Shown one piece after another: positions 1-64,000 of a DNA stretch of 64,000 bases. The stretch is taken from the NCBI GenBank assembly GCA_030710605.1, contig CP092863.1:144414478-144478477 (forward strand), written 5' to 3'. The DNA is from Cordylochernes scorpioides. Lineage: Eukaryota > Arthropoda > Arachnida > Pseudoscorpiones > Chernetidae. The position numbers and the translations under genes were made by a program. A model generated the notes under the pieces. That model had not been told where the DNA came from and searched no databases. It was given only the letters and a program-made list of their open reading frames with translations. The stretch's first letter is position 1; every line of letters starts with the position of its first letter.

Positions 1-1339
1 GGACGAACAATAAGTGATCTTTATTTCAAAATGACAGTCATAATACAGAGCGAGAACGGCGTCGGCTTAGTAGCAAGTAGGACCACCGCGGACGGCGATG
101 CACGCAGCAACACGTCTAGGTAGAGAGTCAATCAGAGTACGGATGGCGTCCTGAGGGATGGCTCTCCATTCCCTCTCAGCCATTTGCCACAGTTCGTCTT
201 CTGAACGTGGCTGTGGCAAGGCATGCCAACGGCGTCCAATGATGTCCCAGACGTGCTCGATTGGTGAGAGATCAGGAGAGTACGGTGGCCAGGGAAGCAT
301 CTGTACATCTTGCAGAGCTTGTTGGCTAATGCGAGCAGTGTGCGGTCGGGCGTTATCCTGCTGATAAAGGGCATTGGGTACCCCCTGAAGGTAGGGGAGT
401 GTCACCGGTCGCAGCACATCATCAACGTATCGTTGGGCCGTCATAGTGCCCTGAATACGAAGTAAAGGTGACCTGGAATCATACGCGATTGCGCCCCAAA
501 CCATGATTCCACGTTGTCGCACGGTGGGGCGTTCCACAATTGCTGCCGGTTTGGACTTTCTCCACGTCGACGCCACAAGCGTACACGGCGACTATCACTG
601 GACAAGCAGAAACGCGACTCATCTGAGAACACGACCCTGTGCCATTCCGTCATCCACGTCGATCTAGCCCGGTACCATTCCAAACGTTGGCGACTATTCG
701 GTGGCGTCAATGGCAGTCTTCTTAGCGGACGGCATGAGTGCAAGCCATTAGCAACCAATCGACGGGAAATGGTTCTGGTCGAGATGGAATGATCTAGGGT
801 GTCTTGCACATGTTGCAGGATGGCGGTACAAGTGGCTTGTGGGGCCGCCACTGCTTGTCGAAGGATACGCCGATCCACACGTGCTAACGTCACTCTGGTT
901 GCACCGACATTCCTATAAATTGCCACATTTCCTTGTTCCAACCATCTTCTTCACATCGGTGCACCGTGGACGCACCAAGGTGTGTATCAGCTGCGATTTG
1001 ACGTATGGACCAACCTGCCCTTTTCAGTCCGATCACCATTCCCCTCGTAAAAGCGTCTGTCTGCTTGAACTGCCTCCGTTTACGATGACCTGGCATTCTC
1101 TGTTATTACACGTGTCTTTTGACACAAGAACAAAATTTCTACAATGATTTTCCTTGAAGAAATAACGACACGAATACTGTCCTTTCTGCAAGTTCCTTCC
1201 CTTATATCTTACTCCATGTGCGCACGAGAGCTGCGCATTTTACATCATTTGCATAACTCGGTTAGGCGCGTCTACCCTGAAATTTGCATAATTTTCTGGC
1301 CACTATTTCTTGGTGTTCCATTTTCAATGTCACGCAGTG
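1..1339 (-). mobile_element. Tc1-like DNA transposon, copy A (cut by the window edge)
   Basis: The right end (1293-1339) carries the same terminal inverted repeat as the complete copy at 53438-54856, ending CACGCAGTG and followed by TA, the Tc1/mariner target. The body is collinear with that copy in reverse orientation. The far terminal repeat, about 80 bp, lies beyond position 1. The transposase inside is broken by two frameshifts, so this copy is not autonomous. Confidence 0.93.
67..1096 (-). pseudogene. Tc1-like transposase, frameshifted
   Basis: This would encode the cut-and-paste transposase of copy A. Reading starts at an ATG (1094-1096, MPGHRKRRQ) and gives an N-terminal helix-turn-helix stretch (GWSIRQIAADT). 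A one-base loss near 945-955 moves the reading into the frame that continues with EQGNVAIYRN. A second one-base loss near 555-565, after the WRRRGE stretch, moves it again. The third piece carries the catalytic blocks QQDNARPH and PDLSPIEHVWD and stops at 67. The intact homologue at 53681-54712 makes both breaks easy to place. The ATG lost in copy B is kept here, so the two copies are damaged in different ways. Confidence 0.9.
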
Positions 1340-1424
1340 TATATTCGCCGTAAAAATATTATTAGCTAAGTAATAAGATAAACAACGTTTTAAGAAAAAA
1401 AAAACTTTTGGGACAACCTTATAA
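1340..1424. other. AT-rich spacer
   Basis: Nothing recognisable apart from a short A run at 1396-1405. Confidence 0.5.
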
Positions 1425-1625
1425 AAGTTGTTGATGGTTGGCGTCATCTATCGGAATAAATATAAACTTTTCGTCGAATTTTATCAATTTTTCCAGAATT
1501 GGCCAAATACCCCTTTTTAATTGATCAAAAAAAGATAAATATGTACGCGTTTCGTGTTGTTGGCTCTTATCAGCGTGGTGCACGCTGTACCTCAACAATT
1601 ATAAAATGTTTTCATATATAGAAAA
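1425..1625 (-). repeat. HH-B family repeat with degenerate hammerhead-like core
   Basis: The left part holds the HH-B end (GTCATCTATCGGAATAAATA) and the middle TTCCAGAATTGGCCAAATAC shared with copies at 27600, 28685 and 41539. On the minus strand, CACG-CTGATAA-GAGCC is followed by ACGAAACGCGT. This is the hammerhead layout with G8 changed to A, so it is probably inactive. Confidence 0.6.
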
Positions 1626-2090
1626 ATATCCAAATTATGATAAAAGTTTCGAGCATAAATACTCTCTATCAGATGACTATCAATAAAACATTTGTTTTGA
1701 ATAACATTTAAATATAAAGGTAGAGTCATATGAGACGTTATACGGAAACTATAGATTCAGTATTTATGGGTATTCTTTTTTTTTTATTATTTTCAATCTT
1801 CAACATACATTAAATATGTATCAAAAGAAAATGCATATATCTATTCGGTCAATTCTCAGGAATAAAATTGATTCAAAGTTTATTTGAAATTTATTCCGAT
1901 AGATGGCGCTATTATATCAATAAATTTATATTCGGGCGGTTAAAGATAATACCTATATCATCATAATAAATGAATGAATGTTGTGATTGGGAATGAGAAG
2001 CGGGCAATTAAAAGAGAATTCAGTAGTATAGATGTGGAATGAGTCTCCAAGGACAAACAAACAAACAAGAAGAGGGAGGTGGTCCCACGA
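1626..2090. other. AT-rich spacer with an HH-B end fragment
   Basis: Mostly low complexity. An HH-B terminal piece (ATTCCGATAGATGGCGCT) sits at about 1892-1910. From 1975 to 2090 base composition becomes less AT-rich, leading into the exon-like stretch that follows. Confidence 0.5.
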
Positions 2091-2235
2091 TGTCCTACTA
2101 ATGAAAGACGAGATGAAGAAGAAAAAAATCAATATGGGCGACCAAAAGTCAGGCAGGTGACAGTTGAGCGCTAGGCGGCGCTGGCATCGAGTGGAAGTTG
2201 GATCAGAGTGCCAGGTGTTCCTGCCCAGTGTACGG

Positions 2236-2275
2236 ATGCTGTGGGCACTTCTGGCCGGGCTGTTTGCCCTGCAAG
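2236..2275 (+). CDS. Possible first coding exon with signal peptide (partial)
   Basis: An ATG at 2236 opens 13 codons reading MLWALLAGLFALQ. This is a hydrophobic run with Trp and Leu that resembles the core of a secretion signal peptide. It ends at AAG followed by GTGGGA (2276 on), an acceptable splice donor, in phase 1. About 110 bp upstream are clearly less AT-rich than the surroundings, as a 5' untranslated exon would be; an in-frame TGA at about 2158 precedes this ATG. Downstream the base composition falls at once to AT-rich repeats, as in an intron. No second exon was found, so gene identity is unknown and the call may be chance. Confidence 0.25.
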
Positions 2276-2279
2276 GTGG

Positions 2280-3270
2280 GAACTTTTTTACTGATTTCTT
2301 TGTGTTTACTGTCTTTATAGCTTCTTGTAGTGTTCTGTGTATAAGCTTCGTATGTATCTATTAGCTCAGTTTGACTGTTATTCGGTTATTGTCATGTTAA
2401 ATCTACTTTCTGTTTGGTATTATCTATTTCATTTACTTCGCAATTAATTTATATGGTTTTATACATACATTAATATTGGATTTTACTGATATATTTGTGT
2501 TTCTGTCTTTTTAGCTTCTTGTAGATGTCCCTATATAAGCTTCGTATGTATCTATTAGCTCAGTTAGGCTTTTATTCGGTTATTGTCATGCAAAATCTAC
2601 TTTCTGTTTGGTTTTATCTATTGTATCTACTTAGAAATTAACTTAGATGGTTCTATACATACATTAATATTGGGTTTTGAATACTCGTTTTCTTTTTTCT
2701 GTCTTTTTACGTTCTTATAGTGTTCTCTGTATAGGCTTTGTATGTATATATTATCTCAGTTTGACTGTGATTAAGACATTTCAGTGTTAAATCTACTTTC
2801 TGTTTGGTTTTATATATTTTATTTGCTTCGCAATTATTTCTATGGTTCAATATATACAGTAATATATTTGTGTTTTTGTCTTTTTAGCTTCTTGTAGATG
2901 TTTCTGTATAAGCTTCGTATGCATCTACACGCTCAGTTTAACTGTGATTTGAATGTTTTCATGTTAAAACTACTTTCAGTTTCATCTATTTTATTACTTC
3001 GCAATTAACTTATATGGTTTTATAGATAAAGTAATATTGGATTTTACTGATATATTTGTGTTTTCTGTCTTCTTAGCTTCTTGTAGTTGACTGTGTATAG
3101 GCTTCGTAGGTATCTAAATGCTCAGTATGACTGTGATTAAGTCATTTTAGTGTTAATTCTATTTTCTGTTTGATTTTATTTATTTCATTTACTTCGCAAT
3201 TGATTTCTATCGTTCCACATATACAGTATTATTGGGGATTTTACTGCTATATTTGTGTGATGTATGTGTT
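2280..3270 (+). repeat. Degenerate ~190-bp tandem repeat array
   Basis: Five or more units, each with TTTTACTGATATATTTGTGT, then CTTCTTGTAG, then ATCTACTTTCTGTTTGGTTT, then ACTTCGCAATTA. The CTTCTTGTAG anchor falls at 2321, 2515, 2711 (as GTTCTTATAG), 2888 and 3077, so spacing is 177-196 bp. Units are well diverged. Outlying pieces occur near 3640-3730, 3800-3870 and 4235-4370, suggesting a longer array broken by insertions. Confidence 0.8.
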
Positions 3271-3437
3271 TGACAGGGGCTCTATTCAATTTTATTATTA
3301 TTTTATTAGTATAAAACGAGTTTTTCTTGAGTATTGAGTGCTTACAATGATGTGCGAATGAGTTTCGTAAATGATAATAAATGTTTTTCCTGAAGATAGA
3401 GCTTGCCTGGCCGACATTCACATTTCTTTGAACAATA

Positions 3438-3586
3438 GACACTTCGGCCAGTTAGAGTTTTTTATTTTTCTCAACGTTTCGACAAAAGTCTTTTTTATTT
3501 ATTTCTCCTGACGAAGATAAAATATTTTTGTTGAAACGTTGAGAATATAAAAAAAACTCTAACTGGCCGAAGTGTCTATTTTTCAC
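3438..3586. repeat. HH-E foldback repeat
   Basis: Inverted arms: GACACTTCGGCCAGTTAGAG from about 3438 and its reverse complement ending near 3586. The arms include CTCAACGTTTCGAC on one side and GTTGAAACGTTGAG on the other. The loop side holds a hammerhead-like core, described separately. Confidence 0.8.
3503..3545 (+). ncRNA. Type I hammerhead-like ribozyme (HH-E copy 1)
   Basis: Box CTGACGA at 3508-3514 fits CUGANGA. GAA is at 3533-3535, a four-base palindromic stem III (ACGT) at 3536-3539, and T at 3540 as nucleotide 17. Stem I pairs TTCTC (3503-3507) with GAGAA (3541-3545) and can extend through the A/T runs. Stem II (3515-3532) is AT-rich and imperfect, starting with an A-U pair, so activity is uncertain. 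The core itself is unbroken. Confidence 0.55.
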
Positions 3587-3589
3587 AGA

Positions 3590-4930
3590 AAAAAATAAAT
3601 GTTTTGCTGATGATGGTGACTGGACAATTGTTAAGTTAGAACTTATTTTGTTTTATCTATTTTCTTTACTTCGTAATATAACTCTATGGTCTATAGCTTC
3701 AATATTGTTGGTTTTACTAGGGTTCGTAATGTATTATTATTGTTTTTTAGTACCTAACATATTTTTTCTTGAGACTTACATACATTGCTTCCATTGCTGC
3801 ACAATGTCCAGTTTGACTGTGATTTAAAGACAATAAGTTCAAGTTACTTTCAGTTTATTTTCCTTAATATTTACTTTTGTTTTCAATTTTGAATCTTTAT
3901 GATCAGTTCAACTACGCTTCTAACTAGATTTTTTATTTATTGTTGGAAAACACAAAATAAAGTTTTTCTCTCGACCTTAAAAAAGAGTCTTTGTAATTGA
4001 ACGACTGAAATAAATAAGCTCAGTAAAATGGACTATAAGAACAGCTTTTAAACCTCTTTTTGGCCTCTGAAAAATATGTGTTGATAGTGGAAGATCCTAT
4101 TTTTAAATATTCAATGAATAAAATTACATATACAAGCTTGAATATAGTGAATAGAAATATTTTGGTTTGAATATTCCAACTATTATAGACGCGTATAATT
4201 ATTTTGAAAATTAGACAATTGCTACTGTCCTTACTGTAATCTACTTTCTGTTTGGTTTTACCTATTTCATTTATTTCGCCATTAACCTATATGGATTTAT
4301 ATATACAGTAATATTAGATTTTACTGATATATATCTTTCTGTCTCTCTCTTTAGCGTCTTGTAGATGTTTAAGTGTATAAGAAATTGTTTAATATTCAAA
4401 ACAATCATACGCGTCTATAATAGTTTCGAATATTCATAACAGATGGCGCGCTATGAATAATAATATATTTTGGTTGGTTAAAATTGGTTTTACTGTGGTT
4501 ATAATCAATTTTGTATTATTTAAAGAATTAAAAAGCGTTTTAAAATGTCATAGTGTATGTTTGTTTCGAATCCTATTCCGTAATAGCAAATTTATATTTA
4601 GTTTTATTAGGAATTTATTTATTTTCCGCTGAGTGATTTAACTCTTAATTACATACACTTCTATTTACATACTGAGTTGGTGTAATTAGAATCTAATTGC
4701 ATATTAATCTATGCTTTTTCTTTGGAGGTTAGGATTATATAGACTAAATAAACTGTTTCGGCTATCTCTTAGCTTATATTTCGTTACAAATCATAACAGT
4801 TGATTTTTAAAATAGAATTATTCTTGTTTTTAATCAGTGGTCATGTTTGGTTTGATGGTAGCTTGGGTCATTTTCTGTGTGATTTTGCAATCTGATCAGT
4901 TTTTCTACACATTTTACCTTTTTACTTTGA
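3590..4930. other. AT-rich spacer with FB-1 halves and stray 190-bp repeat pieces
   Basis: FB-1 foldback ends are seen at about 4165-4225 (ATTATAGACGCGTATAATTA, then TACTGTCCTTACTG) and 4385-4470 (ACGCGTCTATAATAGTTTCG, then ACAGATGGCGCGCTATG). Between them is a fragment of the 190-bp tandem repeat (4235-4370), so the repeat interrupts or replaces the middle of the FB-1 copy. 4480-4930 shows nothing recognisable. Confidence 0.6.
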
Positions 4931-4935
4931 ATATA

Positions 4936-6238
4936 CAGGGTGTACCAGGTAAATTGGGAATTTCAACAATGGTATTTTAACTGAATTTTTTTGCAAGTAA
5001 AAATTAAAATATCCGAATGAAATTTGACAAAGTAGTAGATAAAAGGATATAGTTTTTATTTATTCAATGTAGTTTCCATTATTAGCTACAACAGTCTCGA
5101 GGCGAGTGCGGAATGAAGCACAGGCCTTGGCGACGATGACCTTGTCCATTTGGGTCATCACCGTGTGAACTGCTTTTTTGACAGACGGGATGGTGGTATG
5201 AGGAGCTTTGTTGACATCTCTCTCAACAACGCCCCATACATAGTAGTCGAGGGGATTGCAATCTGGATAATTAGGGGGCCAAATATTAGGACCCCAGTGA
5301 CTAGGGACGTTAAGTGTCAGCCACGATTGTGTCTTTTTTGCCTTATGGGCTGGAGCTGAGTCCTGTTGGAAGACATACTTCCTTCCTGCGGCCACCATGT
5401 CCATCCAAGGCTTCACAACGGTCTCCAGAACATTGATGTAGGTGTCAGCGTTCATCCTAAGGCCCTTCTCAAAGAAATGGGGAGGCATGACATCACGTTC
5501 ACTGCTGATAACGCCAAGGACCATTACGGAGGCAGGATATTTCGTGTGCATCACGACAGGTATCTCTGAGGGGTCTTTACAGATCCAGCGATCATTCCTG
5601 GGATTTACCTTATGGTCCACGTCAAAGTTCTTTTCGTCAGAGAAGAACCTTAGCATGCCAAAAGAATCGTGTTTCAGGTTGTTGAGGAGGACAGCAGCCT
5701 TTCCTTTTCTGTTATTCTTCATATTCTCAGTCAGCAACTGACCTTTCCGAAGGGCATAAGACTTGAGACCAAGGTCCTCATGGATAGTTCTGACAATTGT
5801 CATAGAGCCAACGTCCATTTCCTTGGCTATGGCCCTCATGCTCTTCCCAGGGTTTCCATCAATCTTCTCCTTGACAATTTTGACAAATTCTTCGCCTCTT
5901 ACCCTTTCCGTTCGACGCGAGTGCTTTTTCCTTGTAGCTATCCCCTCTTTGTTACTGTCGGCCTCATCAAACTGCTTCTTGACACGATAAATAGTGGTTT
6001 TGGGCAACTTAAGAAAATCCACTATCTCTTTGGGGCTCCTTCCGGCGCGCAGAGCAACGATGATGGCAGCTCGATTTTCAAATTCTCGGTTACTCTTCAT
6101 CACTACACTGCGCACACATGTACTGTTGCATTTAACATGAATATGGCTACGTAATGAAAAAAAAACAAGTTTTTAATCTCAAGTAGTTTTTGTTTTATGG
6201 ACTGTCAAAGTTAGTCCCAATTCACCTGGTACACCCTG
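4936..6238 (-). mobile_element. maT-type (DD37D) mariner-superfamily transposon, apparently intact
   Basis: Length is 1303 bp. Both ends begin CAGGGTGTACCAGGT and the inverted repeat runs 24 bp with one mismatch. TA flanks both sides (4934-4935 and 6239-6240). One open transposase gene fills most of the element. The complete ends and open frame suggest a recent insertion. The 123-bp MITE array starts 19 bp beyond the end. Confidence 0.95.
5060..6100 (-). CDS. Mariner-superfamily transposase, DD37D type
   Basis: Cut-and-paste transposase of the surrounding element, acting in the nucleus on its own terminal repeats. The first ATG is at 6098-6100 (MKSNREFENR) and gives about 346 residues, the usual size. 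The N-terminus has two helix-turn-helix-like blocks: residues about 10-45 (GRSPKEIVDFLKLPKTTIYR) and about 85-110 (KSMRAIAKEMDVGSMTIVRT). A basic KKHSRRTER linker lies near residue 60. The catalytic triad is D155 (FFSDEKNFD), D247 (FQQDSAPAH) and D285 (CNPLDYYVW), with 37 residues between the last two, which marks the DD37D (maT) group rather than classical DD34D mariner. I see no stop or frameshift, so it may still be functional. Confidence 0.95.
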   Translation of the reverse strand: MKSNREFENRAAIIVALRAGRSPKEIVDFLKLPKTTIYRVKKQFDEADSNKEGIATRKKHSRRTERVRGEEFVKIVKEKIDGNPGKSMRAIAKEMDVGSMTIVRTIHEDLGLKSYALRKGQLLTENMKNNRKGKAAVLLNNLKHDSFGMLRFFSDEKNFDVDHKVNPRNDRWICKDPSEIPVVMHTKYPASVMVLGVISSERDVMPPHFFEKGLRMNADTYINVLETVVKPWMDMVAAGRKYVFQQDSAPAHKAKKTQSWLTLNVPSHWGPNIWPPNYPDCNPLDYYVWGVVERDVNKAPHTTIPSVKKAVHTVMTQMDKVIVAKACASFRTRLETVVANNGNYIE

Positions 6239-6256
6239 TATATCAATAGAATATAT

Positions 6257-7936
6257 GTAATCATGAAAAAAGCATAAGGAAGTTGTACTTTTTATCATGT
6301 ATATCTGGATTGAGACAATAACTCTGACAGATATTACAGTGACCTTTATTGAAGACACACGAGATAACCAAGTGTGTATACACTCATGGACAAAACTTAA
6401 GGAAGTTGTACCTTTTACCATGTATATCGGGATTCGGACACTAACTCTGAAAGATATTACAGTGACCTTTATTGAAGACACACGAGATAACCAAGTGTGT
6501 ATACACTCGTGGACAAAACTTAAGGAAGTTGTACCTTTGACCATGTATATCGGGATTCGGACACTAACTCTGAAAGATATTACAGTTCCCTTTATTGAAG
6601 ACATACGAGATAACCAAGTGTGTATACACTCATGAACAAAACATAAGGAAGTTGTACCTTTTACCATGTATATCGGGATTGAGACAATAACTCTGAAATA
6701 TATTACAGTGACCTTTATTGAAGACATACGAGATAACCAAGTGTGTATACACTCATGGACAAAACTTAAGGAAGTTGTACTTTTACCATGTATATCGGGA
6801 TTCAGACAATAACTCTAAAATATATTACAGTGACCTTTATTGAAGACATACGAGATAACCAAGTGTGTATACACTCATGGACAAAACTTAAGGAAGTTGT
6901 ACCTTTTAACATGTATATCGGGATTGAGACATTAAAACTCTGAAAGATACTACAGTGACCTTTATTGAAGACATACGAGATAACCAAGTGTGTATACACT
7001 CATGGACAAAACTTAAGGAAGTTGTACCTTTTACCATGTATATCGGGATTGAGACATTAACTCTGAAAGATACTACAGTGACCTTTATTGAAGACATACG
7101 AGATAACCAAGTGTGTATACACTCATGGACAAAACTTAAAGAAGTTGTACCTTTTACCATGTATATCGGGATTGAGACACTAACTCTGAAAGATATTACA
7201 GTGACCTTTATTGAAGACACACGAGATAACTGAGTTTGTATACACTCATAGACAAAATCTAAGAAGGTTGTACCTTTTACCATGTATATCGGGATTGAGA
7301 CACTAACTCTGAAAAATATTACAGCGACCTTTATTGAAGAGACACGAGATAACCAAGTGTGTATACACTCATAGACAAAACTTAAGGAAGTTGTACCTTT
7401 TATCATGTATATTGGGATTCAGACAATAACTCTGAAATATATTACAGTGACCTTTATTGAAGACATACGAGATAACCAAGTGTGTATACACACATGGACA
7501 AACCTTAAGGAAGTTGTACCTTTAACCATGTATATTGGGATTCAGACAATGGCTCTGAAATATATTACAGTGGCCTTTATTGAGGACATACAAGATAACC
7601 AAGTGTGTATACACTCATAGACAAAACTTAAGGAAGTTGTACCTTTTAACATGTATATCGGGATTGAGACAATAACTCTGAAATATATTACAGTGACCTT
7701 TATTGAAGACATACGAGATAACCAAGTGTGTATACACTCATGGACAAAACTTGAGGAAGTTGTACCTTTTATGATGTATATCGGGATTGAGACAATAACT
7801 CTGAAAGATATTACTGAAACTTTATTGAAGACACATTAGATAACCAAGTGTGAATATTAATTACTATGTCTCCTTAAAAAATACACAACTGACGACATCA
7901 GAGACTTTCCACATCTTCAAGGTTTGTCCATGAGTG
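6257..7936. mobile_element. TA-flanked MITE expanded into a 13-copy, 123-bp minisatellite
   Basis: Units start with CACTCATGGACAAAACTTAA (degenerate in the first) at about 6257, 6381, 6504, 6627, 6750, 6872, 6997, 7120, 7243, 7366, 7489, 7612 and 7735, a strict 123-bp period apart from small indels. The right end (7860-7936) is the unamplified MITE end, closing with GTCCATGAGTG and then TA, the inverted copy of the unit start. Because 123 is a multiple of three, long open frames appear on both strands; they are by-products, broken by in-frame TAG and indels in some units. Confidence 0.92.
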
Positions 7937-8394
7937 TATAGTTCAACAGTCTTGAATACGTTTTAGATACTTTCTTGATTATTAGCACAATTATTTCGTG
8001 ATTAAGAGATACGTTTTTATAATGAATAACAAATATTTTGTTATGTGCTTCAAAACCTATCATATTATGATGCATAAGCGCGTTATCTGTTATTAAAATT
8101 CGAAACTATTATTTATTTTATTTTTAAAAGAATCATACGCGTTTATAATAGTTTCGAACGTATTGTCTCAAATTGAAATTTGATATTTATTATTGTTTTA
8201 CTAGAAAAGGTAAGAAGGAAAGATGGTATTTCTTTCAATTAGGAGACACCCTATCACAAATCTTTGAACCACAAGATCGCCTTATATAAATTTTAATCAA
8301 TTTGGCAATTTACGTTAGTCATATATTTTTTAAATCTAGTAAATAGTATATGTAATGAAAGCATTAAGACACGAATTTCTCTTTTCACACATGA
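7937..8394. other. AT-rich spacer with FB-1 end fragment
   Basis: 8060-8165 contains an FB-1 terminal piece (ATGATGCATAAGCGCGTTAT, then ATACGCGTTTATAATAGTTT). The rest shows no gene. Confidence 0.55.
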
Positions 8395-8500
8395 ATCAAA
8401 TTTCTACTGTCTTTACTGCGGTGGAAAATATATATTGGAAGGGCTTGGCTCATCAGTGGTGAACCTTCCCAGCGGTTTCGCCAATATGGCTTGAAAATTT
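8395..8500 (+). repeat. FB-1 repeat core, single arm
   Basis: TCTACTGTCTTTACTGCGGT, then GGCTTGGCTCATCAGTGGTG, then CCCAGCGGTTTCGCCAA. Half of an FB-1 foldback, ending abruptly near 8495. Confidence 0.75.
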
Positions 8501-9015
8501 GTTATATTGTATCCTAATAACAAAATTTTAAAATTTTCACTTTTTTTTCTAATCGTAATTTATCTTATCAGTGTGATTCTCTTTACTTTATTGATTCTTT
8601 AAAAAATAATAAAAAAGTGAAATTGTACTGGGATAAAGTGAATAAATAAAGAAAAAGGCTTTCATTTGATTATGCAACTAAAAGTTGTTGATAGCTTATT
8701 CTGACAGATGGCGCAAGCCATCAGCAAAATTTAGTTACATGATCAGAAGTTGCCTTTTTTATTGATTTTTTATGTTTTGAATAAATAGTTTATATTATAG
8801 TAAATCGGTCTTGTATAAAGTCTGACATGTTTGGTTATACATTAGGTTGGAACGTCCGTTAGAGTTGTTTCTATATATTTGTCCCTTTCTTCCTAAAATT
8901 TACATATTTAGGAATTCCTTTAACCTCACTTGATAATGTTTTATTTATTGAGAGCTCTTTTCTCTGAATGGAATTTTTTTCTAAATATATTTATTTTTAT
9001 ATTGTTTATTGTATG
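8501..9015. other. AT-rich spacer with an HH-B end
   Basis: 8660-8755 has an HH-B end (AACTAAAAGTTGTTGATAGC, then ACAGATGGCGCAAGCCATCA). No gene seen. Confidence 0.5.
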
Positions 9016-9231
9016 CACTCATGGACATAACAATAGGCGGTGTGTAGTATTTTATGTGGTTGGTGATCTGATATATATATATTTTTTTGAAGAAGACAAA
9101 GGTAATTTTGTTCACACTAGGTTATCTCGTTTGTCTTCAATAAAGGTCACTGTAATATCTTTCAGAGTTATTGTATGAAGCCCGATATACATACTGAAAG
9201 GTATAACTTTCTCAAGTTTTGTCCATGAGTG
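9016..9231. mobile_element. MITE, single unamplified copy (~216 bp)
   Basis: Begins CACTCATGGACA and ends TGTCCATGAGTG, the terminal inverted repeat of the minisatellite-forming MITE. The middle has GAAGAAGACAAAGG and one 123-bp-type segment (TATCTCGTTTGTCTTCAATA, then AGGTCACTGTAATATCTTTC). It shows the family's size before internal amplification. Confidence 0.85.
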
Positions 9232-9539
9232 TATATAATATTTGCTATAATCTACATACGCCTTTTATTATAAAATAAGAAAAAATAAGCTCTCCAAAGA
9301 ATTTCTATAGAATTTAATATTTTATTTGTGCAGTAAATAGACACATTGTCTCCGACAAATAATTCTTCTAATTGGTGAATAATTTACACTATTAGACAAA
9401 TCTTAAGATTCTCGAAAGCTTGAGATTACATTCATAAAAAAAAACTCACCTTTAAAGAAACCTTTTGTATTATTTAAATCTATATTTAGAATATTTTTAA
9501 ATCAAGTAAATAGTATAGAAAATGAAAATATTAAGACGT

Positions 9540-9725
9540 GAATGCCTTTTTTTATCACAAATCAAATTTTCCACTGTTCTTACTGCGATGAAAAAATAAA
9601 TATTCGGAGGGCTTGGCTCATCAGTGGTGAACCCTCCCAGCGGTTTCGCCAATTTAATCTATCAGACCGTTTCTTTAGAGCTCTAATACTGTATTGGATC
9701 ATTCTGCTTAATATGCTTCACTGAA
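9540..9725 (+). repeat. FB-1 repeat, single arm
   Basis: CCACTGTTCTTACTGCGATG, then GGCTTGGCTCATCAGTGGTG, CCCAGCGGTTTCGCCAATTT and CTCTAATACTGTATTGGATC, matching the left arm of the foldback at 36641. Confidence 0.8.
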
Positions 9726-10184
9726 AGGTGGAATCTTAGAAATTTTAATAAAGAAAACTATGGACATAATATTTTAGAACAGCGTCAGTATAGAAAGCAA
9801 AAAAAAACGAATTTTTAACACTAGTTTTGCATTTTTAATTGTCAAATTAGCTATATCAAGCAATTAATTTGTACTAATGATTATAAAAAGATAATTATAT
9901 ATATAATATATATTCGTTTTTATTTTCAATTATATGAAGATATTAACTAGGCATATATCTCTCAGTAGTTTTTATAATTCCATCAGAAATATACGAAAGT
10001 TAATTTATTTTACACTCGACTGCAATTAATTATTTTTTTTCGTCTAATTTCCAATTAATTTATAGTATGTTAATTATATTTTTTATTCCCGGGTTGCTTA
10101 GAGAGAATTTCAGAGTAATTATATATGAATATATAGATTTTATATTCATATATATTTGCATATATTCGTAACTATATGTGCATA
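9726..10184. other. AT-rich spacer
   Basis: Low-complexity A/T sequence; nothing recognised. Confidence 0.5.
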
Positions 10185-10391
10185 CACTCATAGATAAAAC
10201 CTTAAGAAAGTGGAAAGCCTTTGATGTCGTCGGTCGTCTGTTTTTTGTTGTGTTGTTGATATTGTTTTAGTTTGAAGGAGACAGTGACAATTTTGTTCAC
10301 ACTTGGTTATCTCGTGTGTCTTCAATAAAAGTCACTGTGTATCAAATATCCTTTTCGACGACTGAGAATTTCAAAGTTTTATCTAGGAGTA
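10185..10391. mobile_element. MITE, single copy
   Basis: CACTCATAGATAAAACCTTA at the left after TA, then GGAGACAGTGACAATTTTGT and a single 123-bp-type segment. The right end is decayed (ATCTAGGAGTA). About 207 bp. Confidence 0.75.
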
Positions 10392-10434
10392 TATATATAT
10401 ATTTATTTTGTTTTGAAAATAAAGCAAACCATAA

Positions 10435-10560
10435 ATAAATCTTTAATTAAAAAGAAATATATTGGATCAAAAAATCATTTATTCTACCAGTATTTCAGTT
10501 AGCTGAACGCCAACCTTTATCAAGGTATTATAACATTTAAAAATATATATTTATGTAGAA
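10435..10560 (-). repeat. HH-A repeat, single arm
   Basis: TTTATTCTACCAGTATTTCA, then GCTGAACGCCAACCTTTATC, then AAGGTATTATAAC. Read on the minus strand this is the hammerhead-like HH-A core with a TTGATAA box. Confidence 0.7.
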
Positions 10561-10599
10561 AGAAAAATAGTCAGTTGTTAATATTTAAAAAATAGATTT

Positions 10600-10875
10600 G
10601 TCATTTCCTGACCGCTCTCATGGGAATTTTAGATAGCAGAGCGCCATCTAGTGAAAAAAAAACATTGATTTAAATTGTTCCAAAGATATTTGGACAACCT
10701 CATTATGAGCAAACTATCATAAAATACCCATTTTCCTATTTATCATGAAGATTCTGGGAACCAATTTTGGTCGTAGAGGTATAGTCTGCACCACACTAAC
10801 TAGACCCAACAGCCCGAAACGCGTACATTATCAGGCCTGATGATGAGCTAACGCTTGAAAACTTGCCATTTTTAT
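10600..10875 (+). repeat. HH-C/HH-B composite repeat
   Basis: The start is HH-C type (TAGATAGCAGAGCGCCATCT). The end has CAACAGCCCGAAACGCGTAC, the HH-B 3' half (stem II, GAAA, palindromic ACGCGT), followed by CTGATGATGAGC. The box that should precede stem II is decayed (CTAACTAGACCC). Confidence 0.6.
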
Positions 10876-10954
10876 TAAATAAAAAAAAAAAACTTTTTAC
10901 AAATTTCTCGATTGATATATCGTTTTAAAATAAAAGGAAACTCATTGTGGTAAA

Positions 10955-11130
10955 ATATTTTTGTATTTATAAATATTAATCATAGTAAAGATAGAGGCTG
11001 CTTGGTCGGTATTCATAGTTCTTGAAAATAAAGATACTCCAGCCAGTAAATCTTTTTTTATTATCTCAATATTTCTACAAAAATATTTTGTCCTCGTCAG
11101 GAGCGAACAATAATTAAAACATTTTTTAAA
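10955..11130 (-). repeat. HH-E repeat
   Basis: On the minus strand: a hammerhead-like core, then an A-rich tract with AAAGATTTACTGGC, then ATGAATACCGACCAAGCAGC. The last motif recurs at 3395-3440 and 41925-41960 next to other HH-E copies, so it belongs to the repeat. Confidence 0.65.
11064..11104 (-). ncRNA. Hammerhead-like ribozyme (HH-E copy 2)
   Basis: Minus strand box CTGACGA at 11100-11094, stem II of type ACAAAA/TTTTTGT, GAA at 11075-11073, palindromic ATAT at 11072-11069, T as nucleotide 17. Stem I is only about three pairs (GAG with CTC). Core conserved, helices weak. Confidence 0.4.
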
Positions 11131-11202
11131 AAATATAAACAAGGGACGCCCTTACAGCCTTAGAATAATTTTTAACGCCTTGCCAAATGTTTTAATTTTT
11201 GT

Positions 11203-11248
11203 TTGCTTCTGAAGAGGACAAAATATTTATGTCGAAACGTCAAGACAA
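11203..11248 (+). ncRNA. Type I hammerhead ribozyme candidate (HH-E copy 3)
   Basis: Box CTGAAGA at 11209-11215 fits CUGANGA. Stem II uses G11216, ACA 11218-11220 and TGTC 11230-11233, with G11217 bulged. GAA is at 11234-11236, palindromic stem III ACGT at 11237-11240, and C11241 is the expected cleavage nucleotide (GUC). Stem I pairs TTGCTT (11203-11208) with AAGACAA (11242-11248), six pairs with one bulged A. Stem I sequence differs from copy 1 yet still pairs. Confidence 0.6.
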
Positions 11249-11289
11249 TAAAAAAGATTTACTGGATTAAGTATCTTTATTTTCAAAAA

Positions 11290-11864
11290 AGATTAATCAA
11301 TTTATTTTCAATATAACAACTTAATCCAAGTATCACATTAAAAGTCAAAATAGAAAATCTCAATTAAAAAAAAGTTTCTATTTTCACTTTATAAAAGACT
11401 CCGTTAATGAAATTCAGTAGTGTTAAAACGACAGAGGTCGAGTGAACACACTTAAATTAAAGATGGGGGAACACTTAATTTAAAGATAAAGTCACTTAAT
11501 TTGAAAAAAAAAAGTTGAAAGGAATCGAAACCAATTTCACCAAACCTCTTCCTCAATTCTCTACCCAAAAAGTAATAAAATACGCCAAACTAATGACGGG
11601 TTTTTTAAAGTTTTCTATTCATCAGGATCATTTCTAAAGAGTTTTTTAATGAGGAATATTATATTTTATTTGATATAGATATGTTATAAATTAATAAAAT
11701 ATTGATTTATAAAATGATCTAATTATTTATATGAAATCTTATATACATATTGGTTGAATGTGTTAGTATATTTGCATAACTATATATCGTCACCTCCTTG
11801 AAATATTTGAGAGAGAGAGATTCAAATTTTTTTTTTATGATTTAAAAATAAAACATTAAATATA
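11290..11864. other. AT-rich spacer
   Basis: Includes a short direct duplication of CACTTAATTTAAAGAT (about 11449-11485) and a GA microsatellite at 11811-11820. No gene. Confidence 0.5.
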
Positions 11865-12314
11865 CAGTCATTGACAAAACTTAAGGAAGTGTAAGGTGTT
11901 TGATGTCGCCCGGCCTTTTTATTTTGAAGGAAACAGAGGCAATTCTGTACACACTTGGTTATCTCGTATGTCTTCAATAAAGGTCACTGTAATATCTTTC
12001 AGAGTTATTGTCTGAATCCCGATATAGATGCTAAAAGGTACAACTTCCTTAAGTATTGTCCATGAGTGTATACATACTTGGTTATCTCGTATGTCTTCAA
12101 TAAAGGTCACTGTAATATCTTTCAGAGTTATTGTCTGAATCCTGATATACATGCTAAAAGGTACAACTTCCTTAAGTTTTGTCTATGAGCTTATACACAC
12201 TTGGTTATCTCGTATGTCTTCAATAAAGGTCACTGTAATATATTTCAGAGTTATTGTCTGAATCCTGATATACATTCTTAAAGGTACAACTTCCGTAAAT
12301 ATTGTCTATGAATG
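11865..12314. mobile_element. MITE with three 123-bp internal units
   Basis: Left end CAGTCATTGACAAAACTTAA after TA, right end GTCTATGAATG before TA. Inside, three units in the orientation opposite to the 6257 array, each with GGTTATCTCGTATGTCTTCA. Confidence 0.88.
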
Positions 12315-13029
12315 TATATTTAATGAAATAAGTTTAATTTTAGCTATAGCTGAATTTTAAATATCAACACTTAATATATTTTTATTTTCATCTTAATTTT
12401 ATTTAAATGAACAACTATATATAAATAAAACTAAGGGAAATTGATTAAAATATCAATTTATAATAATTATTTGTTTTCAACATTTCTCATAAAATTGCAT
12501 ATTTACCGACGAGATATATCAGAAGATGAAACTATCTCGTTAGTTTATAGTCACAAACTTTCTCTCTTCGAATAAAATAATTGGACTTTCTAGAAATTGT
12601 TAGTTTGAGAATTTACGATTTGTTTATTTAATATATAACTTCATTATTTAGAATATTTCCTCTCTCTATATATATATCAAAACTCAATGCGTTTATTGTT
12701 GTTTTTTGATTCATTACGCTATAAATATATTTAATATAAATGTTTGATCTATTTAATTTGATAATAGAGAATATTTATATTCTGTAATGAGCTATTAATG
12801 AATTCTAATTGAATTGTATTCCAAATTTATATATATAAATCAATATTGAAATTGAGATTATTTTGAAGAGTTTACGAAATAGTATTTCACTTTATAAGAT
12901 GTATGTTATAAAAAAAGGGATTTCTGTTCAATTTTGATTATCTTGAGTATTATGTTATATTAATGAAGTCGTGGTTAAAAATCTTGAAAGAATAATAATA
13001 AAATTAGTTTTGATCAGATATTGTTTTAT
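12315..13029. other. AT-rich spacer
   Basis: No gene, motif or repeat recognised. Confidence 0.5.
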
Positions 13030-13225
13030 TAGAACTTATTGAATATATAAAAAACATAATTTGATAAAAGTATTGCCTGGCTTAAGGCTTACGCCTGAAT
13101 GAAAAACTTATTTACATAATGTACAAAAGATTTGAGCCGGCCATCGGGTAACAACAACAATGTGAGTTTTTATAAGGGAAGCGTGACCTCTGGCGGTCGA
13201 TTTAACAGAGTATTTTAAATCTATG
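13030..13225 (+). repeat. GCCGGC-family dispersed repeat
   Basis: GCCTGGCTTAAGGCTTACGC, then GAGCCGGCCATCGGGTAACA, then GTGACCTCTGGCGGTCGATT. Other copies: 14160, 18363, 19100, 23898, 24640, 39345, 48045, 55810, 61295. Possibly SINE- or promoter-derived; I see no clear Pol III B box, so its class is unknown. Confidence 0.8.
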
Positions 13226-13465
13226 AAATAAAATTTTGAATGAAATAATATTTTAATATAACTTGTATATATAATAATGTCCAAGAAATATATAGCGATA
13301 GAATTGTTCAACTTTCATAAAGCGTTAGAGAACAAGGTAATCTCTAAGAACTAAAATTACAGAAGAATTTACTTCCATAGTTAATTTATATAGTTATGTT
13401 GAATACCTTGATTTCCTTTTCATTTTCCCTTCTCTCCTTTGTTTATGTTTCTTTTTTCTTTTTCT

Positions 13466-13535
13466 CCATGAAAATGATGTATGGCGAGTCCTTACAGGAC
13501 GGAAATGTCCTAATAAAGCTGTTGTTGTTGTTATA
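13466..13535 (+). repeat. Detached non-LTR retrotransposon 3' end
   Basis: GTCCTTACAGGAC can fold back on itself; then AATGTCCTAATAAAGCTG and a short TGT repeat. A hairpin, AATAAA and a simple-repeat tail are typical of LINE 3' ends. No coding part is attached. Confidence 0.6.
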
Positions 13536-13879
13536 ATATGTTTATAAAGGTTTTATAATGTTTAAAAATAGTTATAGAATATTTGATGTCGAATTTAAGG
13601 TATGATTCTTATTCTAACACCTTCAATATATAAACGAGGTACCTTCAAATATGTTTTACAGGAAGAGAACAACGTATTATGTTAATTATACAAGTAAAAA
13701 ACTCTATTAATAATGATAAAAAAATTAGATACAATACCAGTTTTGGCAAATCCAGATATTCAATCTACATACCATGATTTGGTGCTATACCCCACAAGAT
13801 TATGAAAATATATACACATTATACTCTCTAAACCAAAAGACAGAAAGAAAAAAATATATATATAAATATGTTATGATTA
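13536..13879. other. AT-rich spacer with an HH-D remnant
   Basis: 13720-13800 (ACAATACCAGTTTTGGCAAA, then CATACCATGATTTGGTGCTA) resembles the HH-D copy at 60105. No ribozyme core remains. Confidence 0.45.
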
Positions 13880-14150
13880 TTGTGTTTTGTTGTTGAAAAA
13901 GATACAGAATTGAAGATGCAGTCGTGAAAAATTGGAAAGATAATTATTTACCCATCAAGTAGTTTTTATTTTGAATTACTTGAAGCTAATTACACATAAA
14001 ATTATTTTTCACAGTAATATAGAATTTATAAAATGAATTCTCTATATTCGTTAATTTAAAAAAATAGGTAGGTTAAATTTACATAGTATTCTAAATCTAT
14101 GGTCAAAAATAAAATACATGTTTCTGAGAAATAGAATATTTGCATTTTAG
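13880..14150 (+). repeat. FB-2 repeat, single arm
   Basis: Matches one arm of the foldback at 29985-30605: GCAGTCGTGAAAAATTGG, TATTTACCCATCAAGTAG, then AATAGGTAGGTTAAATTT and ATCTATGGTCAAAAATAAAA. Confidence 0.75.
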
Positions 14151-14159
14151 ATTTGAAAA

Positions 14160-14480
14160 TATAAAAATTTATTATAAATAAAAAGATTTTCTTAGGTTGT
14201 TGAAGGGTACATGACTATTTTTTTTTCAAATTGCTTTGTAGTCGTTGAAAAATATTAATAAAATAAAGGTTGAATCATAATTTACTTTAATTAATATGAT
14301 AACATAATTGAGAATGAAATACTACCTTGACTTTTAAGGCGGTAGTAAAAGAAAACAAAAACTATCTACATATTTACATATGGTGTGAGCCGGCCATCGG
14401 GAAATAACAACAAATGGTTATATAAACAGAAGGCGCGACCTCTGGCGGTCGACTTAACAGAATATTTGAATCTATGAAAT
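14160..14480 (+). repeat. GCCGGC-family repeat, longer copy
   Basis: Starts near AAGATTTTCTTAGGTTGTTG, runs through CTTTTAAGGCGGTAG and GAGCCGGCCATCGGGAAATA, and ends at ACCTCTGGCGGTCGACTT. The reverse-strand copies at 18363-18665 and 23898-24195 span the same length, about 300 bp. Confidence 0.8.
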
Positions 14481-14559
14481 ATATTTAAAATGAAATAAAA
14501 TTATAAATAATACCTTTATATAACATATATAAATGTTCATTTTGGATCATATATTTTTA

Positions 14560-14770
14560 TTTTCCAATATTTCGTATGTCAACTCGCCAAACTTCTTCGG
14601 GGAACAAGATTGTTTTAAGATGGTCGCGTATCAATTGACGAGTATGTAAAATAAATATATAATTAGCTACTTAAAATAATATTGTTTCCCCGAAAAGGTT
14701 TGGCGAATTGCAATACAAAATATTAATATATTGAAAAATAAAAAAATATATGATCCAAAATAAGCATTTT
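14560..14770. repeat. Foldback repeat related to HH-A
   Basis: ATCATATATTTTTATTTTCC at the left is mirrored by the segment ending ATATATGATCC at the right. Both arms carry CGCCAAAC or GTTTGGCG next to TTCTTCGGGG or CCCCGAAAAG. The arrangement resembles a decayed hammerhead-like core. Confidence 0.6.
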
Positions 14771-14809
14771 AAAATAATTAAATATATGGATTTCTCAATT
14801 TTCAAACAT

Positions 14810-14945
14810 ATTCATATATTTAATTAAAAAGGCATATATTGTATCAAAATATCACTTATTTTACCAATATTTCAGTTGGCTGAACGCCAAACTTTATCAA
14901 GGTGTTATAACATATTTAATGTGTGTCAACAACAAACTCAGCGCC
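14810..14945 (-). repeat. HH-A repeat, single arm
   Basis: GGCATATATTGTATCAAAAT, then CCAATATTTCAGTTGGCTGA, then AAGGTGTTATAAC and the inner GTGTGTCAACAACAAACTCA. Confidence 0.75.
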
Positions 14946-15599
14946 ACATTACGTCAACAGAATTAAGTTTCAAGAATATTTTGTTATATTTTTAATGGGG
15001 AGAAAAAAAAATTGATGATATACATATATATATTTACATTTATAAAAAGAGAATTCTTATGATATTCAATGCTATTAAAAATATTTTTTAAAAACGTTTA
15101 AAAACAAAACCACTACAATACAACGATAATAAAAGAAGTAAAAATATGTTTACTATTTGTTTATATATATTAGTTCTGAAATTAATAGTTTGAATGTGTG
15201 TGTTTGTATGAAAAAACGTAAACAATAAGTTAACAGTAAAAAAAAATGAAAAAAAAAAACTTTCCAAAAAATATGTAATACTTCAAGAAAGAAATCTATA
15301 TAATAAATACACCCAAAAAATAATTTTGAAAAAAAAAACAATAAAAAGTTTCAGAAAGATTTATCATGTAATTTCACGCGAAGAATTTATGACGCACTTT
15401 TTTTTTACAGATCAATATAGAGATATATATTTTAAATATCGAACTTTTAAAAAAGTAATATGCAATTTTTATTTTTTTTCAAATTGAAAGCTATTTAAAA
15501 TATGGGGTGAAAATTGTAACTATTTTTAATTTTAAGATGGAAGGGGAAATAATTATATTCTTTCAAATACTTCCTAGGTGATGAAAAATGGGTGTTTCG
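14946..15599. other. AT-rich spacer
   Basis: Dominated by A runs; nothing recognised. Confidence 0.5.
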
Positions 15600-15920
15600 T
15601 CTTTTATATAAATAATATAGCCCACTCTTCTTCACCGCTAGACAACAGACAATATGTTGTAGATCTATATTAATTTGTAAATAGCAGAGAGAATTATCAT
15701 AGATTTAACTATTTTTGTAAATATATTTGTGATTTTATCTTTCTAACCCCTGAAAGGTTCAGGTTCCTTATATATATTATTGTTTCTCTTTTTATTTTTG
15801 ATTACTTTTTTTGTATAATATGTTTATAACTGTTTCTGTTTAAAAAAAGTAAATCGATGCAATTATCCCTAGCCGGGATATCATATCGCGTTTTGTGTGT
15901 GTTGAAATAAATAAATATAA
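15600..15920 (+). repeat. Non-LTR retrotransposon 3' untranslated region (detached)
   Basis: Ends with ATCCCTAGCCGGGATATC and ATCGCG, then a TGTTGAAATAAATAAA tail. The same ATCCCT-loop-GGGATATCGCG hairpin ends the R1-type LINE at 39205 and a fragment at 40085, so this is a 5'-truncated relative with no coding part. Confidence 0.6.
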
Positions 15921-16479
15921 ATAATTTATAGTTAAAAATACATATTTAAAAAATCTTTTATTCAAATGCACTGAAAATAAAAAAATAAAATATTGTATCT
16001 TCTGTCATTGAGCATCATGAATTTCGAACCTAATGTAATTTAATATGTAGCAGCTTATTAGCGATTTTTATAAGTGTTTGCCTAAATTTTTACCTCTTCC
16101 TTAAATATGATCCTCCCTCGCCGCTTTTATTTTCACTCAGATACATCTAATTACTCAATGACAGAAGATATAATATTTATTTTTTCCCTTTTTAGTGCAT
16201 TTGAATAAAATATATTTTAGAGAAACAAGTTAAATAAAGTAAAAAAAAAAATGTTTTTTTTTTTTACAAAAAGCAGCCATGACAATGCAACCAGGAGTTT
16301 AGAGTAGAGAAATGATTGACTGATAAGATGTCCCCTATCGTAGTTTGGGGGGTGATAAAGGGGTGAGGGAGGTACACAAAACAACATCTGGATAGGGGAC
16401 CATTGAATATGCAAAATTTGCATTTAATGATGGTCGTTTCTCTTTTCTTTTTATATATGTAAATAATTAAATTAATATG
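15921..16479. other. AT-rich spacer
   Basis: A slightly GC-richer stretch at 16330-16400 (GGTGATAAAGGGGTGAGGGA) has no recognised content. Confidence 0.45.
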
Positions 16480-16800
16480 ATGCATTAACGCGCCATCTGT
16501 TAAACTAGCGAAACCGCTGGGAGGGTTCACCACTGATGAGCCAGGCTCTCTCATTACTTCTACCATTGCAGTAAGGGCAATATAGAAATTGTTTTATTTC
16601 AAAATAATCATACCAGTTTATAATAGTTTCGCATTCTCATGATTCTTTTTTTAATTTAGCAATTTTCTACTGACTATTTTTTCATTGCAGTAAGGGCAGT
16701 AGAGAATTATTAAATATTTAAAAAAGAATCATACACGTCTATAATAATTTCGAATTTTGATAACAGATGGCGCGCTAATGCATCATAATAATAAATTAAC
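16480..16800. repeat. FB-1 repeat pieces
   Basis: First piece: ATTAACGCGCCATCTGTTAA, GCGAAACCGCTGGGAGGGTT, CACTGATGAGCCAGGCTCTC, GCAGTAAGGGCAATATAG. Second: CATTGCAGTAAGGGCAGTAG to ACAGATGGCGCGCTAATGCA. Two copies or one copy with a duplicated end. Confidence 0.7.
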
Positions 16801-17185
16801 ATAAATTACATGTAAATGAATATTTCGACAAAAAATAATTATTTTATTCAAAATTCAATGAATATAAATTCCTTATCAATATTTACAACTCCCAAACAGT
16901 ATTTGACTTTATATAAAAAAATAGAATAATTCTATTAACAAAAAGAAAGGTCCAGATAACGACATTCAAATCAACTTAGGAAATCCGATTCAACCAAATC
17001 CACAAAGATCTTATGGAAGAAAGAATGAATACAAAAAAAGAAGAAGGATGAATTGTCACCTAAGGATTCACAGATAGGAAAGCAAAGACCATCAAATCCC
17101 GTGGTATTGTTCCTAAGTTTTATCTTGAGACTGCATTTGTCTTCACTTGGGGGATGTGTGATTGAACCTCTGTAATGATCTTCTA
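16801..17185. other. Spacer with a weak open stretch
   Basis: About 16930-17080 on the plus strand is open and less AT-rich (residues INKKKGPDNDIQINLGNP at its start, ending in a basic KKRRRMNCHLRIHR before TAG). There is no match I can name. It may be a transposon remnant or chance. Confidence 0.25.
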
Positions 17186-17659
17186 GCCATTTCTTTCCTC
17201 AACTTTTCTGTTAACTGCTAACACTTCCTACAAAACTTTATAAACATTTTAATACCTTCAAACTTTATATTCTTTCCCTTCTAGCTTTTTACATAGTAAT
17301 TGAAAAATATAAAAAAAAAGTTAAATTATATTTTTGTGAAATCTGCTAGAATGTACCTTTTTTATATTACTATATTCATTATGGAATTAACAGTTTATTT
17401 TTCTTTATGTGTATTATATTCTCTTTATGCATATAAAAAAGATATTTTAATATAATATTAAAATTGTAATTTAAAAAATGCATTTATATAAATCTTTAAA
17501 TAAAAAGGCATATATTGGATCAAAATATCATTTATTTTACCAATTTACCAAAATATGATTTTTTAATCCAATATTTGCCTTTTTATTTAAAGATTTATTT
17601 ATGTATTGCTCTATTTTCAAAAATATATATATAAATGTGAAATAATATATATATATAAG

Positions 17660-17862
17660 GTCAGGTGTTGATATTAAAAATAAAAATGGCATATCTTGAC
17701 CAAGCTTATATGAGCATTTCTAGATGGCAGAGCGTTATCTAGGGGAACAAAATTCAATAATTGAACAAGTTAAATAAACGCTTAGTTTATTTTTGTTTCA
17801 CTAGATGGCGCTCTGCCATCTAGAAATGCTCATATGAGCTTGAGCAGGATATCCCTTTTTTA
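17660..17862. repeat. HH-C foldback repeat
   Basis: Inverted arms: AGCATTTCTAGATGGCAGAG and CTCTGCCATCTAGAAATGCT. The spacer holds the GTTTAGTTTATTTTTGTTTC-type middle. The same element lies at 23210-23400 in the second direct-repeat copy. Confidence 0.8.
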
Positions 17863-17897
17863 TATTCATAAAAATATATATCAAAATAACCACTTTT

Positions 17898-17924
17898 ATC
17901 GTATCTCGGTCTTTTAGCTAAGAT
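17898..17924 (+). pseudogene. U2 snRNA 5'-end fragment, copy 1
   Basis: Matches the first 27 nucleotides of animal U2 snRNA at 23 positions (compare 23432-23458). It begins at the U2 start ATCG and loses similarity after AAGAT. No Sm site or later stem-loops follow. Confidence 0.5.
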
Positions 17925-18362
17925 ATGAAAATGTAAAATAAACTCTTTTAAAGAATATATTTATCATTTTATATTCAATCAGACAAAACTTAAGGAAGTT
18001 ATACCTTTTAGAATGAAAGACCCAGAAGAAAATAGGCGTACAGTCTAGACTGTTTGCTTATCTTAGTCTGGGTCTTTGTTTATTTTGAATAAAGCGAAAT
18101 ATTGTATTTATGTAATTAATAAAATATTTCAATTTATATTTGATTCAAAATATGCAATTTAATTAAAATTTATATATATATAACAAAAAGATATATATAT
18201 TTATATGAGATACCACGACGAAAATAATCGTAGAGCCTAGCAACATATTAAATTGTGATTTTAATAAAAGGTTTTATCTCTGATTCATAAAATAAACCGC
18301 GTTAGAATAATGTATATATATATATGTTATATGAGAATGTTATTTTATTTAAAATTATATAT

Positions 18363-18665
18363 CATAGATTCAAATACTCTGTTAGATCGACCGCCAGAAT
18401 ACACGCCTTCCCTATAAAAACTCATTGTTGTTGTTTCCCGATGGCCGGCTCAAACCATATGTAATTATGTAAATAAGTTTTTGTTTTCTTTTACTACCCG
18501 CCTTAAAAGTCAAGGTACTCGTATTATTTAATTGTCAATTACGTTATCATATCAATTAAAGTAAATTATGATTTATCCTTCATTTTATTAATATTTTTCA
18601 ACGACTACAAATATATATGAAAAAAACATACTCATGTACCCTTCAACAACTTAAGAAAATATTTG
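18363..18665 (-). repeat. GCCGGC-family repeat
   Basis: Reverse of the 14160 copy: ATCGACCGCCAGAATACACG, GATGGCCGGCTCAAACCATA, CCGCCTTAAAAGTCAAGG. Confidence 0.85.
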
Positions 18666-18734
18666 TATTTATAATATATATATATTAAAAAGAATATAAT
18701 AAATGAAAAAGGTTCAGGTGTTGATATTAAATAT

Positions 18735-19020
18735 AATGAAAGCATATACTGACCAGGAACACATTGTGCTTTTCAGATGGCAGAGCGCCATCTAGTGGAA
18801 CAGAAATCAACTAAACATTGATTTAACCTGTTCCCTGTTATTTGGTCAACCCAATTTCTTGATAAATAAAGAAACTCCATCCAGAAACGCGTTTCGTGTT
18901 GTTGGCGTTCTTCAGCGTGAAGTAGGCTGTACCAATGCGATCAAAAATATTTTTGGTCCCAGTGGCTTCTTTAGAAACCAAGAAATGGGTATTTAAGGTC
19001 AAATTTGCGTAAATACGCTT
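18735..19020 (-). repeat. HH-C repeat with hammerhead-like core
   Basis: Starts CTGACCAGGAACACATTGTG and TGGCAGAGCGCCATCTAGTG. On the minus strand at about 18932-18892 it reads CACG-CTGAAGA-ACGCC and then ACGAAACGCGTTT. Box and GAAA are canonical and stem III is the palindrome ACGCGT, but stem II pairs poorly and stem I is not evident. Confidence 0.6.
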
Positions 19021-19099
19021 AGCACGTGAAAGAACAATATAATAAAAGGTAAAGGGCCAGTAATATATATATGTTATATAAAAATATTATTTTATTTGA

Positions 19100-19295
19100 A
19101 ATCATATTTTCGTAGATTTAAATACTCTGCTAAATTGACCGCCAGAGGTCACGTTTCCCCTATAAAAAATCGTTGTTGTCTTATCCCGTTGGCCGGCTCA
19201 AATCTTTTGTACATTATGTAAATAATATTTTAATTTTTTTATTCTTACGCCTTAAGCCAGGCAGTACTTTTACCAAATTATGTCTTTTATACATT
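19100..19295 (-). repeat. GCCGGC-family repeat
   Basis: TTGACCGCCAGAGGTCACG, GTTGGCCGGCTCAAATCTTT, ACGCCTTAAGCCAGGCAGTA. Confidence 0.85.
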
Positions 19296-19826
19296 CCTTA
19301 GCTTATAATTGAAGAAATCTCTGATCTTCAATATTTTTATTATAGTTTCAAGATTTTAAACACGACTGCATTAACATACCATAATCCTCAAAAAATGATC
19401 AAAAATCAACAGAAATCTTATCATTCTTTATTAAATATAATATATATATATATTGTAATGTAAGGCAATTTTTTTAAGTTAAATATAATAGGAATAAATG
19501 AATATATAAGTAAGAGATCTAAAAATAATTTAAATTGATGAAAGCTGCCTCAATAAGCAGCGAAGTGGCACAGTGAGTTCTCACAGAAAGTGGTGTTAGA
19601 CTTACTGGCTGATGGATATGCAAATATGGGAGACTTGTTTATTCTGTCTTGATTTGCATAAGTTTCCCGTCTTTCAAGTTAGTTATTCTTCAAACTAGGT
19701 GAATCAATAAGTTCAAACACATATGCATATTTTAATAAATGGTTATGACCTATTGAAATATTACCTATTATAGATTTTATTTGATATATATAAATTAGCG
19801 TCATTATAAATACGACTTGACACATA

Positions 19827-19984
19827 CACTCATGGAAAAAAATTAAAGAAGTTGTACCTTTCAGCATGTATATCGGGATTTAGATAATAACTCGGAAAGA
19901 TATTACAGTGACCTTTATTAAAGACACACGAGATAACCAAGTAGGAACAAAATTGCTTCAGAATATCCTCAAAAATATATATAA
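19827..19984. mobile_element. MITE truncated by the LINE junction
   Basis: CACTCATGG and one 123-bp unit are present. The element stops near ATATATAATC, where the LINE tail begins. The continuation is intact in the other direct-repeat copy (25378-25602). Confidence 0.8.
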
Positions 19985-22716
19985 TCTATATATATAAAAA
20001 TGAATGTATGTGTGTGTGTGTGTGACAATTGACAATTAAAAAATATTTATTGTCATCTTAGACAATATTACATATTTTCAATCATAGGGAGAGAAAAAGA
20101 AAATAAGAAGAGAGAAGAGAAGAGAAAATATATACATATATGAAACAAATTTTACAAGATGGTGATGGGAGATGGAGGAAGAAAACCTCGGCGCTGGAGG
20201 GTCCTGGACCAGGCGATGAGCGGGTCTTCCACTGCTTCTCCGAGCCCAACCTGTACAAAGTAGCGATAAATTCGCAACTTTGCCGACGCCAAGATGGAAA
20301 GGGCGTCGTCCTCAAGGCCGGACCCGCCGAAGATCCAAGCCTGCAGGTCAGGGGGCCGCCCTATGATGTTGAAGGCCTCTCTGATGAGAGGCCTGATGGA
20401 ACGGCAGCACCAGTAACGGTGGCCGAGGGAGCGGTCGATGGACCCGCAGGCAGGATAGGAGGGGCCGACCGAGGCAGGATGGGCCGGATGGGGCAGGGCG
20501 TGGAGGGCCAACTTGAGGGCCGCGTCGGCCTCGTGGCCCGAGTAGGCGCAGCGCCGCAGCGAGGCCCAGTCGATCCTAGATGGAAGTGGACCGATGGTGG
20601 GCGACCATCTCGAGGTGAACCTTGAGATGGGCGTGGCGGCGAGGCGCGGGCGATCCAGGGCCCGTCGGGCCGAGCGGGTCGTGAGGCCGATGAGGAACGG
20701 CGTAGCCGTCCCTCGCAGCACCACGGCCGCAGCTAAAGAGCTAGATGAGGGTGCAGACTCCGCCCCGAAGCCCACGGCGTTCTCGGAGGTCAGCCTCCGA
20801 CAGAAGGCGCCCAGGGCCGCGGCGTCAGCCAGGGCCGAGCGCGTAGGTCGGGCGGTGAGGTGGCCCTCCGCAAGAAGGTCCCGGACTCGGGCTCCGCGCC
20901 AGCGGGCAGGGGCCAGGAGGGCGGAGGAACCGGCAGCCGCCGATGATGTTGAGGTCCAGTAGCTGAGCCGTGGGGACCGCCCGATGGTTGAGGCCCAGGA
21001 TGTTGGAGGCCTACTCCCACAGCTTCAGCAGCCGGAGACGGCGGGGCTGGAGACGGGTGCCGTCCGGTGGAGGGTGGATCCAGGCCTCACCGCTTTCTAC
21101 CAGCCAGCTGAAGGCATTTCTGCCTCCGCGGAGCGCGACCTGCACCCCCTTGAGGCAGGCGAGCTGGAGCTGGGTCGCGAGGTCGAGGAGGCCGAGGCCT
21201 CCGATGGCAACTGGCCTCGCCATGACATCGGCGGGAAGCCACGCCGTGTGGTCCTGTCCCCAGACGAATCTCGCCAGTCGGGCCTGCAGCTTGGCGATGG
21301 TTGGGGGTGATGGTAGGTAGCCATGCAGGTGGTGCTGGATGACAGAGCCCACCAGCGTGTTCGCCGCTCTTGCTCGCCCGACGAGGGAGAGGCCGCGGGT
21401 GAAGGGCGTCCATTTGCGGCATGCATTCTCCAGGAGGGCCAGGAGATGCTGCTCCCGGTGGGCGACGGTGCTCCTGGGGGCGATGTCGAGCCCGAGGACC
21501 CTGATGGAGGTGGTCGACCAGGAGGCGCCGAGAGGGGAGTCGCCGCGGTTGCGCCAGGCGCCGCACCAGAGGCCAGCGCTCTTCCGGAGGTTCACGCCAA
21601 CTCCGGAGGCCTGCTTGTATTCTTCGAAGACGGTCGCCACCCGTTCGAAGTCTCCGTCGCGATGAAATAGGAGGACGATGTCGTCGGCGTAAGCGATGAC
21701 ATTGCCCACGCCGAGGGTCAACTCCAGGCGACGTAGCAGCGGCCCCGTGGCGATGCTGAAGAGTGCGGCGCTTACGGCGCAACCCTGCCTGAGGCCGTTG
21801 AGAAGGGGGAAGGCTGTTGTATGAAAGCCTCCGGCCCGGATGGTGGCGTCCGCCCCGGCGTAGAGGATGTTAATCCAGGCCATGAAGGCCGGCGGGAGGC
21901 GGAGGGATGTTAGCAGGGACTCCAGGAAGCCGCGGTCCAATGAGTCAAAGGCGGACTCTAGGTCGACGCCCATGACGGCCAGCGGCGAGCCCAGGGCGGT
22001 GGCCTCCTCGATGGCGTCCGTCACCATGGCGATGTTCCATGACGGGGACCTCCCGGGGACGGCGTAGGTCTGGCATTCCGGCACAAGGGTCCGCAGGTGG
22101 GGCTTGAGGCGCCGGTGAAGGATGGCGGCCAGGACCTTGTAGTCGGCCGAGGGCAGCGCGACAGGCCTGTAGCCATCAAGGCCGCGACCTCCGCGGGCCT
22201 TGGGCACGAGGCAGATGGAGCTGCGCCGCGTCGACGGAGGTAGGGCACCGCGGAGCCGTGAAGCCGCGAACACCCGGGCCAGAGCTTCCGCGAAGAAGTC
22301 CTCGTTGAAGGCGACGAGGAGTTCGCACGGCAAGCCGTCCCAGCCGGGGGCCTTTCCGCGAGGGAGGTGCTCGATGGCGTTGACGATCTCGCTGGGGCTG
22401 ATGTCCGGCCGGTGGAGCGGGTCCTCCTCACTCAGCTCGTGGGTGGTGGTGGGCGCGCTGCTGGCGATGAAGGCAGCTCCCGCAGCTGGATCGCTGGTGG
22501 GACGGGCGAAGCGGGGCTGGAAGGTCGCGAACGCCCTCCGCCGAAGCTCGGGGCCCTCGACGATGTTATCCTGCTCGTCCCTGATGACGCTGACCGGGCG
22601 TCGGAGGCGGATGGCGCGTGCTAGGTCCGGCAGCGATGGGTAGTCGGCCCGGATGGAGGAGGCCTCGAGCTGCGCCGCGATATAGCGCCTTGCCCTGTAG
22701 ATGTAGCTGTCGCTGG
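19985..22716 (-). mobile_element. Tx1/L1-type non-LTR retrotransposon, 5'-truncated
   Basis: Reverse orientation: a 3' tail rich in CA repeats and AT (19985-20035), a 3' untranslated part, then a reverse transcriptase reading frame up to 22716. There it stops abruptly against the second 2.8-kb direct repeat. The endonuclease half is missing, as in typical 5' truncation. From about 20150 to 22716 it is strikingly GC-rich compared with AT-rich flanks. Confidence 0.9.
20152..22716 (-). pseudogene. Reverse transcriptase ORF2 of the Tx1/L1-type LINE (broken)
   Basis: Copies its own RNA into DNA at a nick in the chromosome (target-primed reverse transcription). The frame is open from the truncation at 22716 to a TAG at 21011. 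In order: KAPGWDGLPCELL, YRPVALPSADYKVLAAIL, GVDLESAFDSLDRGFL, NGLRQGCAVSAALF and the catalytic AYADDIVLL (about 21690). A thumb and L1-type C-terminal region follow (LVGRARAANTLVGSVIQH, LPADVMARPVAIGGLGLL). After the in-frame TAG the reading continues (SNILGLNHRAVPTAQLL), then shifts frame between about 20780 and 20930. The last part (GSIDRSLGHRYWCC, RPPDLQAWIFG) ends at TAA 20152. The RNA-binding first ORF and endonuclease are absent. Dead by truncation, stop and frameshift. Confidence 0.88.
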
Positions 22717-23084
22717 CAATGATCTTTTAGCCATTTCTTTCCTCAACTTTTCTGTTAACTGCTAACACTTCCTACAAAACCCTATAAACATTTTACTATC
22801 TCAAACTTTAAATTCTTTCCCTTCTAGCTTTTTTCCATAGTAATTGAAAAATATAAAAAAAAGTTAAATTATCTTTTTTTTATCTGTTAGAATGTACCTT
22901 TTTTATATTACTATATTCATTATGGAATTAACAGTTTATTTTTCTTTATGTGTATTATACTCTCTTTATGCATATAAGAAAGATGTTTTTGATATAATAT
23001 TAAAATTGTGGTTTAATTATATACATTTATTTTTAAAATAGAGCAATCCATAAATAAATCTTTAAATAAACAGGCATATATTGG

Positions 23085-23155
23085 ATCAAAATATCATTTA
23101 TTTTACCAATATTTCAGTTGGCTGAACGCCAACCTTTCAAGGTATTATAACATAT
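23085..23155 (-). repeat. HH-A repeat, single arm
   Basis: GGCATATATTGGATCAAAAT, GTTGGCTGAACGCCAACC, AAGGTATTATAACA. Copy 1 of the direct repeat has a different, foldback-like version at 17500-17600. Confidence 0.7.
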
Positions 23156-23209
23156 AAAAATAAATTTCATATAAATGTGAAAAACAATTAAAAATATAAA
23201 AAAGCAGGT

Positions 23210-23400
23210 GTTGATATTAAAAATGGGATATCCTGACCAAGCTCAAATGAGCATTTCTAGGCAGAGCGCCATCTAGTGGAACAAAATTCAATAATTGAAC
23301 AAGTTAAATAAACGTTTAGTTTATTTTTGTTTCAATAGATGGCGCTCTGCCATCTAGAAATGCTCATATGAGCTTGAGCAGGATATGCTTTTTTATATTC
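23210..23400. repeat. HH-C foldback repeat
   Basis: Counterpart of 17660-17862. Inverted arms with GAGCATTTCTAG and CTAGAAATGCTC. Confidence 0.8.
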
Positions 23401-23431
23401 ATATAAATATATGATAAAAATTGCCACTTTT

Positions 23432-23458
23432 ATCGCTTCTCGGCCTTTTATCTAAGAT
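23432..23458 (+). pseudogene. U2 snRNA 5'-end fragment, copy 2
   Basis: ATCGCTTCTCGGCCTTTT followed by ATCTAAGAT: 25 of 27 positions agree with the conserved 5' end of U2 snRNA, in which GGCTAAGAT follows. Combining both copies restores 26 of 27. Similarity stops after this point, so only the 5' stem I region is present. Confidence 0.6.
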
Positions 23459-23897
23459 ATCAAAATGCAGAATAAACTCTTTTAAAGAATATACTAATCA
23501 TTTTATATATAATCGTGACAAAACTTGAGGAAGTTATTCCTTTTAGAATGAAAGATCCAGACGAAAATAGGGTTACAGTCTAGACGGTATGCATATCTTA
23601 GTCTTGGTATTTGCTTATTTTGAATAAAGCGAAATATTATTTTTATGTAATTAATAAAATATTTCAATTTATATTTGATTCAAAATATGCAATTTAATTA
23701 AAATTTATATATATATAACAAAAAGATATATATATTTATATGAGATACCACGACGAAAATAATCGTAGAGCCTAGCAACATATTAAATTGTGATTTTAAT
23801 AAAAGGTTTTATCTCTGATTCATAAAATAAACCGCGTTAGAATAATGTATATATATATATGTTATATGAGAATGTTATTTTATTTAAAATTATATAT

Positions 23898-24195
23898 CAT
23901 AGATTCAAATACTCTGTTAGATCGACCGCCAGAATACACGCCTTCCCTATAAAAACTCATTGTTGTTGTTTCCCGATGGCCGGCTCAAACCATATGTAAT
24001 TATGTAAATAAGTTTTTGTTTTCTTTTACTACCCGCCTTAAAAGTCAAGGTACTCGTATTATTTAATTGTCAATTACGTTATCATATCAATTAAAGTAAA
24101 TTATGATTTATCCTTCATTTTATTAATATTTTTCAACGACTACAAATATATATGAAAAAACATACTCATGTACCCTTCAACAACTTAAGAAAATC
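23898..24195 (-). repeat. GCCGGC-family repeat
   Basis: Counterpart of 18363-18665 in the direct repeat. Confidence 0.85.
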
Positions 24196-24279
24196 TTTGT
24201 ATTTATAATATATATATATATTAAAAATAATATAATAAATGAAAAAGGTTCAGGTGTTGATATTAAATATAATGAAAGT

Positions 24280-24560
24280 ATATCCTGACCAGGAACACAG
24301 GTGCTTTTCAGATGGCAGAGTGCCATCTAGTGGAACAGAATTTATCAACTAAACATTGATATAATCTGTTCCCTGATATTTGTCAACCCAATTTCTTGAT
24401 AAATAAAGAAAATCCATCCAGAAACGCGTTTCGTTTTGTTGGCGCTCTTCAGCGTGAAGTAGGCTGTACCAATGCGATCAAAAATATTTTTTGGTCCCAG
24501 AGGCTTCTTGAGAAACCAAGAAATGGGTATTTAAGGTCAAATTTGCGTAAATACGCTTAG
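24280..24560 (-). repeat. HH-C repeat with hammerhead-like core
   Basis: Counterpart of 18735-19020. On the minus strand near 24452-24430: CTGAAGA-GCGCC, then ACGAAACGCGTTT. Confidence 0.6.
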
Positions 24561-24639
24561 CATGTGAAAGAACAATAGAATAAAAGGTAAAGGGCCAGTA
24601 ATATATATATGTTATATAAAAATATTATTTTATTTTAAA

Positions 24640-24825
24640 TCATATTTTCGTAGATTCAAATACTCTGCTAAATTGACCGCCAGAGGTCACGTTTCCCCTA
24701 TAAAAAATCGTTGTTGTCTTATCCCGTTGGCCGGCTCAAATCTTTTGTACATTATGTAAATAATATTTCAATTTTTTTATTCTTACGCCTTAAGCCAGGC
24801 AGTACTTTTACCAAATTATGTATTT
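24640..24825 (-). repeat. GCCGGC-family repeat
   Basis: Counterpart of 19100-19295 in the direct repeat. Confidence 0.85.
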
Positions 24826-24969
24826 TATACATTCCTTAGCTTAATTGAAGAAACCTCTGATCTTCAATATTTTTATTATAGTTTCAAGATTTTAAACACG
24901 ACTGCATTAACATACCATAATCCTCAAAAAATGATCAAAAATCAACAGAAATCTTATCATTCTTTATTA

Positions 24970-24971
<2 letters not shown>

Positions 24972-25006
<35 letters not shown>
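24972..25006. repeat. AT dinucleotide microsatellite
   Basis: Longer here than in the matching position of copy 1 (about 19438-19452). Confidence 0.85.
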
Positions 25007-25008
<2 letters not shown>

Positions 25009-25377
25009 AATATAAGGCAATTTTTTAAAGTTAAATATAATAGGAATAAATGAATATATAAGCATGAGATCTAAAAATAATTTAAATTGAAAGCTGCCTC
25101 AATAAACAGCGAGGATGCACAGCCAGTTCTCACAGAAGGTGGTGTTAGACTTACTGGCTGGATGGATATGCAAATATGGGAGACTTGTTTATTCTGTCTT
25201 GATTTGCATAAGTTTCCCGTCTTTCAAGTTAGTTATTCTTCAAACTTGGTGAATCATTAACTTCAAACACATATGCATATTTTACTAAATGGTTATGACC
25301 TATTGAAATATTACCTATTATAGATTTTATTTGATTATATATAAATTAGCGTCATTATAAATACGACTTGACACATA

Positions 25378-25602
25378 CACTCATGGAAAAAACTTAAAGA
25401 AGTTGTACCTTTCAGCATGTATATCGGGATTTAGATAATAACTCTGGAAGATATTTCAGTGACCTTTATTAAAGACACACGAGATAACCAAGTATGAACA
25501 AAATTGCTTCAGAGTATCCAAAAAATATATATAATAATAAATAAATAGACGACCAGCTATATCAAAGACTTTCCACTTCTTTAAAGGTTTTCCATAGGTC
25601 TA
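25378..25602. mobile_element. MITE, complete copy
   Basis: Left CACTCATGGAAAAAACTTAA, one 123-bp unit, then GACGACCAGCTATATCAAAG and the decayed right end TTTTCCATAGGTCTA. It spans the right limit of the 2.8-kb direct repeat. Confidence 0.8.
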
Positions 25603-26370
25603 TTTTAAAAGTAAAGGTGACCTTTATTTTTATAAATCGATATCCTATATGCATATTTTCAAATTATAATATTATCATACTAATGAGATTATAGTTTGAA
25701 AACTTGTTATTTTAACTTAATAAAGAAACTAAATACAACTATCTTGATATTGAAATATTGTGTATCATTCTAATTTGGTGTTCAATATACAAGTTCTTGT
25801 AGTAATCAATTGAGCAAGACCGAAAAAAAGTCTTTATTTCCATTATTCCAAAACCCAATATATTCCACTATCTTTGTTAAAACCTAATATTTATTTTTGT
25901 CAAAAGATCAAATTGAATTAGATTTTGAGATTAAAATATTATATATTTATCTATTTTTATTATTTTTAGTGTAAATATATATATTGTGGAAAAAATATGT
26001 ATGTTATAAATATGGTATTTTGATACAATATATGCCTTTTTATTATAAATTTATATATGTCAAATATAATAAATACAAACAATATTGTGTGGAAAGATTA
26101 AAACATATACTAATATAAAATTCAATTTTCATTTTATAATATCAAGGAATTAGTGTATACATATAGATATATAAAGATTTAATTAAAATTTCCAAATAAA
26201 ATATTTCAAAAAAAGGAAATAAAAAGCAATATCTTTCTTTTTATATAAATATTTGATATAGAATATATTCAAATATGGTTATATAAAGGTATATGTTCTC
26301 AAATATTACTCTTATAAGTCTCAAATCGTGTTGACAAAAATATGTATTTAAAAAAGTAAAAATCAGTTTC
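25603..26370. other. AT-rich spacer
   Basis: No gene or repeat recognised. Confidence 0.5.
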
Positions 26371-26374
26371 TTCC

Positions 26375-26430
26375 AATTTAAATTTGCAAGCTTTCGAGTA
26401 AATATACTCCTCTTCAACGGGCTGATATTC
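26375..26430 (-). repeat. HH-F hammerhead-like repeat
   Basis: Minus strand: TTGAAGA, a GAGTA/TACTC stem, then GAAAGCTTGC. Box, stem II and GAAA are in hammerhead order with C3 changed to T. Stem I is not evident. Confidence 0.45.
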
Positions 26431-27595
26431 TATGTACAATCTCTAAATAATAATAAAAATATGTATGATATGTAAATATATATATTTTTATTGCATAACA
26501 AAACATATTTATAATAAACAAAAATAAGAAGGAATATCAAAAGATCTAATAAACATTTTTGTTCATTATACCAAATATTTATTGTTTATGATATAAATAA
26601 AATCTATTGAGGCGTAAATAGGATAACTAAATAAAAGATAGATATATAAATAAATGGAAGGTAATCCGAACATACGTAATCAAATGTCTGCCCAGATATT
26701 ATTGTGTGTGTCTATTTTAATAAGAATGCAGCTTCCAATATCCTATTACCTCGCAACTCAATTAATAGCGCCTTACATCAGTAAAGGAATAAAATTAATA
26801 TTATTTATCTTCTTTATATACATATATTATTATAATCTAAAAACTCAAATATTTCTATATTTAAAAAATATATATTTTATTTTATTCATTGATAATTTTA
26901 CTTTTGTTATCATCGTTTTTAGAAAGACTTTCAGTTTTGTTGTAAATATGCGTAGTTCACATATCTATCCTTTTAAATCACTAATATAGGATTAACTTTA
27001 TAAATTCTATATTATGTGAAAATAACTAATGTGTAATCTTTCCTCAAGTAATTGAAAATAAAAGCTACTTGACGGTAAATAATTATCTTTTTCTTATCAC
27101 GACTGCACCTTCAATCAATTATCTTATCGGTCCTTTGTCTTATTAATCCTTTATCTAACAACAACAACAAAATATTCATAACATATATATAAATTTATCT
27201 ACAAATCCTAAATATAAAATATGTATTTCTTGTTTAACCAATCATTAATGTTCTTTAGTTTATATATAGTTAATACAATTAATAAAAATAATTGAATATT
27301 TATTTATTCACATATTGGACGCGATTATCAGCTTGGGATAAAGAAACAGATACAGAAAATTAAATCTAAAATGAATTTACAAAAATTATTGAATTTCACA
27401 TAGGTGTCTCTGTTATATACAAATTCACACTTTTCATCGATGGGATAAAAATGTTCGAACATTCAATCAATAAATGTATTGAGTCTGGGTTTTATTTTCC
27501 ACAGAAGCAGCTAGGATCATTCGTTGCCAAATTCACCATGAGTTCTATATAATATTGGACATTTTTTTAGGTGAAAATAATCAGGCTTCCAGAAA
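26431..27595. other. AT-rich spacer with an FB-2 arm
   Basis: 27020-27175 is an FB-2 arm in reverse (AAAAGCTACTTGACGGTAAA, CACGACTGCACCTTC, ACAACAACAAC). An open stretch at 26654-26989 is AT-rich, hydrophobic and not convincing as a gene. Confidence 0.5.
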
Positions 27596-27599
27596 TATT

Positions 27600-27870
27600 A
27601 AAAAGACATCTCCTTATCGTGCAACTGAAAGTTGCTGATGGTTTGCGTCATCTATCGGAATAAATGTCAACTATTCTCGTTGATTTTTAATTATTCCAGA
27701 ATTGGCCAAATACCCATTCTTGATTAATCAAGAAAAGCTAACCACGGAAACGTTTCGGGCTGTTGGCCCTCATCAACGTGGTGCAAGCTGTACCTCAACG
27801 ACCAAAAGACTGGTCATTCAAAGCATCCTGAAAAATCATGAAACGGGTAGTTAAGGCCAGAATTGCGTGA
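27600..27870 (-). repeat. HH-B repeat, long copy
   Basis: GGCATCTCC-type start at about 27605, GTCATCTATCGGAATAAATG, TTCCAGAATTGGCCAAATAC, then the hammerhead-like core and GTACCTCAACGACC, ending near AGTTAAGGCCAGAATTGCGT. Confidence 0.8.
27741..27784 (-). ncRNA. Type I hammerhead-like ribozyme (HH-B)
   Basis: Minus strand: stem I strand ACCACG (27782-27777), box TTGATGA (27776-27770; C3 changed to T), stem II GGGC/GCCC with loop CAACA (27769-27757), GAA (27756-27754), palindrome ACGT (27753-27750), then the second stem I strand CGTGGT (27746-27741). Stem I is six perfect pairs. The C3 change would weaken or abolish cleavage. The truncated copy near 28821-28850 keeps ACGCGTC-CGTG, with the ideal C at nucleotide 17. 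Confidence 0.5.
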
Positions 27871-27899
27871 GACCGTTTTTTCCAGGAATATTTTTTTTA

Positions 27900-28010
27900 A
27901 ATTATTTTATTCATATCTCTAGCTTTCGAGCATCAGTTCTTCTACAGGAGAAAATACGATCTTGTTTTTTTTTCCCGAAAGCTGGAAATTTGCGAATTAA
28001 ATTTTCAACA
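27900..28010. repeat. HH-F repeat pieces
   Basis: AGCTTTCGAGCATCAG, then TTCTACAGGAGAAAATACG, and further on CCCGAAAGCTGG. Similar pieces occur at 44025-44060. Confidence 0.45.
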
Positions 28011-28089
28011 ACAACGACAAAAATCTTTATTAAGATAAATATGAAGATGTAGTACAAATGTGATATTGTACTGAGATAAGGTTCATAAA

Positions 28090-28310
28090 TAAAAAAAGGC
28101 ATCTCCTTATCGTGCAACTGAAAGTTGCTGATGGCTTGAGCCATCTATCGGAATAAATATCAACTATTCATTGATTTTTAATTATTCCAGAATTAGCCAA
28201 ATATCTAAGCTTGATTAATCATTAATATTTATTCCGATAGATGGCGCAAGACATCAGAAACTTTCAGTTACACGATTAGAAGATACCTTTTTTTCTTTTT
28301 CAAAGATAAA
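28090..28310. repeat. HH-B foldback
   Basis: Left GGCATCTCCTTATCGTGCAA and GAGCCATCTATCGGAATAAA; right ATTTATTCCGATAGATGGCG and a TACACGATTAGAAGATACC end, forming inverted arms. Confidence 0.75.
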
Positions 28311-28319
28311 TATGCATTC

Positions 28320-28650
28320 TTCTTCTTCTTCTTTCTTATCTCCACACTGGGTGAAGTAGAATGCGTCTGCCTTTGTCATTAAGACTGGGAGCACTACTTA
28401 GTGGCAGGCCGACTTAGCTCCAAAAGAAATGGCGGCCTCTGACATGAGGAACAGACCATGTGCAGCCGCTCCTAACATGGAGTACAAACGCTTCTCATCC
28501 TGTATCCCTGGAGTCCTTACAGGGTACTATCAGCCGGGCCAGCTGAACCCAGGTTTTTTAGTGAGCTTATTACTGCTCCCCCTCCTCCTTTTTCATCCGG
28601 GCTTGGGACCGGCAAAGGCGGAGTTTAAATATGTATTTAAAAATGGTATC
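28320..28650. other. GC-richer segment, probably a retroelement remnant
   Basis: Distinct from its AT-rich flanks. Contains CTTAGCTCCAAAAGAAATGG, CCTGGAGTCCTTACAGGGTA and CATCCGGGCTTGGGACCGG. A 76-codon plus-strand stretch is open, but I recognise no protein family and would not call a gene. Confidence 0.35.
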
Positions 28651-28679
28651 AAAACATAACTAATTACAATTCTATAAAA

Positions 28680-28850
28680 AAAGACATCTCCTTATCGTGC
28701 AACTGAAAGTTGCTGATGGCTTGCGATATCGTTCGGAATAAATACCAACTATTCTCTTTGATTTTTAAATATTCCAGAATTGGCCAAATACCCATTCTTG
28801 ATTAATCGAGAAAAGCTAATCACGGACGCGTTTCGGGCTGTTGGCCCTCA
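28680..28850 (-). repeat. HH-B repeat, truncated in the core
   Basis: Same order as 27600. It stops inside the box at CCCTCATTAC, leaving stem II, GAAA, ACGCGT and one stem I strand. Confidence 0.75.
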
Positions 28851-29299
28851 TTACAATTCATTAAAAAAATTAACTTGTTGTGAAAAATATTTTCAGAAAC
28901 TTAATTGAAATCAAAGAAATTCAAGTTGAATATTTACATTTTAAAATATGTTGGAATATTTTTATTTTTTAACCTTTAAGAAATCATAGAGGGGTTCGGA
29001 GTAGGTTATATATATGCAGAAAGGTATGTTAAACTTGACATTTGTAAATATCGAATTTCTCCAGTAGATAAACATATTTACGTGGAGAATTTCTCGAATA
29101 TTTCTCCTAATAATATATATATACATTTTCTATTTCATAAGATGCTTTTTTTTCGTATTAGACAAGGCTTTTTACCGTGATTTTTCAGTATGATGCAACT
29201 CCTTTTTTTATCAAGATAACTCTCAATAATAAATCCATATTGAAATATCACAAAAATTCTAAATAAATTGTGTATTATAAATTAATATATTATGTTTAT
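28851..29299. other. AT-rich spacer
   Basis: Nothing recognised. Confidence 0.5.
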
Positions 29300-29400
29300 T
29301 TAAAAAAGGCATATATTGGATCAAAATATCATTTATTTTACCAATATTTCAGTTGGCTGAACGCCAACCTTTATCAAGGTGTTATAATGGATTGCTTTAT
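29300..29400 (-). repeat. HH-A repeat, single arm
   Basis: GGCATATATTGGATCAAAAT, AGTTGGCTGAACGCCAACCT, AAGGTGTTATAA. Resumes at 29540-29605 (TTTATGGATTGCTCTATTTT) after the LINE tail, so the LINE end is inserted in it. Confidence 0.75.
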
Positions 29401-29439
29401 TTTTATATATATCATACTTACATAATCTTTCTTTTTCTT

Positions 29440-29540
29440 CTTCTGTATATTCCCCACTTTCACAGGCCTATCTCTCTTGTAATCTCAGGGAGAATCCTCT
29501 ATAAGACCAGTGTGTCTTAATAAAGGCTTTGTGTGTGTGG
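29440..29540 (+). repeat. Detached LINE 3' end inserted in an HH-A repeat
   Basis: AAGACCAGTGTGTCTTAATA, AAGGC, then a GT-rich tail: hairpin, AATAAA and simple repeat. ATGGATTGCTTTATTTT appears on both sides (about 29387 and 29538), consistent with a target duplication. Confidence 0.6.
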
Positions 29541-29699
29541 ATTGCTTTATTTTCAAAATAATTAAAGATTTATTTATGGATTGCTCTATTTTCAAAACAA
29601 TATATTATGTGTTTATTGATTTCAATATATAAATATTAAGGTAATTGTAAAATGTATATAAACTATTTTTGATGCGTATGCTTATTTTAAAAATAAGAT

Positions 29700-29935
29700 A
29701 ATTTCTACTGTTTTTTATGCGATTGTTTGCGTGAATACCATTTCTAAGATTCCATCCTTCAGTGTAGCATATAAAAGCAGAATGATCCAAAATATTATTA
29801 GAGCTCTGAGAAGCGGTCTGATGGATTAAATTGGCGAAACGCTGGGAGGGTTCACCACTGATGAGCCAAGCCCTCCCAATGTATTTTTTAATCGCAGTAA
29901 GGACAGTAGAAGTTCGTTTTATGTATAAAAGAATC
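29700..29935 (-). repeat. FB-1 repeat, single arm
   Basis: AGCAGAATGATCCAAAATAT, CTCTGAGAAGCGGTCTGATG, GGGAGGGTTCACCACTGATG, CGCAGTAAGGACAGTAG. Confidence 0.8.
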
Positions 29936-29984
29936 ATTCGCGCTTTTAAATACTTTTATTTTATATATATATATATATATGTTA

Positions 29985-30605
29985 TCATTATTTTTTGTTT
30001 TGTTGTTGAAAAGAGGTGCAGTCGTGAAAATGTAAAGGTAATTATTTACCTTTCAAGTAGATTTTATTTTGAATTATTTGAAGTAAATTTACACTAAAAA
30101 AATATATATCACAGCAATATAGAATTTATAGAATAGATTCTATAATCGTGATTTAAAAAAAAATAGGTAGGGTTAACTATACATATTTACAACAATAATA
30201 ATTAAAGTGGTATATCATAAATCTATGGTCAAGAAAAATATAACAGTCAATGAATGAAAATAAAATATATGTTTAAAATATATATATATTATATAATCTA
30301 TAAATGCAAATATTTTATTTTATTTTAAAAACATATATTTTATTTTTCATTCATTGACTGTTCTGCATTTTTGACCATATATTAAAAAAACATACCACTT
30401 TTAATTATTATTGTTGTAAATAATGTATATTTAACCCTACCTATCTTTTATTCACGATAATAGAATTCATTTAATAAATTCTATATTCCTGTGATAAAAA
30501 TAATTTTATATGTATATTTTTACTTCAAGAGATTCAAAATAAAAATCTGCTTGAAAGGTAAATAATTATCTTTACTTTTCCACGACTGCACCTCTTTTCA
30601 ACAAT
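29985..30605. repeat. FB-2 foldback, ~300-bp arms
   Basis: The left arm has GCAGTCGTGAAAATG, ATTATTTACCTTTCAAGTAG, AATAGGTAGGGTTAAC and AACAGTCAATGAATGAAAAT. The right arm has these in reverse order and complement, ending CCACGACTGCACCTCTTTTC. Centre near 30297. Mismatches show it is not recent. Confidence 0.85.
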
Positions 30606-30641
30606 CAAACACACAAAAAAATTCTAAACGTAATATATATA

Positions 30642-31189
30642 TGTAGTAAACCCGATGTGGAATGTACTGGGCAGTCGTGGTCGTGGGTGTGTGATGGGAT
30701 TCCCGCACTGGGACAGCAAGAGACAGAGGCAGGTCTAGATGGTAACTCCAAGAAGGTAGAGGTAGACCACGGACGAAGGCAGTCGAACCACGGGCGTCAC
30801 GGATGCCTACATCGCGGATAGGGGTGAGAGACCCGACCGTATGACGGCGTCGCTCTGAAAACAACTAACTGAACAACTAACCTTGTCCTATTTCTGGGCT
30901 CTTTAATATGAGACGCCCGCATATGTTGGCGAGTTCTGATTGGCTCCCATAATCACGCCACATGTCAGGCGCCGGGTTGTTTATCATGTCTGGCCACCTG
31001 TTGACGGGGTGATTGAACTCATTATCATAAACACCTGTTCGTCTGGTATTTGTCTCCGTCTAGACTACCTTTACCTCTTTGTTTATTTGTCACTTTGTTA
31101 CAAGGTCGATGCATATTTTTATATAGAGATGGGGTTATAATAAATATCAGAAGAAGGTTGTGAACTATCTTAACTCAAAATATACTACA
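30642..31189 (+). mobile_element. Solo LTR, copy 1 (548 bp)
   Basis: Begins TGTAGTA and ends TACTACA, with short inverted ends and TG...CA as in LTRs. AATAAA (about 31138) lies near the 3' end. No primer-binding site or coding region follows. AT microsatellites at both edges hide any target duplication. Confidence 0.75.
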
Positions 31190-31685
31190 TATATATATAT
31201 ATTTGCATTTTATATTATATAAAACATATATGGCAACAAATAAAATTATATTAATTAGCATCCATCATTCAAATTGATATTTCGAATAAATATAAAGGTG
31301 TACTTAATTATAACTTGTGCTATTAAAGAATAAACAGTTTATAATTATAAATATAAATTAAGTATATGTTGATATAAATCATGCATTTAATATAAAATAT
31401 GTCGAATACATAAATATTAATGGTTTAATTAATCAAATATATGAAGCATATATATCTAAAATAAATATTTCTGGATATATATTCTGTGTCTAAACGTTTA
31501 AAATATATGCAGTTTATTAATGTTTTTAAAGTGAATATTTTACATTCCTCCAAATATTTATCTTTTTGAATGTAGTCAATTTCAAATCTATAGGTATATA
31601 TATATTTATGGTGTGTTTAAATTATAAGATAATTTTTAAATGTCCAGTAAATATATGAATAGTTTTATGAATAGCTAATAAAATA
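31190..31685. other. AT-rich spacer
   Basis: Nothing recognised; no gag or pol sequence after the LTR. Confidence 0.5.
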
Positions 31686-32144
31686 AACTCATGGACAAAA
31701 CTTAAGGAAGTTGTACCTTCCAGCATGTATATCGGGATTGTGACAATAACTCTGAAAGATATTACAGTGACCTTTATTGAAGACACACGAGATAACCAAG
31801 TGTGTATACACTCATGGACAAAACTTAAGGAAGTTGTACCTTTTAGCATGTATATCGGGAGAGATTGAGACAATAACTCTTAAAGATTTTAAAGTGAAAA
31901 AACCTTATTGAAGACAAACGAGATAACAAAGCGTGTATACACTCATGGACAAAACTTAAGGAAGTTGTACCTTTTAGCATGTATATCGGGATTCAGACAA
32001 TCCCTCTGAAAGATTTTAAATTGACCTTTATTGAAGACACACGAGATAACCAAGTGTGAACAAAACTTCTATCTCCTTGAAAAATATAGGCAACTGGCGA
32101 CACACATCAAAGACTTCTACTTCCTTAGATTTTGTCCATAAGTG
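31686..32144. mobile_element. MITE with three 123-bp units
   Basis: Units at 31686, 31809 and 31940. The right end closes TTTTGTCCATAAGTG. Confidence 0.88.
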
Positions 32145-32149
32145 TATAA

Positions 32150-32310
32150 GCAGAATTATCCAACACATTATCAGAATTCTAAAAAGAGCATGGTGGATTA
32201 AATTGGCGAAACCGCTGGGAGGGTTCACCACTGATGAGCCAAGCTCTCCTAATAGGTTTTTTTATCGCAGTAAGGACAGTAGTAACCTTTTAATTTGGTT
32301 TTAAAAGAAA
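32150..32310 (-). repeat. FB-1 repeat, single arm
   Basis: AGCAGAATTATCCAACACAT, GGCGAAACCGCTGGGAGGGT, CGCAGTAAGGACAGTAG. Directly abuts the MITE. Confidence 0.8.
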
Positions 32311-32436
32311 CCTTCGTGCTTCATATTTTCATTTCTCAATTCCATTATTATTTTCAAACAGCCTTGCTCTATTTATAGTTGTCTTCCCAAAGAACCAGAC
32401 AAATTTAAAGGTATACGGTTTGACTTTTATAAAGTA

Positions 32437-32880
32437 TACTAGCCGAATGACCCGAGCAACGCCCGTGTTTTACCCGATTGAATGTTTTGATTCAAATGCT
32501 ATTTGTTACAATTATAAATTGGCGCCTTAAATAAATGCATATATTAGTGAATAACTATAGCCTATGTGCTTTATCTGTCTATGTACTGTTGGCTTCCGTA
32601 GGCGTCTCCTACTGCGAAAAAGAAAGAGAGGATTCCATTTAGTTATTAACTAATATATGCATTTATTTAAGGAGCGACCCGCTCCAACACAATAGTTACA
32701 AAAACGAAGAAGCGAGTGGGGGGGGGGGGGGGGGCATGATGGGGGTGGGGCAAAGGTGGCGTGATCGTAGCCAACCAATAGGAGAGCGCCATTCCAAAAA
32801 AAAAAAAAAGCAAACGGTGACAGAGATGAAAAATTATTAAGAACGCATGACGCTCGTAACTGTATATAGAATGTCATTAT
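32437..32880. repeat. Interspersed repeat with inverted segments and a long G run
   Basis: Starts TACTAGCCGAATGACCCGAG, a type of opening shared loosely with the repeat at 42210. AAATAAATGCATATATTAG (32529-32547) is inverted at about 32650-32668. A run of about 17 Gs sits near 32718-32734. Class unknown. Confidence 0.55.
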
Positions 32881-32924
32881 CATGTTATGTCATTATATAT
32901 ATAATCTGTTTTAGAAATAATTTT

Positions 32925-33092
32925 CAAAATTATTATAGACGCGTATGATTCTTTTAAAAATTAAACAATATCTACTGTCCTTACTGCAATGGAAAATTTA
33001 ATTGGAGACCATTAATTTTTCCATTGCAGTAAGGGCAGTAGATATTGTCTCAATTTTAAAAGAATCATCCGCGTCTATAATAATTTCGAATT
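32925..33092. repeat. FB-1 foldback, short form
   Basis: Arms with ATTATAGACGCGTATGATTC, TCTACTGTCCTTACTGCAAT and their reverse complements. Loop about 11 bp. Confidence 0.85.
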
Positions 33093-33855
33093 TTCATAAC
33101 AAAAGATAAGCAATGAGGGAAGTTTACAGAGTAGCAAAATATAAGCAAAAAATGATACTCTGTTAATAAAATAATAAATACTTCGCTACATTATATAAAA
33201 TTTAACAATAAAATAAAGATAAATAAGATATCAGCCATAATATACCCATGAATATCATTTAATATATATATATATAAACCATTACTAGGTATTTTCACTA
33301 TATCACTGACATATATCAGAATCTTTAATAAAGTTTTATCAATTCCATCAAAGTTCAAATTAATTTCAAAAATTTAAATATCTTTCAAAAGAAGAATGAA
33401 AACTTTTTTTTCCCAAAGTATGAGATTAATTCGTTTCCTAAAGAATTTTGGGAAAATAAAAAAATATATATTCGATTAATTTAAAATTATAAAATTTGAT
33501 TCTTAATCAAATTTAAATTATCTTTTAAATACCCTCTATTATAGTTATTATTTAATTATCTAATCTCGTTATAATTATATCATAATTACCGCTTAAAATA
33601 TATTTGATATGTAAATAGAATTAAAATAAAATTAGTAATATATTGTGACACCATAATGACAAACGCCCACGCCATCATTGGATAACAATGAACACAAAAG
33701 ATAACAGAAAATAACTCTGAATCGTTTATTGGAAGATATAAAAATGGTAACAAAACAATTTCACAAAGGAATAAACATACCAAAACCAAGATCCCACACT
33801 ACAAGGCTCCAACTATGTAAATATGTAAATACACTGTATATGTTATGTACATATT
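33093..33855. other. AT-rich spacer
   Basis: Nothing recognised. Confidence 0.5.
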
Positions 33856-34295
33856 ATCTTATGAAAATATTCGAAACTATTATAGACGCGTATGATTATT
33901 ATGAAAAATAAAACAATTTCTACTGCCCTTACTGCAATGGAAAAATATTGGGAGGGCCTGGCTCATTAGTGATGAACCCTCCCAGCGGTTTCGCCAGTTT
34001 AATCTACCATACCGCTATTATATTGCATTTTTCGATCTTCTTTTTATAGTGATACTGTTGCTAGATTCTTTGAATGGGTATTTTAGATAAACTATGGACA
34101 TAAACATTGAGAACAGTATAATTACATAAGTTTAATCTACCATGCCGAGGGTTCACCACTGATGAGCCAGGCCCTCCCTTTAATTTTTCTATTGCAGTAA
34201 GGGCAGTAGAAATTGTTTAATTTTCTAAATAATTATATGCGTCTATAATAATTTCGAATATTCATAACAGATGGCGCGCTATGCATCATAATATA
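33856..34295. repeat. FB-1 foldback, long form
   Basis: Left arm: CGAAACTATTATAGACGCGT, TACTGCCCTTACTGCAATGG, GGAGGGCCTGGCTCATTAGT. Right arm: GGTTCACCACTGATGAGCCA, TTGCAGTAAGGGCAGTAG, CAGATGGCGCGCTATGCATC. The middle has the usual ATACCGCTATTATATTGCAT filler. Confidence 0.85.
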
Positions 34296-34751
34296 TTATC
34301 CTATATAGGCTAGGTTGTTCTTACTGAGCGGTACCTAATAAAGTAATAGAAATAAATAAACACGTCACTTTGAACTTTGGTCTCTTCCAACAATGATGTC
34401 CTGCGATTCCATCTAGTGTAAAGTAACTTCGAACTGAACTTAACTGGTAAGATATTGAGAGAGAGAGATAATTTCTAAATTATGCAAATCAATATTACAT
34501 ATTGCAATATACAATTTTAACCATATATAAGTTTGTTATTTAAGTTTAAATATTTGAAGGATCGCTAAAAAAGAGAGAATATAGTAGAAGAGGTTTAAAA
34601 ATAACCTTAATAATGTTTTTTAATTCAAATATTTTCTATAAACATATCGTAATTTGAAGATAATCGCCTACTGCAATAATTTATCAAAATAATATAATCA
34701 TGAGATTAATAGTTTATTGTAAGGTTTTTTAAATATATATATATATATATA
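34296..34751. other. Spacer with a short dispersed motif
   Basis: 34306-34340 (TAGGTTGTTCTTACTGAGCG, GTACCTA) recurs at 43787-43822. The rest is AT-rich, ending in an AT microsatellite. Confidence 0.5.
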
Positions 34752-35297
34752 TGTAGTAATCCCGATGTGGAATGTACTGGGCAGTCGTGGTAGTGGGTGC
34801 GTGATGGGATTCCCGCACTGGGACAGCAAGAGACAGAGGCAGGTCTAGATGGTAACTCCAAGAAGGTAGAGGTAGACCACGGACGAAGACAGTCGGACCA
34901 CGGGCGTCACGGATGCCCTACATCGCGGATAGGGGTGAGAAACCCGACCGTATAACAGCGTCGCTCTGAAAAACAACTAAACCACTAACCTTGTCCCATT
35001 TCTGGGCTCTTTTATATTGGCTGCCCGCATATGGCGGAGAGCCCTGATTGGTTCCTGTAAAATCACGCCACCTGTCAGGCGCCGGGTTATTTATCACGTC
35101 TGGCCACCTGTTGACGGGGTGATTGAACTCATTATCATAAACACCTGTTCGTCTGGGTTATTGCGTCGTCTGGTCTACCTTTACCTCTTTGTTTATTTGT
35201 CACTTTGTTACAAGGTCGATACATATTTTTATATAGATATGGGGTTATGATAAATATTAGAGAAGGTTGTGATCTATCTAGTTCAAAATATACTACA
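34752..35297 (+). mobile_element. Solo LTR, copy 2 (546 bp)
   Basis: Collinear with copy 1 with scattered substitutions (for example GTAGTAAT for GTAGTAAA at the start). Same TGTAGTA and TACTACA ends. Not paired with copy 1 as one element, since the 3.56 kb between them is unrelated repeats. Confidence 0.75.
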
Positions 35298-35302
35298 TAT
35301 AT

Positions 35303-35724
35303 GGAAGCAATGGTCGCCTCTCCCGTCAAAATAAACGTCAGAATCTGACGCCATCTATTGACCGTCGCCGCAACTAGCGGCATCGGGTCGGTGACAAAGC
35401 CACAACACCAACTTTGGCAAACCAATAAGCGTCCACCTAGAGATTTGCCAATAGATTTGGCCCAACCACATTGCCATCAAAACACCTCTTTGGTAGATTG
35501 TGAGGATTCCATTAGATCCCGTGTGGATCTTATGGAATAAAGTCCGCCCTAGACTGACGAGGGCCATTAGCCCGAAACCATGGTCTCTAGGTGGACGCTT
35601 ATCAGTTTGCCAAAGTTGGTGTTGTGGCTTTGTCACCGACCCGATGCCGCTAGTTGCGGCGACGGTCAATAGATGGCGTCAGATTCTGACATTTATTTTG
35701 ACGGGAGAGGCGACCATTGCTTCC
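35303..35724. repeat. HH-D foldback element, ~142-bp arms
   Basis: Arms 35303-35444 and 35584-35724 are near-perfect inverted copies (GGAAGCAATGGTCGCCTCTC against its complement). The 139-bp loop ends in the hammerhead described next; the right arm starts inside the ribozyme. The element begins five bases after the solo LTR ends. Confidence 0.92.
35542..35596 (+). ncRNA. Type I hammerhead ribozyme, canonical core (HH-D)
   Basis: Self-cleaving RNA motif. Box CTGACGA 35554-35560 fits CUGANGA. Stem II is GGGC/GCCC (35561-35564 with 35570-35573) closing loop CATTA. GAA is 35574-35576. Stem III is the palindrome ACCATGGT (35577-35584), which suits a two-molecule hammerhead. Nucleotide 17 is C35585, predicted cleavage after it. 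Stem I has an inner helix of six pairs (35548-35553 with 35586-35591), an internal loop, and an outer helix of four pairs (35542-35545 with 35593-35596). All catalytic core positions are intact. Known relatives of this shape occur in Penelope-like elements and animal retrozymes. Confidence 0.8.
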
Positions 35725-35774
35725 GTGGATTAATTTCCTCCCGGCAAATTTTCCATCTATATATATATGTATAT

Positions 35775-35845
35775 ACGAGCTTTCGAGCATTTCTTTCCTT
35801 CAACAAGAATAATAATAAAGAGATAATAGTCGAAAGCTCGGATAT
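35775..35845 (-). repeat. HH-F hammerhead-like repeat
   Basis: CGAGCTTTCGAGCATTTC, then CTTCAAC; a second GTCGAAAGCTCGG follows, mirroring it. Weak core. Confidence 0.4.
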
Positions 35846-36601
35846 ATATTTTAAAAACCTTACAAGTAACTCTTCATTTCATTATTGTCATTTTTATAAT
35901 AAAATTATATATTTATTGGGTTTATAATCATTTGAAAATATATTTTGAAATAATATTATATTAATAATTATTAAGGTATAAATATATAAAAAAAATATAT
36001 ATGTATACATTTATAATCAATCTAAACCACATAGTTGTCAATAGTAATTCCTTTTAGTATTTTAAAATCTCATTCTATAATATAATCGAGATTGATTTTT
36101 TTGTGACTTTTATATATATATCAAAATTGGAAGCTATTATAGACGAGTATGATTCTTTTTATAAATAAACAATTTCTACTGTCCTTACTGCAATGGAAAG
36201 TTTAATGGGATTTATATATATATTTATATATATAAATTTAATTATAAAAGATTTATAATCTAAATTACATTAAGGTTATCTTATTCACTCCGAAATATTT
36301 TATTAAATCTTTTTATAAATAGAATATTTTTCATGCATCTAGCAAAAGAAATGCCTATATAGAATTTAAAACTAAATATTATTATTTCACAAAGAGAGAG
36401 AAAAATAACAGACGAACCTTTCAAAGTTAATTTCGCTAAATAAACATTTGTGTTAAATATTCAGGGGTTTTATTATCTTCCCAGAATGGTTTACAATAAT
36501 ACCAAAATAAGTGATACTTTTGATTTTTTATATTGAACGATAAGATTAAATTTTAGCACTAGATACATTTTCATATAATGTTCATTCGAAAATTATGTTT
36601 G

Positions 36602-36640
<39 letters not shown>
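35846..36640. other. AT-rich spacer with an FB-1 fragment and AT microsatellite
   Basis: 36130-36200 holds TATTATAGACGAGTATGATT and TCTACTGTCCTTACTGCAAT. An uninterrupted TA repeat occupies about 36604-36646. Confidence 0.55.
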
Positions 36641-36651
<11 letters not shown>

Positions 36652-37083
36652 AAAGGATTTAAAAGCGCGAATGCTTCTTTTATACATAAAACGAATTTCT
36701 ACTGTCCTTACTGCGATGAAAAAATATATTGGGAGGGCTTGGCTCATCAGTGGTGAACCCTCCCAGCGGTTCGCCAATTTAATCCACCAGACCGCTTCTC
36801 AGAGCTCTAATACTGTATTGGATCATTCTGCTTTTATATGTTACACTGAAGGATGGAATCTTAGAAATGGTGAGATAGAAGATATATAAAAGCAGAATGA
36901 TCCGATACAGTATTAGAGCTCTGAGAAGCGGTCTGGTGGATTAAATTGGCGAAACCGCTGGGAGGGTTCACCACTGATGAGCCAAGCCCTCCCAAATATA
37001 TTTTTTCATCGCAGTAAGGACAGTAGAAGTTCGTTTTATGTAAAAAAGAAACATTCGCGCTTTTAAATCCTTTTATTTTATAT
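36641..37083. repeat. FB-1 foldback, ~199-bp arms
   Basis: Arms 36641-36839 and 36886-37083: GGATTTAAAAGCGCGAATGC, CTGTCCTTACTGCGATGAAA, GGCTTGGCTCATCAGTGGTG, GACCGCTTCTCAGAGCTCTA and the reverse set. The 46-bp loop contains ACTGAAGGATGGAATC. Confidence 0.93.
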
Positions 37084-37149
37084 GTATTGATGGCGCGTTA
37101 TTGCTTTGTGTTAATATATATATATATATATATATATTTGAAACATAAT

Positions 37150-39205
37150 TATCGATTGAAATTTTATGAAAAAATATATAAATATATATATAATAATATA
37201 TAATTATACGCCTAAATATAAAAATAAAAGTAGTGTTTATATCGAATCTAAGGAAATAGAGGAAACAATTTTAAAAACAAATATTAAAAAAGCACCAGGC
37301 CCTGATTATATTAGTAACAATATGATTAGACAAGCTAAAATAAAAATAATCCCAATTCTGCATAAATTATTCAATAAATGTATAGAAATGGGATGTTATC
37401 CGGATGAGAATGGAAAAAATCATTCTTAAAAATAATTCCAAAACCAGGCAAAACGAATTATGAAATAAATAAAAGTTATAGACCTATATCATTGACATCT
37501 AATATCTCTAAAACATTTGAGAATATAATAAAAAATAAATTAAGTAACTATTATTTAGAGAATAATTTGATGAGCATGGTTGGTCAAGGCAGCATGGTTT
37601 TATGAAATCTAGATCAACAATTACTGGAATGGATAAAATTATAGAAACTATATTGAAACATAAACACAAATAATTGACTTCCTTGATAGCTATAGATATT
37701 GCGGGTGCATTCGACAATGCATGGTGGCCTGCTATTATAAAAAGAATGGATAATGATTATGTTCCCTCAGATTTAATACGGATCATAAAATCTTATTTCA
37801 ATAATGAAAGGGAGGTGAAATTTACATACGAATCAGAAACTTTTTATAAGAAACTAACTAAAGGATGTCCACAGGGTGAACCTTTATCATCACTTCTATG
37901 GAATATTGTGCTAAATGATTTGTTGATAAATTTTGATTCAATGAATGCAGATATTATATGTTATGCAGACGATGTTACAATAATTTGCTAGAATAAGACT
38001 ATTGAAGGACTAAAAACCGCAAGTGAATACACCTTAAATTATGTGATCCAATGGTGTAATAGAAATAAATTAACGATCAGTACAGAGAAGACTAATATGC
38101 TATACCTACATAACAGACTAAAAATACCTATTAAGGTTAATAACAATATAATAATGCCGGTCAAGCAAGTAAAAATTCTGGGAATGAAATTTTCTAATCA
38201 TAAATGGAAAAACAAAGTTAACTTTACACCGCATGTTAATGATATTCTGTGTAAGGCAGGACGTATGAAAAATTTATTATGTTCACTAAGTGGCAATATG
38301 TGGGGTTTAGATACTCAAAAGAGGTTAACATTATTTAAAACAATCATTAGGCCTGTACTTACATACGGTTCTGAAATTTGGTTCAAATATTTAAACAATC
38401 GTTGTAAACAAAAACTGAACTCCATGCAGTACCAGATCATTTTATGGACAGTTAGAGCATATAAAACCACTTCATCAAACTGTGTGCATAGCTTGGCAAA
38501 AATTCCACTCCTAACAGACTATATAGAATCCAGAATAATCAAATTTTATCTAGCTCAACTGTCCATTGAGGATCTAATTACTTACGAACCCCATGCTCCA
38601 AGTATAGTCAAATCATTCTTACACGCAAAAATGAATGAAAATTTTTAGAACACTAATGAAATTTTAAGAAACCTTTTCGTATTTAGAATTCCAAGATTTT
38701 TCCGTCCAAATTTTTATAATATCCAATTCATTACAGATCATGGCAATTTTGGTAAATTTTTGGCAACTATCGGCGCCGTGAAGGAACCAGGATGCTTCTG
38801 CGGAGGTGAAATTCAAGACGCGAGACATCTACTTCTGGAGTGCCCAATTTTCCGGGATTTTAGGGAAAATAGATTTGGGCGTATTGGACAACTTGATGAA
38901 TTTGTAGACAAAAAAGAAAAGTATAAAAATTTTGATCAATGTTGTAAATACATATACAACTTTCTTTTGAATTGGAAAAAAAGAGAAAGAATCTTAGAAA
39001 AAAAAAAGAACTGATGCTTGCTCTGTGTGTTTTGATTTGTTGTTTGTTTTTCTCTTTGGACAATGTTCTTTAGTTAATTTATGTAAAATAATAAATTGAA
39101 CAGGATTGTAAATAGCCGAATTGCTGTAATGCAGTGAAAGGTATTGACGCAAATATCCCTGAGTTTGGGATATCGCGTTTCATGATGTTAATAAAGTTCT
39201 ATATA
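37150..39205 (+). mobile_element. R1-type non-LTR retrotransposon, degenerate and 5'-truncated
   Basis: Carries fingers, palm, thumb and C-terminal parts of the reverse transcriptase in several frames, then a 3' end with ATCCCTGAGTTTGGGATATC, GCG and TTAATAAAGTTC. No endonuclease or first ORF. Base composition is AT-rich like the surroundings, unlike the LINE at 20-22.7 kb. Confidence 0.88.
37166..39014 (+). pseudogene. R1-type reverse transcriptase, broken
   Basis: Fragments in order: KKAPGPDYISNNMIRQA (about 37285), KSYRPISLTSNISKTFE (about 37465), QHGFMKSRSTITG after a frameshift near 37570-37590, IAIDIAGAFDNAWWP (about 37685), LTKGCPQGEPLSSLLWN and the catalytic CYADDVTIIC (about 37960). 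There is a TAG right after that block. The thumb (WCNRNKLTISTEKTNMLYL, TLFKTIIRPVLTYGSEIW) runs to a stop near 38646. Reading resumes with QFITDHGNFGKFLATIG and a Cys-His knuckle (CFCGGEIQDARHLLLECP), ending at 39014. DIAGAFDNAWW, GCPQG and the closing knuckle are typical of the R1/I lineage. Dead. Confidence 0.88.
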
Positions 39206-39344
39206 TATTACAAAAAAGATTTTCTGCCGATTTTGGTATTATAAAAATATTACTTTTTGATTATTTGTAGGATTAGAATACATGAGTATTTAAATTATAT
39301 TGTTTTGCATCCGTTGGAAAGATATTAATAAAATAAACGTTGAA

Positions 39345-39550
39345 TCAAAATCTGTTAAAATTGGTCTGATAAGGAATACATGATTCGAGAAAAGTACTGC
39401 CTGACTTAAGGCGAGTAGAAAAAGGAAAACAAAATACATATTTACATAATTACAAAAGGTTTTAGCCGGTCAATGGTAAACAACAACAATAGGTTTTATA
39501 TACTCCAAAGCCGCGACCTCTGGCGGTCGAATTCAACAAAGTAGTTTGTT
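39345..39550 (+). repeat. GCCGGC-family repeat
   Basis: CTGCCTGACTTAAGGCGAGT, TTTTAGCCGGTCAATGG, GCGACCTCTGGCGGTCGAAT. Confidence 0.8.
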
Positions 39551-39724
39551 CTATAATTTAAATTTTTGAAATATATATAAAATAAAATTTTTAATATAAT
39601 ATATGTATATAAAAAAAGAAATATAGTAAGGAATATTCTGTTTATGTTTTTTATATAAATTCGAATCTAGTATTCACTTATTGACAACATTTTAACAATG
39701 CGTTAGTTGAGATGGTCTGGTAGA
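39551..39724. other. AT-rich spacer
   Basis: Nothing recognised. Confidence 0.45.
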
Positions 39725-40005
39725 TCAAATTGAAGAAACCACTAAGTGGATTCAGTTATTTATTCTGTATCGTTTTTTTATTCTTGAGAATTTTCAATTT
39801 ATTAAATATTAAATAGTTTTCTTTAATGATAGATTAAACTGGCGAAACCGCTGGGAGGGTTCACCACTGATGAGCTAGGTACTCTCATTAATTTTTCCAT
39901 TGCAGTAAGGGCAGTAGAAATTGTTTAATTTCAAAAAGAATTTTACGCGTCTAAAATAGTTTCTAATTTTATAACAGATGGCGCGCTAGTGCATCATAAG
40001 AAAAA
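39725..40005. repeat. FB-1 repeat
   Basis: ACTGGCGAAACCGCTGGGAG, CACTGATGAGCTAGGTACTC, TTGCAGTAAGGGCAGTAG, then ACAGATGGCGCGCTAGTGCA. The left side is degraded. Confidence 0.75.
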
Positions 40006-40084
40006 ATAGTATAAAGGTTTGATATGTATGACAGTAAAACAAGTATGTTTCAATTGTTTATGTAATATAGTATCTTAGTGTTGT

Positions 40085-40150
40085 TTCTTGACTCAAGCAT
40101 CCCTTGTGAGGATATCGCGTCTTATTTAATAATACATGAATAAATAACGT
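40085..40150 (+). repeat. Detached LINE 3' end
   Basis: GCATCCCTTGTGAGGATATC, GCG, then AATAATACATGAATAAATAA: the same hairpin-plus-ATCGCG ending as at 15870 and 39150. Confidence 0.5.
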
Positions 40151-40187
40151 ACGGGTGATTGATACATATTTTCACCAGTTTTATTAG

Positions 40188-40470
40188 GGGTCGGTGGAAG
40201 GCTGGTTAAACCGTTTGGTTTTCGACCACTACGACCCGGGTTCGATTCCCGCATTGGACACTTTTTTTCTGTTTAAAAAAAAAAATGCTCCAATGGCCCC
40301 CGATTCTTGCAAAAGTCCAACCCCACCAGCGAGTGCAAGTAACAAAACGGGGCTCTGGCACATTTGTAAGTGCAAAGTCGAACTGCTTTTCACATGTGTA
40401 GACATGTGGTGCGCTTACAATAAAAGCAGTCGCTAACTACCCACCATGATTATCATGGCTTTGAGATAAG
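40188..40470 (+). repeat. tRNA-Glu-derived SINE
   Basis: The head has a tRNA-like segment: GGTTTTCGACC resembles the anticodon arm of tRNA-Glu (UUC), and CGGGTTCGATTCCCG is a full T arm and B box. A run of seven Ts follows the head. The body has CCAGCGAGTGCAAGTAACAA and GGGGCTCTGGCACATTTGTA, a region also found in the 48740 copy. The acceptor stem does not pair, so it is not a working tRNA gene. Confidence 0.78.
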
Positions 40471-40623
40471 AAAGAAGAGACCAGTTTTATTTATATAATA
40501 GGCCTGTAGATTAGGTTTTAGTACTTGAAAGTTTTCCATAATAAAAACATTTTGTTTTAGAGTCGTAAAAAACACATAGAATTTCATCAATTTTCCACAA
40601 TAGGGTTTATAAAAAAAATAATA
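40471..40623. other. Spacer
   Basis: No feature recognised. Confidence 0.4.
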
Positions 40624-40848
40624 CAGTAGACTCTCCTATAACGCGAGTTTTTACAACGCGATTTCGTACAACGCGATAAAAAAATTGCGACAAATTTATT
40701 TATACAACGCGAATTTACGTATAACGCGTTATAAAATAAAACAATTTACCCTAACAACATTCGCGTTATACAAGTTTTATTTCGTACAACGCGAATTCCT
40801 ATAACGTGATTTCATACAACACGGAACACATTAATCACGTTTTTACTG
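40624..40848. mobile_element. Pogo/Tigger-like MITE with internal GCG-spaced motif
   Basis: Flanked by TA. Left end CAGTAGACTCTCCTATAACG, right end ACGTTTTTACTG, giving short inverted ends. TACAACGCGA or TATAACGCGA recurs about every 18-25 bp through the element. No coding capacity. Confidence 0.65.
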
Positions 40849-41538
40849 TATGTAACAAATATATTATGTCTTCAAAATGAAAATAAATTTCATAATAACG
40901 TATGAGGGTATCTACAATATTTATTAACATTTAAAAGCATACGATAATTTACCTTTATTTTAAGCCAGACTATGTTAGAATTTAAAACATGGATTAAGGT
41001 ACATTCCACATCTCCTATCAGAAATAACTTGCTAAAATAAAATATGATTTCTTACTCGATAATTCGAAAAATTCGAAAAAAAAAATCAATCCCAAACGAT
41101 TCAACTATTTTCTACATTCTGGAAACAAAGATGTTTATTCCTTGAGGCAATTTCTTTTTTTCAATTTTCTAACCTATCTCCTGAAGCTATTTTATATATG
41201 TGTAGTTACAGAATCTTTCTATTTCTATTCAATATATATATAACATGGTGTGCCGTGTTATATTTTGAGCATGCTCAAATATTCTTTTAGGATTATGTTC
41301 CAAAATTCTTATTTGCATATTCAATTCTCAATCGTGCGGAAAGATTTTTGTTTGTTTTTCTTTTTTATTTATATATACTGACTTCGTGTTTTAAAATAAT
41401 AATAAAATTGGAATATTTTATTTTTATTAAGGTAGTGTGGGATATATATTGTTCGAAAAGAATGTAATAATTGAGTACAATCATAAATATGTGAAAATAG
41501 TACAAATGTGATATTGTACTGGGATAAGGTTCATAAAT
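40849..41538. other. AT-rich spacer
   Basis: 41495-41535 (AAATGTGATATTGTACTGGG, ATAAGG) precedes HH-B copies also at 28050 and 52080, so it is part of the HH-B flank. Confidence 0.5.
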
Positions 41539-41773
41539 TAAGAAAAAGGCATCTCCTTATCGTGTAACTGAAAGTTGCTGATGGCTTGCGCCATCTATCG
41601 GAATAAATATCAACTATTCTCCGTAGTTAGCTTTTATTGATTAATCAAAAATGGGTATTTGGCCAATCCTGGAATAATTGAAAAATCAACGAGAATAGTT
41701 GATATTTATTCCGATAGATGGGGCAAGCCATCAGTAACTTTCAGTTGCATAATAAGGAGATGCCTTTTTCTTA
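41539..41773. repeat. HH-B foldback
   Basis: Arms 41539-41620 and 41692-41773 (AAGGCATCTCCTTATCGTGT, GCGCCATCTATCGGAATAAA against complements). The middle has TTGGCCAATCCTGGAATAAT. Confidence 0.88.
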
Positions 41774-41849
41774 ATCATAAGTATGTAAAAATATACATCA
41801 TATATCAACCATTCATAATATTAGGAAAATATATAGCCACATCAAACAA

Positions 41850-42130
41850 ATATTTATTTAATTATCGACATTTCAGGGATTCGATGTCACTATCCTCAGC
41901 TGAAACGTCAAGTAGCTATCATGAAAATAGAGGCTGCCTGGCCGGCATTCATAGTTCTTTGTGCTTCGGATACGATCACTGCCTCACTTACTAAGCTCGG
42001 AAAGCTTTCCGCATCCTGGATATGTCTGGTCTTATCTAAATAGTAATGGCAGATCTTGACTGTATCTTCTTGCCAGAGTTCTTCTGGTCTCCAACCGAAG
42101 CCTATTTGCTTCCTTAAAAGTGCCCACAAC
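41850..42130 (-). repeat. HH-E-related repeat
   Basis: Minus strand near 41905-41860: CAGCTGAGGATAGTGAC, then ATCCCTGAAATGTCG, in the box-stem-GAAA order. ATGAATGCCGGCCAGGCAGC marks the link to the HH-E copies at 3395 and 10975. The rest, to 42130, is an open minus-strand stretch with no known domain. Confidence 0.5.
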
Positions 42131-42209
42131 ACACTGATGACACTAATAATTCACCAACACCCGATTTATAACTGACACACTTTTATTAAACTTACACATC
42201 CTTATATAC

Positions 42210-43370
42210 AGTACTAGCGAACCCGGCCACGCGTTGCTGTGGCTAAATTGTAATATGTTAAATTAACATTATACTAAACTATTCAGTACAGTAAAGTTAA
42301 TATTCACTTATAAAGATAAAAATGTTTTAGCCGATCTAAAGCCCTACGGGATTGAGAATGGAACGTTACGTTAAAATTTGAAAGTGATTTTTCTATATAT
42401 AGATAATATAGCCCTTCATTGTAATCATTGATTATAATCACTGCATTAATAAATATCAGTGAACTCGTTTATATGTATTGTTTTTTGTTTTCGAGATATT
42501 CGAATAGAACGTTCTCACATTTTCTGTAAAATATTTATATATGCACAAACACAGAATATGATCACTATGTCTTAATTTCGCTATAATTATTGTTATAAAT
42601 ATTATTCTAAAATAATTCGCCAGAAATCGTCCTGATAGTATACTAAACAACTTCCCAAAGTGTCATGGCAAACATCTAAAATAAAATAATACTTTTTAAT
42701 ACTTTGCTACAATATTAAAAAGAGGGGGGCTTAGGTGTTTAAAATGTAAAATGTGCTCTAAATAGTATTACATAGAGCCTTCATAACAAACATATTTAAA
42801 ATAAACCAATCAAAATATAATAATGCTGTAAAAACAGACCTTGCTACAATAATATAAAAGAAATGAAAATAAAAAAAAAGACACCCACGCTGAGCCTCAA
42901 ACCTAGGTTTGTTACAAATATTATTAAAAAATTGTTTATGTTAATTTTTATTTTAAAAAGCCTACATTTTAAATAAAATAATATTTTTAATAATTTGCTA
43001 CAATAATATAAAAGAAATGAAAAAAAAAAAACACCTACGCTGAGCCTCGAACCTAGGTTGCGGGGGTACGAAGCTGTGTACCTAACCTATAGGCTAAGCT
43101 TGACGTTACAAATAAGCTCATGCGAGGCTATTTCAGGCCATACGTCTGCCGCGAGGGGGCGCTGGTTGCGAGTGAATTTACGTTTTATTGTAAATAAAAA
43201 TGCAACGAAAGGTTATTTCTAAAGATTAATTAGCCAGAAACCATCCCGGTAGTATACTAAACATCTTCCCAAAGTTTCATCACGATTGGTTGAGCGATGT
43301 AGAAGATTATCACTGACGAACGGACGGACGGACGGACCAACAAACATCCATTTTTATATATATAGATTAT
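42210..43370. repeat. Long interspersed repeat starting ACTAGCGAACCCGGCC
   Basis: Starts GTACTAGCGAACCCGGCCAC and ends with tandem GGAC units, then CAAACATCCATTTTTATATA. The middle contains a duplicated segment (TACAATAATATAAAAGAAAT and ACGCTGAGCCTC, about 42848 and 43000) and TTAATTAGCCAGAAACCATC. This start/end style is common in invertebrate non-autonomous elements. Class not determined. Confidence 0.55.
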
Positions 43371-43439
43371 ATTTACAAATATGTAAATCTTCTGAATGAA
43401 TAAACAAGAAAAAGAGAGAAATTTTAATGACCGGCGTCT

Positions 43440-43515
43440 TCACTTAGAATTAAAGGTACTTCGGCCAGTATAAATCTTTTTATTATCTTAACGTTTCGAC
43501 AACAATATGTAGCTA
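43440..43515. repeat. HH-E fragment
   Basis: TACTTCGGCCAGTATAAATC, then TTATCTTAACGTTTCGACAA: the GAAACGTTAAG half on the minus strand. Confidence 0.55.
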
Positions 43516-44239
43516 TATATTTCTCTAAAACAACTTCTATCCCAATAAATTATCTTGAAAACATTAATAAAATATTATTTAAATAAAAAAAAATTAACAA
43601 ATCAATTAACAACATTTATACAGTTCAACTACAGATTAATAACTTATAACATAAAAGTCAGTGGACGAGTAGGTAACAGCCTCGATTCCCGACAGTCATG
43701 AACCGGGATTGTATCCCACGTTAACATTTTGTTTAATATGTGAATAACCTTCATATATTATTCACTGTTCCAATTATCATAAACTAGGTTGCTCTTGTTG
43801 AGCGGTACCTATTAATGTGATTTTGAATTAACAACTTCCATATCCCTGAATTATTCCTATAAACAAAATTTTCTAATAACAAATAATTTAAAATTAACAA
43901 AGTTCCCTAAAAAGAGTGAATTATATGCAAATGTGAATATGTAAAATTGAGAATATTAAAGTGAAAACATCAGAGACTTCCATAGATAAGTTTCGTTTTA
44001 AAATTTTAATTCAGATATCTAGCTTTTGGGCATGATAACTACAGGAGAAAACATGCTACAAGAAATCGCTAATAAACACGAGTTATAATATAATCAGATA
44101 TTATTTTACATATTTACATATGAAAATGGGATAAAATACATTTTATAATATATTTTACACACAAACGGCGACAAAAATGATTTTATAACATTAAACAAAT
44201 AAATAAAAATAAGCACGAAATTTTATTTTATACACAAAA
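43516..44239. other. AT-rich spacer
   Basis: 43787-43822 repeats the short motif of 34306-34340. 44025-44060 has HH-F-like AGCTTTTGGGCATGATAACT. No gene. Confidence 0.5.
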
Positions 44240-44470
44240 ATAAAATCAAATTTCTACTGTCCTTACTGCAATAAAACAATATTGGGAGGGCCTGGCTCAT
44301 CAGTGGTTATTCCTCCCAGCGGTTTCAACAATTTAATCCACCTGACCGCTTTCTTTAGAGCTCTAATACTGTATTGGACGATTCTGTTTATATATGCAAT
44401 ACTTAAGAGTGGAATCATAGAAATGTTATTTAAGTAAACTATGGAGATAAGATTTAAGGACAATATAATT
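44240..44470 (+). repeat. FB-1 repeat, single arm
   Basis: TCTACTGTCCTTACTGCAAT, GGCCTGGCTCATCAGTGGTT, CTGACCGCTTTCTTTAGAGC. Confidence 0.8.
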
Positions 44471-44992
44471 ACATATAAATATTTGCATAGTGCAATGCGC
44501 TTCCGCAAACAAATAAATCATGGAATATAGAAAAATTGGATAGAAGTATGGATATATGGTTTCCGAATAAATGGTAGATACTATAGTATTCTTGGTTTTT
44601 ACTGAAAAAAGACACTTAGGGATTTCTCTATTTGGAATTATTGGGGTGGACTCAGGAAGTCTTCTGTTTATACTATTGTATTTTCTAGATACAACTGATT
44701 CTATTATGAGTCTCTGCTGTTTATTTGTGATAATACAGTAATGGGTTTTGGCTCTGATAAGTTAAATGGATGGACTGTTTTCTTTATATACTGGTATATT
44801 AATGATCTTTTGTCTTGGCTGTCTGTATTTCTTTTATATTTCCGATATTCCTATGTTTAAATGTCTGCCAGTCTCACCTACATATTTTATCTTGTATTCT
44901 TTACATTTTATGGAATATATGACATTCATGATATATTATTTGGAGAGATAATAATATTGATTTTTGTTATAGGATTTTTATTATTTGAGAAT
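44471..44992. other. AT-rich spacer
   Basis: An open stretch (44766-44951) is hydrophobic and T-rich; not supported as a gene. Confidence 0.45.
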
Positions 44993-45608
44993 ATAACAGA
45001 ATACACACACATACAACTTTATTAAGACAACCGTTCTTATACAGATTCACCACAGGAAGGAAACATAGATAGAGCTACTATACTCCAGTCAGCACAGTAC
45101 CCAACAACAGCCTCCATGTCCGACGTTATAACAGAATACACACACATACAACTTTATTAAGACAACCGTTCTTATACAGATTCACCACAGGAAGGAAACA
45201 TAGATAGAGCTCCTATACTCCAGTCAGCACAGAACCCAACAACAGCCTCCAGGTCCGACGTTATAACAGAATACACACACATACAACTTTATTAAGACAA
45301 CCGTTCTTATACAGATTCACCACAGGAAGGAAACATAGATAGAGCTACTATACTCCAGTCAGCACAGAACCCAACAACAGCCTCCATGTCCGACGTTATA
45401 ACAGAATACACACACATACAGCTTTATTAAGACCACCGGTCTTATACAGATTCACCACAGGAAGGAAGCATAGATAGAGCTCCTATACTCCAGGCAGCAC
45501 AGAACCCAACAACAGCCTCCAGGTCCGACGTTATAACAAAATACACACACATAAAGCTTTATTAAGACCTCCAGTCTTATACAGATTCACCACAGGAAGA
45601 AAGCATAT
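44993..45608. repeat. 135-bp minisatellite, 4.6 copies
   Basis: Units start ATAACAGAATACACACACAT at 44993, 45128, 45263, 45398 and 45533; exact period 135 bp. Each has GATTCACCACAGGAAGGAAA and AACAACAGCCTCCA(T/G)GTCCG. Units are very similar, so expansion is recent. The last unit is cut at about 45608. Confidence 0.95.
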
Positions 45609-45639
45609 ATATAACATTCTACAATAAGAATTATTGTAA

Positions 45640-45850
45640 ATAGTTTCACGCAATATCATTTATTTTATCAACATTTCAGTTGGCTGATCGCCAACCTTTT
45701 TCAAGGTATTATAACATATTAATGTTAACATATTAACACATTAAAATGTTATAATACCTTGATGAAGGTTGGCGTTCAGCCAACTGAAATATTGGTAAAA
45801 TAATGATATTTTGATCCAATATATGTCTTTTTAATTAAATATATATAAAA
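45640..45850. repeat. HH-A foldback
   Basis: Left arm CAGTTGGCTGATCGCCAACC to TATTATAACATATT; right arm is the reverse, ending AAATATTGGTAAAATAATGA and GATCCAATATATGTC. Both arms carry the ribozyme-like core. Confidence 0.85.
45752..45800 (+). ncRNA. Hammerhead-like ribozyme (HH-A)
   Basis: Box TTGATGA 45759-45765 (C3 changed to T), one extra A, stem II GGTTGGC/GCCAACT with loop GTTCA, GAA 45786-45788, palindrome ATAT 45789-45792. Stem I GGTA (45794-45797) pairs with TACC (45755-45758). Least altered HH-A box in the window. Confidence 0.45.
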
Positions 45851-46369
45851 ATATATACGACATGTTATCGCATTATAATATCATATATAATATATAAAAC
45901 ACATATAATTGTTTAATTACTAAACAGAACAAATGACGTAAAAATAAACCAGACTAAACCAATTGCTTAAAACCTATAGGCAAGGTAGCCACCATGTCAA
46001 TATATTATTTTAAATTGTAGATTGATTACGTTGTGTAAAAACCAAAACATTAAACAGATCGATGTATTGTAAATCGATAAAACCATTTTTGTCTGGATTT
46101 TTCCTTTCCCTCATTTTTTATCTCTCAAATGAAGATCCCCAGCACAAAGATGATGCTCATATTTGATATGTGTTTAATATTCGAATATATTCAAAATGTA
46201 CTTGAAAAAGACAGGCATTCTGATTTTCGAAATGTCATGATATAAAAACGTAGTTTACTTTTCTTTTATATCTGATTTGTGCTGTATTTTATTCATTCTG
46301 TATTATATATAACGGCAGGCAAAAAGATTGGAAAATAATTATCGTATTTAAGTAAAATTAAAAATTAAA
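45851..46369. other. AT-rich spacer
   Basis: Nothing recognised. Confidence 0.5.
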
Positions 46370-46477
46370 TTAACGAAATCGCTGTAAGTGTTCACCATTG
46401 ATGAGCCATACTCTTCCACTTTCAATTTTTATTTATTACAATTTAATGGCTATAGAAATAAATCATAATTGCATATA
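46370..46477 (-). repeat. FB-1 fragment, decayed
   Basis: ACGAAATCGCTGTAAGTGTT, CACCATTGATGAGCCATACT. Confidence 0.5.
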
Positions 46478-46762
46478 CACTCATAGACAAAACTTAAGGA
46501 GGTTGTACCTTTTAGCATGTTTATCAGGGTTCATAAAATAACTCTGAAAGATATTACAATGACCTTTATTGAAGACATACGAGATAACCAAGTGTGTATA
46601 CACTCATGGACAAAACTTAAGGAAGTTGTACCTTTTAGCATGTATATCGGGATTCAGACAATAATTCTGAAAGATATTACAGTGACCTTTATTGAAAGCA
46701 CACGAGATAACCAATATACACTCATTGACAAAACTTAAGAAAGTTTTACCTTTTAATATGTA
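46478..46762. mobile_element. MITE with two to three 123-bp units, right end lost
   Basis: Units at 46478, 46601 and 46719; the last is truncated near 46762. Confidence 0.82.
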
Positions 46763-46789
46763 CACATTTTAACATATACTCTATATCAT

Positions 46790-47190
46790 AATGCATTAGC
46801 GCGCCATCTGTTATGAAAATTCGAAACTATTTTAGACGCCTATGAATTTAAAAAAAAAAAATAAAACAATTTATAATAAAGAAAATAAATTTTCCTGGAT
46901 TGAAATTAGACGAAAAACATGGTAAAGGAAGACGAGTTTTTTTTTTATGAATAGGTGCAAGCTTTCGGGTAAAACCCCTTCAACAGGCGAGCGCGACTTG
47001 TAAGAACTATGGTACAAATGGTAGGAAGGAATATACAAAAATATTACAATTCGCGCTCGCCTGTTGAAGGGGTTTTACCCGAAAGCTTGCACCTATTCAT
47101 CAATAAAAGAAACTCGTCTTCCTTTACCATGTTTTTCGTCTAAAAACAATTTATATTGTCCTTACTGCAATGAAAAAATAAAAATATATT
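46790..47190. repeat. FB-1 arm split by an HH-F insertion
   Basis: FB-1 left part: ATGCATTAGCGCGCCATCTG to AAAACAATTTATA (46875). It resumes at AAAACAATTTATA (47143) with TTGTCCTTACTGCAATG. The 13-bp repeat on both sides marks the insertion between. Confidence 0.85.
46876..47142. mobile_element. HH-F foldback inserted with a 13-bp target duplication
   Basis: 267 bp between two copies of AAAACAATTTATA (46863-46875 and 47143-47155). Inverted arms 46908-47000 and 47047-47141 (AGACGAAAAACATGGTAAAG and complement). Each arm has the box-stem-GAAA order, for example CTGTTGA (47061-47067), GGG/CCC, GAA (47081-47083), palindromic AGCT. A6 is changed to T and stem I is weak. No coding capacity. Confidence 0.85.
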
Positions 47191-47504
47191 TTATATTGTT
47201 TTATTCGTAATTGTGAAAATAATATATCTTACTTCTTTATATATATAAATAATCTATTCAAGATATATGTATATATGGTATTAGAGAAGTAATGTATGAG
47301 GAGAGAGATAAAATCTATTGTGACTAAATTCCGCTGAATAACTTTGCTCCGAGCAAAATGTCGGTGGTTGTCGAATTTATTAGGGAAATGTTTGAGTAGG
47401 GTGGAACTTGGGCTGAACTTGTGAACAGAGCTTTTGAAGTGAATTGGATCGGTTACTGATATATATTTTGCGATTTAATTATATATATATTAAAAATATA
47501 GAAA
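47191..47504. other. Spacer
   Basis: 47330-47455 is less AT-rich (TAACTTTGCTCCGAGCAAAA, GGGTGGAACTTGGGCTGAAC) but unassigned. Confidence 0.4.
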
Positions 47505-47670
47505 GAATATCCTGGCAAGGAGCACATATGCTTTTTAGATGGCAGAGCGCCATCTGGTGGAACAGAAATCAACTAAACGTTGATTTAACCTGTTCTCTAA
47601 TATTTGGCCAACCCAATTTCTTGATAAATCAAAAGAGCCATATATTAACGCGTTTCGCGCTCAAGGACGC
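47505..47670. repeat. HH-C repeat
   Basis: TCCTGGCAAGGAGCACATAT, TGGCAGAGCGCCATCTGGTG, then TTAACGCGTTTCGCGCTCAA. The core is cut short. Confidence 0.65.
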
Positions 47671-48044
47671 ATTCAACACCTGTGACCCACTTTGTTTCTA
47701 TTGTTTTTCTCTCTCTCATATATATATTATTCTAAAAAATAGTTTCTGCTGTTGATTTTGGAATATTATTTAGATATGGATTTATTATTGTTATGATAAA
47801 TTTGTTTGAGATAGAATTTCATCAGCTTGTTCAAAGATACATTAGTATCAAATTACAAAACTATTTTAGAGGCGTAATTTATTTTTAAAATAAAACAATT
47901 TCTACTGTCCTTACTGCAATGAAAAAATTAAAGGGAGGGCCTTTTGTAATTTGATAAAAGAAGGCGCGCTAGTGCATCGTAATACATTCGTATGTTTGTT
48001 ATATTACAGTTGTGGTAAAAATAATAAAAATAGTTTGGATCAGA
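47671..48044. other. AT-rich spacer with an FB-1 fragment
   Basis: 47860-47945: ACTATTTTAGAGGCGTAATT, TCTACTGTCCTTACTGCAAT. 47965-47985 has GCGCGCTAGTGCATC. Confidence 0.55.
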
Positions 48045-48245
48045 ATTAGCTTTAGTTGAGCTGTTAGAATATAAAATACATCATTTGAGAAAAGTACTAC
48101 CTGACTTAAGGCAAGTAGAATAAATAAAACAAAAGATTACATATTTACACATCTACAGAAAGAGCCGGCCAACAGGAAACAACAACAATAGGTTTATATA
48201 CGGAAAACCGTGACATCTGGTGGTAGACTTAATAGAGTAATTTGA
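48045..48245 (+). repeat. GCCGGC-family repeat
   Basis: CTACCTGACTTAAGGCAAGT, AGAGCCGGCCAACAGGAAAC, GTGACATCTGGTGGTAGACT. Confidence 0.8.
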
Positions 48246-48739
48246 TCTGGGAATTATAGGTTTAAAATTAAATACCATTTTTATATACCATTTATATAGG
48301 TATAGCCTTTTTATTGTTGGTGTATGACAGTTAAACAGAGAGTAATCATCGTATAGATGTGTATGTTTTTGAAAGAAATGAATTATATATGGGAAAGGAA
48401 TATGGCAGAGAAATGAATTCAGAAATATATATATACTCAGAGGCATTTGAATTTATTTCAATTTCAATCGCTATGTATACCTAATCACATGGCGCTGTAT
48501 ATTGTATATTTGATAAACAGATATAAAACAAATTGATTTATGAAATGTAGGTTAACTGTGAATCAGAATGTTTTAACATTTATTTTTAACAGAATTAACT
48601 TATATTGAATGAAATCTTAAACGAAATGTATCTCTGATTGAATTAATATTAATAAGATACGTTGTATTAATTTATAGATATCAGTTATATAATCTTCTTT
48701 GTTTTTAATCTCTAGTACACACGTGATATAGGCTTTGAT
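48246..48739. other. AT-rich spacer
   Basis: Nothing recognised. Confidence 0.5.
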
Positions 48740-49080
48740 AATCATTGTTGTTAATAGTTGGGCACCTGCATTAGTTACTTGCATTTACTGGTAGACACCT
48801 GTCTTTTTTTTTACTGTAAGTAAACCATGAATCTACAAATGTAGAAGCATTTCGATATCTGCACTTAGAAGTATGTCAGAACCCCGTTTAGTTACTTGCA
48901 TTTACGGGTAGACACCTGTCTTTTTTACTGTAAGTAAACCATGAATCTACTCATGTGAAAATCAGTTCGATATTTGTAATTACAAGGGTGCCAGAATCTA
49001 GTTTAGTCACTTCCATTTACTGGTAGGTATTTATATTTAGTAAGAATCGAGATTATTTGATTAATTTATTTTCTTTCAAA
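48740..49080 (-). repeat. SINE body, duplicated
   Basis: AGTTACTTGCATTTACTGGT and GACACCTGTC occur twice (about 48772 and 48892), and a third decayed time near 49005. They match the body of the 40188 SINE (ACCAGCGAGTGCAAGTAAC) in reverse. This is the tail side of the tRNA-like array that follows. Confidence 0.6.
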
Positions 49081-49084
49081 AAAA

Positions 49085-49830
49085 GGTGTCCAATGCGGGA
49101 TTCGAACCCGGGTCGTAGCTGTCGAAATCCGAGGGTTTATACCATTGCTCCACCGACCCTCATCGATCACATAGTGATATTACTTTATCAAGTGACATTA
49201 ACGAAGGTATATTGATATATTATTTTCTTTAAAAAAAGGTGTCCAATGCGGGATTCGAACCCAGGTCGTAGCTGGCGAAAAACGAGGGTTTATGCCACTG
49301 CTCCACCGACCCTCATCGATCACATAGTGATATTACTTTATCAAGTGACATTAACGAAGGTATATTGATATATTATTTTCTTTAAAAAAAGGTGTCCAAT
49401 GCGGGATTCGAACCCAGGTCGTAGCTGGCGAAAAACGAGGGTTTATGCCACTGCTCCACCGACCTTCATCGATCACATAGTGATATTACTTTATCAAGTG
49501 ACATTAACGAAGGTATATTGATATATTATTTTCTTTAAAAAAAAGGTGTCCAATGCGGGATTCGAACCCAGGTCGTAGCTGGCGAAAAACGAGGGTTTAT
49601 GCCACTGCTCCACCGACCCTCATCGATCACATAGTGATATTACTTTATCAAGTGACATTAACGAAGGTATATTGATATATTATTTTCTTTAAAAAAAGGT
49701 GTCCAATGCGGGATTCGAACCCAGGTCGTAGCTATCGAAAACCGAGGGTTTATACCACTGCTCCACCGACCCTCATCGATCACATAGTGATATTACTTTA
49801 TCAAGTGACATTAACGAAGGTATATTGATA
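49085..49830 (-). repeat. Five tandem tRNA-Glu-like Pol III cassettes, 153-bp period
   Basis: Units at 49085, 49238, 49391, 49545 and 49698. On the minus strand each has an A-box-like TGGAGCAGTGGCATAAACC, an anticodon arm with TTTTTCGCC or similar, and the B box GGGTTCGAATCCCGC. It then ends in GGACACC and a run of Ts, a Pol III terminator. A conserved spacer follows (ATCGATCACATAGTGATATT). The acceptor stem does not pair (GGGTCGG against ATTGGAC), so these are SINE-head units, not functional tRNA genes. Middle units are nearly identical, pointing to recent amplification. Confidence 0.85.
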
Positions 49831-50234
49831 TCACGGGGTGTGCTTGGGTTATCAACATCTCGGATAAATCCCAGGTCATCACCAAGAGTAGATGACCATC
49901 TACCAAGTCCCTACCAAATGTATTTGATGCCTCTTCTATATAGAGAACTTGTTTATGGTAGATAATATGTTGGAAATGTATAATTATATACCATAGAAAT
50001 TTTCAGAAATTATAATTTTCTTTATTCGCATTCTTTTGAAAAGTCTTTCTGTATATTAAATTTTACAACAGAAGATTTGTTTTAAATTCTTATAATCTAA
50101 TTACTAAATCAGTTATAACCTTCAAATATTCATAATATATCTATTATTATTTATTTAAGTAACCCAGGTTCCTGGAGCGTACAGAAGTCGCCAACTACCC
50201 GGGATGTCCTTCTGACCTAAGTCTTCTTGGATTT
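49831..50234. other. Spacer
   Basis: 49836-49920 is less AT-rich (CACGGGGTGTGCTTGGGTTA, CCAGGTCATCACCAAGAGTA) and unassigned. Confidence 0.4.
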
Positions 50235-50510
50235 ATATACAATGCCAGTGAAAGTCCAATTAATGAGGTGTTGCCAGGCAGATTTCTTTCTTGGGAGATT
50301 TTCTAGGGATGCTGGACATATGTTGGTGATACCTAGGAGAGTGGCTGTCTGGAATCTTTGGTATTGGAAGGTTGGGCAAGAGGAGGTGGTCTACGGTTTG
50401 GTCTTCATCTTGGCAGTGGGGGCAAGTTGGGTCTTCTTTCGATACCGTTGCAAGGTCTGCCTGAATGTAGCCATGTCCGGTCAGGATTGTTGTGGAAGTA
50501 GATCCATGCT
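50235..50510 (-). pseudogene. Non-LTR retrotransposon C-terminal fragment
   Basis: Minus-strand translation gives ILTGHGYIQADLATVSKE and DPTCPHCQDEDQTVDHLLL. The LTGHG motif followed by C-x2-C and H is the typical C-terminal zinc-knuckle region after the RNase H or thumb in Jockey, CR1 and R1-type ORF2. The expected final ECP is replaced. Neither reverse transcriptase nor 3' end is attached. The plus strand is open across the same place by chance. Confidence 0.65.
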
Positions 50511-50597
50511 TGATTAATATATCTAGTGATATCTATATATCGTTGAAAATTATACATATACTTTTAACGCTACTTTTAGACACACATATATATATAT

Positions 50598-50866
50598 ATT
50601 AGATAATAAAAAGGCATATATTGGATTTAATAAAATATTTATTTTGCCAATATTTCGGCTGGCTGAACGCCAACCTTTATCGAGGCATTACATTTTTGTA
50701 TACACAAACTCAGCGCCGCATAGTGTTCTTATAGTGAACACTATGCGGCGCTGAGTTTGTGTATACAAAAATGTAATGCCTCGATAAAGGTTGGCGTTCA
50801 GCCAGCCGAAATATTGGCAAAATAAATATTTTATTAAATCCAATATATGCCTTTTTATTATCTAAT
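50598..50866. repeat. HH-A perfect foldback, 131-bp arms
   Basis: Arms 50598-50728 and 50736-50866 around a 7-bp loop, centre 50732. The arms contain GAACACTATGCGGC at the tip, GTTTGTGTATACAAAAATGT, then the core. Near-perfect pairing indicates a young copy or gene conversion between arms. Confidence 0.95.
50777..50819 (+). ncRNA. Hammerhead-like ribozyme (HH-A, right arm)
   Basis: Stem I TGCC (50777-50780) pairs with GGCA (50816-50819). Box region TCGATAA, stem II GGTTGGC/GCCAGCC with loop GTTCA, GAA 50808-50810, palindrome ATAT 50811-50814. Compared with 45752-45800, both sides of a stem I pair changed together (T-A to C-G). The box is altered, so cleavage is doubtful. Confidence 0.4.
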
Positions 50867-50919
50867 GAATTAAATATGGATTGCTCTATTTTCAAATATA
50901 TATATATATTTATATTATA

Positions 50920-51205
50920 AATGGCATATACTGACCAGGAGCACATGTGCTTGGGTTGGCCAAATATCAGGGAACAGGCTAAATCAATGTTTAGTTGATT
51001 TCTGTTTCACCAGATGGCGTTCTGCCTTCTGTAAATCACATGTGCTCCTGGTCAGGATATGCCATTTTTAATTTTGAATTCAACACCTGATCTTTTTATC
51101 TTCTATTTTTTTCTTTCATTTTTCACCCATATATATGACATATCCTGACCGTGTTTACATGAGAATTTTATATATCAGAGCGCCATCTAGTGGAATCTGT
51201 TATAA
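50920..51205. repeat. HH-C foldback and adjoining HH-C end
   Basis: TGGCATATACTGACCAGGAG, CACATGTGCTTG and the inverse CACATGTGCTCCTGGTCAGG, ATATGCCA at 51037-51066. 51135-51200 repeats the end with ATATCAGAGCGCCATCTAGT. Confidence 0.75.
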
Positions 51206-51419
51206 GCAATGTTAACTATTTTCGAAGCGTATGATTCCTTTTGAATTAAAACAATTTTCTACTACCCTTATTATTATGGGAAGGTCTAGTTCATCGGTGA
51301 GGAGCCCTCTCAAATATTTCGCAGTTTAATCTACCATAAATTGATAGGAGAGCTTTGCTCATCAGTGATAAACCCTCCCAGCTGTTTAACCAATTTAATC
51401 TACAAAATGTCATATTTAT
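51206..51419. repeat. FB-1 fragments, decayed
   Basis: ACTATTTTCGAAGCGTATGA, TCTACTACCCTTATTATTAT, TTTGCTCATCAGTGATAAAC. Two overlapping remnants. Confidence 0.55.
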
Positions 51420-51490
51420 TCCGATAGATGGCGCAAGCCATAAGGAAATTTTGGATACACAATCAGGATAGTCTTTTCTCTTAATTTATC
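51420..51490. repeat. HH-B end fragment
   Basis: ATTCCGATAGATGGCGCAAG, then CCATAAGGAAATTTTGGATA. Confidence 0.65.
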
Positions 51491-52084
51491 CATTTGATCC
51501 CTGTAAAATTTGCATTTTGTACTATCCTTCATATAATATATTGGTTAACAAACATAAAGGATGAACAGTATGCAAATATCTAAATAAAATATTAATACAA
51601 AATTGTCAAATATTAATAGACTTGTTCAAGTTGCCTCTAATTTGAAAAACACACACGAAATAACACATTTTAAGAGTTTAAATAGAAAATTGAAATATAA
51701 TTGGAAGACGTTTATTAACCCCCAAGAATTCTTCGTTAATTATTATAATTATCAATAGGTTTCTTGTCAAAGTAGGGTTAAGGTATCTACAGATGCAAAT
51801 AGGAATAATTAACAACAATTAGACGAATTAGGTAAATTTCTATTGTGAGAATCGCCTGAGGGCAAACCTTACTAAACTCTCAACTTCTCTCCCTTTCTCT
51901 CATTTTTGGTGATAAAATCATTCATTTATAAATCTAATAATCAATTAGATTTTGATATCTCTAGTATATAATCATTCTCATGTTTTTAATTTTAATATAT
52001 TTTGGTATCCAACAAGACATTTTTGACAATTCAATATATTTTATTGAAACTTCTTAGATAATGTGAAAAAAATAGTACTAATGT
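51491..52084. other. AT-rich spacer
   Basis: Nothing recognised. Confidence 0.5.
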
Positions 52085-52275
52085 GATATTGTACTGGGAT
52101 AAGGTGCATATATTATATAAAAAAGGCATCTCCTTATCGTGCAACTGATATTTTGGCCTATTCAGGAATAATTAAATATCAATAAGAATAGTTAATATTT
52201 ATTCCGATAGATGGCGCAAGCCATCAGTAACTTCCAGTTGCACAATAAGGAGATGTCTTTTTTTATAATCTTAGA
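52085..52275. repeat. HH-B foldback, internally deleted
   Basis: AAGGCATCTCCTTATCGTGC at the left, GATAGATGGCGCAAGCCATC and CACAATAAGGAGATGTCTTT at the right. The ribozyme-like middle is missing. Confidence 0.75.
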
Positions 52276-53054
52276 TAATTGTTATGAAAATCAAAGAGAA
52301 ATTAAACAAAGTTGAATGTGATTATTTACAATTTGATGATAAAAATATAAAAAATGTTCTACTAGAATATTACCCAATTGCAAGAAAATACTGGAGGTTA
52401 TATCTATACTGAGCAATATACCTTTATGACAGAATGAATTTCGAATTTATAATATTGTCGCTTTATAAAAATAGTTGTCAGGAAAGATAAAAGTAGAAAT
52501 CAACTATATTCTTCGATGATAACAGTCTTTTACTAAAATAAAAAATAACTGAATTTATATAGAAATCACAAACCATATATGCAAATAAAACTTAGAATAT
52601 GTAACTTAAAATTATGTAAATTAACATACACATAAATACACACACAAATAAATCACTTTACAGTATATATATAATATATATAGAATTAAAATAGACAAGA
52701 TTTTTAAGATGGAATTTTATTTTATTGCAAAACAGATTAAAATTTATGAAGTACCATATAGGAAATAAAATGAAGTTCTACAATATAGCAAAATATGAAT
52801 TTGTGTCTGTGTCAATATTAAATATTATTTATGAAAAATGTTTAACTAAAATATAATTATAGTCTTTATTGCATACTCATCTTGGAGGTGATGATTATTT
52901 ACAGATTTGCTTGTTTTAAAATATAGAGCAATCCAAAAATATATCTTAAATTAAAAAGGCATATTACGCTATTATAAATCATATGTCCATAGTTCATCTA
53001 AAATTGTATTCCAAGAGTCTAGAATAAGTATCACTATAAATATAAAACCGAAAA
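52276..53054. other. AT-rich spacer
   Basis: Nothing recognised. Confidence 0.5.
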
Positions 53055-53180
53055 TTGCAGTATAACAGCGGTATGATAGATTAAACTGGCGAAACCACTG
53101 GAAGGGTTCACCACTGATGAGCCAGGCCTTCCCATTTTTTTTTCCATTGCAATAAGGGCAGTAGATATTGTTTAATTTTT
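53055..53180 (-). repeat. FB-1 repeat, single arm
   Basis: AGCGGTATGATAGATTAAAC, GGCGAAACCACTGGAAGGGT, TTGCAATAAGGGCAGTAG. Confidence 0.78.
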
Positions 53181-53437
53181 AAAAATATTTTGAGTTTTTG
53201 TATAAATATATATAAATTGAAAAATTAATATGTCTTTTAAAATTTATAAAATGAACAATTAGTAGATTATTTTCATTCTGATATATGGCAAATATCATTT
53301 TGAAAATTTCTTCGAGCAATTAGAACATTCTATTTCTCGTTCTTGATATTTCCATTGGATTTATTATATACTGACATAGTCATATTAAATCTATTTTTTA
53401 TTAAATATTTTTAAAGTCGAATCTCTAGATGTATATA
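53181..53437. other. AT-rich spacer
   Basis: No feature. Confidence 0.45.
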
Positions 53438-54856
53438 CACTGCGTGACATTGAAAATGGAACACCAAGAAATAGTGGCCAGAAAATTATGCAAATTTCAG
53501 GGTAGACGCGCCTAACCGAGTTATGCAAATGATGTAAAATGCGCAGCTCTCGTGCGCACATGGAGTAAGATATAAGGGAAGGAACTTGCAGAAAGGACAG
53601 TATTCGTGTCGTTATTTCTTCAAGGAAAATCATTGTAGAAATTTTGTTCTTGTGTCAAAAGACACGTGTAATAACAAAGAATACCAGGTCATCGTAAACG
53701 GAGGCAGTTCAAGCAGACAGACGCTTTTACGAGGGGCATGGTGATCGGACTGAAAAGGGCAGGTTGGTCCATACGTCAAATCGCAGCTGATACACTCCTT
53801 GGTGCGTTCACAGTGCACCGACTGTGGAGAAGATGGTTGGAACAAGGAAATGTGGCAATTTATAGGAATGTCGGTGCAACCAGAGTGACGTCAGCACGTG
53901 TAGATCGGCGTATCCTTCGACAAGCAGTGGCGGCCCCACAAGCCACTTGTACCGCCATCCTGCAACATGTGCAAAACACCCTAGATCATTCCATCTCGAC
54001 CAGAACCATTTCCCGTCGATTGGTTGCTAATGGCTTGCACTCATGCCGTCCGCTAAGAAGACTGCCACTGACCCCACCGAATAGGCGCCAACGTTTAGAA
54101 TGGTGCCGGGCTAGATCGACGTGGATGACGGAATGGCACAGGGTCGTGTTCTCAGATGAGTCGCGTTTCTGCTTGTCCAGTGATAGTCGCCGTGTACGCG
54201 TGTGGCGTCGACGTGGAGAAAGGTCCAATCCGGCAGCAATTGTGGAACGCCCCACCGTGCGACAACGTGGAATCATGGTTTGGGGCGCAATCGCGTATGA
54301 TTCCAGGTCACCTTTACTTCGTATTCAGGGCACTATGACGGCCCAAGGTTACGTTGATGATGTGCTGCGACCGGTGACACCCACCTACCTTCAGGGGGTA
54401 CCCAATGCCCTTTATCAGCAGGATAACGCCCGACCGCACACTGCTCGCATTAGCCAACAAGCTCTGCAAGATGTACAGATGCTTCCCTGGCCACCGTACT
54501 CTCCTGATCTCTCACCAATCGAGCACGTCTGGGACATCATTGGACGCCGTTTGCATGCCTTGCCACAGCCGCGTTCAGAAGACGAACTGTGGCAAATGGT
54601 TGAGAGGGAATGGAGAGCCATCCCTCAGGACGCCATCAGTACTCTGATTGACTCTCTACCTAGACGTGTTGCTGCGTGCATCGCCGTCCGCGGTGGTCCT
54701 ACTTGCTACTAAGCCGACGCCGTTCTCGCTCTGTATTATGACTATCATTTTGAAATAAAGATCACTTATTGTTCGTCCCTGTCTCTCTCTGTCTGCCGAG
54801 TTTCATCACTTTCTGGCCACTATTTCTTGGTGTTCCATTTTCAATGTCACGCAGTG
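53438..54856 (+). mobile_element. Tc1-like DNA transposon, copy B (complete)
   Basis: 1419 bp flanked by TA (53436-53437 and 54857-54858). The 47-bp terminal inverted repeats (53438-53484 and 54810-54856) are perfect, starting CACTGCGTGACATTGAAAAT. AATAAA lies at about 54755, after the transposase. Structure is complete, but the transposase start codon is mutated. Confidence 0.96.
53681..54712 (+). CDS. Tc1-like transposase; original start codon lost (ATA)
   Basis: Cuts and pastes the element at TA sites. The frame is open from the position matching copy A's ATG, here ATA (53681-53683), to the stop; full length would be 343 residues, the usual Tc1 size. The first ATG now is 53738, leaving 324 residues and removing 19 N-terminal ones beside the DNA-binding region. 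Numbering from 53738: helix-turn-helix GWSIRQIAADT (residues 9-19), catalytic D140 (VVFSDESRF), D229 (YQQDNARPH) and E262 (DLSPIEHVW). Only 32 residues separate the last two, against 34 in classical Tc1. The rest looks intact; the shortened protein may be inactive. Confidence 0.93.
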   Translation: MPGHRKRRQFKQTDAFTRGMVIGLKRAGWSIRQIAADTLLGAFTVHRLWRRWLEQGNVAIYRNVGATRVTSARVDRRILRQAVAAPQATCTAILQHVQNTLDHSISTRTISRRLVANGLHSCRPLRRLPLTPPNRRQRLEWCRARSTWMTEWHRVVFSDESRFCLSSDSRRVRVWRRRGERSNPAAIVERPTVRQRGIMVWGAIAYDSRSPLLRIQGTMTAQGYVDDVLRPVTPTYLQGVPNALYQQDNARPHTARISQQALQDVQMLPWPPYSPDLSPIEHVWDIIGRRLHALPQPRSEDELWQMVEREWRAIPQDAISTLIDSLPRRVAACIAVRGGPTCY

Positions 54857-55809
54857 TATATATATGTTATAATTATTTTGTTTTGTTGTTGAAAAAGATA
54901 GAGCATTTAAGGTGCAGTAGTGAAAAAGGAAATATTTTAATAATTCAGTTATTTGTTTTTATATTTCAGCATTATTGTAAAATATGTCCTATATGGCTTT
55001 TGTGCTATGGGAATATTATCTAAAATAGATATGCAAATTGGGTTGGTCTTTATGCATTCTATATCAAAATTATGTTTAAAGAAAACATTCCTATATTTAT
55101 GCAAAATATCTGAAATTGTTTGATTAGAGAAATTTGGGTTAATATCTACTTTACTAAGGTCTAAATATGAGTTATAATTGATAATAGGGCATGGATTTTG
55201 TATATTATATGAGTTAGAATCAATAATGGGATTTGAAGTAGGATTTATAAGTTTAACATTTGTAGTTGGTATATATATATATATATAAAGAAAGAGAGAG
55301 ATAGTGAAGGCGTCAATAAAAAGAAAAGAAAAAAATCCCTAAAATTCCTAAGGAGGAAAAGTTTATTGAATTTTAAGAATTCGAGAATTAAATTTTATCT
55401 ATGAGACGAAAATTTCTCAAAATTTTTTTATTAGTATTTTTTTTATGATAGTACAGAATATGGAGTATTAATTAACATTACTATACTTGGTCTGCTTCCA
55501 TGAAAGTCATAAAATCCGTCGTTTGGTTGAGAGTTTATGGGAAGCTAGTAAATCCTGAGATTATACCCCTAGGCATTGAAACCTAGCCCATACCTGGCTC
55601 ACTACATTTTATATCTTCGAACTTCTCTAAAATCGAAACCCTTAAAATTTATTATTTTTATATATTATCTCTACGCTATGTATATATATGTTATATAAAT
55701 AAAAATAGAAATGAGATTTTCTGCTTGAATTTTGGATCATCTTGATGATTATGCTATGGTGATTAAATTTCTTGAAAGAATAATAATAAAAATAGTCTTG
55801 ATAAGATAT
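54857..55809. other. AT-rich spacer with an FB-2 fragment
   Basis: 54875-54930 has TTTGTTGTTGAAAAAGATAG and GTGCAGTAGTGAAAAAGG (FB-2 end). 55490-55620 is slightly less AT-rich (CCGTCGTTTGGTTGAGAG) but unassigned. Confidence 0.5.
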
Positions 55810-56005
55810 TGCTTTAATTGAGCTTATGGGATATATATAAAAAAACATAGTTTGATAAAAGTACTGCCTGGCTTAAGGCGTAAGAATAAAAAAGGAAAAG
55901 TTTATTTACATAATGTACAAAGGTTTTAAGCCGGCCAACGGGGATCAACAACAATGATTTTATATAGTGGATGCGTGACCTCTGGCGGTCGATTTAGCAG
56001 AGTAT
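55810..56005 (+). repeat. GCCGGC-family repeat
   Basis: CTGCCTGGCTTAAGGCGTAA, TTTAAGCCGGCCAACGGGGA, GTGACCTCTGGCGGTCGATT. Confidence 0.85.
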
Positions 56006-56089
56006 TTGTATCTATGAAATTATAATTAAAAATAAAATATTTTTATACAACAATTTTAAATTAAAAATATTTTAATCTAACATATATAT

Positions 56090-56220
56090 ATTATGATGCA
56101 CTAGCGCGCCATCTGTTATGAAAATTCAAAACTATTTTAGACGCGTAAGATTCTTTTTGAAATTAAAAAAATTCTACTGCAGTAGTACGCGTCTAAAATA
56201 GTTTCGAATTTTCATATATT
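56090..56220. repeat. FB-1 foldback, very short form
   Basis: ATGCACTAGCGCGCCATCTG, ACTATTTTAGACGCGTAAGA, then after a short centre the reverse ACGCGTCTAAAATAGTTTCG. Confidence 0.75.
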
Positions 56221-56269
56221 TTTGAGAATAGAGCAATACATATATTAAATTATTTTAAAATGCTTATTT

Positions 56270-56410
56270 TCCATATTTACTTTCTTGATTAATCGAAAAT
56301 GAGTATTTGACCAATTCTGTAATAATTAAAAATAAGCGAATAGTTGATTATTATTCCGACAGATGGCGCAAGCCATCAGCAACTCTTAGTTGCACGTTCA
56401 GGAGATATAT
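56270..56410. repeat. HH-B repeat, middle and end
   Basis: ACCAATTCTGTAATAATTAA, TTCCGACAGATGGCGCAAGC, TTGCACGTTCAGGAGATAT. Confidence 0.7.
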
Positions 56411-56489
56411 TTTTCTTCATTATACAGACTGTTACCAAATTTGAAGAATCATATTCTAGACTTTGCATATCTCTGAGTATGTAAATAAG

Positions 56490-56550
56490 GTATTATTATT
56501 ATTTGCCGCGACGTTTCGATGCCTATCCGGATTCATTCGGAATATAAAAT
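56490..56550 (-). repeat. Decayed hammerhead-like motif of another type
   Basis: Minus strand: CGAATGAATCCGGATAGGCA, then TCGAAACGTCGCGG. GAAACGTC is the canonical 3' half with C at nucleotide 17; the box is altered. Confidence 0.35.
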
Positions 56551-56571
56551 AGTCAATAGTATGAAGTCAAA

Positions 56572-56626
56572 GCCCGCCCTGGACTGACAAGGATCATTAG
56601 CCCGAAACCATGATCTCCAGATGGGC
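56572..56626 (+). ncRNA. Hammerhead-like ribozyme (HH-D copy 2), G8 mutated
   Basis: Box CTGACAA (56584-56590), GAA 56604-56606, ACCATGAT 56607-56614, C56615 as nucleotide 17. Stem I inner helix CTGGA (56579-56583) with TCCAG (56616-56620), outer helix GCCC (56572-56575) with GGGC (56623-56626). Stem II is decayed. Stem I carries two paired changes relative to 35542-35596. Confidence 0.5.
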
Positions 56627-56760
56627 GTTTCTAAGTTTGCTAAACCTGGTGTTGTGGCTTTGTCACCTGACCTAGTCCGCTAAATTACGGAGACGAATAA
56701 TCGGAGGTGTTTATATATGAGCGTCCATTTTGACGATAGAGATAGCCTTTATTTTTTATG
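56572..56760 (+). repeat. HH-D repeat, single arm
   Basis: Ribozyme-like core followed by the arm sequence (GTGTTGTGGCTTTGTCACCT, then GCGTCCATTTTGACGATAG). Lacks the mirrored left arm. Confidence 0.75.
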
Positions 56761-56857
56761 AATATATTTCCTATAGTTTTTTATATTTTATTCTTAAATC
56801 GGATATATGTGAACTATAATGACAACGAAATGTCTTAAATGATAAATCATAAAGCTA

Positions 56858-57426
56858 CACTCATGGGACGAATCTTGAGTAAGTGGAAAGTCTTCGATGT
56901 CACCAGTCGTCTGTATATTTTTTGAAGGAGACAGAGGTAATTTTTCTCACACTTGGTCATCTCGTGTGTCTTCAATAAAGGTCACTGTAATATCTTTCAG
57001 AGTTATTGTCTCAATTCTGATATACATGCTGAAAGTTACAAATTCCTTAAGTTTTGTTCTTTAGTGTATACACACTTGGTTATCTCGAGTCTTCAATAAA
57101 GGTCACTGTAATATCTTTCAGAGTTATTGTCTCAATCCCGATATACATGCTGAAAGGTACAACTTTCTCAAGTTTTGTCCATGGGTGTATACACACTTAG
57201 TTATCTCGAGTCTTCAATAAAGGTCACTGTAATATCTTTCAGAGTTATTGTCTCAATCCCGATATACATGCTAAAAGGTACAACTTCCTTAAGTTTTGTC
57301 CATGAGTGTATATTGGTTATCTCGTATGTCTACAATAGAGGTCACTGTAATATCTTTCAGAGTTATTGTCTAAATACTGATATACATGCTGAAAGGTACA
57401 ACTTCCTCACGTTTTGTCCATGAGTG
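56858..57426. mobile_element. MITE with four 123-bp-type units
   Basis: Left end CACTCATGGGACGAATCTTG with the family's CTTCGATGTCACCAGTCGTC middle, then about four units in reverse orientation, closing GTCCATGAGTG (57426) and TA. Confidence 0.88.
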
Positions 57427-58831
57427 TATATGGGCGAGTCATCAGCTTTATTAACAAATATAAATGACGGCTTGACAATATTCCCCCATCTTCAATAATA
57501 ATGTAATAATAAATTATTAATTATTATTAGTACAAAAACATTATTATTAAAATGTAACACATAAAAGCCAGTACTATATATAAATATCGAATCATTTTAT
57601 CAATTATTTCCATCGAGTTCTTTAAAAGTAAAGAGATGTAAATAAAATTATTATAAAATTTTGGAAAATAAATGGGTATAAATTTATATTATAGTTTTCC
57701 CCAGTGATGAGCCAGTGGCTTCAAAAATATCTCTTTATTTTGAAGAATAAATGTCATTAATTCTTCGCCATAAAATATATATTTACAAATATAATTAATA
57801 TATTTTTAATAATAATATTTATATAATAAGTTGAAATTTCATTTAAAACCATTAAGCAAGCATTTGAATAAATTCGCTTTTGAGACCCGATTGTTTCGAT
57901 AAAAATAAAAATTCATATTCAATTAATTATTATAAGGTTTTTATATAAACTTTCATAATAATCCAAGCTAAAATAATTCTAAAGATTTCATTATGAATGA
58001 AAATATATGTATTATTTTAATATTGAATATATATTAATTATATGTATCCCTTTTTTCGTTAAAAAAATTATTAAATTCGTATTTATTATTCATTTATTGA
58101 TATATGTAAATATGTATTAATATTATAATTAATATTTTTGATATTAATAAATAAATTTTATTCACATATTATATATATATAGATATTAAATATTAGGCAA
58201 TCAAAGAAAAATCTGTTATTTTTTCCCTCTTAATCTATCTATCTTGAAGCTCTTAGTGTTTTTATTTTCTTTTTTTTATGTCATCTTAACTCTATCGTTT
58301 GATACAATCAATTTCCACAGATTATTTGTGGTCATTTTACCGGATTACATTGGCAACACTGTTTGAAATATACCCAATCCTTTCAAGTTTATTGGATATC
58401 ACATTTATTTATTTTGTTACCAATTGATATAAATTTATGTTTATTTTATTAATAAATGTATATTTTATATGAATATAATTATTAATGTACTCTTTGAATA
58501 GTCTATTTATTTTTTTATTAAATTAACAAGCCTTTTTTTTTTTTAATTGAAACTTCTTCTAACAGGCATTTCTCTAGGTGTTAACATTTAAAATATAATA
58601 TTTCAAAACTTAGATATGATATTTCAATATTTCATTTATTTTTCTATATTATAATTCATATATGTATTGAATATCTGCAAATATCATTTCGAATAAGAAG
58701 AAACATTTGAATTTCATTAATAATATTAGCAAAAAGAAGCTTCTATCTTTAATATAATTGCAGCAAGACTATGCAATTTACAGATATTTTTTTCCAGAAC
58801 ATGTGAATTAATATTAGCTTATATATATATA
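57427..58831. other. AT-rich spacer
   Basis: 1.4 kb of low-complexity A/T sequence; no gene or repeat recognised. Confidence 0.5.
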
Positions 58832-59274
58832 TATTCATGGACAGAAATTAAGGAAGTTTTACCTTTTACCATTTATATTGGGATTCCGACAATAACTCTG
58901 GAAGATATTACAGTGACCTTCATTGAAGACATACGAGATAACCAAGTGTGTATACACTCATTGACAAAACTTAAGGAAGTTGTACCTTTTACCATGTATA
59001 TTGGGATTCCGACAATAACTCTGAAAGATATTACAGTGACCTTTATTGAAGACACACGAGATAACCAAGTGTGTATACACTCATGGACAAAACCTAAGGA
59101 AGTTGTACCTTTTAGCATTATATCAGGATTCAGACAATAACTCTGAAAGATATTACAGTGACCTTTATTGAAGACATACGACATAACCAAGTTTAAACAA
59201 ATTTGCCTCTATCTCCTTCATAAAAACAGTCGACATCAATGAATTTCTACTTCCTTAAATTTTGTATATGAGTG
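58832..59274. mobile_element. MITE with three 123-bp units
   Basis: Degenerate left end TATTCATGGACAGAAATTAA, units with GTGTATACACTCATGGACAA, right side CGACATCAATGAATTTCTAC and TATATGAGTG. Confidence 0.85.
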
Positions 59275-59523
59275 TATATAGCGAAACTCGTTTTTAAAAT
59301 TCAGCCAAAAAGAAATTTTTACATCATGATTTTTAGACTTTGATCCTAATCATACAGAGAGAGAGAGAGATTGAAATTGAATTTACTTTCACTGACCGTA
59401 CATATGAAATTATATAGGGTTAATACACACATATTTAAAAAAATAAAATTAAATACTATTTTCATCAGACGAATCCCACTGATGTTTGTCTGGTATGATG
59501 TCACGTCCTGAAGTCGGACAGAT

Positions 59524-59670
59524 CTACCCGACTATTTCCATGTCGAGGAATAGCTTCAGAACAGACCTCTGCTCAGGTGACAAGTACTCGTCCTCCCTGT
59601 TAGAAGGGGAGACTATCTCCTCCCTATAATAGTCTCTATACAGAGGTTCTAGGATGGTGTTGGTATTCAA
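59524..59670 (-). other. Protein-like open stretch, unassigned
   Basis: Minus strand, 48 codons then TAG: begins LNTNTILEPLYRDYYREE and ends VLKLFLDMEIVG. Composition is unlike the AT-rich surroundings and looks like real protein, acidic and helical. I know no family for it. It may be an exon or transposon remnant; it abuts an HH-D repeat. Confidence 0.3.
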
Positions 59671-59885
59671 TAGATAAAGTCAACTATCAGCCCAACCTTT
59701 CCGGTTTAAACACCTTTTTGGAAAATTCGACCGATTTCATAACCCTCTCATAAGATGTTATAATATCGAAGCCGTCCCTGTATTGATGAAGGCCATAGCT
59801 CGAAACCATGTTAAACAAGTTGTTGGGTTTTTGTCTGAATATACAAAATCTGATGTTGTGGCATATTTTTATCACCACTATTTCA
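59645..59885 (+). repeat. HH-D repeat, diverged
   Basis: TTGATGA (59783-59789), GGC/GCT stem, CGAAACCATG (59801-59810), then GATGTTGTGGCATATTTTTA. Core order kept, C3 changed to T, helices weak. Confidence 0.55.
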
Positions 59886-60104
59886 CTAGGTTAATAACCA
59901 AAATGTATTGTTTTAATGCTTATTTAAAGAGAGGTCCCACCTTTGATGCATGAATGCCAATATCTAGTAACTTCATGTTATATAAATTATTGTAACATGA
60001 AGTTAGTTGCAGAAAGATTATATATATATACACCAAAATATGCACCTCTTTTTTAAATTGTATATTAGAACGATGGTATTATACATCACCTTAATAAAAA
60101 AGCT

Positions 60105-60330
60105 TTACTAGTAATGATAAAGTAGAAGCGACAATACCAGTTTAGACAAATTCAAACAAGAATCAACTTGTATACCATGGCTTATGGCTATAGCTTTCAT
60201 CAGTACATAGGCGGCTTCGATTTCATTACATCCTATGAGAAAGGTTATGAAATTGGTTGAATTTACCAAACTGGTGTTTAAGATAGTGAAGTGGCAAGGA
60301 CCGATAAAAACACAATTATAGAAAGAGGTG
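60105..60330 (-). repeat. HH-D repeat, diverged, reverse
   Basis: Minus strand near 60210-60170: CTGATGA is intact but GAAA is decayed (CATAAGCCATGGTATAC). ACAATACCAGTTTAGACAAA marks the arm. Confidence 0.55.
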
Positions 60331-60354
60331 CGCCTCATTTAGTACATAAATAAA

Positions 60355-60475
60355 TTAACACAAAGCAATAACGCGCCATCTATACATATAAAATGAAAGG
60401 ATTTAAAAGCACGAATGTTTCTTTTATACATAATTCAAACTTCTACTGTCCTTACTGCGTTGAATTATATTCATT
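60355..60475. repeat. FB-1 fragment
   Basis: AACGCGCCATCTATACATAT, ATTTAAAAGCACGAATGTTT, CTACTGTCCTTACTGCGTTG. Confidence 0.65.
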
Positions 60476-60586
60476 TTATACATAAATGAATGTATTACAA
60501 TTACACCACAACAGTACTCTATTCAGTATAATATGACAATATAGTAATTTGAGACAAAAGGCGATCCATCAAATAAGTTTATATAA

Positions 60587-60770
60587 AAAGGGTGTACCTG
60601 GATCTGTAAAGAGAGAAAAAAAAATTCTCAAAATATTTCGAGAGAGAGATTGCTCCCTCCTATATATGCCTAATATTGATCAATTTATATTGATGAAAAG
60701 GAAGTAATCTTCTGAAATATTTTGAGAAAATTTGTTTTTTCTCTCTTTACAGGTCTAGGTATTCCCTTTT
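60587..60770. mobile_element. Small element with ~50-bp inverted ends
   Basis: Left AAAAGGGTGTACCTGGATCT, GTAAAGAGAG; right CTCTCTTTAC, AGGTCTAGGTATTCCCTTTT. Inner parts also pair (CTCAAAATATTT with AAATATTTTGAG). No target duplication is clear. Confidence 0.65.
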
Positions 60771-61290
60771 ATATAAATGTAGTAATTAATATAATGATAT
60801 TAAAGAATGGATATTGGAAGTAAAGGATGGTATGATGAGGAACGATGGAATGTGTTAATAAAGGTGCAGGCAGATCAATTGTCCACTGACCTTAGGGTTA
60901 GTGCATACTGCTCTGTGGATTATTGGATTACTGATGATGTGGTCTTTGTCTTCTTGATTGGCTGTTGTTTGGTCTTCTTTCTTATTCTTTATGATTATGG
61001 GTGTGTGTGTTATTGTCTGCTTAATTGATAGGTTATATGGATTGTTTATTTTGTTAGTTGTTTGTTGGAATTGTAAACAATTTATATACAATGGTTTGTG
61101 TCGTATTGTTGGATTGTAAACGTGTGGTTATCTCAATCAATAAGCACTATAGATTTTTGATTAAAAAGGCTAATTTATTTGCATCAAAACTATGCAACTT
61201 GTTGATAATTTTTCAAAGAACATGCATATTAATATTAGGTAATATATATATATATATTATATAAAAATATTATATTATTTTAAATTATAA
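60771..61290. other. Spacer
   Basis: 60807-61028 is open on the plus strand, G/T-rich and without a recognisable domain; not called. Confidence 0.4.
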
Positions 61291-61294
61291 TTCC

Positions 61295-61410
61295 ATAGAT
61301 TCAAATACTCTGCTAAATCGACCGCCAGAGGTCACTCATCCCCTATAAAAACTCGTTGTTGTTTTATCCCAATGGCCACTCAAACCTTTTGTACATTATA
61401 AGGTATTATA
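61295..61410 (-). repeat. GCCGGC-family repeat, truncated
   Basis: AATCGACCGCCAGAGGTCAC, CCAATGGCCACTCAAACC. Cut by the HH-A foldback that follows. Confidence 0.75.
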
Positions 61411-61620
61411 ACATATTAATGTGTGTCAACAACAAACTCAACGCCACATAACGTCGCTGAGTTTGTTGTTGACACACATTAAATATGTTATAATACCTTG
61501 AAAAAAGTTGGCGTTCAGCCAACTGAAATATTGGTAAAATAAATGATATTTTGATCCAATAAATGCTTTTTTTTATTGAATATCTATTTATGGAGAGATT
61601 GCTCTATTTTCAACACTATA
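61400..61620. repeat. HH-A foldback
   Basis: Tip GTGTGTCAACAACAAACTCA with reverse GAGTTTGTTGTTGACACACA; right arm continues GCGTTCAGCCAACTGAAATA and ATTGCTCTATTTTC. The left arm lost its core. Confidence 0.8.
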
Positions 61621-62868
61621 GTTAGTGGTCAATTGTTGGATTTTATATATAATTTGCTGTGTTCATGTATTTATAATTCGTACTAACTATGGGTTGTGTT
61701 TCATTGTTGGATTGTAAAGCTATGGTTTTATAATAATTTATTTAAACTATGGTTTGTTTTCAAATGTGTTTTTTATATTGAGATGTTAACTTATTGATAC
61801 CTACTATGTCTTGTTTGCCATTTTTTAACTATTTCTGGTGTCAACTAGATTGAATGCAATATTTTTTCCCGATAATTTCATAAACGATAATTACCTAATT
61901 AATATCTAAATCAACAGAAAGAACTTTCAAAAAATAAAAAAGTATGATGCATTATTAATAAAGTAAATAGTATATATTACCAATTCTCTAGCGTAAAACA
62001 CACAACTAAGCAATATGTAAAATGTTATTTGCATAACACGTAGAAATGTGAAAGGTAAAAACGAAAGCAATTTGCCTCGTGAAGATTTAATTATGTATTT
62101 TAATTATAAGTGATAAGTGGGAAGGTTTTATTTGCTCCGTGTATTAGTGAATATTGATTTGGCTTTAATCCCTTCTGTCAACAAACTCATGATAATTATA
62201 CAAAATAGTTAAAGTTTTTTGGCTTAGCTAAACACTTAAGACTTCTCGCTTAGATTTTTGCATCAATTTTAAATGAGAATTGGTTTTAAGAATATCTAAT
62301 TATGAAGAAAACTATTGATTAAATGTATTTAACTGTATTTGTCAGTGTTTTATTTATAAATACTGATTGAGTATAGAAAGGTATTTTTTTTTAATAAATA
62401 CAAATTAAATAGAAATACTTCACAAACGTCAATTTATCTCTTTATCTCTTCAAAAGAAACAATCTTTTGTTCGAATTAAAAAAAAAGGGAAAATGTCTTG
62501 TTCAATTATGATGAACTTTTCCAGCGGTTTCGCCAGTTTAATAATCAATACCGATTTTAATAGTATATTTAACTTTTTGATTATAGGTCTTGCATTTTGA
62601 AGAGATTCTTAGTAAAGATATTTTATTAAAAATATAAAAATTCGAGTTTAGCTTATTGTTTCCCTTTTTTGAACTTTCCCCCTTACTTTTTATTTTCGCT
62701 TTTGTGTGCTAGTAGTCATGATTGATTATATTTGCATATAATATTCGATTATCCTGTAGAAGGGTCGTTAGAGTGAAAATTATATTAAAGTTAAGTCAGT
62801 CAGTTAAAACCAGTGAGGCTGTTTTGTCATTCTTTGATTTAAACAGCTTGCTGCTACATCGCACCTAG
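61621..62868. other. AT-rich spacer
   Basis: A degenerate duplication around TTGTTGGATT(T/G)TA (61062-61140 and 61630-61760). An FB-1 scrap at 62520-62545 (CAGCGGTTTCGCCAGTTTAA). No gene. Confidence 0.45.
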
Positions 62869-63054
62869 AGAAATCTCAGTAGTCAATCCGCAGATCTGGT
62901 GTACAGTCACATTAAGCTCTGCCAGAAATCATCAACATCAAAGACCAGACAGAAGGCTAAGGAGCTAGACGGTACCCGAAAGCTTGAAGTGTTGGTGATA
63001 AAAGAAGACACTTATCCTTATAGACTTGTTGTTTATTCTGATATAATATCTTGA
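62869..63054 (+). other. Open stretch with less AT-rich composition, unassigned
   Basis: 61 codons between stops. The middle reads VYSHIKLCQKSSTSKTRQ and KELDGTRKLEVLVIKEDT. Upstream sequence from about 62790 is also less AT-rich. No ATG near the start, so it could only be an internal exon or a remnant. No family recognised. Confidence 0.2.
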
Positions 63055-63099
63055 TCATTTTTACATATTGTTAACTCTGTTGCGTATATTATATGCAAA

Positions 63100-63220
63100 T
63101 CTGAACCAATTCGGGCTGTTTTCACTCGTCAGTGAAGTGCAGGCTCTATCTCAACGACCAAATATTTGTTTTAAGACTTTCTGATAAACATAGAAATGAG
63201 TGTTTATAATTAAAATATTT
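63100..63220 (-). repeat. HH-B-like remnant
   Basis: Minus strand: CTCAACG-type flank, then CACTGACGAGTG and CAGCCCGAATTGG. Box CTGACGA is kept, GAAA is lost. Confidence 0.5.
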
Positions 63221-63269
63221 ATAAAATCATTTTAAAATAGATATATATTTTGAAAATAAAGTAATCCAT

Positions 63270-63550
63270 AAATAAATCTTTAATTTAAAAGGCATATATT
63301 GGATCAAAATATCATTTATTTTACCAATATTTCATTTGGCTGAACGCCAAACATTATCAAGGTGTTATAACCTTTTTATGTGTTCCTAGAACAAACTCAA
63401 AGCTACATAACGTCAATAGAAATAAGTTTAAAAAGTGTTGTTGACACACATTAATATGTTATAATACCTTGATAAAGGTTGGCGTTCAGTCAACTGAAAT
63501 ATTGGTAAAATAAATGATATTTTGATTCAATATATGCCTTTTTAATTAAA
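63270..63550. repeat. HH-A foldback, diverged
   Basis: Left GGCATATATTGGATCAAAAT to AAGGTGTTATAACC; right TTATAATACCTTGATAAAGG, GCGTTCAGTCAACTGAAATA, GATTCAATATATGCC. Confidence 0.8.
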
Positions 63551-63559
63551 GGAAATAAA

Positions 63560-63870
63560 TATATTTTATTTATATGGTATTAGCGCGTCATATTAGTTTG
63601 AAATGGTTGAATAAACTGGCGAAACTACTGTGAGGGTTCATCAATGATGAGCCAAGCCCTTCTAATAATTTATCAATTTAGTGTGGAATGTAGGGAATTG
63701 TTTATTTTCATCAAATGATAGAGATTGTATGCTCAAAATAGATTATAAAGTTGAATAAAGAATATTTTTATTATTGAAGTAAAGAAAGTAGAAAATTTGT
63801 TTAATTAAAAAAAAACTGATAGGATCATAAATTGTTCATCTTTCATTCAATAGATGGCGCGCTAATTCAT
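63560..63870. repeat. FB-1 fragments
   Basis: ACTGGCGAAACTACTGTGAG, CATCAATGATGAGCCAAGCC, and at 63850 TAGATGGCGCGCTAATTCAT. Confidence 0.6.
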
Positions 63871-64000
63871 CGTGTTTATATAGAGAAGAAAAATCGTTTG
63901 ATATAATTTATACAATCTTATTTGTAAAACAACACTTGAAGTTACACCGCATGAGTTTCTTTTCAACGAAAAATCAAAATTTATTTCAAGGTGAAATATT
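63871..64000. other. Spacer to window end
   Basis: No feature recognised. Confidence 0.4.

Follow-up and report, generated by a model that had tools for sequence, protein, structure and literature searches.

Hammerhead ribozymes in the pseudo-LTRs (pLTRs) of Penelope-like elements were reportedly described by Cervera and de la Pena in 2014 and by Lunse et al. in 2017. According to portions of two papers on these elements (PMC3846280, PMC11167929), the pLTRs are inverted, mostly head to head, with an optional tail of ~30-40 bp, and take in the start of the ORF; targets are AT-rich, and insertion extends both target strands, with reverse transcription starting at two adjacent internal sites. 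In passages of PMC7761336, the hammerheads that occur in Penelope pLTRs are type I, minimal in form and possibly active as dimers. Mutants of the ribozyme left in vitro insertion unaltered in an anole element reconstituted in 2024, and reads beginning or ending at the ribozyme cut were not found (PMC11167929). Type I hammerheads also occur in metazoan retrozymes, presented in sections of PMC7229834 as repeats of 150-450 bp with <50% GC, whose ribozymes combine a weak stem III with a stem I that is extended and has an internal loop.

Here we describe a hammerhead motif in the genome of the pseudoscorpion Cordylochernes scorpioides, within a 64-kb stretch of DNA that was analysed as a whole (the window). 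Like the Penelope pLTR hammerheads, it is type I, has a very short stem III, is predicted to fold better as a dimer and lies within inverted arms of which one bears a tail; it differs in that its stem I is extended and interrupted by an internal loop, and in that no Penelope ORF was seen here. That extended stem I, set beside the minimal Penelope forms in the passages of PMC7761336, counts against placing the motif in a pLTR, and the anole findings count against the integration scheme set out below. The ribozyme adds a new example to a known ribozyme type in a known sort of setting, and the position at which one arm of its inverted repeat begins is a useful lead on what such ribozymes do.

A type I hammerhead with a very short stem III

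The motif and the strand that forms its stem III are as follows.

35542 to 35596, plus strand: type I hammerhead ribozyme with predicted cleavage after C35585 (direct reading and geometric scans).
35577 to 35584, plus strand: palindromic stem III strand ACCAUGGU, which gives 3 bp and a 2-nt loop alone and 8 bp between two RNAs.

The plus strand reads, in order, GTCC-GC-CCTAGA, CTGACGA, GGGC-CATTA-GCCC, GAA, ACC-AT-GGT, C35585 and TCTAGG-T-GGAC. The core elements CUGANGA, GAA and UH are present together with stems I, II and III, and the structure is open at stem I, as a type I hammerhead should be. Direct reading agreed with the sequence-only reading on the catalytic positions, on stem II (GGGC/GCCC) and on C35585 as the cleavage nucleotide, as well as on a stem I built from an inner helix of 6 bp and an outer one of 4 bp around an internal loop, GC/T. 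Together with loop CATTA, this internal loop is a candidate for the contact between loop I and loop II.

A geometric scan that tolerated no more than a single mismatch in the core (stem II of at least 4 bp, stem III of at least 3, stem I of at least 4, restricted loop sizes) found 35542-35596 as the sole site in the 64-kb window. With zero core mismatches and a stem II minimum of 3 bp, the same site was again alone within the window, and this strict scan found 0 loci on both strands of 300 dinucleotide shuffles. The scan and the shuffles bear out the claim that the motif is undamaged.

The covariance-model search that had been proposed as a check gave a different picture, as nothing scored above threshold, which is literally the outcome that the sequence-only reading had said would refute it. 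At the gathering score, Rfam returned no hammerhead match in the whole 64-kb window, and at E<=10 no hammerhead in the 601 nt around the motif, where the lone row was an unrelated family, caiA. The best score came from RAGATH-1-hammerhead (RF03152) against 91 nt, at 12.5 bits (E 6.1) with a threshold of 56.3 bits, so the motif is filed under no Rfam family. In this alignment the catalytic core is in register, and what is missing at 35542-35596 is the 14-nt stretch of the model that covers stem III. We tentatively read this as a model unsuited to forms with a short stem III, rather than as absence of the ribozyme.

From its sequence, 35542-35596 is an intact, real-looking type I hammerhead that is predicted to cleave itself. 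Of the earlier description as canonical type I, the type holds; the word canonical needs tempering, given a stem III of 3 bp with a 2-nt loop, an Rfam score below threshold and a predicted preference for folding as a dimer.

Predicted folding depends on where transcription starts

The best fold of the 55-nt monomer is not the hammerhead: the GAC of the core pairs with the GUC at the cut, at -22.2 kcal/mol. Constrained to the hammerhead, the 55-mer lies 4.9 kcal/mol above this optimum, in a program that cannot form the 2-nt stem III loop. For two strands, the optimum is a double hammerhead joined by the palindrome, which pairs over 8 bp as stem III, at -51.6 kcal/mol (uncorrected for concentration) vs 2 x -22.2 kcal/mol. 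The outer stem I is shifted in this optimum, and the exact register comes to -46.8 kcal/mol.

In longer transcripts, the outcome depends on the inverted left arm of the foldback, where 35431-35441 is perfectly complementary to the 3' strand of stem I. Transcripts that start at 35444 or 35500 keep the ribozyme, with mean pair probabilities of 0.98-1.0 for outer stem I and stem II and 0.68-0.69 for inner stem I. In transcripts that start at 35420, 35400 or 35303, the pair probability of stem I falls to 0. As stem I is lost when the inner left arm is present, that arm is predicted to act as an integral switch that turns the ribozyme off in read-through RNA, and on these models the foldback ribozyme would need transcription to begin between the arms in order to cut. 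The suggested self-cleavage of plus-strand transcripts therefore becomes conditional in these models, holding for starts at 35444 and 35500 and failing for the three starts further upstream. RNA begun between the arms would let the ribozyme fold alone or, better, as a stem III dimer, with cleavage after C35585. Read-through RNA would instead have the 3' strand of stem I captured by the left arm, which would leave the ribozyme off.

A foldback with Penelope-like anatomy

The sequence-only reading had placed the ribozyme inside a foldback repeat, and the repeat is real. Its arms, 35303-35443 and 35584-35724, align over 141 nt with 3 mismatches (98% identity). We call the whole locus, 35303-35757, F1. 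Its parts and its neighbour are listed here.

35444 to 35724, plus strand: plus arm, a pseudo-LTR-like unit of 98 nt upstream of the ribozyme, the ribozyme itself and 128 nt downstream (repeat and nhmmer comparison).
35303 to 35443, minus strand: minus arm, inverted and tailless, with its 5' end at most 2 nt from the predicted cut (3/141 mismatches).
35725 to 35757, plus strand: 33-nt tail on the plus arm only, with its end defined as the start of (TA)n (own sequence and arm comparison).
35673 to 35757, plus strand: reading frame from an ATG (MASDSDIYFDGRGDHCFRG...), open through the arm end and the tail (translation).
34752 to 35297, plus strand: LTR-like repeat (TGTAGTA...TACTACA) that abuts the foldback on the left, within (TA)n (self-comparison).

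The pseudo-LTR-like unit is about 280 nt long with a GC content of 49.5%. The LTR-like neighbour is repeated elsewhere, with 34743-35302 matching 30633-31194 at 91%. Setting this neighbour aside, (TA)n flanks F1 on both sides, which fits an AT-rich target and also hides the exact target duplication. Separately, on either side of the foldback and the LTR-like repeat beside it, 34676-34740 and 35842-35908 form an inverted match at 81%, so the foldback may sit inside an older palindrome.

The anatomy of F1 can be set beside that of published Penelope-like elements. Head-to-head inverted arms with a tail of 30-40 bp at one end are seen in F1 and also in a second family of foldbacks described below. 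For an ORF start in the pLTR and tail, there is a candidate: the frame from ATG 35673, in the F1 copy alone, reads MASDSDIYFDGRGDHCFRGLISSRQIFH across the arm end and the tail. This ATG is 88 nt downstream of the predicted cut. The anole element has the two the other way round, with its cut 26 bp downstream of the start codon (PMC11167929). As to target duplications, F1 lies in (TA)n and the second family offers four candidates, one of them weak. Passages of PMC3846280 describe a Penelope of Adineta vaga with the same head-to-head inverted pLTRs, an optional 31-bp tail at one end, the first ORF codons in the pLTR, short target duplications and microhomology at junctions; F1 differs in being an inverted pair only, with no ORF, and the paper does not use the word hammerhead.

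As this anatomy matches that of published Penelope-like elements, we read F1 as a solo pLTR pair, a setting absent from the sequence-only reading: 35303-35757 is probably a solo insertion of two head-to-head Penelope-like pLTRs in (TA)n, with the hammerhead as the ribozyme of the pLTR. No Penelope protein, which would be a telomerase-like RT with a GIY-YIG endonuclease, was seen in the window, so membership is judged from structure, and Penelope-derived is the strongest wording that the sequence can defend. A regular expression for GIY-YIG-like patterns matched none of the six-frame stop-to-stop pieces of the window, and Pfam searches of 10 ORFs in the window returned RVT_1, DDE_3 and HTH/transposase domains, some below curated cut-offs, and zero of Penelope type. 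Two YADD matches look LINE-like by eye, and of these only the ORF at 21011-22333 was shown to match RVT_1. With no GIY-YIG match and LINE-like YADD matches, an autonomous element is not shown in the window.

Family-1 relatives and covariation in stem I

The unit in F1 belongs to a family (family 1), of which nhmmer found further members within the window. Besides weaker matches, there are three.

56568 to 56753, plus strand: relative with a damaged core (CTGACAA) and no inverted arm found; motif at 56572.
59689 to 59864, plus strand: relative with a degenerate hammerhead; motif at 59772.
60031 to 60299, minus strand: relative with a degenerate hammerhead, tail to tail with the previous copy; motif at 60218 (nhmmer bounds 60299-60126).

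All three keep the hammerhead layout and each has damage, which in 59772+ and 60218- consists of core changes or broken stem pairs. Two degenerate relatives had been reported from the letters alone; the shared layout stands, and the number rises to three (56572+, 59772+ and 60218-).

Across the four copies, the 17 pairs of the hammerhead structure make up 68 cells, 82.4% of which can pair, vs 28-41% in six controls with slid partners. Changes on both sides of a pair occur at 4/17 pairs, all of them in stem I and including G-C to U-A and G-C to A-U; stems II and III have zero such changes among the 4 sequences. In 500 shuffles, the number of paired cells was equalled in 1 and the covariation score in 8, while the count of pairs changed on both sides was reached in 131 and that of further pair types in 166. 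With only four sequences and some measures ordinary, the covariation is support for the structure, not proof.

A second foldback family with hammerhead relics

Relics of hammerheads also occur in family 2 (27830-27560 on the minus strand, and others). Judged by eye from its copies A, B and F, the hammerhead of this family appears to have been ACCACG CTGATGA GGGC CAACA GCCC GAA ACGCGT C/CGTGGT, and in the relics the stem III palindrome is ACGCGT without a loop. Four head-to-head foldbacks of this family were aligned.

41479 to 41784, plus strand: foldback C, with a tailless plus arm from 41620, 2 nt before the predicted cut.
28032 to 28314, plus strand: foldback D, with a one-arm tail and a 12-nt candidate target duplication.
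8587 to 8772, plus strand: foldback E, with a one-arm tail and a candidate target duplication of 15 nt with 1 mismatch.
52052 to 52279, plus strand: foldback H, with a one-arm tail and an 11-nt candidate target duplication.

In 4/4, one arm is extended by roughly 40-50 nt and the other is not. Arm ends were placed by aligning chosen segments and then by local alignment to two reference copies, as the nhmmer bounds for family 2 can cross palindrome centres. The tailless arm of foldback C starts at ...ATTCTC/CGTAGTTAGC, at -2 from the cut against both reference copies; the tailless arms of the other three start after the cut, at +80/+81 in D, +64/+75 in E and +36 in H.

Matches between a foldback's own flanks score 9, 12, 12 and 11 for C, D, E and H, while 12 swapped pairs score 6-9. 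Among 1000 random pairs, 7 equal or exceed the score in each of D, E and H and 44 do so in C, whose score was 11 before the window was shortened and 9 afterwards; since 44/1000 random pairs reach 9, the target duplication of foldback C is weak alone.

Arm ends at the predicted cut

The right arm of F1 starts at 35584, two bases ahead of the predicted cut. Read in its own sense, the left arm begins TC|TCTAGG, where | is the cut, so the arm end is the cut plus at most 2 nt, which are possibly microhomology. With F1 and the four family-2 foldbacks taken together, 2/5 tailless arms (F1 and foldback C) begin within 2 nt of the predicted cut, both of them 2 nt before it. For a foldback subset that was chosen after looking, the binomial probability is 0.003 for the tailless arms (a 5-nt target in 270 nt) and 0.014 for both arms of the same five foldbacks (2/10). 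Adding five foldbacks inspected by eye, at about 3423-3591, 11011-11297, 45652-45810, 50585-50878 and 63278-63551, none of which has a junction at the predicted cut, gives 2/~20 arms, or about 0.05 by hand calculation. The window has 19 self-inverted palindromes at E<=1e-6, and the inspection of arm ends gave no predicted cut to 46906-47143 and part of 14531-14769.

A minus arm that starts near the cut is a hint, from sequence, that RNA cut by the ribozyme was once copied back into DNA. We tentatively propose, as a possibility that falls short of an even chance, that in Penelope-like integration one of the two RNA templates owes its 5' end to the hammerhead, with tailless arms derived from cut RNA and tailed arms from RNA that was uncut or truncated. 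For F1 itself, the probable course within the pLTR reading is that both target strands primed reverse transcription of element RNA, one priming at the tail site and the other at the end of the pLTR. The template RNA for the tailless arm would have had the hammerhead cut as its 5' end, the two cDNAs would be joined head to head, and the extra 2 nt would be microhomology or untemplated bases. No report of an arm junction at a hammerhead cut was seen in the literature searched; as the main papers on hammerheads in Penelope fell outside its scope, we make no claim that such a junction is unpublished.

The arm end near the cut could be a coincidence. The ribozyme may be a decayed relic that does not cleave in life, its intact core a chance survival, and we consider this somewhat unlikely. 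In its favour are the broken cores or stems of the relatives, a monomer predicted to prefer another fold and a left arm predicted to outcompete stem I; by hand calculation, moreover, chance would place 2/~20 arms near a cut about 5% of the time. Against it, the arms of F1 differ at only 3/141 positions, so the event that made the foldback is recent relative to family 1; stem I changes are compensated between copies; and the coincidence at the arm end recurs in a second family with the same 2-nt offset.

Other origins for the repeat

The main alternative to a Penelope-like pLTR pair is a metazoan non-LTR retrozyme, a non-autonomous type I hammerhead repeat that spreads through small circular RNA, captured here in inverted orientation. 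The extended, internally looped stem I and the weak stem III are of retrozyme form, and a unit of about 280 nt lies within the 150-450 nt given in sections of PMC7229834, with a GC content of 49.5%, just under the 50% limit stated there. Retrozyme copies would be expected in direct tandem, whereas in the window none are, and every nhmmer match with E of 1 or less is a solo or inverted copy; further, the one-sided tail and the continuing ORF are Penelope traits. We therefore rejected a retrozyme as first choice, and regard it as improbable.

Another candidate is a DNA transposon of foldback or MITE type, with a hammerhead relic that lies in its terminal inverted repeats by chance. This would fit the 141-nt arms at 98% and the 19 self-inverted palindromes, but is very improbable and was rejected, as the window copies do not share the same inverted termini: the relative at 56568-56753 has no inverted arm among the matches, the 59689/60299 pair is tail to tail, the tail is one-sided and the inner ends vary among the four family-2 foldbacks.

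Other features of the window

Further hammerhead relics, mostly of family 2, lie at 27776(-), 28854(-), 10796(+), 63132(-), 1598-1412(-), 18915(-) and 24452(-). A relaxed scan with 0-1 core mismatches returned 19 rows, some of which repeat one site and many of which look like AT-rich chance, vs 3 in a reversed-sequence control; with two core mismatches there was no excess (120 vs 118). A looser hammerhead pattern returned 23 rows, which correspond to 4 places. A third kind of foldback, seen by eye at 45652-45810, 50585-50878 and 63278-63551, reads TTGATAA/TCGATAA...GCCAACT GAAATATT. Its 50585 copy has GCC/GGC where the others have ACC/GGT, possibly a covarying stem I in a hammerhead with U3-A8 replacing C3-G8. 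Another inverted arrangement, at 3508(+), 11100(-) and 11209(+), carries the hammerhead-like CTGAAGA...GAAACGTC.

A tandem satellite of ~123 bp occurs on both strands in at least 6 blocks, and some of its frames are open for >100 codons. Among the matches listed are these blocks.

6261 to 7856: satellite block.
11948 to 12318: satellite block.
31683 to 32058: satellite block.
46474 to 46762: satellite block.
56948 to 57430: satellite block.
58828 to 59192: satellite block.

A GC-rich island at 20000-22726 (64% in 20001-22000 vs near 30% in most of the window) carries an RVT_1 reverse transcriptase on the minus strand and is flanked by a 2.8-kb direct duplication, 17174-19985 and 22718-25535, at 92% identity. 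Two inverted Tc1/mariner-type copies with DDE_3 and HTH_Tnp_Tc3_2 domains, 98% alike, lie at 1-1344, where the copy reaches the edge of the window, and at 53433-54778. No tRNA was found in the window. Exact short patterns gave no match in viral, bacterial and archaeal contigs, a null that, given these collections, says little about the spread of the motif.

Implications

In the folding models, the locus has a self-silencing layout, with an inverted arm complementary to stem I of its own ribozyme. If tailless arms do derive from cut RNA, past hammerhead cleavage in vivo would be preserved in genomes, fossil-like, where the two inverted pLTRs meet. Further, if inner junctions cluster at predicted cuts, genome assemblies would be enough to demonstrate a use of cleaved RNA in integration. 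An arm end at the predicted cut in two families, with the same 2-nt offset, bears on the role of these ribozymes.
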